A program made the translations under genes and the position numbers. A model generated the notes under the pieces. It worked only from the letters and a program-made list of their open reading frames with translations. It did not search any database and was not told where the DNA came from. Shown here piece by piece: positions 1 through 64,000 of a DNA stretch of 64,000 bases (the first letter of the stretch is position 1; each line of letters starts with the position of its first letter). The DNA lies in contig NC_049986.1 in the NCBI RefSeq assembly GCF_000003815.2, positions 20,126,052-20,190,051 on the forward strand, given 5' to 3'. This DNA is from Branchiostoma floridae (Eukaryota; Chordata; Leptocardii; Amphioxiformes; Branchiostomatidae).

Positions 1-279
1 AAGTGCATCTGCCATACACGATGGCGTGTCGCTTATGACACCATATATACCGAGGAACAGGCGGGTCATTAACCCTATTATCATATAGCCTACCCACACT
101 AACCCATTTAAGAGTAGAGTAGAGTTTCCGGTTGGGTAGGAGCGACAAATTCCTTTATAAAACATACATCTTTTATTCAGTACATAAATTTGAACAGTGA
201 ATTTGAACAACATAAAACTTGTACGTGAAATGTCTCTCAGTTCCAAGTCTTGAAATTAGAACAAAGTCGATTTATTATG

Positions 280-468
280 TTACAAACTGTTGCATGCTCC
301 GTATTTCTCCACTCGCCCATTCTCAAGTTTATCTAGTTCGTTCGTATCAGGCGGTAAATCTCTAGCTGCCGGCTTTCCTGAGGCATTCCGGGATCCCTGT
401 GCTTCACAGCTCTTGAGAATCTCGTTCACTACGAACTCAGACACGTCTTCCCCGAAGTAAGGTAGCAT
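280..468 (-). CDS. Small conserved ORF in unit 1, function unknown
   Basis: An open frame of 62 codons starts at ATG with MLPYFGEDVSEFVVNEIL and ends KYGACNSL then TAA. It is acidic and probably helical at its start, with no signal peptide, membrane segment or motif I recognise. The frame stays open upstream of the ATG for a further 8 codons (to a TAG), so it could be a spliced 3' exon rather than a complete microprotein. It recurs in all four array units. The coding case rests on the substitution pattern in unit 4. Confidence 0.35.
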   Translation of the reverse strand: MLPYFGEDVSEFVVNEILKSCEAQGSRNASGKPAARDLPPDTNELDKLENGRVEKYGACNSL

Positions 469-1648
469 TTTGGTCCTCCAGTGCCATGACCACTACTCAC
501 TGGCGGACCGTGGTGTTATTGTCGTCTGAACTTGAATGGGCGGGGGTGCAATTAATTTCATTTTCAATTTGCAGTTTAAATTGGACATGACTTGAAATAG
601 ATTTTATTGTCCGAAATAAATGTTTTCTTTGAAGCACGCACTACCGATGCTAATAGAGATGCAATCCAGCCTGCCATGTCTGCACTTATTCCCCCATCTT
701 GGCAGATGGACGATTCCTGGATATCTCATTCTGATTAGCCAGCGTCCTGTTTGTCTGTCCTTCTGATTGGTTCAAACTTTCAAAAGTCATTAATGCACAC
801 GTGCAATAATGAAACGATTAATGCACGGCTGTTGATGATTTTCCATCTGTTACGGCGTCATAACCAGCATGAAATGGGGCCTTCTGATTGGCCCACGTCC
901 CCTGGCTATATGATAATCCTCAATCAGGACTGAATATATAACGATTGAATGAATGACGACCTTTATTGTACATACATACCCACTGGGTTCAGTACATATC
1001 GCAACGAAAGATCCATGGAATATATGCAATGAATCTACAATTCTCAAGAATCGTATTCTACTACGTAAATTCCACCTCTGCTCGTTTCTTTGTGATATTG
1101 AAAATATAGGAACAGATTTGCTTTATAAGTAAAGGTCTGTCTAAATTCATAAGGAATATTAATTTGTCTATATTAATAAGTTGTATGAAGTGGGGGAACA
1201 TCGGGCTCTATCAGTCTATAGAGTTCAGCTCTCTCTTTCTTGCACAAACTACATTCTACTACAAAATGATGTTCATCTTCTAAGAACTTATCTAGATTGC
1301 ATTATCTACATATTCATTGTTCTAGAGGAGTGCGGTTATGTCTTCCGGTTACAACGTGTAATTTGTGGTAACTGATTCGTAGATTTGTGACGGCCGCCCT
1401 GTGCCGAATGTTGTCAATATCCAGGCATTGTTTTAATTCTAGGTGGACTTGAATAGTCTGTAAGACCTCAATTTGTTTTTAGCCGATCCACCTTTGTTAT
1501 CATTGTGTAGCTCTCTCAGAAAAGTTTGAAAATAAATGTCTTTCAGACGCTGATTGATAGAACTGATAATTTGAGACGAAGATAATCAGGAGATGTATTT
1601 CGCTGTCGTTTGTGTCACGAGGACTTTAAATTCCATGTTGTGTTACAG

Positions 1649-1840
1649 GTGAACGAGAAAGGCAGCGAGGCGGCCGCGGCAACCGGTGTTGTGGTCCGGC
1701 TCTTGTCCGCCGACTCCTGGCTTGAAACTCCGCCCACAATCCGGGCCGACCGCCCCTTCCTCTTCCTCATCCGGGACAACCGCAACGACTCCATTCTCTT
1801 CATGGGCAGAGTCACTGACCCCACCGGGGGCAAGGAGTGA
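1649..1840 (+). CDS. Serpin terminal exon, loop cassette 1
   Basis: This is a 64-codon 3' exon entered through a TGTTACAG acceptor in phase 0. It encodes the end of a serpin: a hinge with GSEAAAATG, the reactive centre loop, then strands with [11 protein letters not shown] and ILFMGRVTDP, and a TGA stop. Counting from P17 (Glu, residue 3 of the exon), P1-P1' is Leu-Ser, inside the segment VVVRLLSADSW. A poly(A) signal AATAAA lies at 1894-1899. The small hinge residues indicate an inhibitory serpin that traps a protease by loop insertion. No plus-strand serpin body is present to the left, so upstream exons must lie outside the window. It could instead be an orphan duplicate, but the acceptor, frame, stop and poly(A) signal are all intact. 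Confidence 0.85.
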   Translation: MNEKGSEAAAATGVVVRLLSADSWLETPPTIRADRPFLFLIRDNRNDSILFMGRVTDPTGGKE

Positions 1841-3118
1841 CGGAGTAGAGCGTCATGAAAACAAGAAAGGCAACTTGATAGAGTAATGATGAAAATAAAT
1901 ACTCACAGAGACAGAAAGCCGTTACCGTTATCGTGCAAGTCACACGGAATTTCCTCACTTAGAAATGACCCTTTTCTGAATACATAGTATATAATCTTAA
2001 ATCAACTGTCTACCGTGTGCTCTTTGGTAGGATAAATTGCTTTTATTGAATTGTCATGGCAGAAGCAGAAAAGGGAAAAAAAGAAGAACATGCCAGAAAA
2101 ACAATATGTTTTCCCTGTCCGGACCACTGACAACCGTTGAAAACTGTTAAAGCGCCAGTGAAATAAAATTTCCTCTCTCATCCGCGTACAAATTGACATA
2201 CAAATCAACACAACACAGCGAAAAAAACATTTAAAAATGTTGTCTGATTACTTGCTGCGATATGAGGAGTATGGAAGCTTTCGTAAAATTACAATCCAAG
2301 CTTTGTGGTGAGTTTCTAGTGGATTAATCGGCCTATTGCTGTCTTATTAGCTTCGCCAAGAAGGTTATGCTCTATGTAGCGTTTGTATGTATCAGTGTAT
2401 GTGTATGTATGTAGAGGACCAGTTTAACTTATGAATGTCTGGATGGATGGTATTGATAGTATGTGATACTATAAAACGCTTAGGTTTTGGGCCCACTAAT
2501 ATAATGGCTCTTCACGGTACTGTAGTTGAAGTCTGGTTTTAGTATAACGTTATCGTCACTCCTTCGGGTTGGTCGCCAGTCCTAAGAACATGATCGTTCC
2601 TGTCAGATTGTGCTGTATGAAGAACAGGAACGGCCGGTTGACGTCGATTAAATTTTGGGCCCCCTAGCGGCTCTATACGGTACTTATACGGAGTCCGTTT
2701 GTGACATCTCGTTACTCATTCGGGTTGGTGACCCGTCCTAAGAACAGGATCGTTCCAGTGGGTTTGTGCTGTATGAAGAACAGGAACGTATGAAGAACAG
2801 GAACGGCCTGTTGACCATGAAGGCTTCGCTCACTCGGGTTTTATTCGGTGGTTATAGCAAAGGACCAGGCGTTATGACACCATATATACCGAGGAACAGG
2901 CGGGTCATTAACCCTATTATCATATAGCCTACCCACACTAACCCATTTAAGAGTAGAGTAGAGTTTCCGGTTGGGTAGGAGCGACAAATTCCTTTATAAA
3001 ACATACATCTTTTATTCAGTACATAAATTTGAACAGTGAATTTGAACAACATAAAACTTGTACGTGAAATGTCTCTCAGTTCCAAGTCTTGAAATTAGAA
3101 CAAAGTCGATTTATTATG

Positions 3119-3307
3119 TTACAAACTGTTGCATGCTCCGTATTTCTCCACTCGCCCATTCTCAAGTTTATCTAGTTCGTTCGTATCAGGCGGTAAATCT
3201 CTAGCTGCCGGCTTTCCTGAGGCATTCCGGGATCCCTGTGCTTCACAGCTCTTGAGAATCTCGTTCACTACGAACTCAGACACGTCTTCCCCGAAGTAAG
3301 GTAGCAT
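3119..3307 (-). CDS. Small conserved ORF, unit 2 copy
   Basis: This copy is identical to the unit 1 copy (280-468). Its identity adds no independent evidence for coding because the whole unit is identical. Confidence 0.33.
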   Translation of the reverse strand: MLPYFGEDVSEFVVNEILKSCEAQGSRNASGKPAARDLPPDTNELDKLENGRVEKYGACNSL

Positions 3308-4487
3308 TTTGGTCCTCCAGTGCCATGACCACTACTCACTGGCGGACCGTGGTGTTATTGTCGTCTGAACTTGAATGGGCGGGGGTGCAATTAATTTCAT
3401 TTTCAATTTGCAGTTTAAATTGGACATGACTTGAAATAGATTTTATTGTCCGAAATAAATGTTTTCTTTGAAGCACGCACTACCGATGCTAATAGAGATG
3501 CAATCCAGCCTGCCATGTCTGCACTTATTCCCCCATCTTGGCAGATGGACGATTCCTGGATATCTCATTCTGATTAGCCAGCGTCCTGTTTGTCTGTCCT
3601 TCTGATTGGTTCAAACTTTCAAAAGTCATTAATGCACACGTGCAATAATGAAACGATTAATGCACGGCTGTTGATGATTTTCCATCTGTTACGGCGTCAT
3701 AACCAGCATGAAATGGGGCCTTCTGATTGGCCCACGTCCCCTGGCTATATGATAATCCTCAATCAGGACTGAATATATAACGATTGAATGAATGACGACC
3801 TTTATTGTACATACATACCCACTGGGTTCAGTACATATCGCAACGAAAGATCCATGGAATATATGCAATGAATCTACAATTCTCAAGAATCGTATTCTAC
3901 TACGTAAATTCCACCTCTGCTCGTTTCTTTGTGATATTGAAAATATAGGAACAGATTTGCTTTATAAGTAAAGGTCTGTCTAAATTCATAAGGAATATTA
4001 ATTTGTCTATATTAATAAGTTGTATGAAGTGGGGGAACATCGGGCTCTATCAGTCTATAGAGTTCAGCTCTCTCTTTCTTGCACAAACTACATTCTACTA
4101 CAAAATGATGTTCATCTTCTAAGAACTTATCTAGATTGCATTATCTACATATTCATTGTTCTAGAGGAGTGCGGTTATGTCTTCCGGTTACAACGTGTAA
4201 TTTGTGGTAACTGATTCGTAGATTTGTGACGGCCGCCCTGTGCCGAATGTTGTCAATATCCAGGCATTGTTTTAATTCTAGGTGGACTTGAATAGTCTGT
4301 AAGACCTCAATTTGTTTTTAGCCGATCCACCTTTGTTATCATTGTGTAGCTCTCTCAGAAAAGTTTGAAAATAAATGTCTTTCAGACGCTGATTGATAGA
4401 ACTGATAATTTGAGACGAAGATAATCAGGAGATGTATTTCGCTGTCGTTTGTGTCACGAGGACTTTAAATTCCATGTTGTGTTACAG

Positions 4488-4679
4488 GTGAACGAGAAAG
4501 GCAGCGAGGCGGCCGCGGCAACCGGTGTTGTGGTCCGGCTCTTGTCCGCCGACTCCTGGCTTGAAACTCCGCCCACAATCCGGGCCGACCGCCCCTTCCT
4601 CTTCCTCATCCGGGACAACCGCAACGACTCCATTCTCTTCATGGGCAGAGTCACTGACCCCACCGGGGGCAAGGAGTGA
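4488..4679 (+). CDS. Serpin terminal exon, loop cassette 2
   Basis: The sequence is the same as cassette 1 (exon at 1649), including acceptor, stop and AATAAA (4733-4738), and the surrounding 2.84 kb is also the same as far as I can read. The predicted P1-P1' is again Leu-Ser. The identity means either a very recent duplication, active gene conversion, or an assembly duplication; the sequence alone cannot say which. Confidence 0.82.
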   Translation: MNEKGSEAAAATGVVVRLLSADSWLETPPTIRADRPFLFLIRDNRNDSILFMGRVTDPTGGKE

Positions 4680-5957
4680 CGGAGTAGAGCGTCATGAAAA
4701 CAAGAAAGGCAACTTGATAGAGTAATGATGAAAATAAATACTCACAGAGACAGAAAGCCGTTACCGTTATCGTGCAAGTCACACGGAATTTCCTCACTTA
4801 GAAATGACCCTTTTCTGAATACATAGTATATAATCTTAAATCAACTGTCTACCGTGTGCTCTTTGGTAGGATAAATTGCTTTTATTGAATTGTCATGGCA
4901 GAAGCAGAAAAGGGAAAAAAAGAAGAACATGCCAGAAAAACAATATGTTTTCCCTGTCCGGACCACTGACAACCGTTGAAAACTGTTAAAGCGCCAGTGA
5001 AATAAAATTTCCTCTCTCATCCGCGTACAAATTGACATACAAATCAACACAACACAGCGAAAAAAACATTTAAAAATGTTGTCTGATTACTTGCTGCGAT
5101 ATGAGGAGTATGGAAGCTTTCGTAAAATTACAATCCAAGCTTTGTGGTGAGTTTCTAGTGGATTAATCGGCCTATTGCTGTCTTATTAGCTTCGCCAAGA
5201 AGGTTATGCTCTATGTAGCGTTTGTATGTATCAGTGTATGTGTATGTATGTAGAGGACCAGTTTAACTTATGAATGTCTGGATGGATGGTATTGATAGTA
5301 TGTGATACTATAAAACGCTTAGGTTTTGGGCCCACTAATATAATGGCTCTTCACGGTACTGTAGTTGAAGTCTGGTTTTAGTATAACGTTATCGTCACTC
5401 CTTCGGGTTGGTCGCCAGTCCTAAGAACATGATCGTTCCTGTCAGATTGTGCTGTATGAAGAACAGGAACGGCCGGTTGACGTCGATTAAATTTTGGGCC
5501 CCCTAGCGGCTCTATACGGTACTTATACGGAGTCCGTTTGTGACATCTCGTTACTCATTCGGGTTGGTGACCCGTCCTAAGAACAGGATCGTTCCAGTGG
5601 GTTTGTGCTGTATGAAGAACAGGAACGTATGAAGAACAGGAACGGCCTGTTGACCATGAAGGCTTCGCTCACTCGGGTTTTATTCGGTGGTTATAGCAAA
5701 GGACCAGGCGTTATGACACCATATATACCGAGGAACAGGCGGGTCATTAACCCTATTATCATATAGCCTACCCACACTAACCCATTTAAGAGTAGAGTAG
5801 AGTTTCCGGTTGGGTAGGAGCGACAAATTCCTTTATAAAACATACATCTTTTATTCAGTACATAAATTTGAACAGTGAATTTGAACAACATAAAACTTGT
5901 ACGTGAAATGTCTCTCAGTTCCAAGTCTTGAAATTAGAACAAAGTCGATTTATTATG

Positions 5958-6146
5958 TTACAAACTGTTGCATGCTCCGTATTTCTCCACTCGCCCATTC
6001 TCAAGTTTATCTAGTTCGTTCGTATCAGGCGGTAAATCTCTAGCTGCCGGCTTTCCTGAGGCATTCCGGGATCCCTGTGCTTCACAGCTCTTGAGAATCT
6101 CGTTCACTACGAACTCAGACACGTCTTCCCCGAAGTAAGGTAGCAT
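5958..6146 (-). CDS. Small conserved ORF, unit 3 copy
   Basis: The predicted protein is identical to the unit 1 copy, although unit 3 has diverged elsewhere, for example around the serpin cassette. Confidence 0.35.
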   Translation of the reverse strand: MLPYFGEDVSEFVVNEILKSCEAQGSRNASGKPAARDLPPDTNELDKLENGRVEKYGACNSL

Positions 6147-7326
6147 TTTGGTCCTCCAGTGCCATGACCACTACTCACTGGCGGACCGTGGTGTTATTGT
6201 CGTCTGAACTTGAATGGGCGGGGGTGCAATTAATTTCATTTTCAATTTGCAGTTTAAATTGGACATGACTTGAAATAGATTTTATTGTCCGAAATAAATG
6301 TTTTCTTTGAAGCACGCACTACCGATGCTAATAGAGATGCAATCCAGCCTGCCATGTCTGCACTTATTCCCCCATCTTGGCAGATGGACGATTCCTGGAT
6401 ATCTCATTCTGATTAGCCAGCGTCCTGTTTGTCTGTCCTTCTGATTGGTTCAAACTTTCAAAAGTCATTAATGCACACGTGCAATAATGAAACGATTAAT
6501 GCACGGCTGTTGATGATTTTCCATCTGTTACGGCGTCATAACCAGCATGAAATGGGGCCTTCTGATTGGCCCACGTCCCCTGGCTATATGATAATCCACA
6601 ATCAGGACTGAATATATAACGATTGAATGAATGAAGACCTTTATTGTACATACATACCCACTGGGTTCAGTACATATTGCAACGAAAGATCCATGGAATA
6701 TATGCAATGAATCTACAATTCTCAAGAATCGTATTCTACTACGTAAATTCCACCTCTGCTCGTTTCTTTGTGATATTGAAAATATAGGAACAGATTTGCT
6801 TTATAAGTAAAGGTCTGTCTAAATTCATAAGGAATATTAATTTGTCTATATTAATAAGTTGTATGAAGTGGGGGAACATCGGGCTCTATCAGTCTATAGA
6901 GTTCAGCTCTCTCTTTCTTGCACAAACTACATTCTACTACAAAATGATGTTCATCTTCTAAGAACTTATCTAGATTGCATTATCTACATATTCATTGTTC
7001 TAGAGGAGTGCGGTTATGTCTTCCGGTTACAACGTGTAATTTGTGGTAACTGATTCGTAGATTTGTGACGGCCGCCCTGTGCCGAATGTTGTCAATATCC
7101 AGGCATTGTTTTAATTCTAGCTGGACTTGAATAGTTTGTAAAACCTCACTTTGTTTTTAGCGGATCCACCTTTGTTATCATTGTGTAGCTCTCTCAGAAA
7201 AGTTTGAAAATAAATGTCTTTCAGACGCTGATTGATAGAACTGATAATTTGAGACGAATATAATCAGGAGATGTATTTCGCTGTCGCTTGTGTCACGAGG
7301 ACTTTAAATTCCTTGTTGTGTTACAG

Positions 7327-7518
7327 GTGAACGAGAAAGGCAGCAAGGCGGCCGCTGCAACCGGTGTTGTGTCCCGGGTACTCTCCCTCAACGACTGGCT
7401 TGAAACTCCGCCCACAATCCGGGCCGACCGCCCCTTCCTCTTCCTCATCCGGGACAACCGCAACGACTCCATTCTCTTCATGGGCAGAGTCACCGACCCG
7501 ACCGGGGGCAAGGAGTGA
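7327..7518 (+). CDS. Serpin terminal exon, loop cassette 3
   Basis: The exon has the same length and splice phase as cassette 1, but its loop is rewritten: codons 16-23 differ from cassette 1 at 11 of 24 bases, while the other 168 bases differ at 4. The loop reads VVSRVLSLNDW. P1-P1' is Leu-Ser by hinge counting, P4 changes from Val to Ser and P2'-P4' change completely. Arg at P3 and Ser at P1' are kept. The hinge P13 residue is Lys instead of Glu. AATAAA lies at 7572-7577. The intact frame argues for function. Confidence 0.85.
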   Translation: MNEKGSKAAAATGVVSRVLSLNDWLETPPTIRADRPFLFLIRDNRNDSILFMGRVTDPTGGKE

Positions 7519-8234
7519 CGGAGTAGAGCGTCATGAAAACAAGAAAGGCAACTTGATAGAGTAATGATGAAAATAAATACTCACAGAGACAGAAAGCCGT
7601 TACCGTTATCGTGCAAGTCATATGGAATTTCCTCACTTAGAAATGACCTTTTTTTGAATACATAGTATATAATCTTAAATCAACTGTCTACCGTGTGCTC
7701 TTTGGTAGGATAAATTGCTTTTATTGAATTCTCATGACAGAAGCAGAAAAGGGAAAAAAGAAGAACATGCCAGCAAAACAATATGTTTTCCCTGTCCGGA
7801 CCACTGACAACCGTTTAAAACTGTTAAAGCGCCAGTGAAATAAAATTTCCTCTCTCATCCGCGTACAAATCGACATACAAATTAACACAACACAGCAAAA
7901 AAACATTTAAAAATGTTGTCTGATTACTTGCTGCGATATGAGGAGTATGGAAGCTTTCGTAAAATTACAATCCAAGCTTTGTGGCGAGTTTCTAGTGGAT
8001 TAATCGGCCTATTGCTGTCTTATCAACTTCGCCAAGAAGGTTATGCTCTATGTAGCGTTTGTATGTATCAGTGTATGTGTATGTACGTAGATTACCAGTA
8101 TAACTTATGAATGTCTGGATGGACGGTATTGATAGCATGTGATACTATAAAACGCTTAGGTTTTGGGCCCACTAATATAATGGCTCTTCACGGTACTGTA
8201 GTTGAAGTCTGGTTTTAGTATAACGTTATCGTCA

Positions 8235-8790
8235 CTCCTTCGGGTTGGTCACCAGTCCTAAGAACAGGATCGTTCCTGTCAGTTTGTGCTGTATGAAGAA
8301 CAGGAACGGCCGGTTGACGTCAATTAAATTTTGGGCTCCCTAGCGGCTCTATACGGTACTTATACGGAGTCCGTTTGTGACATCTCGTTACTCATTCGGG
8401 TTGGTGACCCGTCCTAAGAACAGGATGGTTCCAGTGGGTTTGTGCTGTATGAAGAACAGGAACGGCCGGTTGACGTCAATTAAATTTTGGGCCCCCTAGC
8501 GGCTCTATACGGTACTTATACGGAGTCCGTTTGTGACATCTCGTTACTCCTTCGGGTTGGTCACCCGTCCTAAGAACAGGATGGTTCCAGTGGGTTTGTG
8601 CTGTATGAAGAACAGGAACGGCCGGTTGACGTCGATTAAATTTTGGGCCCCCTAGCGGCTCTATACGGTACTTATACGGAGTCCGTTTGTGACATCTCGT
8701 TACTCATTCGGGTTGGTGACCCGTCCTAAGAACAGGATCGTTCCAGTGGGTTTGTGCTGTATGAAGAACAGGAACGGCCTGTTGACCATG
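8235..8790 (-). repeat. 156-bp minisatellite of serpin tail plus transposon fragment
   Basis: Four copies start at 8235, 8391, 8547 and 8703, exactly 156 bp apart. Each holds, on the minus strand, the last ~26 codons of a serpin terminal exon ([10 protein letters not shown]... to a stop) followed by a GC-rich fragment containing GGGCCCCCTAGCGGCTCTA. A closely similar fragment (GGGGCCCCTAGCGGCTCC) lies inside the inverted-repeat element near 36.76 kb. Units 1, 2 and 4 have two copies each (for example 2559 and 2715). In units 1-3 the hinge and loop are missing, so these are remnants. Confidence 0.88.
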
Positions 8791-9100
8791 AAGGACCGGC
8801 TTCGCTCACTGGGTGGTTTTATTCGGTGGTTATAGCAAACGACCAGGCGTTATGACATCATATATACCGAGGAACAGGCGGGTCATTAACCCTATTATCA
8901 TATAGCCTACCCACACTAACCCATTTAAGAGTAGAGTAGAGTAGAGTTTCCGGTTGGGTAGGAGTGACAAATTCCTTTATAAAACATACATCTTTTATTC
9001 AGTACATAAATTTGAACAGTGAATTTGAACAACATAAAATTGTACGTGAAATGTCTCTCAGTTCCAAGTCTTGAAATAAGAACAAAGTCGATTCATTATT

Positions 9101-9289
9101 TTACAAACTGTTGCACGCTCCGTATTTCTCCACTCGCCCATTCTCAAGTTTATCGAGTTCGTTCGTATCAGGCGGTAAATCTCTAGCTGCCGGCTTTCCT
9201 GAGGCATTCCGGGATCCCTGTGCTTCACAGCTCTTGAGAATCTCGTTCACTACGAACTCAGACACGTCTTCCCCGAAGAAAGGTAGCAT
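9101..9289 (-). CDS. Small conserved ORF, unit 4 copy
   Basis: This is the most diverged copy. Within 189 bp I see three base changes against unit 1: two are synonymous (a GCA/GCG Ala and a CTA/CTC Leu) and one is conservative (Tyr to Phe at residue 4). There is no frameshift. That is the pattern expected of a constrained protein, although three changes are too few to prove it. Confidence 0.38.
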   Translation of the reverse strand: MLPFFGEDVSEFVVNEILKSCEAQGSRNASGKPAARDLPPDTNELDKLENGRVEKYGACNSL

Positions 9290-9964
9290 TTTGGTCCTCC
9301 AGTGCCATGACCGCTACTCAATGGCGGACCGTGGTGTTATTGTCGTCTGAACTTGAATGGGCGGGGGTGCAATTAATTTCATTTTCAATTTGCAGTTTAA
9401 ATTGGACATGACTTGAAATAGATTTTATTGTCCGAAATATTATAGGTAATTCAATGTTGTTTTAAGGCGGCAAATGTTTTCTTGGAAACACGCACTACCG
9501 ATTCTAATAGAGATGCAATCCCCCTGCCATGCCTGCACTTATTCCCCCATCTTGGCAGATGGACGATTCCTGGATATCTCATTCTGATTAGCCAGCGTCC
9601 TTTTTGTCTGTCCTTCTGATTGGTTCAAACTTTCAAAAGTCATTAATGCACACGTGCAATAATGAAACGATTAATGCACGGCTGTTGATGATTTTCCATC
9701 TGTTACGGCGTCATAACCAGCATGAAATGGGGCCTTCTGATTGGCCCACGTCCCCTGGCTATATGATAATAGTCTGTAAGACCTCAATTTGTTTTTAGCC
9801 GATCCACCTTTGTTATCATTGTGTAGCTCTCTCAGAAAAGTTTGAAAATAAATGTCTTTCAGACGCTGATTGATAGAACTGATAATTTGAGACGAAGATA
9901 ATCAGGAGATGTATTTCGCTGTCGCTTGTGTCACGAGGACTTTAAATTCCATGTTGTGTTACAG

Positions 9965-10156
9965 GTGAACGAGAAAGGCAGCGAGGCGGCCGCTGCAACC
10001 GGTGTTGTGTCCCGGGTACACTCCCTCAAATTCTGGCTTGAAACTCCACCCATCATCCGGGCCGACCGCCCCTTCCTCTTCCTCATCCGGGACAACCGCA
10101 ACGACTCCATTCTCTTCATGGGCAGAGTCACCGACCCGACCGGGGGCAAGGAGTGA
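9965..10156 (+). CDS. Serpin terminal exon, loop cassette 4
   Basis: This is the fourth loop cassette, with the same length and phase. Its loop VVSRVHSLKFW differs from cassette 3 at 4 bases within codons 16-23, and all four change the protein: P1 Leu to His, P3' Asn to Lys, P4' Asp to Phe. There is one more loop-side change, Thr to Ile after the PP pair. Predicted P1-P1' is His-Ser, which would fit a different protease from the Leu-P1 cassettes. AATAAA lies at 10210-10215. It is the last plus-strand cassette before the minus-strand serpin 1 begins. Confidence 0.85.
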   Translation: MNEKGSEAAAATGVVSRVHSLKFWLETPPIIRADRPFLFLIRDNRNDSILFMGRVTDPTGGKE

Positions 10157-11031
10157 CGGAGCAGAGCGTCATGAAAACAAGAAAGGCAACTTTATAGAGT
10201 AATGATGAAAATAAAGCCTGACAAAGACAAAGCACCGTTACTGTTATCGTGCAAGTCACATGAGATTTCCTCACTTAGAAATGACCTTTTTCTGAATACA
10301 TAGTATATAATCTTAAATCAACTGCCTACCGTGTGCTCTTTGGTAGGATAAATTGCCTTTATTGAATTGTCATGGCAGAAGCAGAAAAGGGAAAAAAGAA
10401 GGACATGCCAGCAAAAAAATATGTTTTCCCTGTCCGGACCACTGACAACCGTTGAAAACTGTTAAAGCGCCAGTGAAATAAAATTTCCTCTCTCATCCGC
10501 GTACAAATTGACATACAAATCAACACAACACAGCAAGAAAAACATTTTAAAATGTTGTCTGATTACTTGCTGCGATATGAGGAGTATGAAAGCTTTCGTA
10601 AAATTACAATCCAAGCTTTGTGGTGAGTTTCTAGTGGATTAATCGGCCTATTGCTGTCTTATTAACTTCGCCAAGAAGGTTATGCTCTATGTAGCGTATG
10701 TATGTATTAGTGTATGTGTATGTATGTAGAGGACCAGTATAACTTATGAATGTCTGGATGGATGGTATTGATAGTATGTGATACTATAAAACGCTTAGGT
10801 TTTGGGCCCACTAATATATATAAATGGCTCTTCACGGTACTGTAGTTGAAGTCTGGTTTTAGTATAACGTTATCGTCACTCCTTCGGGTTGGTCACCAGT
10901 CCTAAGAACAGGATCGTTCCTGTCAGTTTGTGCTGTATGAAGATCAGGAACGGCCGGTTGACGTCGATTAAATTTTGGGCCCCCTGGCGGCTCTATACGG
11001 TACTTATACGGAGTCCGTTTGTGACATCTCG

Positions 11032-14000
11032 TTACTCATTCGGGTTGGTGACCCGTCCTAAGAACAGGATCGTTCCAGTGGGTTTGTGCTGTATGAAGAA
11101 CAGGAACGGCCTGTTGACCATGAAGGACCGGCCGAAGTTCCCGCTGCGCCCCCGCATCACCACTGCTGTGGCCGCCGCTGCCTCCGAACCCTCTTCGTTT
11201 ACCTGGAATGATTGTTTTGTTTGAATTCACACAAGGCTGTGTAAAAGACATACAGTCGGGGATACTTACCAACTGGAGGCTATTATAAAGGGTAAGGCCT
11301 TTGTCACATTTCTAAACAGGGGTCCTGCCAGGCAGATTAACGAACGTAAAGTATGATATAAAAGCCACCAAACTACACAAGACGTAAAGAGAATAGTCGT
11401 GGACATTATTTGTGTTTATTATTAGGTTTCTATGTTTTTGTTTCCAGCCCGGGCGGGCCCTGGTTTGGAAATATGGCGTTAGCCCAACTGCACAATATAC
11501 CACAAGCAATATTAACGGTTACAATGCATACGAAATGCGTTTACAGAATGAGATACATTTGTACATGTTTTTTACAGGTAAAAATGAATAAGCGGGTCCA
11601 CCAAAATGCGCACGCACGAGGTCAAAGGTGAAGGCCCCTTACTAGGGCTGGGTACCGGTACAGAAAATTCAGGTCTAGGTCCGGTTCAGGTCCAGAGGAT
11701 CAGGTCCAGGTCCAGACCTGAACCTGGACCTGATTCAGTATGACTCATACCAATGGTCCATTTCACTACATCTGTTTGGGGGAGTATTAGACTTACACTG
11801 GCGTTTTAAAATACTACAACGATAACTGCACCTGTACGATTGGCTGTAAACTTTGGTAGAAATTACTATAAACTCTACTCTACTTCATTCTTGTCATTTT
11901 CTTCCAACTGCAAGCGCCAAAACGTGTGAATGCCTGATATAATATGATATGTTAATTTTCTAATCGGTCCAACATCCGGTCCACCTAATTTTTTCAGGTC
12001 CGGTTTTTCTGGACCGGTCCAATAAGAAAAACCGGTTTTGTACCGGTACGCTGTACCGATACCCAGCCCTACCCCTTACGTTTAGTCAAGTCTTGTCTAG
12101 ACCATGCTTGATACATGTCCGAAGGTGTTCTGTGTCTAACGTTATGTCTCATGGGCCTTCAGCTTTCACATACGCAGGCGCAAATCAAACCACGAACTAG
12201 CTTATGTAGCTCCTGTCTTTCGGAGTAAATATTTATAAAAAAACGATTTAATTTCATATTTTGGTACTCTCTGATATTTGCCATCATATATATACTTTGT
12301 ATTTCTATACTTGCGTTCTACGTCCTCAACGACATTGTTCTTGAGTTCTCTGAATGACCATGATGACATCTATCAGTACCGTGCGAATTCGACTACTGGG
12401 GGTGTCTCACTAATCTCGAACCAGATCCACGGTGAGTAATGTATAGTATCAAACTTTCCGTAGTTTCAAACTTCTCCGGTGCCCGTTTGACTCCCTTGGC
12501 CGGCTACACTCATTGGCCAGCTTTGATACTATCTTATGGCACCGTAGGATCTGCTTGGAGATTAGTGTCTCACTTTGTATGGAAGGGAATGTAATACTGA
12601 CCTCTACGAACGCCTTGTGCAGGACCTCCGACACGTGAAGCCCCTTCTCACCCGTGACCCCTGACAGGTCAGCGGTTTCCATGGAGAACAGGTCCGTCAT
12701 GCCCAGCGCAGTCAACTGATTCTTCAGGCTGAGCGCATGCGTCAGACGGAACTTTGGAAGAGCTACGTCCAAACTTCTCACCTCTTGTAAACTGGTAAAA
12801 ATAGGAGAAAGGTATGTCTATTAGCGCTTTCTAAAGGCTAGATAATGTTAATTAGCATGATTATTATTTACTTCATCTAGTGGTTGAAAAAAAAACGCGG
12901 GTAATGTGGCGTAACTAAAGGGTATTTGGCCCAGAACCTAGAGGTGCTGGATTAGAATCCTTTCACTCTATTGATCTTGTGCCCTTAGTAAAACCACGCG
13001 CTATACACGACTTTCCTCACTCCACCCTGATGTGAAAATGAGAAACGTACTTCGGTGGGAGGAGAGAGTTGGCCTCTGCCCCCATACCGTGTACGAGATA
13101 CAGGCAATAATCCATGTACGTAAATGAGCGTTTCTTATCGAGGTGGTTGGTTAAACTACACGTAACGTTATGTTTACAAAGTAACTTGTATAGAGTCTGC
13201 CATACAAAGTGAGTGACAACAACATCTTTCGTTCGCTTAGCTTAGCGTACATAGATATAGAAGCCAACCTTTTGCTGCGCGTCGCGTCCAACAGGGCCTC
13301 GCTGGTCAGAACGGCCTCTACGTCCTTCAACCCGAACATCTGTTTCGGTAGAATGACAAACATGGCCAGCTCGTCGCCAGCGTAAGGCAACTCCAACATT
13401 CGGCACCGCAGATTCGGCAAATCCGCCATTCTGAACTTCCCGCGCTGATGCATGGTGGGAGTCGTGACGTGGTTTCCGGAACTGGCGAAGAATTTCCGGT
13501 CGTATGTCTCCCTCGGGTCGAACTGCGTCTGCCACGTGCCCTTGAAATAGACTGCGTTCACTAGAACTAGTCTGGTCAGAGCGTTCAGGACATCCTGCAA
13601 GGGAAAGAGAGGAGGAAATACATTACTAAGCAAGCAATCAACCAATCATCTAAACAAAAGTAAGGTAAGCAAGCAATCAGCCAGCCAGTCAGCCAACCGA
13701 CCGACCGACCGAGCGACTGAGCGACCGACCGACGACCGAGCGAGCGAGCGACCGACGACCGACCGAGCGACCGACCGAGCGACAGACGGCCGACCGAGCG
13801 ATCGACCGACCGAGCGCGCGTGACCGACCGACCGACCGACCGACCAACCGACAAACCAACCAACCCACGTGCACCATCCAACCAGCCAGCCAGCCAGTCA
13901 GCCAGCAAACTACTCTTTCGGAATTAGATTATTACATTATCTTTACCTTTGGGATGAGGTCGTTGATCTTCCTTTTCGTCTGAGTTGACACCCAACTGTT

Positions 14001-17000
14001 GATCCTTGACCGAGACCTCTCCTCATCGAAAAAGTCCACCTTCTCCATACGAGCGTTGTAGTAACGGGAGGTGCCGCTCAAGAAATCGTCTTCTAATCTA
14101 GAGGAAAAGAATCATAGAACCGAATTATCAATTTATTCCATGCCTATAACGCGCAACACTGTAAAATGTCGTTTGGCCGCAGAATATGTTGTGTTGAATA
14201 AAGATTTTACACACATAATCATGTGTTGATTACAGCGTATACGAGGCAGCCACATAGATTTTTTCGAGCTCTTTCGTAAATTCTACGGCGTAACAATCAA
14301 TATGAAATGGGGCCTTCTGATTGGTCAACGTCGCCTGGCCTTACATTCATAATGTAACTTATCAGTAGCTGTATACTCTCCAAGTAGAGGTTACGCTCCT
14401 GCGCTGTTTAATACGTTTTTTAGTCGCTTTTGTCGGGCTTTCTATTTTGTATTGTATCTGGTATTGTCAAACCCAAATCTATTTTGACAATACAAGATAC
14501 AATACAAAATAGAAAGCCCGATGAAAACGACTTAAAAACAGCCGGAGCCTAACCTTTGCTTGGAGAGTAGTAGCCGTATACAACGCTTTGTCTTACATGA
14601 CAATTGTTGCTCAATAAACTTTGACCTTACTTGCTGTTGAATTGTATTTTCAAGTTTCCATTATGATTACAATTTTTCATCATGATCATGCATCTTAAAT
14701 AATTCAAATAGCCAGCCTCAGACAATCAACACCGCCCTGTACGCAAGACTAATCTTGGGTTGTTTGTCACACGACATAACGGACCAGCTACCGAGGGATG
14801 CACCCTGCAAAAATAACAGACTAAAGCCATACTACATGAGATCTTGCCCAGAAAGCGCAGATAAAGCTGTGACTTGAAAGGTATGTTTCAACCGGTAGAT
14901 AAACATCTTTGTTTATTTGTTTATTGAACTTTCCATATCAATGGAGGGCGAGACAAAACAGTTGACAGGTCACCTCTTCACGTTGTCTCCACGAAACGCC
15001 CGATTAAGCCGTGACTTAAAGGTATGTTTCTGCAGGTAGATAAACACTTAATTATAAGGTAAACCTATTGTATAGGCAGTCCGTTCCACCATATTCAAAG
15101 TTGAATTCTCCAAGCAGATGTTGAGGTGTAAGATCGTGACGTTTTCCGGAAAACTAAAGCCGGAAGAAAACGATAAACATTTTCACCCCACATCTGCTTG
15201 GATATTAGATGAGTACTGAAGAGGACACGTTGTCCCCTGAGACGTTTAGTTTGTAACGTCATAGTTCTGGAGAAATTCTACCGGACTGACAATGTCATCT
15301 CGCCAGGTCGCAGTCCGTTTCATTTTTTTTTTTTTGGCCTGTTGGGGTCGCAGAACACAGTATTGATCCCCAATAGCGGTTCGGGTATAAAGTAGTGCGC
15401 CAAAAAAGCCGTTAAGTCCACATTGTATTGTCTGTTGCAATCTGAATGATAAATCAAAGTCGTTGAGATTCTACTGTACCTGGCATGCAATACCCCCGAC
15501 GAACACAGCATAATCACAATTGACCGAAGCACAAGTTGGATTACGATGTTTGTTCGATCGATAGGTGTGAATTTAGTCCCTGATATTAGTAGAACCACTT
15601 CGTTCAAGGGGTATAAATACAGTTACTCCAAGTTTTCTTCAAGCAATTACTGTGATTGCTTACAGTCATTGCTTACAATACAGTCATTGCTTGAAGACAA
15701 TTACAATTTGGAGTAACTAGAACCACTTCATTTGACACATGAGCCAGAGCATGCAAAGAAAGGTCACAAATTATTTTTCGACGGTAGTGACTATAGAATG
15801 ACTATGATACGTTTTCTATCCTTCTCCTGATTTTCTCATCTAGACTGTGCAAACAAAGTCAGAAGCACGTCAGCAAAAAAGAGTAAACAACCCCAATATG
15901 AATATCAAGCAGCCAGATCCAGACAATCAACACAACCTTATATAACAAATGACCACTACTGTAATCTAAAACTATTGGTTACATACTGCTGGGGAAAAAC
16001 TACTGAAGTATTTATCCTCCCACGGACATAGGTCCACCGATATTTCTAAAAATCTCTGCTGCTTTATTTGCACACGAAGCAAGCATATACATGTATTCAA
16101 ATTAGTACACCCCTCCCTTGATGTACATTTATACCGCCATTCCACTAGGACGGCGCTCTTACCGCGCTCTCTCTTCGACCTAAAATTTGACATATCGCTC
16201 AACATCATCATCCGGGCGTGCTGGCTCAACGAATTGTATAGACAAGAATATTTTTACATTTTCGTTGTTTTGTTGTATTCTCAGTCACATGTTTACGTTT
16301 TGTACGATATACCAAGTGTAAAAGCGAAGGTTACACATATCCTTTTTATGTCGCAGTGAGAGCGCAGCGCTATCGCCTTCTAGTGGATCACGGGGGGGGG
16401 GGGGAGGGGGTCTTAGCCACGGTCTCGATACACATTGGCCCCCTCAGAAATCTTCACATCGACAACTGAAAAGCCAAAATCTATTCACACGTAATTTGGC
16501 ACATAATTTAGTCAAGAATTCCAGCATGTACACGTGGGTGTCGAAGCGAAAACGTTAACGTTGTACCTTTCTTTGTTGATTAATAAAACATACACAACGG
16601 AAAGCACTTTCTGTTAATCAGTATGCTTGGAGCCATTCCGAAATCTGATTTCAATTTCGTTGTTCTTTAACTTTTTAAAGTACAAAAAAAAAATTGACAA
16701 TAGGTCAACAAGAATAATCAAATTGCTGAGAGAACGACATCGAATCAAGCCAGACAACATTTACTCTCGACCTTGTGTAAACGAAGACGTTCGAATTCAC
16801 TTTCTTTGTATGTTTTTAGTTGGATATTTATTATCTTTTTTGAATTCGAGATCCAATTTTAAGATATTTTCTAGATTAGGCTTTAAAGAAAAAAATCATT
16901 GTTCTGTTTAGGTGGCAGGACACAATGGCAAGAAAGCTGCGACACCTACTTATTTTCCTTCTCATCATCCTGAAAGAGCCCAACACATCAGAACCGTACA

Positions 17001-20000
17001 TCTGTAAACCATCATCTCATACCAGATGCTGCAAGAGCCTCGGCCTCACCAGCATCCCTCCGAACCTCCCAGCATCCATCCGCGAGTTAGATTTACAAGA
17101 TAACCAGATATCTAGCATTCAGCCGGGTGCATTTGAAAATATTATCCAACTCGAAAAGTTGTGGCTGGACGACAACAAATTAGCAGAGCTTCAGGCAGGT
17201 GCCTTTAAAAATCTGATTTGGCTCTCCGAGTTGTATCTGAAGAACAACAAAATAAGAAATATCCAGGATGACACATTTGCAAATGTACCCCAGCTGCGAA
17301 TGTTAAAGCTGGATTACAACCAGATAACGATGATTCAGCCTGGGTTATTCTCCAACTTAATCACCCTCGAGTGGGTACATCTGAACGATAACAAGATAAG
17401 AAAGATCGAGGCGGGTACTTTTGTAGATCTACCCCAGTTAAAACGCGTGCAACTGGTCTATAACCGGATAACAAAGATTCAGGCCGGTGCATTTAAAAAT
17501 TTGCCGCAGCTACTAAAGGTGATTCTGTCCCAGAACCAAATAACAACGATTCTGTCTGGTGTTTTTGAAAATCTGCCCAGACTACAAACGCTGCACCTGA
17601 GACAAAACCAGTTGACAGAGATTCGGCCTGCCGCATTTGCAAATCTGCCCCAACTGGAAAATTTAGACCTTAGCCAGAACAAAATTTCTGCCATTTCCCC
17701 TTCAGCTTACGATTTGTTGGCATCCCTCAGTCGAATATCACTTCGCTGGAACCCACTTCAGTGTGACTGTAAAATGGCACCCTTCAGGCTAAAGATTGCT
17801 GAATTCTCCCTGGCGTACAAAACACAGCTAATATGTGCCAAACCCACTAAATTAAAGGGGAAACAACTTATAAAGATCAATCCTAAAGACTTGATATGTG
17901 AAGAACCTACCATACCAACACTGCCTGTTAATATCCAAACCTCATTCCCTTCACCTCCAGTGTCAGCATCTTCTCCATTTTGCGATACAGAAAACAATGC
18001 TGGAGGTCCTGAAGGCTCCACATCTGCCCCAAGGCTACCTTTTCGTCCCATAGAAAGTGCCGACAACTGTAACACCGTCACCTCCAGCTATCACTGGTAC
18101 TTTAAACACAATGCTGACTTAACAGCACGTTCTGCAGGCGAAACAAGCCAAACTAGAGCAACACGAGCTTCGCTCCTTGCAACTACTTCAGACGATCCAA
18201 AAATCGGCAGTTCCCATGAATTATCCCCTGGCCTCCCCCTTCCTGTCATCATTGCCTCCATCTTTGGTACAGTAGCTGGCATGGTCCTGACTGGTATCGT
18301 CATTCACACTATCTGGGAAAAGATGAGAGCCAGGCATCCTCATTTAGGATTAAATCCCAATGTTGTTGGTAGCACCACAAACGCTGCAGGAGCGGTTTCT
18401 GCCATCACCAGTGGTCATGATCAAAAAGGGCAGTGTCCATCTCACGTTAACATCCAGGGCAATGCCATTACCGAAATCAACACAAACACTACTGTGGCAT
18501 GTGACATTGTAGCAACCAGTGGTCAGGATCAGACCGGACAGGGCCAGTCTCACGCCATCACTGAATCCAACACACACACAACAGCTGCTTTAGTAACCAG
18601 TGGTCAAGGGCAGACAGAGCAGGGTCAGTCTCAGGCCATCACTGAATGCAACACAAACACCACAGCTGCTGTAGTGGCCAGTGGTCATGATCAGCCAGGG
18701 CAGGGCCAGTCTCACGCCATCACTGAATCCAACACACACACAACAGCTGCTTTAGTAACCAGGGGTCATGACCAGACAGTGCAGATAAGCCAGTCTCAGG
18801 CCATCATTGAATCCTTTGATGCTAGAAATCTCTCTTATGGCACGGGGCCGAATGTCTCCCAGCCAAATTCTCTGTGTGAAAATGTGGCCATCAGTGAATC
18901 CAACACAAACACAACAGCTATTGTAGTAACCAGTGATCAGAATCAGAGAAGGCAGACTAGCCAGTCTCAGGCCATCACTGAAACCAACACAAACACCACA
19001 GCTGCTGTAGTGGTCAGTGGTCAGGATCAGTCATCAAAGCAGGGCCAGTCTCAGGCCCTGGCTGAATCTTTTGATGCTAGAAATCTATCTTCTGGCACAG
19101 GGCCGAGTGTCTCACAGCCGAATTCTCTGTATGCAAATAAGGCCATCAGTGAATCCAACACAAACGCCACAGCTGCTGCAGTAACCAGTGGCTATGATCA
19201 GACAGGGCAGAGTCAGTCTCAGGCCATCACTGAATCTTTTGATGATAGTCATCTAAATAGCACAGGGCCGAATTCCCTGTATGAAAATGTGGCAATCAGT
19301 GGATCCAACATAAACGCCGTAGCTGCTGTGGTGACCAGTGGTCATGATCAGACAGGGCAGGGCCAGTCTCAGGCCATCACTGAATCATTTGATGCTAGAC
19401 ATCTATCTTATAGCACAGGGCCGAATTCCCTGTATGAAAATGTGGCAATCAGTGGATCCAACACAAACGCCGCAGCTGCTGTGGTGACCATTGGTCATGA
19501 TCAGAAAGGGCAGACTAGCCAGTCTCAGATCATCACTGAATCCAACACAAACACCACAGCTACTGCAATGACCAGTGGTCAGAATCAGACAGGGCAGGGT
19601 CAGTCTCAGACCATCACTGAATCCTTTGATTATAGTCATCTAAATAGCACAGAGCCGAATTCCCTGTATGAAAATGTGGCAATCAGCGGATCCAACATAA
19701 ACGCCGCAGCTGCTGTGGTGACCAGTGGTTATGATCATTCAGGGCAGGGCCAGTCTAAGGCCATCACTGAAGCCCACACAAACACCACAGCTACTGTAGT
19801 GGCCAGTATTCATGATCGGACAGGGCAACACCAGTCTCAGGCCATCACTGAATCCAAGCCAAACACCGTAGCTACTGTAGTGACCAGTGGTCAGGATCGG
19901 TCAGGGCCAGTTTCAGACCTTCACTGCTCTGATGTAGGGTCCTGTGGCATAACGGCGGGGAGTTTGGCTCATAATCAAAGGGTCCTGGATTCAAATCTGC

Positions 20001-23000
20001 AGGACACTTTTCAGGACGCTCCTCACTCCAGTCAGGTGAAAATAAGTACCTATCTTCGGTTAGGTCCACATTTACCGAAATGAGTAGGGGTGCTTGATGA
20101 TTTGTTGTACTATCTTCTTCTTCTTCGTTGTACTATGTAAACATTGTATTGTATTGTATGTATGTATCATTTGTATGTGTATCCAGGGCCTCCATGAAAA
20201 GCAGTGTTAGCCACTGATGGGAGCTTACCCTGGTAAAAGAACACCGAAATGAATGAATGAATAAATAAACTATCGCCTTACTTCATCCCCTGTTGTCCGA
20301 ACAGTTTGTTGGCCTCCACCAGCGTGTGCTTCTTGAGGTTTCCGAACATGGTTCTGCTGAGGTTAGAGAACGCCTGGTGAAAGTCTCCCTCAGTCAGATG
20401 TAGAACCTCCGCCATTTGGGCACTGTTTTAATGAACCAGATGTAAAATCAGATACCATGCACATACCAAGGAGCTTATATAGACATATATAGCCTCTTTG
20501 CACAGACTTATATCATCAACTGAACAGTTCTAAGCATTGATAATGTTCTCAACATATCCTACAAATTCATTGGTATCAATGTCAACTAGCTGTGATATAA
20601 TTCACATGTATATGATGTAATATTTGTGCAGAAATATACCCTATGACGTCAAAACCACAGTTGAGTTGGAATCATAAACTCCAACAATAGACCACATAGA
20701 AACTATTTCAAAACAAATTCCCCAGGAACTACTTAGATGATGCGACTTTGCACGAACTAGGGGAATTCTTTAGTCTCAAAGCAGACCCTACGATGTCTTA
20801 GAGGTAGTATCAAAGCTGGTCAAGGAGAATAGCCGGCACTGGCTCCCGTGCCCGTTTGACTCCCTTTGACCGGCTATACTCCTTGGTCAGCTTTGATACT
20901 ATCTCTAAGGCAATGTAGGGTCTGCTTGGAGACTAGGAATTCTTGCCAAACAGGCGCACTCATTACTGTTAGGCTAACCCTCGAGGCGTCGCCAAAAAGT
21001 AGCAGAGTGCATGTCCTTACGCGATATACATACATGTAAGGCAAAGACTAGTATCATAAAGTACCAAATGTCATTTAGCTGTAATATAATTCACATGCAC
21101 AATGAAATAGTATTGGTTTAGAAATATACCCAATGACATCAAAACCACAAAATGAATACAAAGATGATTACGAAACCAAGTATAATAAACTTAAAAAGCC
21201 GACAAATAGTTTTAAGTACTTGAGAATATTCCTATTGATTGTATTGTCCTTGTCAGCTGTCTTTGTAATAGTGACAGCTAGGCTTGTTGGGCAGCCCTGG
21301 CTGTGAATGCTCAACAGCCAAATCAATAAATGAACACAAAATTACAAAGCATGTGTCATAAACTGCAAAAAAAATGTAACAGAGTACATGTCCTTACGCT
21401 GTAGTGTGCCTGGCTCCCATGTACGTCATGGCCAGCGCGGCGGAGATGCTGTAGGGGGAGAAGAAGATGTTCCCGTCCGTCCGCTGACTCAGCTGCCGGT
21501 ACAGCGACAGGGCGAACGCGCTGTTGGCTTCTGCAACTTCATCCTCGGACATCACGGGGATAGGTTCTAAAAAGGCAAGGACACATCTTTGATGAAGGTA
21601 GATGAAGGTTATGCATTCAGGTAACAAATACACCGAATAAAAGTTGCTCATACAACTGGATGTGATTTTGAAAACGGTTAGACTTTTCAGATCATCATCC
21701 TCTTCATCCAGTCGTGCTGGTTGCATGGATGAACATGACTCTCTCCTTTCATCCATCCCTTTTATTCATAGCCTTGGGCAGATCTTTCACTGAACAGTAA
21801 GTGTCTTTGCAAAGCTGGTCTAGATAGGTTTAAGACAATTTCAGCCTCCAGCGACGCTGTTTTAAACATTGGACCGTTTCCAAAACTGTTTTTGTCATAC
21901 ATTTAAGACTCCGAGTGTCATGAGATAGATGCAACGTCGTATACGTAACATACCTTCTTTTTTTGGCGTTGTCGCAATCATTGTTGTGATGTCGGGCTTG
22001 TCTGTTGGTAGGTCTAACAGAAAAGGAAAAGGATAATATCGAATTGGAGCAATCTTCAATCGAAAACAAACACACACATCAAACTGAACTCTAACATCCA
22101 CTTCATGGTGTTATTTATTATTCACATGTGCTTACCAGGACATTAAAACCTTAGCCAATACTTTTAGACTACGAAATGATTTATATGGAGAAACTTACAA
22201 CTCCCAAATCGTTTATTTTCTTCTTTGTACATCTTTTCCACTTCTGAGATGTTCTTCTCTGAGTCGTCCTCTTCGCTGTTGTTTTCCTCTCGGACAGACG
22301 CCGCCGAAGTCTTAGGGTTCTAAAAGAAAAAAAAAAATCTTTGGAATTTTAAGTCTTAAGGATTATGACCACCCCAAGAAAGCACATTTCCCCTTCATGA
22401 CCCGAAAGTAAAGTGATGAGATGTAGTAGGGAGTGTACAATATATGTGCACCTTTCTTCTCTCACCACTTACGTACTAATTTTCAAAAGAACGGCTACTG
22501 GAAAACAATGACCGCTTTTATTGAAAATTTGGTGGATATTGATACAAGTTTTTTTTTTACTTCTGTACCTTATTGCTGGGCGATGTCTTGAACGTATTGA
22601 ACACCTGTCCTAACAGGTGTGTACGCTGTGCTTTTCTTTAATCTCCAAGCAAATCCTACGGTGCCATAAGATAGACTCAAAGCTGGCCAAGGAGTATAGC
22701 CGGCCAAAGGGAGTCAAACGGGCGCGTGCACACTCTTTGGCCGGCTTCACTCCTCTGCCAGCTTTTAAAACTATCTTCTGCTAACATTGGATCAGCTTGG
22801 AGATTACTTTACTTACCTTTTGGAAAGGTTTACAGCAGAACTTGTTGATATTCTTGAACAACAGTTGAGGTCCCTTCTGCTGGTAGAATGGTGTGAAGGT
22901 CTCCAGACTACAGCAGGACGGGAAGGTCATCTCTAACACGCAGGTGTGGAACCTTTCCTGTAGGGCCGCACTACAAGACGGGATTAACAACAGTAATTAT

Positions 23001-25390
23001 TAAAACATTAGAACCACTAATTACAACAGTTGAGGTCCCTTCTGCTGGTAGAATGGTGTGAAGGTCTCCAGACTACAGCAGGACGGGAAGGTCATCTCTA
23101 ACACACAGGTGTGGAACCTTTCCTGTAGGGCTGCGCTGGAAGACGAGGTTAACAACGGAAAATGATTATAACGTTAGAAATAGTGAGCACTAAATATTAT
23201 AATGTTAGAACTAATGATTATAACGTTACAACCAATGGCTTCATCGTTAAAACGTATGATTAAAACGTTAGAAATATTATTGTAACATTGGAACAAACAA
23301 TTGAAACGTTAGCACTAATGACTATAATGTTAGATCCAATAATTATAACGTTAGATTAATAAATAAATAAAATATATGACTGCAATGACTATAGCATTAG
23401 AACTAATGATTATAATGCAAGAACTGAGTCAGATTACAGTTGTCAAATGATACTAATGTGTCAGAGGCTGTCTACATGTAGAGGCGAAAAGCAGAAGACC
23501 AGTCTCGCTGCTACATGCAGCCGATGTAGGTGGCGCTATTGAGGCGTGAACACAATCCCAAACGTGGCTGAGTTTGTATCCCCCTCGCTACATATAGTCT
23601 TATAGTGGCAAGAATTAGAACTCCAGTCAAAAGCTCAGAGGAAGGTGTCTGAGAGACATTTAAACGTAGAAAGCAACTTGAGTGCAGTGCAACATTGCCC
23701 TTGTCATTGTTACGTGTTCATGATTAGAAAAGAGTAGAAGATAATATGGTATGTATGGCTAAATTACAGATCTTCTACTAAAAACTTACCTACGGATCGT
23801 AGCCGTTACTTACCTACAGTTGACGTGCCCCATGTCCATGACAGCAGACGTGTTATGCCGTTCTTTCCATTTCCTCAGGCAACGTGAGACTTTCCTGTGA
23901 AATGTTTTCTCGTCTGCCTCACAGGACTCTGTTGAAAGAACAAACAATATGTTTAACTCAAATGTTATGTGATACAACAGTCGAGATCTATCGGCGTCGG
24001 TCTATCAATTTACAAAGTGTAGGGATGTGCCTGTAGCTGAACTTTATACAGCCTATAAGATAAGCTTCTGGATGCAATTAGTTGGCAACTGAGAGACGGT
24101 TCAAATCGTGGTAATGACATCTCGGTTTGGGGCTGCACCAGTTTTTCGGAAGGGACGTAAATGGGTCCTATGTTGGCGGGGGTTTTATCCTTGATAAAAC
24201 CTCCTCGCTATGTTGGAGAGGCGACTAGAGCAAGTTAAGTTACCCCCTGTAAGATACATTTATATACCCTGTTACGGATCTGAACGAACAGGTTTACTTA
24301 GCATTTGATGGTAAGATTTTATGGTTTTGATTCTTGGGGCTATGACACTTTCTCAACCCCACCCAACTTTCCACTAGGACTACATGCGTCACATATACTG
24401 CAACAGTGTGCCTCTCCTCCCCTTACTAGTGATTTTGTGTGTTGCTTGGATAAGTGACAGTCCTGCAGCCGGAAGTGTGCAGCATGTTACATCCTCCGCA
24501 CTTCTGCCCTGTCCTGTATCAACTTCCTGCTCTGTACAGTGAAACGCGCTGTTTGCTGACTTGCCTGGTCTTTTATTAATCTCCAAGCAGATCATGCGTG
24601 GCATAAGACAGTAACATAAGCTGGGGAAGGAGTTTAGCCGACAAAGGAGTCCGCGTTGCCAATTTACTCCTCTGCCAGCTAAACTGCCCTCCCAAGCTAA
24701 TGTTACTGTCTTATGCCACGCAGGATCTGCTTGGAGATTAGCGTTTTGTACCGTAGAGCATTTAATCGGATTAATCTTTATTGCCTTCAAATCAAAAAGC
24801 CTACAAATCATCGAAGCAATGGGGCTTTTCTTCTTCATCTGCCTTCAAATAAGAAGTCAAAACCAAGCTGCCTAATCATGAGATACAGCTGACACTAGTA
24901 TTTGTTTAGCCTTTTGTTATGGTAATGTCATCAACAGTCCTTTGTCACATCTGGGACAACGATGCACAAACAAGTTGCATGGCAAATAAAATACATAGGA
25001 CAACCATTTTTTCTGGAATAAGGGCATCCAGGGGGCGCATTTTAAACAAGGGAGATGATATTCTAGTATATTTTCTTAATCGAGTATTGTGCTGTTTCAT
25101 TTACTCTATTATTACTAGCGGCTTGAGAAGGGTCCCAATGTCTTTCCCACTCGATCACATTTATAATGTTGATAAAATAAAGCCAATGACCTACCGGAAT
25201 GGCCTGTTTCTTCGACATTCCCAGTAACATTGCATGCCGGCTGGGATAACTCAGGCAGTGTGTAGTTAAGGGCGGCCTCTTGGCACCTCTGTTTAGATGA
25301 TCGTTTCCCTGCCTCATCTCCCCTAGCTGACACCACTGTAGCGACCACTACACATACGAACGCGACCGTAAGGACTCTTAACACTGCCAT
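11032..25390 (-). CDS. Serpin 1: secreted serpin with Cys-rich N-terminal extension
   Basis: The coding exons, in transcript order, are 25390-25195, 23928-23814, 22970-22817, 22319-22199, 22013-21954, 21566-21398, 20422-20282, 14097-13947, 13594-13269, 12776-12602 and 11202-11032. Splice phases agree throughout and the sum is 1779 nt, giving 592 aa plus stop. Residues 1-22 form a signal peptide. Residues ~66-155 are a Cys-rich module of two exons, followed by an acidic linker. The serpin fold starts near [15 protein letters not shown] and includes [24 protein letters not shown] and [10 protein letters not shown]. The hinge GSEAAAATA and loop [10 protein letters not shown] give P1-P1' Arg-Ser, so an inhibitor of a trypsin-like protease is likely. 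No KDEL-type tail is present: the end is TNPNE. The 6.2-kb intron between 14097 and 20282 contains the LRR gene on the other strand. Confidence 0.9.
11225..11640. repeat. Dispersed repeat, copy A
   Basis: The segment with AATAGTCGTGG and a following TTTGTGTTTATT, then a GGCCGG/CCCGGGC-rich stretch and GAAATRTGGCGTTA, recurs in diverged form near 47190-47350 and again, more distantly, at 47390-47560. It is probably a non-autonomous transposon. No coding capacity was seen. Confidence 0.5.
11645..12075. mobile_element. MITE with CTAGGGCTGGGTACCGGTAC ends
   Basis: The left end, CTAGGGCTGGGTACCGGTAC, is mirrored by the right end, CGATACCCAGCCCTA. Internally there are repeated CAGGTCCAGGTCCAGA-type motifs. 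Related copies lie at 59295-59935 and, much shortened, at 61798-61915. No ORF is present, so it is a non-autonomous DNA transposon. Confidence 0.8.
12475..12570. mobile_element. Half copy of the GGATCTGCTTGGAGATTA hairpin MITE
   Basis: Only the right arm is present: CCGGCTACACTCATTGGCC, CAGCTTTGATACTATCTTA and GGATCTGCTTGGAGATTA. It sits 3' of a serpin 1 exon donor, inside the last intron. Full hairpins of the same family occur at 20.8, 22.7, 24.6 and 45.6 kb. Confidence 0.75.
12895..13075 (+). mobile_element. Degenerate tRNA-derived SINE
   Basis: The stretch aligns by eye with the SINE at 60186: a box-B-like GGATTAGAATCC, then CTTGTGCCCTTAG, ACACGACTTTCCTCACT and GTGAAAATGAGAAACGTAC. It lies in a serpin 1 intron. 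Confidence 0.65.
13675..13915. repeat. Imperfect GACC/GAGC tetranucleotide tract
   Basis: About 240 bp of CCGACCGACCGA-type simple sequence lie in the serpin 1 intron between exons 14097-13947 and 13594-13269. Minus-strand frames read as GRSVGRS repeats; this is a by-product of the 4-bp period, not a protein. Confidence 0.9.
14368..14580. mobile_element. Hairpin MITE (CTCTCCAAGTAGAGGTTACG family)
   Basis: A near-perfect palindrome: the left arm CTCTCCAAGTAGAGG pairs with CTTTGCTTGGAGAG on the right, and the centre has the inverted pair TATTTTGTATTGTATC / GATACAATACAAAATA. It lies in the large serpin 1 intron. Family members are at 25560-25770 and, as one arm, at 56560-56700. Confidence 0.88.
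15105..15210. mobile_element. Short hairpin MITE
   Basis: CTCCAAGCAGATGTTGAGGTG at the left pairs with CACCCCACATCTGCTTGGA at the right, over about 100 bp. The central part also pairs (CGTTTTCCGG with CCGGAAGAAAACG). Its end sequence resembles the other CCAAGCAGA-ended hairpins in this window. Confidence 0.75.
15600..15735. repeat. Small inverted repeat flanked by a direct repeat
   Basis: AGTTACTCCAAGTTTTCTTC and its near complement (GAAGACAATTACAATTTGG...) form an inverted repeat of about 100 bp containing three ATTGCTTACA/G motifs. AGAACCACTTC occurs just outside on both sides, as a target-site duplication would. It is probably a tiny transposon. Confidence 0.5.
16925..20083 (+). CDS. LRR transmembrane receptor with repetitive, YENV-bearing tail
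   Basis: A single-exon gene of 1052 aa. Residues 1-22 are a signal peptide. An LRRNT-like CX8CC segment follows, then nine 24-residue LRRs (about residues 50-285, pattern LxxNxIxxIxxGAFxNLPQL) and an LRRCT cap beginning NPLQCDCK. A Thr/Ser/Pro-rich stalk leads to one membrane span near residues 438-463 ([20 protein letters not shown]). The ~590-residue tail is built from degenerate repeats of [20 protein letters not shown] type. Three repeats contain NSLYENV (Tyr 786, 837, 915), matching both the ITIM pattern SxYxxV and a Grb2-type YxN site; two further copies are altered (LCENV, LYANK). A TCTGTTTAG acceptor at 16902-16910 suggests an upstream 5'-UTR exon. A cell-surface recognition receptor is likely; its ligand is unknown. 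Confidence 0.92.
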   Translation: MARKLRHLLIFLLIILKEPNTSEPYICKPSSHTRCCKSLGLTSIPPNLPASIRELDLQDNQISSIQPGAFENIIQLEKLWLDDNKLAELQAGAFKNLIWLSELYLKNNKIRNIQDDTFANVPQLRMLKLDYNQITMIQPGLFSNLITLEWVHLNDNKIRKIEAGTFVDLPQLKRVQLVYNRITKIQAGAFKNLPQLLKVILSQNQITTILSGVFENLPRLQTLHLRQNQLTEIRPAAFANLPQLENLDLSQNKISAISPSAYDLLASLSRISLRWNPLQCDCKMAPFRLKIAEFSLAYKTQLICAKPTKLKGKQLIKINPKDLICEEPTIPTLPVNIQTSFPSPPVSASSPFCDTENNAGGPEGSTSAPRLPFRPIESADNCNTVTSSYHWYFKHNADLTARSAGETSQTRATRASLLATTSDDPKIGSSHELSPGLPLPVIIASIFGTVAGMVLTGIVIHTIWEKMRARHPHLGLNPNVVGSTTNAAGAVSAITSGHDQKGQCPSHVNIQGNAITEINTNTTVACDIVATSGQDQTGQGQSHAITESNTHTTAALVTSGQGQTEQGQSQAITECNTNTTAAVVASGHDQPGQGQSHAITESNTHTTAALVTRGHDQTVQISQSQAIIESFDARNLSYGTGPNVSQPNSLCENVAISESNTNTTAIVVTSDQNQRRQTSQSQAITETNTNTTAAVVVSGQDQSSKQGQSQALAESFDARNLSSGTGPSVSQPNSLYANKAISESNTNATAAAVTSGYDQTGQSQSQAITESFDDSHLNSTGPNSLYENVAISGSNINAVAAVVTSGHDQTGQGQSQAITESFDARHLSYSTGPNSLYENVAISGSNTNAAAAVVTIGHDQKGQTSQSQIITESNTNTTATAMTSGQNQTGQGQSQTITESFDYSHLNSTEPNSLYENVAISGSNINAAAAVVTSGYDHSGQGQSKAITEAHTNTTATVVASIHDRTGQHQSQAITESKPNTVATVVTSGQDRSGPVSDLHCSDVGSCGITAGSLAHNQRVLDSNLQDTFQDAPHSSQVKISTYLRLGPHLPK
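19940..20070 (+). mobile_element. SINE fragment forming the C-terminus of the LRR receptor
   Basis: The last ~40 codons of the LRR gene align with the SINE at 60186-60707. Matching blocks are GAGTTTGGCTCA, GGGTCCTGGATTCAAATC (box B), GACACTTTTCAGGACGCTCC, CAGGTGAAAATAAGTACCTA and CTTCGGTTAGG. The reading frame passes through the element to a TGA at 20081. Confidence 0.8.
20100..20280 (+). other. Non-coding 3' flank of the LRR gene
   Basis: The 3' flank contains TTCTTCTTCTTCG and TATTGTATTGTATGTATGTA simple sequence, a TACCCTGGTAAAAGAACACC stretch like the end of a retroposon, and AATAAATAAA near 20259, which can serve as the LRR poly(A) signal. The serpin 1 donor on the opposite strand follows directly at 20281, so the two transcription units nearly touch. 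Confidence 0.6.
20770..20940. mobile_element. Hairpin MITE (GGATCTGCTTGGAGATTA family)
   Basis: The arms AAGCAGACCCTACGAT...GTAGTATCAAAGCTGGTCAAGG and CCTTGGTCAGCTTTGATACT...GTAGGGTCTGCTT are mutually complementary around a centre with GTGCCCGTTTGACTCCC. It lies in a serpin 1 intron. Confidence 0.88.
21240..21345 (+). mobile_element. 3' end of a dispersed retroposon family
   Basis: TTTGTAATAGTGACAGCTAG, GGGCAGCCCTGGCTGTG and CAACAGCCAAATCAATAAATG recur at 44360-44445 (plus strand) and, inverted, at 42045-42115. The shared 3' end followed by an AATAAAT tail fits a SINE or a truncated LINE. Confidence 0.65.
22646..22806. mobile_element. Hairpin MITE (GGATCTGCTTGGAGATTA family)
   Basis: The left arm TCTCCAAGCAAATCCTACGG...CAAAGCTGGCCAAGGAG and right arm CTCCTCTGCCAGCTTT...GGATCAGCTTGGAGATTA flank a GGGAGTCAAACGGGCGCG centre. 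It abuts the serpin 1 exon 22970-22817, about 10 bp beyond its donor. Confidence 0.87.
23024..23147 (-). pseudogene. Partial duplicate of a serpin 1 exon (acceptor side)
   Basis: This segment repeats the first two-thirds of exon 22970-22817 with only a few base changes and keeps an acceptor (TTCCAG) in the same place. The rest of the exon and its donor are missing, so it cannot be spliced through. It is one of five reiterated exon borders in this window. Confidence 0.85.
23150..23813. other. Serpin 1 intron with AT-rich degenerate repeats
   Basis: From 23160 to 23420 the sequence reiterates ATTATAACGTTAGAAC-like motifs about every 20-35 bp. It is a decayed short tandem repeat carrying no coding signal. 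Nothing else recognisable lies between here and the next exon. Confidence 0.6.
24030..24290 (+). mobile_element. tRNA-derived SINE, second family
   Basis: A box-B motif, GGTTCAAATCG, is followed by ACATCTCGGTTTGGGGCTGC, ACCAGTTTTTCGGAAGGGAC and AAATGGGTCCTATG. The same blocks in the same order occur, inverted, in the SINE at 46605-46805. It lies in serpin 1 intron 1. Confidence 0.7.
24570..24742. mobile_element. Hairpin MITE (GGATCTGCTTGGAGATTA family)
   Basis: ATTAATCTCCAAGCAGATC at the left and GGATCTGCTTGGAGATTAG at the right bracket complementary arms (GGCATAAGACAGTAACAT / ATGTTACTGTCTTATGCC). TTA/TAA at both ends could be the target-site duplication. It lies in serpin 1 intron 1. Confidence 0.88.
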
Positions 25391-25560
25391 GACGAACTGA
25401 GTGCTTCTGCTGAGTAGGTCCGAAGCGCTGCTTGAGTTGAGGGATTTAGGACGACTGTGTGAAAGAAACCAGCGCGCAGGCTCCTGTCAGTTTTCCATGA
25501 CTCGGCAAGTTGAAATCACTTCCTGTGGGAGGGAGCTGCGCAGGCTAGCTGGAACCGTGC
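25391..25560 (-). promoter_or_regulatory. Probable 5' region of serpin 1
   Basis: This stretch lies directly upstream of the serpin 1 ATG (25390-25388) and ends at a hairpin MITE. I see no TATA box. It is moderately GC-rich, as in TATA-less amphioxus promoters. The assignment rests only on position. Confidence 0.35.
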
Positions 25561-25770
25561 CAGGTACTCTCCAAGCAGAGGTTAGGCTCCGGCTGTTTTT
25601 TTAAACATTTTTTTTGTCGTTTCAATTGGACTTTTTTTTTGTATTTTTTTTTGTACTAAGTTAGCTTTTGACAATACAAGATACAATACAAAATAGAAAT
25701 CCCGATAAAAATGACAAAATAAAACGTTCTAAAAAAGCCAGAGCCTGACCTATGTTCGGAGAGACGTGCC
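25560..25770. mobile_element. Hairpin MITE (CTCTCCAAGTAGAGG family)
   Basis: ACTCTCCAAGCAGAGGTTAG at the left and CTGACCTATGTTCGGAGAG at the right form inverted ends. The internal AATACAAGATACAATACAAA block is shared with the element at 14368. It sits just upstream of serpin 1 and could affect its promoter. Confidence 0.85.
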
Positions 25771-27690
25771 AGGTTAGGATGTCCGTCTTGGCAGCGTTCC
25801 TGTTCGTGTCTACCCCTGACAGATTGTTTCTGTCTGCTTGATGCGGACATTTCAATATCAATCTCTTGTGGGGAAGGGCTAGGGGGCGAGTTGTAGAATA
25901 TTCCTTGCCGCCACTATGATCTCCTTTTCGCGCCCTCTATACTTACACAGATATGCGAAATACACGACCGCTCTAAAAAAAATCGCCCGATATAACAAGA
26001 AAAGGGTGACTGTAAAGTGCCTGTCCTAGTTTTCAATTTTCTTTCAATCGGTTGCAGCCATATTTGCTGTGACCCCTCGGTTTTCCGTGACCTGACAACT
26101 TTTCTGCGTAAGACACCGGATGTGCATGTAACGTCATCAGTGTATTCGGGCTGGTAAACGTTATGCGCATGACGTCAGAGTTACTCGTTCGTGACCCAAT
26201 GGACGTCGAACTTTGACCTGATTTACACGTTTCGAAATATATTTTTTAAACATTTGTAGCAAAGAATTACAATGTAAAACGCACGTTATCCTCAGTGAAT
26301 GTACACTCCCCCACCGGCTGTCACCCGATCAATGTCACTCAGGTCGGCGAGAGAAACACCAGATGGTACTTGGGAAAAGTGTAGAGTGTTTCATGGGGAG
26401 AGATCCGGACTACCAAATAAACTTTCCGATGCAGTATATGGCGTACAAAAACAATCACTTTAAAACACATTTATATTACCTACGTTTCAAACCTCAAGTC
26501 TTTACCCTTACTAAATTGCTGAACCTGCCAGGTTTGTTTTGGTTAAGAAACTTCGTCATTTGTTATATACAGGAACATTTTTCTCAAGTTCCACACTTCA
26601 CTCGCGTGAAAATGAGTACCTTAAGCTTTGATACAGAGAGGACGTTAAATGGAGGTCTCGTTTCTTGGGACAGCTGCGCCCCGAGCACGTAAAAGAATAC
26701 AAACATACAGGCAAGCAAACAATCAAACAAACACATGATATTGTTATGTTGTTTAAAAAGGTTCAAGGTGGCTAGATCCAGCACATAGGAGTCACACCAC
26801 ATTTGTAACATTATATCATATCATATTGACATACTTCTACAAGGCAATTGATACAGCGCTGTAGCCTTTGCCTTACTATGACTATCATACATATCATCGA
26901 CAAGCTAACACTGTTTTTGCTCGTTTTCTACCCAAAACTTTCTTGTTATTTTGTCTATTCCAGTGACACCACCTTGTAATCATCGCAATACAAATCTAAA
27001 CTAGCTAGCTGCCTCATGCTCTTTTATACTGTCTTGGTATTTTAGAAAGATTATTTTAGAAAGATACCAAGCAAATTTACAAAGCAAAATGGAACATTGT
27101 CACAAACATTGTTCATGGTGAACATTCTTTCAATGATTTAAATAAGTTTAATTACAGTCGATATAAAAAACTATTGACAAACATAACATAATATCAGCTT
27201 ATTATCAGTAAAAGGTTGTCCAATCAAAGTCTCGTGTTTTCTCGCGAAATTTCGTCCCACGTTCCCGAGACGCTAGACAATATCGAGCCCAAATCTCCAC
27301 AACCATCATGATCCTTTACAAGTCACGCGCGATTTAGAGACGCGAACATGTCCAACAGTGTTTAAACTCAGAGAGGCAAAACTTTTCACCAAATATGGTA
27401 TTCCTACAATCCAATTTTGGCTTATAGATAAGAAATTGGATCACCAAATGCAGCCTCGTTTTGGTGCATGGTCCCCTACAAAATTAAAAATGGCCACCAC
27501 ATTTGAAATGTAATTTTTTTATTATTTTTTTTGCGAACCCAATCTTCAACAGAAAGTTGCAATTTATAGCAAATAATAGATACACAGACTGGCCACTGAT
27601 CCACCTGGTTCTCGTCTCGTGTTTTCTCGCGATAGTTCCTTGATATACAGTCCTTGCAAGGCGGCGTTATTAAAGAGATGACACAAGGGC
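25770..27690. other. Intergenic region between serpin 1 and serpin 2
   Basis: No gene seen. Features are a SINE tail at 26570-26705 and AT-rich unique DNA. CTCGTGTTTTCTCGCGA occurs twice, near 27231 and 27616, as part of a short dispersed repeat containing TCGCGA palindromes. Confidence 0.6.
26570..26705 (+). mobile_element. SINE 3' fragment
   Basis: The fragment matches the middle of the SINE at 60186 (CACTTCACTCGCGTGAAAATGAGTACCTTA, read in parts, then GAGGACGTTAAATGGAGGTC and GCACGTAAAAGAA). The tRNA-like head is missing. Confidence 0.75.
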
Positions 27691-27697
27691 ACGGATC

Positions 27698-30600
27698 TTA
27701 ATTTCTGGGGTCGACAAGACGTCCGAGGAACAAGACGGACCCCGTTCTCTTGTCCCGGATGAGGAACAGGAAGGGGTGGTCCGCTCTGAATTCAAATCCG
27801 CGCCGACTCCGGTCCGTTATTGCAGCGGCTGGTGCAGCAGCGCCATCTGTCCCTTCTTCACTGACCTGCAAGGTAAGATGGGCTCGTGATGATCAGAGTT
27901 GACAGAGAATGGCGGATGTGACTCTGAAGATTCTCAATTCTTACATTGTTTATGCCGTGAGTATCTGTCTAATTTACTTTAAACATTTCAATCCATTGGG
28001 CTGAAATTAAAAAAAAAACAGCCCTTGTAGAAACCCATACAAGTTATACGTACAACCATAAATGGACCCCCAAAATAATTTTATCAGGTTGGTAGGTCAT
28101 AGGATAGTAGAGTTTTCTTTTACACAATCAGTTTATATTACCTGCTGATGTTTCTATGTCTATCAGATATCTTCCTCGGAGCCAAGGAAGCGAGAAGAAG
28201 TCGAAGACCTCACTCAGTAAAATATGACTCTTGTGTCGGTTTAAATTGTAAATATTTCATGTAACTGTCAACTATCATTTTGTTGCGCCCTGTACTTAAC
28301 TCAACCCAGTGGGTATATATGTACAATAAACGACTTCTTAATACTATCCGATAAACGTACCTCTATGACTGCCTTATGCAGCGCGTCTGACACGTGCATG
28401 CCAGGTTGTCCCGTCATGCCCGACAGGTCGGCGCGGTTCCTCCGAGAACAGATTCGTCCATCCCCATACCCGTGAGTTGGGCCTTCAGACTGAACTCCTC
28501 AGTCAGGTGGAACTTAGGCAGCAAAACTGAGCCCTCTAGTGGCAAGTATCTGGAACAGAATATAAATAAAACGTTATGTAGGGTTAGATTGAACCACAGA
28601 TATCAATGTGTCTGTGAGCACAGGTCGTCCATACCAATGGCTTGAGAGTTGCCTTCAAACTGAACTCCTCAATCAGGTGGAACTTTGGGAGGAAACATGA
28701 GCCCTTAAGGGGACGGAATCTGAGACAGTAAGCAAATAGAACGTTTTATGTAGGGTGTAACTGAAGCACGGATTTCAATGTTCTAAAACAACAGTTCGTT
28801 CGTCCACATGGCGTAAGCTGGGTCTTCAGAATGAACTCTTCCGTCAAGTGGAACTTTGGGAGGAACACTGAGCCCTCTGGGGGGGGGGGGCAGGAATCTG
28901 AAACAGTAAGCAAAGCAAAAGAAAAGCTTATATACAGTACATATGTAGGGTAAGTAGGTCTGATTGAACCACAGATGTCAACGTTCTGTGAGAACAATTC
29001 ACTCATCTCCATGGCCGTCAGCAGGGCTTTCAGACTGAACTCCTCTGTAAGGTGAAACTTCGGGAGGAAAAGTTGATTAACCAATGCAAATTTGCAAACA
29101 AAAAAAAAGAACAGTTACCTGCGGAAGATCCTGTTTAGCACCCGTCTGGTCAGCTGACCCTGCAGACGCTCCAATCCGTTCCTCTGATTGGGCAGGACGA
29201 TGTCCATCACGATCTCGTTCCCAGAGTACGGTAGCTCCACCACTGCACAGTCCAGACTGGGATCCTCAGTCACGTTAAACTCGCCGCTGATGAAATAGGA
29301 ATAAATTGCACAAAGCAATTACCATTCAGTATCTGTGACAGTAATCAACATATATATTTTTGAAGACAGTAGAAGAAGAAGAAGAAAGAAGAAACATTAT
29401 GAATACAATATATTTTACCATACCTGTGGTATGGCTGAAATATAATAATGCCTGTCTAAAGATTGAGCTAATTAAGGCAGTTCTAGTTACATCGTGGAAT
29501 CTTCGTGGAATGAGAAATGAGAGGCCGAGGGCAAAGTCCAAGTCACCGAACATCCGAAAAGATACTTTTGTTACTCTCCAAGCAGAGGTTGAGTCGCGTA
29601 GATATAGTAGTAGTCGGAAAAATTACNNNNNNNNNNNNNNNNNNNNNNNNNNNNNNNNNNNNNNNNNNNNNNNNNNNNNNNNNNNNNNNNNNNNNNNNNN
29701 NNNNNNNNNNNNNNNNNNNNNNNNNNTTTCAAAGAGGAGCGCCGGTGTAATTTTTCCGACAACTACTATATCTACGCGACTCAACCTCTGCTTGGAGAGT
29801 AAGATTTTGTTGTTTTCATTGCTTTTGAGTTTGACGAATTTTGAATTAATGGTGACCTACCTCAGTTGCATGATGGGAACCTTGACGGCACGTTCGGGAC
29901 CGATGAAGAAGTCCGCCATGTTGATGAGCTGGGGGTCAAACTCCGTTCTCCACTTTCCCGCGAAGTACACGGCGTTCACCAGTACCAGCTTGGTCAGCGG
30001 CTTTAGTAGGCCCTATGCCGGGTAGTACAAAATGGTACTGTTAAAATTTAGCAAGTATGGAAGAGGCCTATTGTTCAAGCCGAATCTAGGTTAAATTGGA
30101 GAAGCTCACCCTTTCAGAATCTTCTACACCTTTTGTCAATGGTTTGCCCACATCGTAATGTAACCTTATTGTACTGAAGTTAAATGCTCGCTAGACATGT
30201 CTTAATGTCTCAAAAAGCATTATGAACACTGTCTCTGAACGCAGCGAACGGCATTTAAGTCCATTGCAAAAACTAGGACAGGGATTGACTCGGTAAACTG
30301 TACTACACTTTTATTTTCCTTAACATTCTCACCTTACCAGTGAAAGTCTAAATATCATGGCATGTAATACGTCCCTTACCTAAATGTAACACGAGTTCAC
30401 TTTAATCCGAGGGGGAACCTGTATTCGTTGTCAACGGAGAGGGGTTTCAAATTGGAATATTTTCAAAGTATTGCGGTTTTGCTGTTTGAAACCACCACCT
30501 GCCGACTTAATATTCCCAAATACTGCCTCACCTGGGGAATGACACCCTTGACCTTCCCCCCAGTCCTCCCGGCCACCCATGAGTTGATGGCGAGTCTGGC

Positions 30601-33600
30601 CATCTCCTCGTCTGAGAACTCCACAGTGGCGAGGGACGAGTGGTAGTGTCGGGAACTGTCCATCAGGAAATCATGGCGGAAACTGTGCAAATATATAGAA
30701 GAACTTTTAGTACAGAATACACAGGCTCAGTGAATAGAGAACTCCACAGTGGCGAGGGACGAGTGGTAGTGGCGGGACGTGTCCATCAGGAAATCATGGC
30801 GGAAACTGTGCAAATATAGAAGAGTTTAGTACAAGACATCGACATACAAACGCACTATAAGCTAATGAGAGAACTCCACAGTGGCGAGGGACGAGTGGTA
30901 GTGACGGGACGTGTCCATCAGGAAATCATGGCGGAAACTGTGTAAAATATATAGAAGAACTTTTAGTACAGAATACACAGGCTCAGTGAATAGAGAACTC
31001 CACAGTGGCGAGGGACGAGTGGTAGTGGCGGGACGTGTCCATCAGGAAATCATGGCGGAAACTGTACAAATATAGAAGAGTTTAGTACAAGACAGCCTCA
31101 TACAGATATCGGCATATAAGCGGTGAGAAAACTCCACATTGGCGAGGGATGAGTGGTAGTGGCGGGACGTGTCCATCAGGAAATCATGGCGGAAACTGTG
31201 TAAAATACAGATGAACATTTTGTACAAGACAAAGGCGCACAGGGTATAGTTAAGTAGACACACAGCAAGTGAGAGAACTCCACAGTGGCGAGAGATGAGT
31301 GGTACTACCGGGACATGTCCATCAGGAAATCATGGCGGAAACTAGTTACAAACAAAATAAGGCACTCACACAGCCGAGGGAATAAATTAGTAAAAGTAAG
31401 CACCGTCACACGCCGTTTCAGTCGTCGGCGGCCATGGAATGTCATTCAGCCGTCCGGGAAGGACGGTCTGGACGCGCACGATGTGTCGTCGGGAGTTTTA
31501 GACAGGTAAAGACGACATGGGACGGGCTCAGACGCACGTGCACTGTTACACTATGACGGCGTCCGAACAATTTCAGACGCATTAATTTTCACAGGGCAGC
31601 AGATTTAGAGGGTTTAAGTGCAATCTTGACACATTTCAGCCTCCAGTCAGCGAAAGTTGGTATTTCAATGTTTCGGTATTGATTCCATTGACACCACTGT
31701 TTAGGGCATTGGCATTGACGGCGCACCTGTATGGTAAGATATCTACTATAAAGCTAGACGCAGCCTCCAAGGCAGTTTTACCCATTTCGGGATTCTTGCG
31801 CCTGGGACATGTAAGCCAAACGTTTAAGCTTCAGGCAAAGGAAAGTCTAAGCTTTGGGTAGACGTTTGATATGTTATAGAAATAGGGTTACAAGGCGCTG
31901 AAGTAATTGAACAATTCAATAAGAATGTAAGTACATCCAGTATAGGCGATGTACTAAGAACGTCATGATAGTCGTCAACATATGGCAGTATCCCTCTCTT
32001 TTACGGTTGAGTGCATGAATCTAAAATGCTCTTACCTCATTCCCGCTTGCCCGAAAAGTCTGTTGGCTTGCACGAACGTGTAGTCCGCCTCCCTACCGGA
32101 AGTGGAAATGACGTCTTCGATGGCAGAGAAGGTGGAGTGCAAGTCGTCCTCGTTTTGGAAGTAGTGAAACCTCAGAATCCTCTCCATCTGGTACCTTGGA
32201 GAAAAAGTACACATGCTTATCGTCGTGCAGAAAAGGCTTAGATTTCGTTACATTTCGAGACCCAAATGATTAATTTCTATAGATCTAATGTTACCATCAC
32301 TAGTAATGCGAGAATCTACTTATTCTAGACGTACGTAGTGGCCGGGATTTCATACGTCTGTCTCCTTTCAATTTGAATGTTTTGGTCCTAAATATGACAT
32401 CCTACATTCCCACTCATGGTTCATATATAGTATAACCCCGCCGTTAACCATCTCTCCTTCTACCTCCCTAGATGGATCCCTGCATATAGTCCCACCGACT
32501 GTGACACGTGGTCATAACACTTCATGCAGTTTTCATTTCTTTCTGTTGCTAGGGGGTCTTCGCACATACCGATTACCAAAAACTGTGATAACTTTGTTAC
32601 CCTTCAGTCCGTTCAATACCTTGTGTTTCCCCTGGCTCCTATGTACGTCATAGCCATGGCAGCGGAGATACTGAGGGGAGAGAAGACGATGTTCCCGTCC
32701 GTGCTGTCGCACAGTCGCCTGAACAGGCCCAGGGCAAACGCGCTGTTTGCTTCAACAAGCGAACTCAGACTGGATTTAGCCTCCCACGATGTGGTCACAC
32801 CTGCACAAACAGAGATGCACAAAGTCTCTAATGTCGTGTAGACCTTCCTATAATGTTCTTTAATCAAGTCCTTCACACAGTTCAATGTTCGCCAGCCGCA
32901 ATGTCATTTCTAATCTTTTTAAAATGGATGACTATTTATATTCGTATTTTAAACAACGTTCTAAATGCCAACATTCTCGTCCGTTATGTTTTTAACACTA
33001 TTGATGTTAAACATTGTACGTTAGTGACTATTCCAGATCATGACATGATGTTACATGAAGTCTGCTACGCTAATAAAGTTCTTTGATTGATGCAAGGAAT
33101 TCTGTTTGATTCTTCATCATACATGAATACCACCTTACTGCCTCAATACTAAGTGGTTTACAGCGTAAATGCTCCGGTATACCCACCTGTTGATGCAGAG
33201 ACTGTCTTCTCTCTGCCCCGTAACCTTGCGGGAGGTTTTCGACGGTTTTTGATCTTCTTCTTCCCTCCCATATTCCTCCTTCCGTCAGCTGTAGTCAAAT
33301 GTTCACCGTTAGTCAATGGAATGATAGTGATTATACGTCTTGATCATTCATTTTGTCCCAAGACGTAGCTTCTACAAGTTATGAAATAAGTTGACATTCA
33401 AGACGGCCCAGTATATACAGGGCAATAATTTACCATCGGTGTAGAGAAAGTCGTGATCGATATTCAGTGAACCAAATTAATGGATCAGCGGACCAAAAAA
33501 TGTCTTATAGATCAAAACAATTGGTTCTCAATAGCTCAAAGTCAAAGACAATATATGAGGTACGCATCTCACTTCCTCTACGTAAGCCCATTGAAACAGG

Positions 33601-34254
33601 AATATAGAAAGTTGAATAAAAATTGAAATAAATCGTACTTCTGGGTTGCTGTCGGACGATGGGAGATGTCACCGTTGTTCGGCGACTACCTGCCCTCGGT
33701 TTAACTATTGATTTGACAAAATGGACAAGATAGGAATAATGTACATGCACAAATATCCTTACAAAATTGATGGAGGATGCCAAGGCTTTAGACAAAAAGT
33801 ATTTCAGTATGAATAGAAACACTAATTCCAAGACATTACGACCTACGACAAATGTAATCGCACCAAAAGACGTAGATTCATATAAATGGATTTAGAGCAA
33901 CACAAAGGTTCAATATACCGCACCCACTGATGAGTCGCCGGCCAGGTTTGCACTGTTAGATTCTCCAGTTTTTCTGATGTCATGTTTGCTTCCTTCAACA
34001 TCCACATTCTCATCTTCTATCATTCCCTCCTCGTCGTCGTCCACACCTTCGTCCCGAAGTGTGTCGTTCCTGACAGCAGGTAAGGCTGTTGTTGTTTGGG
34101 GTGGTGTAGTGGGAGGGACGGGGGAAGTGGTGGTGGAAGGAGTGGTGGGAGGGGCGGTGATGGGAGCGGGGGTTGTCCTGAAGGTGGTGGTTTCAGGAGG
34201 AGGAGGAGTGTTGACCACGTCGTCATAGGATTCGTCGCGGGATGCGGATTCGTG
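27698..34254 (-). CDS. Serpin 2: mucin-like segment, basic linker and serpin fold
   Basis: The exons, in transcript order, are 34254-33924 (donor inferred from phase), 33288-33187, 32800-32620, 32194-32036, 30682-30532, 30012-29861, 29286-29119, 28549-28361 and 27865-27698. The first is Thr/Pro-rich ([19 protein letters not shown]) and then acidic. The second is basic ([20 protein letters not shown]), a possible polyanion-binding linker. The remainder is a serpin ([48 protein letters not shown]). The terminal exon has hinge [11 protein letters not shown] and P1-P1' Arg-Ser (ITDRSRRG). Pro at P8 is unusual for an inhibitory hinge. Exon 28549-28361 is 189 nt where its neighbours require 3n+1, so it contains a frameshift (about +2) between GMGMDE and RADLSGMTG. 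The gene probably continues upstream into the lipocalin exons at 45.8-51.3 kb. Confidence 0.85.
28176..28345 (+). mobile_element. Dispersed retroposon fragment
   Basis: The fragment contains GCCAAGGAAGCGAGAAGAAG and a 3' end like TGTACTTAACTC...ACAATAAACG. Similar blocks are at 62365-62480 (CCAGGAAGCGAGAAGAAGCC) and 63775-63920 (CCAAGAAGTGAGAAGAAGCC). It is probably a LINE 3' end, here in a serpin 2 intron. Confidence 0.55.
28600..29085 (-). pseudogene. Three partial copies of serpin 2 exon 28549-28361
   Basis: Copies around 28640-28720, 28800-28900 and 28985-29080 each re-encode the acceptor-side part of the exon ([12 protein letters not shown]-like) with their own substitutions ([16 protein letters not shown]). 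None has the donor-side half. They form a diverged tandem array over the intron-exon border, with a poly-G tract at 28878-28888. Confidence 0.82.
29573..29802. mobile_element. Hairpin MITE with an assembly gap in its loop
   Basis: CTCTCCAAGCAGAGGTTGAG and CTCAACCTCTGCTTGGAGAG are exact inverse complements. The next ~30 bp inside are also complementary (CGCGTAGATATAGTAGTAGT / ACAACTACTATATCTACGCG). 100 N bases fill the centre. It lies between serpin 2 exons 30012-29861 and 29286-29119. Confidence 0.9.
29627..29726. other. Assembly gap of 100 N
   Basis: Exactly 100 N bases sit in the loop of a long hairpin. The round number suggests a gap of unknown true size, so frames read across it are meaningless. 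Confidence 0.98.
30683..31345 (-). pseudogene. Five partial copies of serpin 2 exon 30682-30532
   Basis: GAGAACTCCACAGTGGCGAG recurs at about 30737, 30869, 30993, 31125 (altered) and 31271, spaced alternately near 124 and 132 bp and then 146. Each copy re-encodes the first ~24 residues of the exon ([18 protein letters not shown]) plus its acceptor, then runs into intron sequence. Frames stay open but no copy has a donor. The first, complete exon is the one that fits the gene. Confidence 0.88.
31346..32030. other. Serpin 2 intron, nothing recognised
   Basis: This is unique DNA between exon 32194-32036 and the partial exon copies. I see no repeat, RNA gene or convincing ORF. Confidence 0.5.
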
Positions 34255-34754
34255 CTTTGGAGAAAAATAAATATAGTATCAGAAAGTGACCTACAAGTTC
34301 GTGCCCGAAGACTAATTGTGTAGACTTCGTAAACATGCATCTGCCTGATACGATATGAAAGAGACATAGCAATTATACATGTGACAAGGACATCATCACA
34401 AGACTAACCTAAATTACTAGTGCTTATTCTATATAATAAAGAGTTTAAGTGTGGCTCTTTTTAAAGCAGAGGATGATGAAAGAGGAAGATAAAAAGCCTC
34501 ATAGTAGCATAAAACTACAAATAAGTTAAGCACTATAAGTACATATTAGATGCTTTGAATATTTGGCAATTCATCTCTAGCGAACGTAAAACATGATTAA
34601 CCCTTGTTCTTATCTAAAAGTGTGGTCTGGATGTACAATTACTAGAATTGGCGTTCGATTTTCCACATTTTAGTGTGTATTACATATGCATCAAATGGTT
34701 TTCGTGTCATTTCTTTCAGCGAAAACGTTTTTTGTCATATGTTCTTTCATGCTT

Positions 34755-34985
34755 TACAGTCGATACAGACTACTGTAAATGCAGAAATGTTCGCCGTGGA
34801 TTAATGTTCGTGGTTTTCGCGGAGGCCACTTTACCGCGAAAATAAAACCACCGCGAACATTTTTTCTATTGTGGTATTAGATTGCAGTCTATGGTGTAAC
34901 CGCGAACTTAAATCCACCGCGAAAAGTCCTTTTTCCCGCTACCGCGAAATTAAATCCCCGCGAACTTAAATGCATTTACAGTAAT
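34755..34985. mobile_element. MITE with ACTGTAAATGCA ends
   Basis: TACTGTAAATGCAGAAATG at the left mirrors AAATGCATTTACAGTA at the right. Inside are several CCGCGAA / TTCGCGG motifs, giving a CpG-rich core. No ORF is present. Confidence 0.85.
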
Positions 34986-34989
34986 ACAA

Positions 34990-36320
34990 GTGCTCAATCC
35001 TTAGATTTACTATGCTCATTGAAGCGGTTCATTAAACTTTGCCTCATGTTTAAGCAAGCAATCAAGCAAACAGACAGCAAACAATATCCACAGGAAGCAG
35101 TCCTCTATTAAGTAATTATGGTGTTTGCAGTGAGGCTAAGGAGTTTGATACCCCCTTATACCACCAATATGCCAAATGTCAGATTAACACATTAATAGGA
35201 TCTTGATTGATAGGTACGAAGACACAGACCCAGAGGTAAATTCTTCAAATTATAAAAGTCTCGTCAAAGTAAAGAAGGCAACTGTAGCATTTGCTCATAA
35301 ACCAAGTAAATGAGGTCCTAATTTACATGATTTATATATGAATATGTTTAAGTTAACTTAAGCGTACAGAGCCTACAATTTCCAAAATGTGAGCCCTTTG
35401 TAGCTTTACGCAAACAGGATTGACCATGTCGGCTTTATGTAAAGAAGACACTTGAAAACCTGAAACGTGTGCTGATGCCTGTGCTTTTAGTCCAGATGTG
35501 GTGTTGGCAGCTTAACTGCTGAGCAAACATCATTTCCGAGAATTATACACGTATATAAAAGGATGGGCCACCAACGTCGGAAGTGACGCATAGGAAAGAA
35601 TATTTGCATGACGCGCAACATCTTACGGCTCAATGACTAGAAGGGCGATATAATAAGTATTCTTTCTGCTCCTTGTAAGTACAACAAGCATGGTGTTTAA
35701 AAAACACAGGCGACGAAAGGTTACAATAAAATGATTGTTTGTTTGTCTGTTTGTTTTATTGGGATCTCTATTAGTGATATTGTACCACTATTCTTCCTGG
35801 AGTCCGTGACAATTCATATACAATACAATCCGGAACGAGCAAAATGCCAGCTTAAGTTAGAGGGTAAAATTACCCTACCACATCAACAACCAAATGGACA
35901 AATATACTCTGATCAAATGAGCTAAAAATAACTTTGGATGTTCTGTATACCAAAAATTTTGTGAAAAAGGATTGATTGAATCATTGACACCTGCGGCCAA
36001 ACTAACTGTCAATACAGTGTTGAAGAGAATTTGGGGCAATTTTTGTGTGTGACCCACTACTATATCAAGTGGAATCTACGGTAGGTAATACAAAATGTAA
36101 TACTAGAGTTCGACGACCTCATACCTCCATGAAATATTTAGAAGCTTTTGTTATTTTCATGCAAATGACTAAATCTTTAACATGATTTATGCATAGTGTT
36201 GTTCATCATTGACTAGCGTACAGTACACATGTCACAAGTATAAAATTTCCATCATTGATCATTAAGCGGTTTTGTATTTTTGCATAAATTATGCAAATCC
36301 GTTTATCTGCTTATTTTCCA
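34990..36320. other. Non-coding AT-rich intronic or intergenic DNA
   Basis: No exon with usable splice sites was found on either strand. A GTTTGTTTGTCTGTTTGTTTT tract lies at 35733. If serpin 2 joins the lipocalin exons, this lies inside their shared intron. Confidence 0.5.
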
Positions 36321-36324
36321 CCTA

Positions 36325-37430
36325 TCATAATTTACATGTGTTACATTTATTGAAGTCCAGTTAATGAAAACAATGGAATTATATAATTTCCTCATTTATT
36401 ATGCAAATTAAGTCCTTATATGCATAACATTATAAGCATATTTGCCTAAGCTACCTGCATGCCTAAAATGATGTCAATCTGTGGATCCTTCCTGCAGTTA
36501 TCCTCTTTGGAATGTCTTGACAAAACACCCCTGCAGTTCCGAAATTCAATGTCAGGGGGCTGAAACTTGCCCCACTTTGTCATGACACTGAAAGCTATCT
36601 ACCACCCAAATTTCAAGACCATATCATGTGTTTGTCTGTGTGTCTGTGTGTATGTCTGTGTGTGTGTAAACAAAATAACTCATGAACGGTTGGGTAAATT
36701 GGTTTCATACTTGGTGTGTTGGTAGTGTGTGATGAAAGCTGGAAATGATTAGATTTTGGGGCCCCTAGCGGCTCCCCTTGGTACTGCAGCGCAACTTCCG
36801 GTTTTGCTATCTCGGTGTTCTGAACATGCTATGGTCACGATTTTTGAGTATCAGATAGCTCTTGTGCTAAGGAAGAAATGACATAAGTTTGGCCCCCCTA
36901 GCGTCTAGTTTTGGGATAGCAGGGGCATTTTTGTCAAAAACTTCTGACGAGGAGAACTAAAGAAGGGAACAACGGATTTTCATGATTTTTGGTATGTAGG
37001 TACCTTAGACAATGTTGTACAAGAAAAGATACTAATTATGCAAAATAGGAGTACATTTGCATAATTAATGAGAATATTTTATCATAGCAGTTTTTTTCAA
37101 TGTATCTCTTGTCCCGGACGTGATATGGTTGTGACATTTGGGTGGTAGATAGCTTTTAGCGTCATGACAAAGTGGGGCAAGTTTCAGTCCCCTAACATTT
37201 AATTGTGGAACTGCAGGGGCGTTTTTGTCAAGACACTCCAAAGAGGATAACTGCAGAAAGGAACGACGGATTGCCTGCATTTTAGGTATGCAGGTAGCTT
37301 GGGCAAAGATGTTCATAATGATATGCATGTTATGCAAATGAGGACTTAATTTGCATAATTAATTAGGAAATTGTATAATTCCACTGTTTGCAATAACTGG
37401 ACTTCGATAAATGTAACACTTGTTAATTAT
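36325..37430. mobile_element. DNA transposon with long (~280-bp) inverted repeats
   Basis: The left end GTGTTACATTTATTGAAGTCCAG and right end CTGGACTTCGATAAATGTAAC (each read in parts) start inverted repeats extending about 280 bp inward. They include the complementary blocks GCAAATTAAGTCCTTATATG and GGGGCTGAAACTTGCCCCAC. The ~550-bp centre has TGTGTGTCTGTG simple sequence and the GGGGCCCCTAGCGGCTCC fragment also found in the 2.84-kb serpin units. No transposase is present. Confidence 0.85.
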
Positions 37431-38399
37431 AATCAATGGAAGTTTCCTTACATGGGCATGACATAGACATTTCCTGACATAGACTTTCTGATACTTATGA
37501 CCCCTTCCTACAAGTGATGTGTTCCTGACGTCACTGCTGGAGATAGAAAGGGTCATTCTGTGAACAAGCTAGCTACGGTCGCCGGAGATTTACTGAAAAT
37601 TTAGAGGGCTAAGTCCCTACAGTTTAATTCAGTGTTGGAAGTAAAGTATTAGCAGTTTTTTCTATATTTTTTTGTCCTGTTATATAGACAGTCTCTGATG
37701 CGGACTGTCTGCCTTGAAGGTACTGCTTGCATTTGTCACACAGAGCCAATGTGTTTTCCAAAAGGAGCGAAAGAAGACATCTACATCAGGGTCTTACAGT
37801 TACAACCACCCATTAGTTACCAGGTCATTCTATGACCAGTCCCTTGGCAGAATGTGGCAGTTCGAGACAGAGAAAAAAATTTCACTAATTCCCCAAACGC
37901 CATTTGGGGACAGCAGGACGGGCGTTTAAAAAAATATCCCCAATATCAGTATACTGATTGCTTTTGTTTCTTTTCTTGTATGCACCGAAAAACTGTCAAC
38001 GGCGCAATCCAAAGCCGTCATTCAAAACATTGGGCTTCCCTTTGAACAAAGAACATGGCATCAAATTGGTGCAAATAGAACTTTTCTGACATTTCCTTGG
38101 TCTGTCATACTGCTGTGTGCATTTAGACACAGTGTAGTTGGTCTGCATGTACGGATTGCGGAGCCGCGGAACCTCTTCGCCGTCTTCATGATACATTGCA
38201 CACTATTCGTAGCATTGTTGTGTAGGTACCGTTTCTTACTAGTGACTGCATCCATGGCCAATGACTTAGAACCGTCAAGTACCGTAAAGTTTGTTTCTGT
38301 TTGCTTCCTGATAGATAGTTTTTTGCATGGGTTTGAATTAAGGCCGATGGTCTGACATGCCTACTACGAGTATACCATGTTTAGCAGAAATGCAGTAAT

Positions 38400-38610
38400 T
38401 GTGCGAAGAGGAAAGAGTTTTCGAGAAGGGCTATGTCGTCTGCAAAGTCAATGTCAGCAAACTTTTTGACAGGGTAGTGACGGCTACGAGGACGGCGTAG
38501 GTACAGCCTTCAGTGTCTGAGATAGAACACCTGAATAAAAACAGGGCAAGAGGGTCCCCTTGGGGAACGTCAGTGCCAATACTAAACACATCGATCACTC
38601 CATCTGGAGT
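38400..38610 (-). pseudogene. LINE reverse-transcriptase remnant
   Basis: On the minus strand, IGTDVPQGDPLALFLF (near 38550-38590) matches the RT motif xGVPQGxPLSP. KKFADIDFADDIALLE (near 38425-38470) matches the catalytic F/YADD box. The spacing of about 30 residues is normal for non-LTR RTs. Stops and frame breaks flank the pieces, so the copy is dead; its clade was not determined. Confidence 0.75.
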
Positions 38611-38634
38611 TAGACAGCTACAGATTTATGTGAG

Positions 38635-38775
38635 ACAGTCCCGCCTACAGGAGGCGGATACTAGTTCCGCCTACAGGAGGCGGAAACCTTCCAACGGGGC
38701 GGAACAAGAGATAAAAAAGATTAATTGCAAGGGGCGGAGTCCCACATGAGGTATTTGCGGTCGGCCAATCAAGCA
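38635..38775 (+). promoter_or_regulatory. Promoter-like region with GC boxes and CCAAT box
   Basis: Two GGGGCGG boxes occur near 38696 and 38731, and CGGCCAATCA near 38762. Upstream lie two CCGCCTACAGGAGGCGG palindromes (around 38641 and 38668), each able to form a hairpin. This precedes a good plus-strand splice donor at 38972. Confidence 0.55.
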
Positions 38776-38950
38776 CATTCTCAGGATATCAGCTGACCAT
38801 TCTGGAGATCTCATCATTTTGACCATCATTGAGGACTCTGTAGTGGGGATAAGTGGACGTGCTGGAAAAGGCCTCTTAGTTATCCACCGTATTTCTCCTA
38901 GTTCAGAAGTAGGTAGCAGAAAGGCAAAGAGGCCAGCTTGCGGAGGCCCG

Positions 38951-40498
38951 ATGGAGAAAGCAACGCAAAAGGTGAGTGATCTTGATACTAGTATACATTG
39001 TATTTACTATGACTGCCCGAAGCATTTTGTTATATGGACATTTCAAAACAGCTCATTGTCCCTCACTGACAGGAAAATAGGATGACACAGAGGCTATCTG
39101 GGCAGGAAATGTCTTTGTGTCAAGTCAAACTCGACAGGATAGAAAAAACCTTTGTTCTTTGTAGCTATTGGAACGGGAAATGTCTTTGTGTCAAGTCAAA
39201 CTTAAGAGGATAGAAAAAACCTTTGTTCTTTGTACCTGTTGGGACGAAAAATGTCTTTGTGTCAAGTCAAACTCGAGAGGATAGAAAAAACCTTTGTTCT
39301 TTGTAGCTATTGGAACGGGAAATGTCTTTGTGTCAGGTCAAACTCGAGAGGATAGAAAAAACCTTTGTTCTTTGTAGCTTTCGGGACGGAAAATGTCTTT
39401 GTGTCAAACTCGAGCGGATAGAAAAAGCCTTTGTTCTTTGTAGCTGTCGGGACGGGAAATGTCTTTGTGTCAGGTCAAACTCGAGAGGATAGAAAAAACC
39501 TTTGTTCTTTGTAGCTATTGGAACGGGAAATGTCTTTGTGTCAAGTCAAACTTAAGAGGATAGAAAAAAACTTTGTTCTTTGTAGCTGTTGGGACGAAAA
39601 ATGTCTTTGTGTCAAGTTAAAATCGCGTCGATAGAAAAAAACCTTTGTTCTTTGTAGCTATTGGAACGGGAAATGTCGTAGCTATTGGAACGGGAAATGT
39701 CTTTGTGTCAAACTCGAGAGGATAGAAAAAACCTTTGTTCTTTGTAGCTGTCACGACGGAAAATGTCTTTGTGTCAGGTCAAACTCGAGAGGATAGAAAA
39801 AACTTTTGTTCTTTGTAGCTATCGGAACGGAAAATGTCTTTGTGTCAAGTCAAACTTAAGAAGATAGAAAAAACCTTTGTTCTCTGTAGCTGTCGGGACG
39901 GAAAATGTCTTTGTGTCAAGTCAAACTCGAGAGGATAGAAAAAAACCTTTGTTCTTTGTAGCTATTGGAACGGGAAATGTCTTTGTGTCAAGTCAAACTC
40001 AAGAAGATAGATAAAACCTTTGTTCTTTGTAGCTGTCGGGACGGAAAATGTCTTTGTGTCAAGTCAAACTCGAGAGGATAGAAAAAACCTTTGTTCTTTG
40101 TAGCTATTGGAACGGGAAATGTCTTTGTGTCAGGTCAAACTCAAGAGGATACAAAAAAACCTTTGTTCTCAGTAGCTATTGAAAGCTCAAGTGCACGTGT
40201 TTATACCAGGCACCAATATCAGGGGTATTGAGAACCAGACCGAAACTATAATTGAATGCGGGGGTTCTGGTTAATCAATTGGTATTATATGAAAGACGAC
40301 ATTTGACAGCTAAACCATATAAGTGAACCCATAGGGATTCATATATTTTGACATATTATTAGCGTTTTCATGGGAGTATGCAATTGGTTTTCCCAACATG
40401 TGTTTAACTATAACGAACCTGTTCTACATTGTTTCTTTCAGCTCTACATGACAGCATCGACAACAGTCACAAGAAAGAGAGCTGAACTTGGACGGTAG
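38951..40498 (+). CDS. Candidate small two-exon gene
   Basis: An ATG at 38951 opens MEKATQK and meets a strong donor (AAAAG|GTGAGT, exon end 38971). The acceptor TTTCTTTCAG at 40432-40441 continues in frame with LYMTASTTVTRKRAELGR and a TAG at 40496-40498, giving 25 aa. The frame is also open upstream of the ATG back to about 38819, so a longer N-terminus is possible. Poly(A) signals AATAAA lie near 40788 and 40822. A GC-box/CCAAT region lies upstream and a 72-bp minisatellite fills the intron. It may be a non-coding spliced transcript; no family is recognised. Confidence 0.4.
39070..40190 (+). repeat. ~72-bp minisatellite, about 15 copies
   Basis: The unit holds GGAAATGTCTTTGTGTCAAG, TCAAACTCGAGAGGATAG and AAAAAACCTTTGTTCTTTGT, then AGCTATTGGAACG or AGCTGTCGGGACG. 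Several neighbouring copies alternate AGCTATTGG and AGCTGTCGG types, which suggests a dimeric higher-order unit. Each unit contains a splice-acceptor-like TTTGTTCTTTGTAG. It lies in the intron of the candidate gene at 38951-40498. Confidence 0.93.
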
Positions 40499-40829
40499 TC
40501 AGAAAACCAGCAATAGCAGCTTTAAAATACAACTTCTACATGTAGTCTATCACCTCAACAAAACGGGAATCAATGTATATGTAGTGAGGCTTGACAATCA
40601 GTCTATAGCTACAGATTCTGTGGTACTAATAGCCATGCATACACCTTGTTACAAGACAGAGAGTTTCTCCTTGAATGTACTATTACCAAGATTCACTGTT
40701 ATAGACGAACATCCAAAGTTATAAAACAAAAAAAATGTTCTGTTCTGCAAGCTTTATATATAGTGAATATTTTGTTATATTCAGATGTAATAAAAGTATG
40801 TTTGATGTGTATGTTGATGAAATAAAGTT

Positions 40830-41600
40830 ATAATCAATTGTGTGGATCATTTGTCTTGCAAATGACTAGTTTCTCTCAATATCTGCAGTCATGACCTTTT
40901 CTGCTTTGTACAAACATCTTGAAAGTGAGCTTTATTTCAAGCTATATTTTGCAAACTTCAAGTATAATTGCAATGACAAGTGAACCAAAAATATTTGAAA
41001 CATTAATTAAACCATTGATATAGAGTTCCTAGTTCTTGGTCAACAACAAAATATCAAAGCTGTAATATCAACACATTTTTCTCATTTGCCAGAAACATAA
41101 AAAGAATTCATTAAGAAAAGTGTTTTTCTGTGACAAAAGAGCAGATTATCCAATTGAATGGTATCTTTCAGATTCAAAGTATCAAAGGGCTTTTCTGTTC
41201 CAAACAAAGATCAAACTGCCGAAGGCTACCTCAAAACCAATTCCCTAGGGAATGCATTCGTGCAATTTTTGGAATATTTTCAAAGCGATCGTAATACTGT
41301 AAGAATGCCTCCGCCCCTGAGGCGTCGCCAAAAAAGGGCCGCCGCAGTAAGATTTACATCAGGCTACTGGGTAGAACTCTACGGAAACAGTTAAACCACG
41401 TCTTGCACAACTTCTTGAGTCAGGGTTGCTGTCTGTGCTTCTATACCCAGTATACCGCTTGAAACGCACCTCACGCTGTCGCGTCTGGTCTGAAAGAACA
41501 TCACATTATTGCTGCGTATTCGTTGAGTGATTAGGCCACACGTAAAGGTGTTTGGAGCGGAATCAGCTCACCCATATCGGGTTACGATCGGCCGAGATAC
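40830..41600. other. AT-rich intergenic DNA before the GPCR
   Basis: No gene is supported. AACGCACCTCACGCTGTCGC near 41462 is the start of a more GC-rich stretch leading to the GPCR ATG, and may be its 5' leader. Confidence 0.45.
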
Positions 41601-41608
41601 GCGGCAAA

Positions 41609-44132
41609 ATGAGTCTCATCCCGGTTGGCCCGAACACGACTTTCCCGGCATGTCCCGTGGATGGCACCGGACCTGTAGCGGATCTGGACAGGCGGGTTGC
41701 CCGGCAGCAGTTGCCGGTCATCGTTCTCCTCCTCCTCGTCTGCATCATCGGGACCATCGGCAACCTTCTGGTCATCATCGTCAACATCCGCCGGAGGAAG
41801 AAGTCCTCGGCAACCGTCTTCATCCTGGCTCTGGCCGCCTTGGATTTCTTCATCTGTGCGGTAACGATCCCCATGAGGGTCTTCGCGTACTTCCGTTACA
41901 CCTTCAGCGCGCCTGGCTGGTGCGAGATGGTCCCGTACCTGACCGAAGTCAGTCTGGTCAGCTCGCTCCTGCTACTCGTCGCCATCGCGGAAGATCGGCT
42001 CCGTGCCGTTCGCCGGCCCACGGATTTCTTCATGGCTGGGTTCGTACATTTATTTATTTATTGGTTTGGCTGTTCAGAACACACAGCCAGGGCTGCCCAA
42101 CTATTACAAAGGGCTAGCTATGCTGACAAAAACAATGTCATATGGAATCGTACAGGATACGTATCAGTTACAATATTCTAAGTTCATGGGTTCGTGCATC
42201 TACATACTTCATACTCAAGCCTGTCTCTCGTTTCTGTATGCAGATATCTCATCAGTCTTCAAAAATACACATCTTCATTTCAGGGCTTTTGTACATTACC
42301 TACCTTCAGTTGTTCCGTGTCAAAACCAGTACAGGCATGTTTTCTTCTAAGACCCTTTGTCATCTCTTTGACGAAATTTCTCACTGACTTTCGACACTAT
42401 TGACATTGCATAAATTTCACAGGCCTTCAATAGTCTCAGATTAATTTCAGGGTTTGCAGATCCCATCTACAACGTCAGGCATGAAAATATGTTCTCTCCA
42501 ACCTTCACTTCCATATTCTCTAGTTTGTAGGTTAACACGTTGTTTTCTCATGACTCCGTGGCCTCCATAAGGCCACACTGACTTAGTTTAGGATCACATG
42601 CTCTGAAGACCCAATAATAATTCTGGAGGGCGAAAAATCAGCAAAAAGAGACTGCTAAACCACAGGAATTAAAAAAAAAGATCCGGTTCATTCAGGCTTG
42701 GTTTGTCGTATGTTCACCTCTAGTAAGACTGTAAAGACAATCGTCTCCTTTTCAATATTGCTTTATTATTTGAATATTGCCTTTCTTGCTTAAAGAGTGG
42801 AACAAGGGCGCTGTTGACCCATGCCCTGACCATGTGCCCCCTTACCCTTGAGAGCAGATAATCTGGCAAGCATAAATGTCTGATTCACCAGGGATGATAT
42901 TGGGTCACATGTGTCCAGTTTTTTAGAACAGGCGAAAATCAATGCGCACGCCGATCGATGTCATCCATAGAATTAAGTCTGTGTGGCCTAACTATAAACA
43001 TGTATTCTCACACAGGAACAAGCGGGCGGTGCGGGTGAGCGTGGCCGTGCTGATCTGCGGTTTACTCATGTCAGCGCCGTACCTCCTGACGGCGCACGAG
43101 GGGACCTTCGTGCTGAGGGGGCTCAACTGCACTATCACGACTTGCGTCGGCGTCAGTCACACCTGGTCCCTCGTCTCGTTCGTCCTCGTTGCCATCCCCT
43201 TCTTCTCTACAGGCTTCATCATCGTAGTTATCTACGCCATGGTGAGGAGATCTACTGTTGTGTGACTTCAGCCAGTACATGCATTGTCTGTACCTGTATC
43301 TGTAACTATATAGCCGGTATAACCACCCTTCGGCTTAAAACACTTGCTTTGCAGGCACGCAGCGTGGCAGCAGTCTACACATATGCTGTAGGTATACAAT
43401 TACAATGACGTTGTGGTTACATTTCAGGTCTACAAGCACGTGTACGATTCACGTGCCGCTGCCATGGCGATGGGACAAGTGCACGGGCCTCTGCAGTTGG
43501 GGGGTAGACTACAGCCACAGAACACGGAGAGTCTAGGGCAGGAGACCGGCGGTGGCTCTGGTGCGTTCTCGGAGCCGGTGACTGCTAGGTCTGCCCAACG
43601 CGTCGTCCTGCAACAGCAGAATACGGAAAATCCGCGGCAGGAGACCGGTGGTGGCTCTGGAGCGTTCTCGGAGCCGGTGACTGCTAGGCCTGCCCAACGC
43701 GTCATCCTGCAACAGCAGAATACGGAAAATCCGCGGCAGGAGACCGGTGGTGGCTCTGGTGGGTACCCGGGATCGGTTACTCCTCGACCCGCCCAACGTG
43801 TGGTCCTTCTGCACCACTTCAGGCTTGCCAAGATGCTGCTTCTGGTCACAGCCGTGTTCCTCGTCACCTGGTTGCCACAAGTCGTCATCCTCAGCGTCCA
43901 CGTCATGGCGGCGTCCACGTCAAAGACTCACCATAGACCGATGACGTACGTCGAGATGGTCGTTGCGGACTTCTTTCAGCACCTGTACTACCTGAACAGC
44001 GCGCTGAATCCCATCATTTACACCATAGCTTACAAGAGTTTCCGACAAAGGCTGCTGACGTTGTTTGGACGAATGACTTGGAAGGGCAATGGTTGTAGGG
44101 TCAATGAAGATGACTTTGTTGGGGTAGTGTAG
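41609..44132 (+). CDS. Rhodopsin-family GPCR with repeats in its third intracellular loop
   Basis: The exons are 41609-42039, 43016-43241 and 43428-44132, with consistent phases; they total 1362 nt, giving 453 aa. The ATG has A at -3. Exon 1 carries TM1 (VCIIGTIGNLLVIIV), TM2 (ILALAALDFFICAVTIP) and TM3, ending in EDRLRAV in place of the usual DRY. Exon 2 carries TM4, an extracellular loop 2 with Cys, and TM5. Exon 3 carries intracellular loop 3, TM6 (LVTWLPQVVIL) and TM7 with NPIIY. Loop 3 has three ~33-residue repeats (QQQNTENPRQETGGGSGAFS). A peptide-type class A receptor is my best reading; the ligand is unknown. The gene lies opposite to, and possibly inside an intron of, the lipocalin-serpin gene. 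Confidence 0.9.
42045..42115 (-). mobile_element. Inverted 3' end of a dispersed retroposon
   Basis: TTTATTTATTGGTTTGGCTG, CACAGCCAGGGCTGCCCAAC and TACAAAGGGCTAG match, in inverted orientation, the sequences at 21240-21345 and 44360-44445. It begins a few bases after the donor of GPCR exon 1. Confidence 0.65.
42555..43000. mobile_element. MITE with GGCCACACTGACTTA ends, copy 1
   Basis: GGCCACACTGACTTAGTTTA at the left mirrors GAATTAAGTCTGTGTGGCC at the right. Shared internal blocks with the copy at 53245 include GTTCACCTCTAGTAAG, CCATGCCCTGACCATGTGCC and GAGCAGATAATCTGGCAAGC. It occupies GPCR intron 1, ending about 15 bp before the acceptor of exon 2. Confidence 0.85.
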
Positions 44133-44359
44133 TTGGTCTAACTATGTTTCTTAGCGAGTTACAAGAGCAAATGATTTAAAGGGAGAAAAAGTTGACCTTT
44201 GCTTCTTTAGAAAAAAAGTTAGGAGGCTCGTTTTTTAATTAATGTATTATTGCATAGTTTGAATGGGTTTAGAAATTAAAAAGAAAAAAACAAGGACATA
44301 TTGTACAGGTCAATTGATGCGCTATGGACCAAAACAATAACATACAACAACAACAACAA

Positions 44360-44445
44360 AAAAACAGCAACAGGGCTAGCCCTTTGTAATAGTCACAGTC
44401 TAGCTTGTCAAAACTGGAGTGCTGAACAGCCGAACTAATAAAAAC
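44360..44445 (+). mobile_element. 3' end of a dispersed retroposon
   Basis: GGGCTAGCCCTTTGTAATAG and GAACAGCCGAACTAATAAAA match the element end at 21240-21345. It lies about 230 bp after the GPCR stop codon. Confidence 0.6.
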
Positions 44446-44870
44446 AACAACAACAAAAACACGTTACGGCAAGCAAAAGAGGGGGCTTGTGTAAACAGGT
44501 CGGTGCGCCAGTTCGTTGATTGAAATTTTGAGTTGACATTGCGCTATGTACAGAGTACACGCTTCGAATTCATGTCTATATTGTGGGGAGAGAAAACACC
44601 ACAGAGCGCCATTATTTACCGTCTTCATGATGACAGAAGGTTGCCCGCTATATGTCAATATCATCACACTTAAATGATGAGGTAATTGACCCGTGTTATT
44701 GAACTGACTGGCAAACATTAAGGGCAATTTTGTTGGCCCATTAACCTAATGATGGTCTTCATCTACTTGATATCCGCAAGGTAAACATGATATCTGAGGA
44801 TGTTAGGTGTAGCTTGCCTTTGATTGCACACAGAAGAACTGTAAGCTCTACGATTCACTCTTAGTCTACT
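44446..44870. other. Non-coding DNA downstream of the GPCR
   Basis: I see no gene, repeat or RNA signal here. Confidence 0.5.
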
Positions 44871-44874
44871 ATGT

Positions 44875-45000
44875 GTGGTGTCGTGTGGCGGAACGGTAGA
44901 GTCTACAAAACGTACGGCTCAGAATCAAGTGGTCTCGGGTTCAAATCCTGTCCTGTCACCGACATTGTGCCCTTGAGAAATGCAGTACATACCATGCGCA
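44875..45000 (+). mobile_element. SINE 5' end (tRNA-like head)
   Basis: GTGTGGCGGAACGGTAGAG (box-A-like) and GGGTTCAAATCCTG (box B) lie at tRNA-like spacing, followed by CATTGTGCCCTTGAGAAA, which matches the SINE body at 60260. It is not a functional tRNA gene: no 7-bp acceptor stem closes around it. Confidence 0.65.
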
Positions 45001-45589
45001 TATGTAAATGCTTGGCGTATTGCAACGTAATTCTAATATGGGAATGTTCAACTGTATTTTCATCCATTATGCCAACTATTTAATGTATGCAGGTTCCATG
45101 GCACCCAACTTCGGCATTGCTGCCTGTCCCTCTGTGTTGCCTTGTTGCACATAACCCATGTATCTGCTTAGTGATGATCCAATTGGCTCTGGTCTACATG
45201 TACAAAAGCCTAACAACATCGATGGCCTGTTCCACAATACCGAGAATATCGGGTTGATTTCTCAAATATTACTCGTACATGACATAGACAAACAGCTACG
45301 ATAAATTAAAAAAAGTGCATTATGTCGCAGGTACCGCCTAACCACTGGCCAAACTACATAATGATCCACCAACCGATCTTGAGATACAGCTGCGAACAGC
45401 CCAATTTCGGACAATTTCAAAACGTCAACGTCACAATTCCTATCCGTGGGCCGGCCGGCTATTTGTGGGAACGACAAATTGAAGTTTATGCCAAGAATAT
45501 GCTCAGGGTAAGCTGTTGCATTGTTTTTGGTAGGTTTATATCGGCTTTTATATCTTACTATTCTTTCCTCCAAACTGCCCGTTATCTTC

Positions 45590-45738
45590 AAGCAGGTCCT
45601 ACGGAGCATAAGGTACTATCAAAAGCTGCCAGAGGAGTGAAGCAGGTTCCGGTAGGCAAACACACTCCTAGGCCAGCTTCACTCCTCTGGCAGCTTTTGA
45701 TACTATCTTATGCTACCGTATCATCTGCTTGGAGATTA
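45590..45738. mobile_element. Hairpin MITE next to a coding exon
   Basis: Complementary arms (GTACTATCAAAAGCTGCCAG / CTGGCAGCTTTTGATACTAT) end in TCATCTGCTTGGAGATTA. The first in-frame stop after the adjacent minus-strand exon (45973-45820 and beyond) falls in the last three bases of this element (TTA at 45736-45738). Confidence 0.88.
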
Positions 45739-45819
45739 TGACCTGGCCTCTTTGTGGAAATGTGACATTAGCGTCATGAGGTGACCATCCTCCCCTGGGA
45801 GTAAGAAACGCTGTCCTAC

Positions 45820-48800
45820 CCGTCTCGCGTACTGCACCCACTGCTGACAGTAACGCCGCACATACTCCAGACCCTGCCGAATGTGCTCCTCGTACAAACT
45901 AGCCATAATCTCTTGGCTACAGCCGGACGTGAACAGGATGGCGCCGTAACACCTGTACAGTCCGCTCTGTGCTCTGTAGGAGATACAGTACAGGGAGATA
46001 CAGTACATGTGCGGTCACATTATTGTTCACACATAGAGCTCTGTACACTTCTAGGACCACAGACTCGCCATAATCTCCTGGCTACAGCCGGACGTGAACA
46101 GGATGGCGCCGTAACACCTGTACAGTCCGCTCTGCGCTCTGTGGGAGATACAGTACAGGTAGATACGTTTGCTGTGCACTATTACACAAACAGTTCTGCA
46201 CACTTCTAGGACCACAGACTTGCCATAATCTCCTGACTACAGCCTGACGTGAACAGGATCGCGCCGTAACACCTGTACAGTCCGCTCTGTGCTCTGTGGG
46301 AGATACAGTACAGGTAGATACGTTTGCAGTGCACTATTACACAAACAGTTCTGCACACTTCTAGGACCACAGACTTGCCATAATCTCCTGACTACAGCCT
46401 GACGTGAACAGGATGGCGCCGTAACACCTGTACAGTCCGCTCTGCGCTCTGTGGGAGATACAGTACAATGCTATGTGTTCTTAATATTTCACACGTCCAG
46501 CTCTGCACACTTCTACATGTAGGGCCACCGATTTGCCATGTGACACTTGTGCAGTTCGCTCTCACATAGGCAGCAAGCTTCCTTGCTGTTTCAGTAGTAG
46601 GGTATGTTTTTACAGGGAGGGGTTGCTAACAGTTCCTCTTTAACGTGCATGAAGCAGCTCGTAGAACATGGGAGCCCACTTTGACGTCCATTCCGAAAGA
46701 CGGGTGCAGGCCCAAACGAGATGCCCTTCCCAGATTTGAACCGGGGTCTCACAGTTACCGATCCAGGAACTGTGATGCTGCTACCAGTTGAGCTACAGGG
46801 ACATCTATTTATTTTTTTACACAGTGATAAACCTGAAGTAGTTCTTTACCTGCAGTACTCCTGGGGGTCGTTCTGGACGTTCCGTCGTGACGTCAGCTGA
46901 AAGTCGTCGAAACACTTGCTGACGCCGGCCTGGAACGTCCGCCTGCAGCGGCGGTCTGGCGGAAAAACAAAGTTGTATACGTCACAGAAAATCATAGAGA
47001 GATAATTTTCATAACGCTGGACATGGTTATCATGCAAAATAATGAAATATCGGAATCAACCTTTTCAAAAAAAGTAAGTCAACATTTGTCCCTCTGTTTG
47101 GTACTAGATACTATCTTTGGTGACCTGGCCCACGGACCTTACGTCACGAGGGGGAAATAAAACTTGTTAAAAGGTAGATTGCATGGGCAGGTTAGCCAAA
47201 TTGTAAAGTGTGATATAGTAAAGACACCAAATTACGCAATACGTCAAGAGAATAGTCGTGGGTATAATTTGTGTTTATTCTGACGCACACATTTCTATTT
47301 CTCGTTTTCACAAACAGGCCGGCCGGGACCGGGAAATGTGACGTTAGACTTAGAATGTTTATGGATGATAAGTTAGGCTAAGGTCACATTTGTAAACCGG
47401 GGACCGGCCGGGCAACTTTCAGGAGCAAAAATAATGATATCAAAGACATCAAAATACACGAAGTGTCACAATAAGATTCATGGACATGATTTGTGTATAT
47501 TTCTTGAATTTTCCGTTTCTTTAATAAAACATCCGGCTCGGAAATGTGACCTAAGCCTTACAGATACAAACCTGGGTCCTCCCTGCACCGACACACCTCA
47601 CACCCAGACTCGTCCTGGTCCAGTCCCCAGTCGCAGTGCATCCACTCGCAGTCCGGTGGCCGGCAGATCGGTCTCTGCGCCTGTGCCGCTCGGAACGCCA
47701 CGGCATGGTCTGTGGTATAACAGCGTCGGGGAACGGTGAGTTCGGATTTTTTAAAATTTTCTGGGTGTTGTTGAATGTGTGTGTGTGTCTGTGTACATGT
47801 AGATGTCTGTGTGGTTATATGTGTTTGATTATGGTGTGTTGATGTGCATTGTGTGTGTGAGTGAGTTTGTATATGATGAGTGTGTGTATGAGTGAGTAGG
47901 GCTGTGTATGTGTGTGTGTGTGTGTACGCGCGCGCGTATGTGTGTGTGTCGGTGTGTGCTTGAGTGCTTGAGTGTGTGTAATTTAAATAAAGTCAAAGTC
48001 ACCGTGTGGGTGCACACGTGTATTCATATATGTATCCACCCGATGCTACAATCCCATACTCTAGGAAACCATTTTTATTCTTCATAGATATGTGACAATT
48101 CTATAAATAATCATATGACCCCCACTGACCTCTGCTGGGCGGTAGACACTCACACACCTCACAGTCATAGTCGTCTGTCCGGTAACCATGGCGACAGTCC
48201 AGGTCACAGGTCAGCTCCTGACAGAAGGTGGGTAGCCGCCGGGACAGTCTGTTCTGTTCTACAGGGACTGCAGACGGACATAGTTGTTATTTTGATAATT
48301 TCTGGATATTACCGTTGTAGAATGCGAAAGTCAATTCCAAAGATGACAATGTAAAGAACAAAATGAAGAAGATAATCATCTGGTACACGATACTCTATGT
48401 GTCTTGTCATTTTTCAACCTTTCTGATCACATAGATTTCATAATGAGGGCAACTTTTTATTTTGGCTAAACTTTTTTTTATTCGCACGCTCGCATCAGTT
48501 TTGGGGTTTCTAGAAGATGTTATCCGTTCATGTATAATCAAAATAAACATGGCCTTATTAAGAACAATAATTATAGCCTCCTTCCGTCAGTTTTTGGTCA
48601 TAATACACTTTTACCGACAGACTATTAGCAAACCAGCACAAAAAGAAATGGCCAGCAAAAGTCTAGTATAAGCCCAAAAAAGTACGAAAAGGGCCCAGAG
48701 AGCCTGCTATAGAGGCTACAAGAAATATTGTTCAGTTACCTTCATCTCTACACTCGCATATCTCGCAGCCGTAGTCGTCTTCCCTGTATCCCCCCGCACA

Positions 48801-51348
48801 GCTGATGGAACAGTCCAGGTCCTGACACCCGAATCCAGAACTCTCCGAACCGTCCTCTACTCTGTAGAACATGTACCCGCTGCCGAGGGAGTTTTCTTCT
48901 TCATTTAAAATCTCTACTGTCCGTTCTGTTGTTGTTTGTGGAGAAACTGTTGTTGGCACCATCGTTATTGTTGTGGCTAGTATTGTTGTTGTTGTTGTTG
49001 TTGGTTCCAAGGTAGTGGGGATGGCGGTTGTTGTGGGCGGTACTGCCGTTATCGTTGTGGTAGGGATGAACACTGTAGTTGTCGGGGCGACCGCTAGGGG
49101 GTATTGACAAGCGACAGATTAATTAGCGAAGGCGTTGATGGATTTTACAACATCAAATGGACAAAACTCTACATAGATGAAGAACCAGATATGGCTACTG
49201 AAGTGGTAACAAGTGTAGTATGAAGATAAGAAAAAGAAGTGTTTTAAGATGACACAGGTATCATGATTGCGATCATTGAAAAGCTATAAAGTATAATGTT
49301 TTATTGTTTTATGGATGGGTGAAACAGGAATATACGAAACGGTAACTTACGAGTAGACGTCGTCAGGGACGGAGAACAATCGTCACCTGTAGATAATGGG
49401 AAAAGTTGAGAAAATTGTGTCAGTAGCATCTTAAACATTTGCTTAGCTAGTAATCTGATCATCTATCCCATATCCATACCCACACGTTTAAATGTCAGTT
49501 GAAATGTATACTTCATAAAAGAACAAGCCGGTTGTTGGGAATCACACACACTGTATGTGTACTGCATCTGTTCTACCTCAGAGTGGGCAGGTACGGAGTC
49601 CTATAAAAGTTTTACCGTTATGTGGTGTGTTGGTGAGCCGGTTGTAGGGGATCACACAGACGGTGTACAGCTTCTGGTCCAGCTTCTTCCGCATCTCAGC
49701 CGAGAGGGTGGGCCTTCTACCTGCGGAGATATATTTAAAACGTCATAATACAATAGAACATCTGGCAAAAATCAATCCCATGCTTTTTTTATCATTTACC
49801 GAACAAATAAGGAAAAAGAAGGATATCCCATGCATTCATAAGTTTTTTTTGCGATTTTTGTGTGTACATCAATCATTGCATTTTCCTATGATCATAACTA
49901 ACTTTGGACCATAGCCAAGCCAACCTTCCCATCCTACCTGTCTCCGGGTACGCCATCTTCTGCTTTACATCCTGTCACTAAACCATATCAAAATGACTAC
50001 AAAATCCACAAAAGAAACACGCAAACTAAAAAAAAAAAAACATTTTCAAGGAGGCATCAATAAGGTAACTCACCAACAAAAAGTCGCTACAATTAACTTG
50101 TACATAATGAAGTCTACATGTGGTTTTATTCGAAAGACTTGTTACTGAATATACTTTTTTTACGACTTTTTCATTTTGTATATCTTTACATAAACGTACA
50201 ATAAAGGCTATCATTTACTTATAAATTCAAAGATCATGGTAATGTTTAGGGCGTGACGTACTGAGTATCCAGGCGAGGTTCATGTTCCGCCTACACGTCC
50301 CGTCCGAGTTCCTGACCAGACAGTTATACAGCAGGGCGTAGTTCTGGTAGTCTGTGTCCAGGATCCACAGGTCACCTGTAGAAACAAGATAGGGTATTAA
50401 AGGTACATGTTATACAAGTGTACGGCAGTGCATAGTTCAGATTATCACGCTTTAAATTTGTCCAGCGCATCTCTACTACAAACAGAAACCATAGACATAG
50501 TCAACAATTTTTTCAGCGTTGGTTATAGAAAAGCAAATGTACAACATTTCAGGTAGACATCATATAACTTAAGATAGTTGTAGGATTACAGTCTTTCAGT
50601 TGTATAATTGCTTTATAGCACCTTGGCTAGTGAATTGTGTTCATATTTCTCACCCTCGTCGAACGGGTAGTTGAAGCCTGCGAACTTGTAGGTCATTTTG
50701 GCGGGAGGGTCGTAACTGGTGGCCATCAGCCGGCCCGGGATCATCAACTGGCACCGCCCGTCACTATGGAAACGGCATGTTAATGACGTAACATATTTAG
50801 AAAAGAAAAGCAACGTCAAAATTTCAAGCTGGTAGTTTAGCGGTAGAAGTGGATGCAGCTTTTGACTTTGATCTTCGCTGTGGGTCGCTGCAAAGGCGTT
50901 TAACCTTGCAGAAAAGAGTATTCAGACTCCAATGACCATTTTCAGGTTTATAAAGGTTAGACATCCAGGCAAACCACATTTCAATACATTTAATCTCTAG
51001 AACTGGATAAAAACCGTTCTTTATCCAGTTGTAGAGGTTGAATTGTGTTTGAATGACCATTATCATTGTAGGGTTGATCTGACGAAAGAGTGGTTACCAT
51101 AACAACAGTTATCTTAGAATAGTGCCAAAATGAATGAACGAATGGATGGATGGGAAAATGAATGAATGAATTAGTTGATTAATAGAGTGATAATTTTTCG
51201 GTTACATTTTTCCGAAGTACGAGACGGAGGCGTCCCTGCCGTTGGGTTTGACGTCGAACACAAAAGCGCCCCCTGTCGACACTATGTCAGGATGACCGCG
51301 GAAGGAGTGATGTCTGACCCGGGCGATCTCGTACCACTTTCCGCCAAA
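45820..51348 (-). CDS. Lipocalin, Thr-rich linker, antistasin repeats and Cys-rich module
   Basis: The exons are 51348-51206, 50763-50654, 50375-50262, 49720-49616, 49386-49351, 49093-48740, 48267-48130, 47709-47572, 46955-46850 and 45973-45820. Phases agree throughout and the sum is 1398 nt (466 codons). The first four encode a lipocalin resembling apolipoprotein D: FGGKWYEIARV is the GxW motif and WILDTDYQNYALLY is the second lipocalin motif. A Thr-rich mucin-like linker follows, then three antistasin-like repeats (for example CEICEC, CEVCEC, CEVCRC endings; two of the exons are each 138 nt), then the Cys-rich module shared with serpin 1. The last donor (CGG|GTAGGA) was chosen because it makes the exon 154 nt, phase 0, exactly like serpin 1. 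If unspliced, the frame ends at 45736. No signal-peptide exon was found upstream. Confidence 0.8.
45974..46475 (-). pseudogene. Three partial copies of exon 45973-45820
   Basis: Copies near 46060-46145, 46215-46305 and 46370-46465 repeat the acceptor and the first ~28 codons (AQSGLYRCYGAILFTSGCSQ) about every 155-165 bp. Frames are open and acceptors intact, but donor-side halves are missing. The intervening intron part (CACTTCTAGGACCACAGACT) is repeated too. Confidence 0.88.
46605..46805 (-). mobile_element. tRNA-derived SINE
   Basis: On the minus strand, TGTAGCTCAACTGGTAGCAG (box A) and CCGGTTCAAATCTGGG (box B) begin a SINE whose body (GCACCCGTCTTTCGGAATGG, TGGGCTCCCATG) matches the element at 24030. 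The body also includes CGAGCTGCTTCATGCACGTT. It lies in an intron of the lipocalin gene. Confidence 0.82.
47190..47560. repeat. Dispersed repeat, two more copies
   Basis: AAGAGAATAGTCGTGGGTAT and GGCCGGCCGGGACCGGGAAA match the copy at 11225-11640. A second, more diverged copy follows at 47390-47560. They lie in a lipocalin-gene intron. Confidence 0.5.
47765..47990. repeat. GT-rich microsatellite
   Basis: About 220 bp of degenerate GTGTGT sequence with GAGTGAGT interruptions and a CGCGCGCG core near 47931. It lies in the intron before the third antistasin-like exon. Minus-strand frames reading HTHTHIR are artefacts of this repeat. Confidence 0.9.
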
Positions 51349-51407
51349 CTGTTGGGGCACAAAGTAATTTTATCAAGATATCAAAACAAAGTTCTGCTGT
51401 AGTACAT

Positions 51408-51690
51408 AATCTCCAAGCAGATCCTACGGTAGCATTTTTATTCTCAGCTTTTCTTCGCTGACGAAGATCGTCTAGGGATGTTGCCCATGTCTGGTGCAGG
51501 CGGGCTGGTGGCTGACGAGCCCAATCCGTGACAGGCAGACTCGGCCGCAGCGGCTGCAGGTCAATGCTGGGTCTGTGTAAGATAGTATTAAAAGCTGACA
51601 GAGGAGTGAACTTGGGCCTCGGAGTGGTATGCTCGTCTAACTCCCTTTGGTCGGCTATACCCCTTGGCCTGCTTTGCTACTATCTTACTT
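51408..51690. mobile_element. Disrupted hairpin MITE with inserted sequence
   Basis: The left end AATCTCCAAGCAGATCCTAC and right-arm pieces (GATAGTATTAAAAGCTGACA, CTTTGCTACTATCTTA) belong to the GGATCTGCTTGGAGATTA family. About 170 bp of GC-rich sequence has entered the left arm. It lies upstream of the first recognised lipocalin exon. Confidence 0.6.
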
Positions 51691-52034
51691 TCGTCACAAA
51701 TCTTAGCCTGATAAGACAAGACATTAACACATATCAAATGTTATGACAATCCAGTCATAGCTTCTTGAGTTATGCTACCCGAAAGGTATTGCATGTACCA
51801 CGTTGTATTCTGATTGAAAAAAAAAAAACTTCAACCAATTGCGAATATCATCTTGTGACAAGGTGTTCTTGACGTTAAAATATAAGTTGTTGGTTCGAAT
51901 TCCTATCAATGCTGTGCCCTGTGGAAGGGCAGTATTTTCTCACAGGCCCCAGGTGAAATGTTGGGGAGTAATGCCATGTTATCCATATGGTCTTGCCTTG
52001 GGACAATTCACCAGTGCGGATTGGCAGAGAAGAC

Positions 52035-52400
52035 TGGCTGTGAAAATGTTTTGTTTTACTCCAGTTATATTTAGTAACGGCACTAAGCAGAGGTCAGCCT
52101 TGTGGCTCTACCAATTGAGATATAGAATCATCCCCATGGAGTTACCGTCTGTACAGCATTTGGCAGAAAATTTGGATACGAAAATGTTTTGTTTTACTCT
52201 AGTTATATTTAGTAACGGTACTCAGCAAAGATCAGTCTTGTGGCTTTGAGAAAGGAGAAAGGAGAAATAGAATTAACCGGTCATCGTCTGGGCAAAATTA
52301 GGTCCATTTTAGCAGAAACTTTGGCTGCGGAAATGTTTTGAACTCAGGTTCGGTTTAAGCTATTTTTAGTAACTATGAACAGCAAAGGGCATCAAATTGA
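52035..52400. repeat. Three-copy tandem repeat (~140 bp)
   Basis: GAAAATGTTTTGTTTTACTC with AGTTATATTTAGTAACGG recurs at 52041 and 52181, and in weaker form at 52328. No coding role is seen. Confidence 0.75.
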
Positions 52401-52714
52401 CCCCTTTACAGTTTTAACAACTTCACCTGCGTGTAGTCAAGGCCATGTTTTGAGCAGGAAATAGTACAAATCCTAATTCAGCCCAGATTCAGGAGGAACA
52501 ATGACCGAGTCGCGTCCTTGAGTTCTGTAATTCATTACCAAAGGTTCATGACTTGTAACTGGCTTTTGAAAGTCCGGCAATCTTTTAAGCAAAGAACTTA
52601 CGTGTCTTTCCCATGGAATTCACATTTCTTTCTTTACCTAGTGTTTGTGTCGTATAACTGATAAGTCGCCTTTAGGCGCAATAATCCAGGTGTGCGACAG
52701 TAATAATAAGCTGT

Positions 52715-52853
52715 GGTGTTGTGTGAGGTAGTGTTGGCCTCGAAACACAGACGTCCCGAGTTTGATACCCGCCGTGCCTCCCACGTTGTTCCCTTGGGAA
52801 AGGTACTTTACACGTCGACCTTCCTCACTTCACCGAGGTGTATTACACCCGGA

Positions 52854-52855
<2 letters not shown>
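52715..52855 (+). mobile_element. SINE fragment
   Basis: GAGTTTGATACCCGCC (box B) is followed by TTGTTCCCTTGGGAAAGG, ACTTTACACG and CCTTCCTCACTTCACC, which match the SINE at 60186. A TA microsatellite follows directly, possibly grown from the element. Confidence 0.75.

Positions 52856-52932
<77 letters not shown>
52855..52932. repeat. TA microsatellite
   Basis: An uninterrupted (TA)n run of about 78 bp. It is a likely site of length variation. Confidence 0.97.
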
Positions 52933-52933
<1 letters not shown>

Positions 52934-53244
52934 CTTACAATAAAATAAGTTACCACAACTTGAGTGCAGTGCCACATTGTCCTCGTGTGTCTTCGAACCC
53001 AAAACCTTCATATTCTAAGTCAGAAACCCTATCCACAATGCCACCTTGCCACCTTTCTACTACTATTACGAGCTCTCTCTCGACGTACGGTCTGATTCAT
53101 AGTGACTTTGCCTTCCCTATCAGCAGTTTAACCTTCCTCTTGTTTAGGAACAGCTTCCGGCGAAAGTAAACTTCACCTCCCCCACCCTGACCCCGGCAGG
53201 TAACCCGGCACACAACTCACTCAAACACTGACTCTGGTTACGTT

Positions 53245-53595
53245 TGCCACACTGACTTAATTTTATGGATAACATCTTCTGGAGACCCTAAAACTAATGC
53301 GCGAGGGTGAAAAATGCTGTAAATCCACAAGACCAAACATCCAGATCTTTCTTTCCCAGGCTTGGTGTGTCTTATGTTCACCTCCAGTAAGTCTTCAAGA
53401 GACAATCGTCGCCATTTCAACAATGGTGCTGTGGTCCCATGCCCTGACCATGTGTCCATGCCCTGACCATGTGTCCATGCCCTGGCCATGTGCCCCTTAC
53501 CCTGTAGAGCAGATCCTCAGGCAAGCATAAGATTCTGATTGACCAGGGGTGCGCGCGGATGTCATCCATAACATTAAGGCAGTGTGGCCCAAGGG
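53245..53595. mobile_element. MITE with GGCCACACTGACTTA ends, copy 2
   Basis: GCCACACTGACTTAATTTTA and TAACATTAAGGCAGTGTGGCC form the inverted ends. An internal block CCCTGACCATGTGTCCATG is locally triplicated near 53444-53490. See the copy at 42555-43000. Confidence 0.85.
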
Positions 53596-54208
53596 TTCTT
53601 TATCCTGGAATAAACGATGATATCTTTGAACTCAAGCTAAACCAATGGACAAAAAGGTCCACAAAGCGTACATTGTATGGATGGCATCCTCTACAGACTC
53701 CAAATCTAACGAGAGACGGTGACAAAACCCGATATCACCATGAGCCAACACGTCTTTTATTCCTATATCAAAGAACTTGGGTGGTAGACTAGTATGACCC
53801 TTTACCAAGTTGGAAACTACACTTAGTTTACAACACAGGTGTCACTTCTACTACTACAGTCACTTGTACCTCACCAGTGCAACTTCTACAAGTATAATCA
53901 AGCTTCCCCACGATATATTTTCCCATTTTGACATTTTCTTGTCTCTTGACCTTTCCTGAGGGGAATTCTTTTTTTTTCAAAATCAGGTGGAATTCAATGA
54001 CCGTACTGATGGCAACCATGCAATTTAATTGTTGAGGCCTATAGCTAATAGACGTTTTGAACAGACACCGTTTAGCACATTTCTTCAGTGATCCCAAAGT
54101 AATTGTTTACATTGAGAATCCTCTAAGAATATAAAACGACGAGCTGTCCCCAGTTGCTCGGGTCCGGCCAATGTAAATGTTAAGCACGCCTCCCCGGTCA
54201 TTGTGTCA

Positions 54209-54445
54209 GACGACATTCTGGCGCGGGACGGTCGCGGTTGCCATGGAAACGCGGTACATCTGGCCGGAGGTGTCCGGGGCAGGGTGACGGATGCGTTCCA
54301 GTTTCCGCAGACTGACACGATTTCTGTCGGCGGGTCGTGCGGGTTGGACCCGCGCCATGTTTGGGACGTGTCACCCGCAGGCACGTTCCTGAAGAAGACA
54401 GATGGTCTTGCTGAATACGGGCTTGACACAGTGAAATTTGTCTGA
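54209..54445 (+). CDS. Candidate terminal exon, product unknown
   Basis: A GC-rich open frame follows a possible acceptor (TTGTGTCAG at 54200-54208) and ends at TGA 54443-54445. The protein text, for example RHVWDVSPAGTFLKKTDGLA, is not one I recognise. Its 3' part is repeated at 54605-54655 with the frame kept for a while, as at the exon-border duplications elsewhere in this window. No upstream exon was found, so support is weak. Confidence 0.25.
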   Translation, partial: DDILARDGRGCHGNAVHLAGGVRGRVTDAFQFPQTDTISVGGSCGLDPRHVWDVSPAGTFLKKTDGLAEYGLDTVKFV

Positions 54446-55660
54446 TGGAGTCCAAGAAAGTGTGTTTATGCCCCGGGGTTACCTGAAAATCTGGTCATTA
54501 CGCTAACCTTCAAACAGTTCTTCCGAATAACAAAAGCAAAGATACAGTATTCTTAAACTGTCTCAGAAAAAGTTGTCGAACCTAATATTTTAGATTTTCG
54601 AGTTAACCCCGCAGGCACGTTCCTGAAGAAGACAGATGGTCTTGCTGAATACAGACTTGACGTCTTAACGTTCGGGGCAATTTGTCTAATAGAGTCCGAG
54701 AAAGTGTGTTTCTGACCCAGGGTTACCTGGGAATCAGGTCAATGCTATAAACCTACAACCAGTTCTTCCGACTGGTAGCAAAATTGTCTCTATGTGAAAA
54801 CACATACTGTCAGTTATTCTTCCACTGTCAGAAGTCGAACCAAATGAGTTAGAATTTAGAGTTAACTTTCAGACTAGAGTAGACGCATGTTATATATAGT
54901 TCCTAAATTCTATCCTAATTTCTCAAGCTCCGCGTTTGCAGACAAAAAGGTAAACTACTAACTCCTTCATAAGAAGTTAATAACTGGCCAAGGTGTGTTC
55001 TGAACTCCGGTGGCTCCGAACACGTCTTGGCCAGTTAAGCTCCTTATGATTGTCCTGCTTGATACAGGCTTGACGCCTTAACGTTCAGAGCAATTTGTCT
55101 GATGGACTCCAAGAAAGTGTGTTTCTGACCCAGGGTTACCTGAGAATCAGGTCAATGCTATTAACCTACAAGCATTTCTTCAGAATAGCAAAATCGTCTC
55201 TATGTGGGCTGACGTAGACTGCTATTATCATGGAAGCTCATCTGTGTTGGAGGTCATCATAGTACAGTGCTAAACTTCCAACACTAAAGTACACACGGAT
55301 CAAATTTTCAACGATCACTGTTGCCGTCTTCAGGATGAATACTGATGACCAATCACTTCAGAACGTAAACTCGCGAGAGACAGGTCGCTATTCTTCCACA
55401 GAGAAAGAAGTCGAACCCAATGCGTAATAGAATATAGAGTTAGCTTTTGGACACATGTTGTATTGTTGTACAGACAAAGAAAACTACCTTCCTTCTAAAA
55501 CCACCTCCCTGACCACACATAACAGAAAAGGTGGGATCATTTGTCTTTCAATGCCTCAGAAACATTGTCGACCCCAATAAGTCAGAGTTAGCTTCTAGAC
55601 TAGAGTAGACACACACTGTATTATTCTACACTATTTGTTCAACCCCTTTCATGTTAGCGT
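54439..55660. repeat. Diverged tandem and dispersed repeats
   Basis: CCAAGAAAGTGTGTTT...GGGTTACCTG...AATCAGGTCAATGCTAT (read in parts) occurs at about 54450, 54700 and 55105. A second motif, GACTAGAGTAGACACA, occurs near 54870, 55600 and again at 63005. A short hairpin (AACTGGCCAAGGTGTGTTCT / GAACACGTCTTGGCCAGTTA) lies at 54980-55045. Confidence 0.7.
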
Positions 55661-56189
55661 GGTATCCAGCCATATTATAGGTCCCGTGTCACTTCTCTCT
55701 TCATTTACAGAAGAGACTCGGGAGACTGCTTGGAGATTAAGTAAATACGACCTTTAGAATAAGCAACGTAAAGTGAGGTGAAAAGTCGTCGGTCTGTTTT
55801 TCTAATAAGACTTTCTAAAGAGTTTGTGTGGGTCTCTCCATTGGCGCTTTTTCTGGCATTAGTCTACAGGTCTATACAGGGAAAGATGTATCAAACGCCG
55901 GAATGGGAATAATACAAGAAGCACCAGTCGCACATCTACTTTTGGCAACACATTTGGCAACACGGAATCACTAGAAGGATTTACGGTGTTGTTGAACGGA
56001 CGTAAGAGCCCTGCCTTCAGGTCTCTTGGTCTAATCTCCCAACAGATGCCCCTGTCTGTTTGTGCCCTTTTTGCGCAGTTTCTACGTAGTAGAAAGTTTC
56101 TCCGAATGTCTCAATCTTAATAGATCGCTTCTAAGTCTAAGATATCGCAGCACAATGGGCTTCTTAAACTAACCTCTACTAGGCTCCAC

Positions 56190-56395
56190 ACGTCGCTGGC
56201 AAAAATCCAAGATCGTAGTAGCAATTGGCCGAAAAGACAGATAACATGCCAGAGGAGTTAGCTGGCCAAGAAGATATCATGTACTCAACTTTGTCACCAA
56301 CTGTATTTCTTTACTGCGTCTAACTCCTCTGGAATGTTATCTGTCTATTTGGCAAATTTCTGCTATTCTTTTGCCAGCGACATTTGGAGACTGGT
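56190..56395. mobile_element. Hairpin MITE, separate family
   Basis: CGTCGCTGGCAAAA and TTTTGCCAGCGACA form the ends. AGACAGATAACATGCCAGAG pairs with CTCTGGAATGTTATCTGTCT, with CTAACTCCTC opposite GAGGAGTTAG. No ORF is present. Confidence 0.82.
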
Positions 56396-56559
56396 AGAGA
56401 CCAGCTTCTAACATGGTGGCCATGAAGTTAGAAAACGAGTCTTTAAATTTCAAAGGACCAGTCTTAAACTGATATTTTGAATTCCTCGAGATCCTCCTTT
56501 CCTGTCTATGACATTAACGATGGCGTTATCCTTGTAGCATCTTTATGGGCATCTTTTTA

Positions 56560-56705
56560 CGACGATTCTTGAAGACGAGGTTAGTCAGGGCAAACAATTT
56601 AGCGAGACATAAAGAGAACGGGACAAAATAGAATTCCTGATAAAAACGTATAAAAAACGTTAAAAACAGCCGGAGCCGACCCTCTGCTTGGATAGTAGGG
56701 TCCAG
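56560..56705. mobile_element. Single arm of the CTCTCCAAGTAGAGG-family MITE
   Basis: GACAAAATAGAATTCCTGAT, AACAGCCGGAGCC and CCTCTGCTTGGATAGTAG match the right arm of the element at 14368-14580. The left arm is missing. Confidence 0.7.
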
Positions 56706-57175
56706 GTCTTCCTTTAGCATTTGGTCTTATTGGTGGTAGCCATAATACGTATAAAACATCGAAATAACCGAACCTCTCCCTGGACCCTACTACAACTGCT
56801 TCGACAGGAGGGCTTTTATTTATGATCTCAACGCTTCACACGAAGGGTCATGGCGCGTTGAACTGTGAAGGCAAAGGTGGGTGGGGAGTAGCCCGCCCCC
56901 ATATAACCTACACGTGCGGGATGAGGGGCGAGTTCAAGGCCATTCAAGAGGTCTGTACGAGATCGTTAGGCCAATAGTTGGCGGTTGGAACCAAGGTCAA
57001 ACCAGCAGTTCGCTAATAGTCCGCGTAATAGCCCGTTATCAATGACAGCAGTCGTCATGAGTGTGAGTGTGTGAGTAGGAGGAGTGTACCTTCATAACCG
57101 ACATGATGGACCCATGTTAGCGGCAGATATAAGGCCATGTAGGACATCTTTAATGAATAATCCTAGTTTGCCCGT

Positions 57176-57720
57176 GACCCGTGGCCAGTATTAAAAGTCA
57201 ACGGTGGGGTGGGCAGTATTAGGGTCTAACCCGCCCTCACATAACCTACATTGTGTGGGGCGAAGGACCAATGTTACCGGCAAATATCTTAAACAAATAA
57301 TCCAAGATTGCAAAATTGTAGTCAAGCTTGGACCCGTGGCCAGTATTAAAAGTCAACGGTGGGGTGGGGAGTTTCAGGGTCTAACCCGCCCCCACATAAC
57401 CTACATTGTGTGGGGCGACGGACCCATGTTACCGGCAGATATCTTAAATAAATAATCCAAAAGCTTGCAAAATTGTAGTCAAGCTTGGACCCGTGGCCAG
57501 TATTAAAAGTCAACGGTGGGGTGGGGAGTTTCAGGGTCTAACCCGCCCCCACATAACCTACATTGTGTGGGGCGACGGACCCATGTTACCGGCAGATATC
57601 TTAAATAAATAATCCAAAAGCTTGCAAAATTGTAGTCAAGCTTGGACCCGTGGCCAGTATATTTCAAAGCCAATGGTGGGGTTGGGAGTATCAGGGTCTA
57701 TCTAACCCGCCCCCATATGA
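57176..57720. repeat. ~157-bp satellite, 3.5 copies
   Basis: GACCCGTGGCCAGTATTAAA recurs at 57176, 57331, 57488 and 57645 (periods 155, 157, 157). The unit includes TCAACGGTGGGGTGGG and ATGTTACCGGCAGATATC. A diverged flanking copy is visible near 56870-57160. No gene is present. Confidence 0.93.
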
Positions 57721-57724
57721 CCTT

Positions 57725-57957
57725 ACACGTGTGGCGTGAACGGTGAAGGGCTCGTGTCGTCTGCACAGGAAACCGTCAACTCTTAAAGACCACTTTTACT
57801 GATCTTTGACCCGCGCCCTGGCGATATTGAAAGTGAAACCTCCCACATCCTTCAAGATCAAGAGCTTCAATATAATGGCCTTGATACTTGATACATGTAA
57901 GATAGGCCTTAAGTGTTTCTAAAGGTGGTCCATTGGGATATACTACACCAATAGAGC

Positions 57958-58018
<61 letters not shown>

Positions 58019-58081
58019 GGAATGAGAGAGAGAGAGAGGTGAGAGAGAGAGCGGGAGAGAGGGAGAGAGGGAATGGGAGAG

Positions 58082-58113
<32 letters not shown>

Positions 58114-59290
58114 GGAGAGAGAGGGGCAGGGGAGAAAGCGCTAGATAGAGGGTAAGAGAGATATCTTTCTTAGCACCATCTAGGGGCAATCTAGAGATTC
58201 GACAATGCTATGGTATTGGTACCAATGTGACATTCTGTCAGATAACGTGCACCTACGCCCAGTCAGCCGAATTCCGTCGTTTCGCCATTGAAGTTCATTG
58301 ACCCCCAAATTCAAGATGGCGTTCCGAACCAATTAGGAAAATACACAAGTCTGGTAACAATACCATTTAAAGTGCAGATTTCTTAATTCATGTTTAGACA
58401 GAGACACTAGATTCACTTTGCCTATTCTATTTAAAGAAGCTTGTACGTTTTCAATTTGACAGGAGAAGCATGCCATATTTTTCAGCATTATTTTTCATAA
58501 TATGAAAATTCTGAATAAACCATCGTCAAACATGTATACATATGCATACATTGTTTGTAATCATTATATCATATCTAACAGATAATATGTCTCGGGCAGC
58601 CAATTGTCCCTCTACCAAAGTTCAACTGTGTTGCTGTGCCACCCCCCCCCCCCAACTTTCCACCCTAACCTCTATCTTGAATGAAACGTCGTTGAACACA
58701 TATTCAAAGTTTAAATGACTGCTTCCTGTAATAAGCACTATAGCAAGCATGTCTTGTATAGCTCTAGACGCACTGCGCTTCTACCAAATTCACCACATGT
58801 GTCGCTATACAAGGTCGGACCTGTATTCTGTAATGCCCCCCTCCCCACTTTAACCTCAATGTCAACTTGCATCAGTCAGAAAGAGAACCCGACCTGTGCT
58901 GAATTTAGTGGGAAGGTTAGGCCGGCTCTGTGACCTGTTACAAGTACAACATGGAACTAAGTCTTCATAAACTACAGATGTGTTACCCCCATGGGGATAG
59001 CAGTGATGTATTATCACAATCTTACAGGTGGGCAGATTTGGACGGGAGTTGTTATAACAAGGACGTGATATATTGGTTTTAATAAAGATGTTTGGTTGGT
59101 TTTCATCAGTAAATAACAATTAAAGTGTGGCCTACCTTAAAAAACGGTCTGTTTGTGGAAACGAAAAATAGAGATGTATACATAAAGGTATAGACAAATA
59201 ATGCCTTAACTCCCCGATGCTGAACTTAGAATTAAAAAAAAAAATGAAGGCCATTTCCATCCCTATGAATGCTATTGCTCAGTACTGTTA
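57725..59290. other. Non-coding DNA with AG microsatellite
   Basis: An AG-rich tract runs from 57961 to about 58135 and a poly-C run lies near 58641-58653. The rest is AT-rich unique DNA without supported exons. Confidence 0.6.
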
Positions 59291-59294
59291 TCAC

Positions 59295-59935
59295 TAGGGG
59301 TGGGTACTGGTACAGAAAATTCAGGTCCAGATACGGTCTAGGTCCAGAAGATCAGGTCCAGGTCCGGACCGTAACCTGATTGTATGTGAAAACTTGTGAA
59401 TTGGCGCTAATCAAAACAATCGTGTATTTCGCTGCAAAGAAATCTGTTTAATCCTGTTTCCCTGCAAACAAAGCTAACTTCCTCGGTGCGTTTGACTGTA
59501 GACTATAAAATCTACTATAAACTCTACGCTACTTAGTTCTTGTTTTTATCTTGCACCGGCAAGTCCCAAAATGTGTAGACGCCTGCCTTCATAATCTGTT
59601 CTTTTTTTAAACGGTCTAGAAGTTTTCAGGTACTTTTTTCGGACGTGTCCAACAAGAACTATGTTACTATGTACCAGTACCCAACCCTAGTTGTTACTGT
59701 AAAACGAGTAACTTTCCTATATCTCCATCTGTTCTTACTCTCCCCAAACTGTTGGAACCAGGAACTTAACAGGATCGCCCTGGACCTGAACCTTCCACAT
59801 GAAGAGAAATTTGTGGACGCCTGCCTATAATAGGACCAAAGTTCGGTCCACTGATTTTTTCAGGTCATGTCCAACAAGAAATAAAAGGTTTGTACCCTTA
59901 ACGATGTACCAGTACCCCAGCCCTAGTTGTCACTA
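59295..59935. mobile_element. MITE (CTAGGGCTGGGTACCGGTAC family), composite copy
   Basis: CTAGGGGTGGGTACTGGTAC at the left is matched by two right ends, GTACCAGTACCCAACCCTAG at 59671-59690 and GTACCAGTACCCCAGCCCTA at 59907-59926. The sequence between the right ends holds a duplicate of the exon-like segment at 60001. See 11645-12075. Confidence 0.72.
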
Positions 59936-60000
59936 TAAAACGAGTACGTTTAATTCCTAAGTAAGCTTCCTACATCCCCATCTGTTCTCACTCTCCTCAG

Positions 60001-60059
60001 ACTGGCGGAACCAAGACCTTAACAGGATAGCCCCGGACCTGAACCTACAACACGAAGAG
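60001..60059 (+). CDS. Candidate internal exon, duplicated once
   Basis: CTCTCCTCAG directly precedes and GTAAGA directly follows this 59-bp segment. It reads WRNQDLNRIAPDLNLQHEE in the phase-1 frame. A diverged copy at 59750-59800 reads WNQELNRIALDLNLPHEE, with mostly conservative changes, but lacks the donor. No neighbouring exon was found, so gene and function are unknown. Confidence 0.35.
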
Positions 60060-60185
60060 GTAAGATTACTGTTCCTGACATTTAAGGTTACATATTTCAT
60101 CAACTTATTTATTTCTTCTTTCAGACCGCACGTGTAGAGAGTTGTTGTGTTGGTTTTCACGATTCTAACATGTGTTTCTGGTCGG

Positions 60186-60707
60186 TGAAAGTCACATACT
60201 AATGGGCAGCGTGTTTGGCTCAGGACCTAGGGGTCCTGGGTTTGAATCCTGCCTTAACATTGATCTTGTGTCTTTGGGAAAGGCACTTTACACGACTTTC
60301 CCCACTTTATTCAGGTGCAAATGAGTACCTAACTTCGGCTAGGACCGTCCCTGGAATAGGACGTTAAATGAAGATCCCGTGTTTGGGGAGAGCCACACCC
60401 CACGCACGCTAAAGAACCCACCGCACCTTTAAAAAAAGAGTAGAACCATGTCCCGGTGTGTGATCGTTCTGTCTGGAGTTGGTGATCATGATTCACTTCA
60501 AATCGACCGGATGGAGGCCTGGCGTACCTTCATACCGTATCAGCCACACGGTGATTTACATCATTCACCCGGACGGAGACCTGGCGCATCCCCGTCTTGA
60601 AGTCAACTAGAAGAAAGGCTATGCCATCCTGTAAGGGGTGGTATATTAAACCACAACGATGCTGTAATACACCGTATGACTATGACTGACTGACTGACTG
60701 AACGTCA
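60186..60707 (+). mobile_element. Full-length tRNA-derived SINE
   Basis: The head has TGGGCAGCGTGTTTGGCTCA and the box-B motif GGGTTTGAATCCTGCC. The body has TGGGAAAGGCACTTTACACG and TTCAGGTGCAAATGAGTACC, a block resembling the conserved 'Nin' central domain described for invertebrate SINEs (from memory, not checked). The tail ends in a (GACT)n run. It is the reference copy for the fragments at 12.9, 19.95, 26.6, 44.9 and 52.7 kb. Confidence 0.85.
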
Positions 60708-60709
60708 CA

Positions 60710-61795
60710 CGGTTCCGAAGGAAACCATTTGCCCCCAATCCCCGTACCTGTCAGAGTTTCCCTCCGACAACCGTCAGAATTTAGCGCCAAAATCCGAGAC
60801 AGGTGCGAAGTTCAGCCTCGGCCTCGCAGATACGATCAACAAAAGTAGCGGAATAATTGAGAACAGATTACTCAGGCGTCAAACATGCATACCGCGGTAA
60901 TACAGATGCAGTAACCGTGCTTTGTACAAAGTGCTCCGGTCGTCAAAGTTTTAAGATAAAAATCTAGCACTAAACCTCTCCAGTTGTGAGACTTGTTTTA
61001 ACCAATGCGTTAGGATTACCTGTGGAATTCTGAGGGACTAACACCTAAGCACAAACTGTGAAACATTAGTCAGAAAATAACAAGTAAAACGGAAGGATGG
61101 TTGTGAACATAGATGAGATACTATACAGATGTCGCCAGATGTTTAAGGTAAATTGAATCATTTACATCAATGTACAGTTGACAAATAGCAAATCCATCCA
61201 ATAGACAGAAATAGGACGAACAAGGGAGGCCGCTATGGGGCCCAAACCTGCACCATTTACGCCTACACCCCATTTCCTACCCGGCCGGACTGTTTGCGGA
61301 AACGAAAAAAGTGTACATGCCAATACATATGTACAAGGCATGCTATTAAATTATTTTGGGTCCATTTTATGCTTTTGTTGTGTTTTATATCGTAGTTTTC
61401 GTTCTTCCTGAACCTATTTGTCGATAAAATGTCGTTGGGCACTCAGTCAAATCGCTCTGGCGCCGCAGTGACACCGCCAACGTGCCGCAGTTCACTGATA
61501 ATCTTATGCCAACGTAGGATCTGCTTGGAGATTCGGCCCGCACACCTGACCCAAGCTCCGCCAGTGCCCTTGGGTAACCCGAAGCGCCAGTCCTTGGATA
61601 GACGATGTGAGAGTAGCGGGGGACTTCAGCACGGATTACAGGCTGACATTTTGGACAAATTAGCCGTACTGAGTGTCCAGCGGGAGGGCCGTGTGGTTTA
61701 TATCAGGCTTGTGTAAGGCTTTACAGCGCCGTGTGATGCTATACCTGATCTAGCTGTGATCATGACGACCGTGTCGGGATAGTGGACAGGAGTGA
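60710..61795. other. Non-coding DNA with a MITE arm
   Basis: The only recognisable item is the right end of a hairpin MITE (AACGTAGGATCTGCTTGGAG at 61511-61530). An open frame at 61429-61716 runs straight through that MITE end, so I do not treat it as coding. Confidence 0.55.
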
Positions 61796-61797
61796 TA

Positions 61798-61915
61798 AGA
61801 GATGGGTACTGGTACAGAAAATTCAGGTTCAGGTCCGGTTCAGGTCCAGAGGATCAGGTCCAGGTCCAGACCTGAACCTGAACCTGGACGCCGTACCGGT
61901 ACCCATCTCTAGTAC
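61798..61915. mobile_element. Short CTAGGGCTGGGTACCGGTAC-family MITE
   Basis: GAGATGGGTACTGGTACAG and CCGTACCGGTACCCATCTC are inverted ends around CAGGTCCAGGTCCAGA repeats. It is the smallest and cleanest copy of the family (about 118 bp). Confidence 0.85.
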
Positions 61916-62364
61916 TAGTAGTGATACAATATAGTCGAACATGAAAGACACGTCGGCGTAGATTGCACTATGTATGTTAATGTTAATGTTTTGTTTCATT
62001 TATTTGACAAAATATGAATATGATGCAATAACAAAAGATAAAACAGGTGCAGAACACGGGGAAAGCGTGTAAAGTTTATGTCGACCCATTCTCCTCTAAA
62101 CTTAACAAAGTTCGTATGATCTATAAATGATAAATGATAGAAAAATCATATTAATTTTATAAAAAAGTAAATTTCCTTCCTTAAGACGTATGAGTTACAC
62201 TAAACAACTTTATTTTCTCATTTCTTTTGATAAGCTTAGCGTTACACTTGCTAAACCCATACAATCCTACATTTTACCGATTACCTGATGATCTTTATTT
62301 GCATGTTCCTGCCCATGTGGGCTAAATGCAGCAAATCCCATGATGGGATACTAAAGACTAAGTA

Positions 62365-62480
62365 CCAGGAAGCGAGAAGAAGCCAAACATCTATGCTAGA
62401 CTAGACCTGTATGTGATACTTTAACATGTATCTTTTGTCGTGACCTGTACAAAGTACAATGAAGGCCTAATACATTACTT
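62365..62480 (+). mobile_element. Dispersed retroposon fragment
   Basis: See 28176-28345 and 63775-63920: shared AAGCGAGAAGAAGCC and a TGTACAAAGTACAATGAA-like end. Confidence 0.55.
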
Positions 62481-62604
62481 TGTGAAAAATCAACTCGTCT
62501 AGACATGCCGACACTACCCTACATCTGCTTGGACACACCAGCTGGAATTGAGCCATTACATTCTACAGTGGCCACACGGGAGAAAAGAAGATAGACATCA
62601 CGTT

Positions 62605-63065
62605 ATGCAGTAGAGTAAGGGAACCAAACTTGGCGTCCCTTTGGTCCTATCCTCCTTCTAACATCACAACACCCACACATGATAGAAAAGGTGGTATGTA
62701 GTAGAGTAAGGGAACCAAACTTGACGTCCCTCTGGTCCTATCCCCCTTCTAACATCACAACACCCTGTTGTTCGTCCGTCGAGTCGACGAGGACGCTTTT
62801 GTCATCGTTATCGTCCATCCTTCAGGTAGTCACATGAGTTCGCAGTTGGCTGTATAGCCCTATCTTCGCTCTGAATTGTCTAAAACCCCACGCATAATAG
62901 AAAAAAAAACCCACACATAATAGAAAAGGTGGGAACATTCGTCTTCCACTGTCTATGGAATAGAGGTCGAACACAATAACAAAGAATATGGAGTAGCTTT
63001 TAGACTAGGGTAGACACATGCTATATTGTTATACACTGTTTGTAGTCTTTCATGTTACATGTACA
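62605..63065. repeat. Local duplications and dispersed repeat
   Basis: GTAGAGTAAGGGAACCAAAC with the following ~60 bp occurs twice, at 62610 and 62699. From 62890 the sequence (AATAGAAAAGGTGGGAACAT, then TAGACTAGGGTAGACACATG) matches the repeat at 55510-55660. No gene is present. Confidence 0.7.
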
Positions 63066-63069
63066 TGCA

Positions 63070-64000
63070 ATCAGCCCTCAGGCAATTGCAAGAACTTACA
63101 ATATACTTTCATTGAGGGTCTCTAGGTCGTTTCACCCCGTCTCTCAGTCCCATGTTAGTGTCAATCTCCTCCGGAGGTGTGGATCGTCGAATATTGGGCG
63201 AAGAGGGCAAGAAACGTCAGAAACCCTATGGTGGTCAAACTCCCCTGGCAACATTATTTTCAGTACAGCCAGCTTAGCTCAAATGCAAGCGACAAGGCCC
63301 ATGTGCGTCGCGTATCCCCGGTCAAGGCTAGCCTCGGTCTCTTTGCCCGCCGTTTTCCATCATTGGGAAAGCATGGGAATGAACACTACGCCGTTGGTCT
63401 AGTGGGATGTATGCAAATCAAGACCAGTTCGCACTTCAATGCCAATTCTTTCTGAGATCTGTAACTATATAGCCGGTACAACCACCCTTGGGAGTAACAC
63501 ACCGGTTTCTGTATCTGTATCGGTTGGGAGTCACACCCCAGTTTCGCGGCAAGCTGGTTATATCACATACTTATAGCACATCTAGCCGATCTTGTTTAAA
63601 GCTGCCTAATGAGACTAACCCCTACTGTACTTGGTAGCTATAGCAACGTGTTAAACTCTAGGATACTTCTAGGGAAAACGAATGTTGGAACGCATCAAGT
63701 TTTTTCCAGCATCACTGAAATGGGACAAATTCCTCATCCTCACTCCAGGGCAAACTGGCCTACATTTGCACCATTACCAAGAAGTGAGAAGAAGCCGAAC
63801 TTCTGAAATAGAAACCTCCTTGGTCTATGATACTATTACGTATGTTCTATCTCTTATTAAATGTTACCTGTACTTAGCACAGTTGGGCAAAAATGTAGAA
63901 TAAAGGTCTTCATTCATTACCTCCCACTACATGTTCTGTATGTATAACAACGAACGTGTAGCCTTCAGGTTGCCAAACAGCGTGATTCCTTTGCCCTGAG
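63070..64000. other. Non-coding DNA to the window edge
   Basis: ATCTGTAACTATATAGCCGG at 63454-63473 also occurs at 43297-43316, in the GPCR intron between exons 2 and 3. A retroposon fragment lies at 63775-63920. I find no supported exon. Confidence 0.5.

Follow-up and report, generated by a model that had tools for sequence, protein, structure and literature searches.

Within the window analysed here, the whole 64,000-bp stretch of Branchiostoma floridae DNA (contig NC_049986.1, positions 20,126,052 to 20,190,051), four terminal serpin exons are repeated in tandem, and the question raised by this locus is whether they are alternative endings of one gene and how they came to differ from each other in the reactive loop. 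The array is built of units of ~2.8 kb, each holding one terminal exon of 192 bp, referred to below as a cassette (Table 1).

Table 1. Array units, cassettes and accompanying features, in positions of the window
Feature	Position	Strand	Remarks
Array unit 1	33..2871		2839 bp; left edge of the array
Array unit 2	2872..5710		2839 bp, identical to unit 1
Array unit 3	5711..8849		opening 887 bp identical to units 1 and 2
Array unit 4	8850..11132		~534 bp of units 1-3 absent; right end enters the last exon of gene B
Cassette 1, terminal exon	1649..1840	+	hinge GSEAAAATG; P4-P4' VRLLSADS; predicted P1-P1' Leu-Ser; Pfam Serpin E 2.6e-14
Cassette 2, terminal exon	4488..4679	+	same as cassette 1 (0/192 differences); Pfam Serpin E 2.6e-14
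Cassette 3, terminal exon	7327..7518	+	P4-P4' SRVLSLND; predicted P1-P1' Leu-Ser; hinge P13 Lys; Pfam Serpin E 1.3e-13
Cassette 4, terminal exon	9965..10156	+	P4-P4' SRVHSLKF; predicted P1-P1' His-Ser; Pfam Serpin E 6.9e-14
Codons 16-23 (P4-P4') of cassette 1, hypervariable tract	1694..1717	+	from sequence comparison and genome search
AATAAA of cassette 1	1894..1899	+	equivalents begin at 4733, 7572 and 10210
Gene B last-exon 3' part, four tandem 156-bp copies in unit 3	8235..8801	-	from sequence comparison
Gene B last exon, coding part without stop	11035..11202	-	convergent serpin gene; loop ...VVMRGRS

The left edge of the array was placed at unit 1 because bases 1-32 match no other unit. 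At an offset of 2839 bp the sequence is perfectly identical for 3726 bp (33-3758 = 2872-6597), and the non-exon DNA of distinct units is 1.4-3.1% apart. The 156-bp repeat is present in four copies in unit 3 and in two copies in each of units 1 and 2. The 3' part of the last exon of gene B is copied antisense within the units, and these fragments were rejected as extra cassettes because they carry neither hinge nor acceptor; genes B and C, the neighbours of the array, have one complete terminal exon each.

Every cassette is a single open frame up to a TGA, follows directly on an identical 12-base sequence, GTTGTGTTACAG, and is followed by an AATAAA that starts 54 bases beyond the stop, which agrees with the original prediction of a separate acceptor, stop and AATAAA for each; pyrimidines account for just 12-13 of the 20 bases ahead of the acceptors. 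The exons predicted as four complete ones are intact in frame, acceptor motif and stop, but they represent three distinct cassettes, since cassettes 1 and 2 are identical. All four, as well as the body exons of gene A described below, can be assigned to the Serpin superfamily (Pfam PF00079) with scores above the curated cut-off, the E values being 2.6e-14 to 1.3e-13 for the cassettes and 3.2e-24 for the best of the body exons. The hinge of inhibitory serpins has small residues at P12-P9 and Thr at P8, and all four cassettes contain G-S-(E/K)-AAAA-T. When the hinge Glu is counted as P17, codons 16-23 are exactly P4-P4', which gives this choice of tract, though made after viewing the data, a rationale independent of them. 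The predicted P1-P1' pairs were the same in our analysis; the invariant Arg (codon 17) was considered as P1 and rejected, as the distance from the hinge Glu would be two residues shorter than usual. A genome search gave four cassette matches, all inside the window, and neither a further copy nor an unplaced haplotype; the search counts for cassette and body are lower bounds, and N stretches are not seen.

The serpin body, which the original prediction placed to the left of the window, was located at C8:20106840-20111077, 16.6 kb upstream of the cassettes and on the same strand, and is called gene A here. Its exons 2-5, when joined, form one open frame that continues into cassettes 1, 3 and 4 (and 2, being the same as 1). 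The last body exon ends with KAFVE at a phase-0 donor, in frame with each cassette, and the junction KAFVE/VNEKGSE reads as 339c; an intron at this position places the hinge within the cassette. The five gene A junctions fit the set 86b, 151c, 223b, 283c and 339c of L2-type lancelet serpins, as listed in the available part of PMC2746811, in phase and order, and at the last junction in codon number as well. Compared with PDB, the body with cassette 3 matches conserpin (E 1.3e-68). In the genome the gene A body has one match overall and exons 4-5 alone have two, both numbers being minima; the repeat of exons 4-5 is 905 bp long, 99.9% identical, and terminates at an N run. The body is separated from the window by 10,908 N, and tblastn detected no terminal exon in the readable part of the intervening DNA. 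Exon 1 is interrupted by a 100-N gap; the search for a start or signal exon gave nothing convincing, the two weak candidates for a signal-peptide exon from a simple scan being discarded. One body was thus found for four cassettes, with matching strand, phase and intron class, as expected if the loop cassettes serve a single upstream body.

The differences between cassettes are concentrated at the loop. The earlier counts for cassettes 1 and 3 were reproduced exactly: of 15 differences, 11 are within the 24 bases of codons 16-23 and 4 in the 168 bases of the remaining exon, while the non-exon DNA of units 1 and 3 differs at 38 of 2645 bases (1.44%). For cassettes 1 vs 3 and 1 vs 4, divergence in P4-P4' is 46-50% vs 1.4-2.5% in non-exon DNA; in permutations the densest 24-bp window, with 11 and 12 changes, respectively, was reached in 0 of 20,000 trials each. 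Between cassettes 3 and 4 there are 8 base differences, the 4 amino-acid-changing ones in codons 16-23 that had been reported and 4 outside that had been omitted; their densest 24-bp window, of 5 changes, was equalled in 542 of 20,000 trials, and it overlaps just the tail of codons 16-23, as it starts at base 66 or 67. Fisher tests of codons 16-23 against the remaining exon gave 1.1e-8 (1 vs 3), 9.3e-9 (1 vs 4) and 0.0095 (3 vs 4). Between units 3 and 4 the densest cluster of changes lies just beyond AATAAA, outside the loop. The claim that variation is aimed at the loop is therefore strong for cassettes 1/2 against 3 and against 4, but weak for 3 against 4. Outside the loop, 5 silent changes in 41 sites and 2 replacement changes in 124 sites were counted by hand (p 0.011), which suggests that the non-loop part of the cassettes is under constraint.

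The four exons are quite likely alternative 3'-terminal exons of gene A, a single L2-type lancelet serpin gene, which could then probably make several inhibitors through the choice of its last exon. The genomic signs of mutually exclusive terminal loop exons are present, namely one body and, across the N run, several in-phase terminal exons with acceptor, stop and poly(A) signal. The phase-0 donor after KAFVE would be spliced onto any single cassette, and presumably onto more than one of them in different transcripts; the chosen cassette would supply the hinge, the reactive loop, the C-terminal strands, the stop codon and the poly(A) signal, and through P4-P4' it would set the target protease, with Leu-Ser in cassettes 1-3 and His-Ser in cassette 4. 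The products would be inhibitory and may be directed at different target proteases. It is rather unlikely that the array is a young tandem duplication with one live terminal exon, the other copies being unspliced passengers whose loop differences are drift or relics: the small divergence of non-exon DNA among distinct units, the identity of units 1 and 2, and the passenger-like copies of the gene B fragment agree with it, but all four cassettes retain an intact frame, acceptor motif and AATAAA, replacement changes outside the loop are rarer per site than silent ones, and the P4-P4' divergence of cassette 1 from 3 and from 4 is not drift. The N run could hide a second body or a terminal exon, and a compact gene would fit in 10.9 kb; nevertheless, that the cassettes belong to such a concealed body is very unlikely, given that gene A has a fitting phase-0 donor and that readable DNA yielded no terminal exon of its own. 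The copy number may be partly artefactual, because cassettes 1 and 2 are identical and the nearly perfect repeat of exons 4-5 stops at the same N run; the extra copy (unit 1/2) adjoins this run and so could be an assembly duplicate. It is unlikely that the whole array is inflated beside the gap because haplotypes were left unmerged or contigs overlap: the 3726-bp perfect run and the 905-bp repeat of exons 4-5 speak for it, and three distinct units could still be alleles placed end to end, but cassettes 1, 3 and 4 all differ from one another, in their flanks as well as in the exon, and unit 4 lacks ~534 bp, so that no fewer than three units have a sequence of their own.

As to the origin of the loop diversity, which is a separate matter from splicing, the loop differences most likely predate the flanks. 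Recent homogenisation or exchange would have affected the flanks and left the distinct loops in place, or a short stretch of loop sequence would have been imported; recent exchange is indicated by the 887 bp of unit 3 that are identical to units 1-2. No donor for the 24-bp tracts of cassettes 1 and 3 was found elsewhere in the genome at up to 3 mismatches, the former matching only cassettes 1 and 2 and the latter only cassette 3. A possible but less favoured origin, compatible with alternative splicing, is that point mutations arising after the duplication were repeatedly driven by positive selection and that the units exchanged no sequence. The excess of replacements in P4-P4' (pN 0.535 vs pS 0.279 for cassettes 1 vs 3; pN 0.231 vs pS 0 for 3 vs 4) supports it, as does the loop being a hotspot of positive selection in tandem SERPINA genes, according to the accessible part of PMC12646145. 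However, to produce 11 changes in 24 bp when non-exon DNA differs by 1.44% would require a ~30-fold rate, and silent differences between cassettes 1 and 3 are likewise in excess within the loop; the P1 Leu codon alone, TTG vs CTC, has 2 silent differences in ~7 sites (p ~0.004 against the non-exon 1.44%). Silent changes within the loop argue against point mutation and selection alone; the better fit is with loop variants of old date that sit in flanks exchanged between units. Also considered was template-directed mutagenesis of the kind seen in retroelement-driven diversification; it was set aside, as codon alignments inspected by eye had no single-base bias. The array is young enough for flank and loop to be compared base by base, which makes selection on point mutations and loop-sparing exchange testable against each other.

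Another lancelet locus, at C8:18.415-18.432 Mb, 1.7 Mb away, resembles the window array in that many loop exons follow a single body: there are 12 copies, of which 7 are open and 5 broken or unclear. Its cassettes are more diverged and start at P7, behind intron 352a, in contrast to the less diverged 339c cassettes of the window. Position 352a is apparently the insect loop-cassette junction; it is also listed for vertebrate V3 serpins, e.g., neuroserpin. The insect-type junction, with the cassette starting after the hinge and one extra G, is found at the 18.4-Mb locus and not in the window, where cassettes begin before the hinge in phase 0. It can tentatively be proposed that loop exons are swapped at two lancelet serpin loci, an ancient bilaterian 352a having been used repeatedly and the 339c array being independent, very young, and made uniform by exchange except for the octapeptide P4-P4'. 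If so, this would be a genome-encoded diversification of baits in an invertebrate chordate; the second locus also poses the question of whether the loop-swapping 352a intron was inherited or repeatedly gained.

Insects, nematodes and urochordates are known to have serpin genes with alternative loop exons; among the insect examples, with the alternative exons at the 3' end, is Manduca serpin gene-1. If gene A is alternatively spliced, exon-swapped serpin specificity extends to lancelets, a chordate branch outside tunicates and vertebrates. No description of loop-exon cassettes in lancelets was found in the open-licence literature searched, represented mostly by the beginnings of abstracts, nor any mention of multiple terminal exons in L2-type lancelet serpins, the type that gene A fits in its introns, in the available part of PMC2746811. 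As reported in the accessible portions of the respective papers, Drosophila Spn42Da has four loop exons (PMC4006314) and Pteromalus PpSerpin-1 has 21 C-terminal forms, spliced where the hinge ends, with one extra G (PMC10513286). Gene A resembles such insect genes in having one body and tandem terminal exons that carry the loop and the C-terminus and vary in the protease-contact residues; it differs from PpSerpin-1 in that its intron, 339c, precedes the hinge, which is thus inside the cassette, and from the insect genes in that its units are near-identical and young and its alternative splicing is predicted. In rodent tandem SERPINA arrays the loop is, as here, a hotspot of divergence among copies (PMC12646145, accessible part), but whole genes were duplicated there, whereas in the window the last exon and its flanks alone were.

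All four 192-bp terminal serpin exons (cassettes 1-4) claimed in the original prediction are present as described, one in each unit of the tandem array. Cassettes 1 and 2, however, are identical, so that three distinct cassettes are left; units 1 and 2 share a perfect identity run of 3726 bp. A serpin body was sought to the left of the window, which spans C8:20126052-20190051, and Pfam Serpin matches were found there on the same strand, at C8:20106840-20111083. When joined, exons 2-5 of this gene, gene A, form a single open frame, which cassettes 1, 3, and 4 each carry to a stop, and the junction phases are consistent with the L2 lancelet serpin intron pattern as given in the accessible text of PMC2746811. 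The best PDB sequence match of the gene A body with cassette 3 is conserpin. Judged from sequence, the four cassettes are probably alternative 3'-terminal exons of gene A, with putative splicing to the upstream body. In a search of the whole genome (513 Mb, 431 contigs) with the gene A body protein, exons 2 and 3 were found in one copy each and exons 4 and 5 in two, all counts being lower bounds; the weaker matches are other serpins, with 35-56% identity. The second copy of exons 4-5 (905 bp, 99.9% identity, C8:20114236-20115139, segment L010 8185-9088) ends at the edge of a 10.9-kb N-run, with 10,908 N between it and the window, and reflects either a recent partial duplication or overlap in the assembly. 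Exon 1 is interrupted by 100 N, and the 5' start of the gene was looked for and not found.

Serpin genes and repeats in and near the window (C8, contig coordinates; other positions are those of the window)
Feature	Position	Strand	Remarks
Gene A exon 2	C8:20108523-20108712	same as cassettes	
Gene A exon 3	C8:20109301-20109521	same as cassettes	
Gene A exon 4	C8:20110417-20110603	same as cassettes	
Gene A exon 5	C8:20110907-20111077	same as cassettes	
156-bp tandem repeat	8229-8786 and 10873-11132		copy number differs between units
Gene B, convergent serpin gene	11035-21531	minus	loop VVMRGRS; P2-P1-P1' Gly-Arg-Ser
Gene C, third serpin gene	27707-32753	minus	single terminal exon seen
Second serpin locus	C8:18415292-18431874 (L012-L014)	minus	single body with 12 copies of the loop exon, 7 of them open

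The four units were aligned with MAFFT, and divergence was counted in gap-free columns. Units 1 or 2 differ from unit 3 at 38/2645 non-exon positions, at 4/168 exon positions outside codons 16-23, and at 11/24 positions within this tract around the predicted P1; the two exon counts are those originally given for cassettes 1 and 3. The corresponding values are 50/2043, 6/168, and 12/24 against unit 4, and 63/2047, 4/168, and 4/24 between units 3 and 4. The four changes originally named for cassettes 3 and 4 are real, but the total is eight. The densest 24-bp window of the exon was matched by 0/20,000 permutations for cassettes 1 and 3, 0/20,000 for 1 and 4, and 542/20,000 for 3 and 4; in the last pair this window (5 changes) only overlaps the end of codons 16-23 (4 changes). 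When units 3 and 4 are compared over their full length, changes are densest in a 24-bp stretch at 7578 (8 changes), directly 3' of AATAAA, which indicates that short dense clusters arise in non-coding DNA too. Cassettes 3 and 4 by themselves are weak evidence of loop-focused divergence.

With the hinge Glu counted as P17, the usual rule for serpins, codons 16-23 extend from P4 to P4'. The P3 Arg and P1' Ser, originally described as fixed, are invariant even at the codon level (CGG and TCC). The cassette loops VVVRLLS, VVSRVLS, and VVSRVHS are matched in place by VVMRGRS of gene B, and for this reason the V-V-x-R-x-x-S frame may be ancestral. The P1 codon is TTG in cassette 1, CTC in cassette 3, CAC in cassette 4, and CGC in gene B. 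Outside the loop the three cassettes show 5 silent changes in 41 sites and 2 replacement changes in 124 sites (p 0.011; the 7 changes were tallied by hand from the difference positions), and this higher rate of silent change per site suggests purifying selection there. Inside the loop pN exceeds pS (0.535 and 0.279) for cassettes 1 and 3, and cassettes 3 and 4 have no silent changes. The P1 Leu codons of cassettes 1 and 3 carry 2 silent differences in about 7 sites, against a non-exon divergence of 1.44% (binomial p 0.004). Unit 3 does not differ from unit 2 in the first 887 bp and has 53 differences in the remainder. At 6/7 variable sites of the intron adjoining the exon, the deviating unit is unit 3; in the loop it is unit 2, at 9/13. 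Because of the silent excess in the loop, the 887-bp identity, and this switch of the odd one out, exchange between units around retained loops would fit the pattern better than point mutation alone, in a comparison of three distinct sequences, too few to settle the origin. A genome-wide search at ≤3 mismatches for a donor of the cassette 1 and cassette 3 loop tracts yielded none outside the cassettes themselves.

The 156-bp repeat of the units is the antisense 3' part of the last exon of gene B together with its downstream DNA, without hinge or acceptor. Units 1 and 2 each have two copies of it, unit 3 has four, and unit 4 has a single one, which adjoins the intact last exon of gene B. The simplest history of the array would be leftward copying of unit 4 with the adjoining end of gene B. 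The exon at 21397-21531 was assigned to gene B by assumption. The Gly-Arg-Ser triplet is also reported, in the available part of PMC3299649, in BjATl, an antithrombin-like protein from B. japonicum, of which gene B is a possible counterpart. Gene C contains a 100-N gap at 29627-29726. Self-comparison of the window revealed further local tandem arrays at 18464-19926, 30614-31343, 39093-40184, 45894-46539, and 57176-57734, and palindromic stretches are located near 14374-14569 and 24577-24740.

At the second serpin locus, 12 C-terminal exon copies lie downstream of the body (tblastn, E 1e-14 to 0.016), nine of them also picked up by the Pfam search. The last residues encoded by the body exons are HKAFVEVNEEGTEAAAAT; base 1 of a Gly codon follows, and the junction corresponds to intron 352a in alpha1-antitrypsin numbering, in which P1 is residue 358. 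Seven copies have an uninterrupted frame that starts at the equivalent phase-1 acceptor and takes in the whole C-terminus, with a length of 43-46 aa in six and of 81 aa in one; the other five have a stop at or near the start, or are shifted or unclear, and some of them are open from alternative AG sites. As a rough control, phase-1 acceptors followed by at least 40 open codons numbered 8 in the 11.5-kb segment read forward and 2 in its reverse. By position, P1 of the open copies is Glu, Arg, Cys, Ser, Arg, Arg, and Arg. One of the loops, MMMKR-S, resembles the convertase-inhibiting loop NMMKR-S of Spn-1, a serpin of Branchiostoma floridae and B. lanceolatum with the loop NMMKRS and the C-terminus KDEL (PMC2556349, accessible text); a serpin with this loop and C-terminus is encoded in the same genome, in line with B. 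floridae as its very probable source. By eye, the reading frame of the second-locus gene shifts inside exon 1 (L014, near C8:18431711), so that the gene may not be intact in the assembly, whether through sequencing error, an allelic variant, or decay. An internal 724-N gap may conceal more loop exons.

Insects are an established case of loop-exon swapping, and according to the accessible text of PMC4006314 it has also been reported in nematodes and urochordates. The second-locus junction reads like that of the insect PpSerpin-1, spliced at the hinge end with an extra G, as far as the latter is described in the available part of PMC10513286. In the accessible sections of PMC2746811, intron 352a is among the group V3 introns and absent from lancelet types L1-L3, and 339c is the sole intron position common to lancelets and vertebrates. 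No description of loop-exon swapping in lancelets was found in searches of an open-licence library. As swapping is known in other groups, what is new in the window array is its lancelet host, the putative use of intron 339c, the hinge within the cassette, and the very young units.
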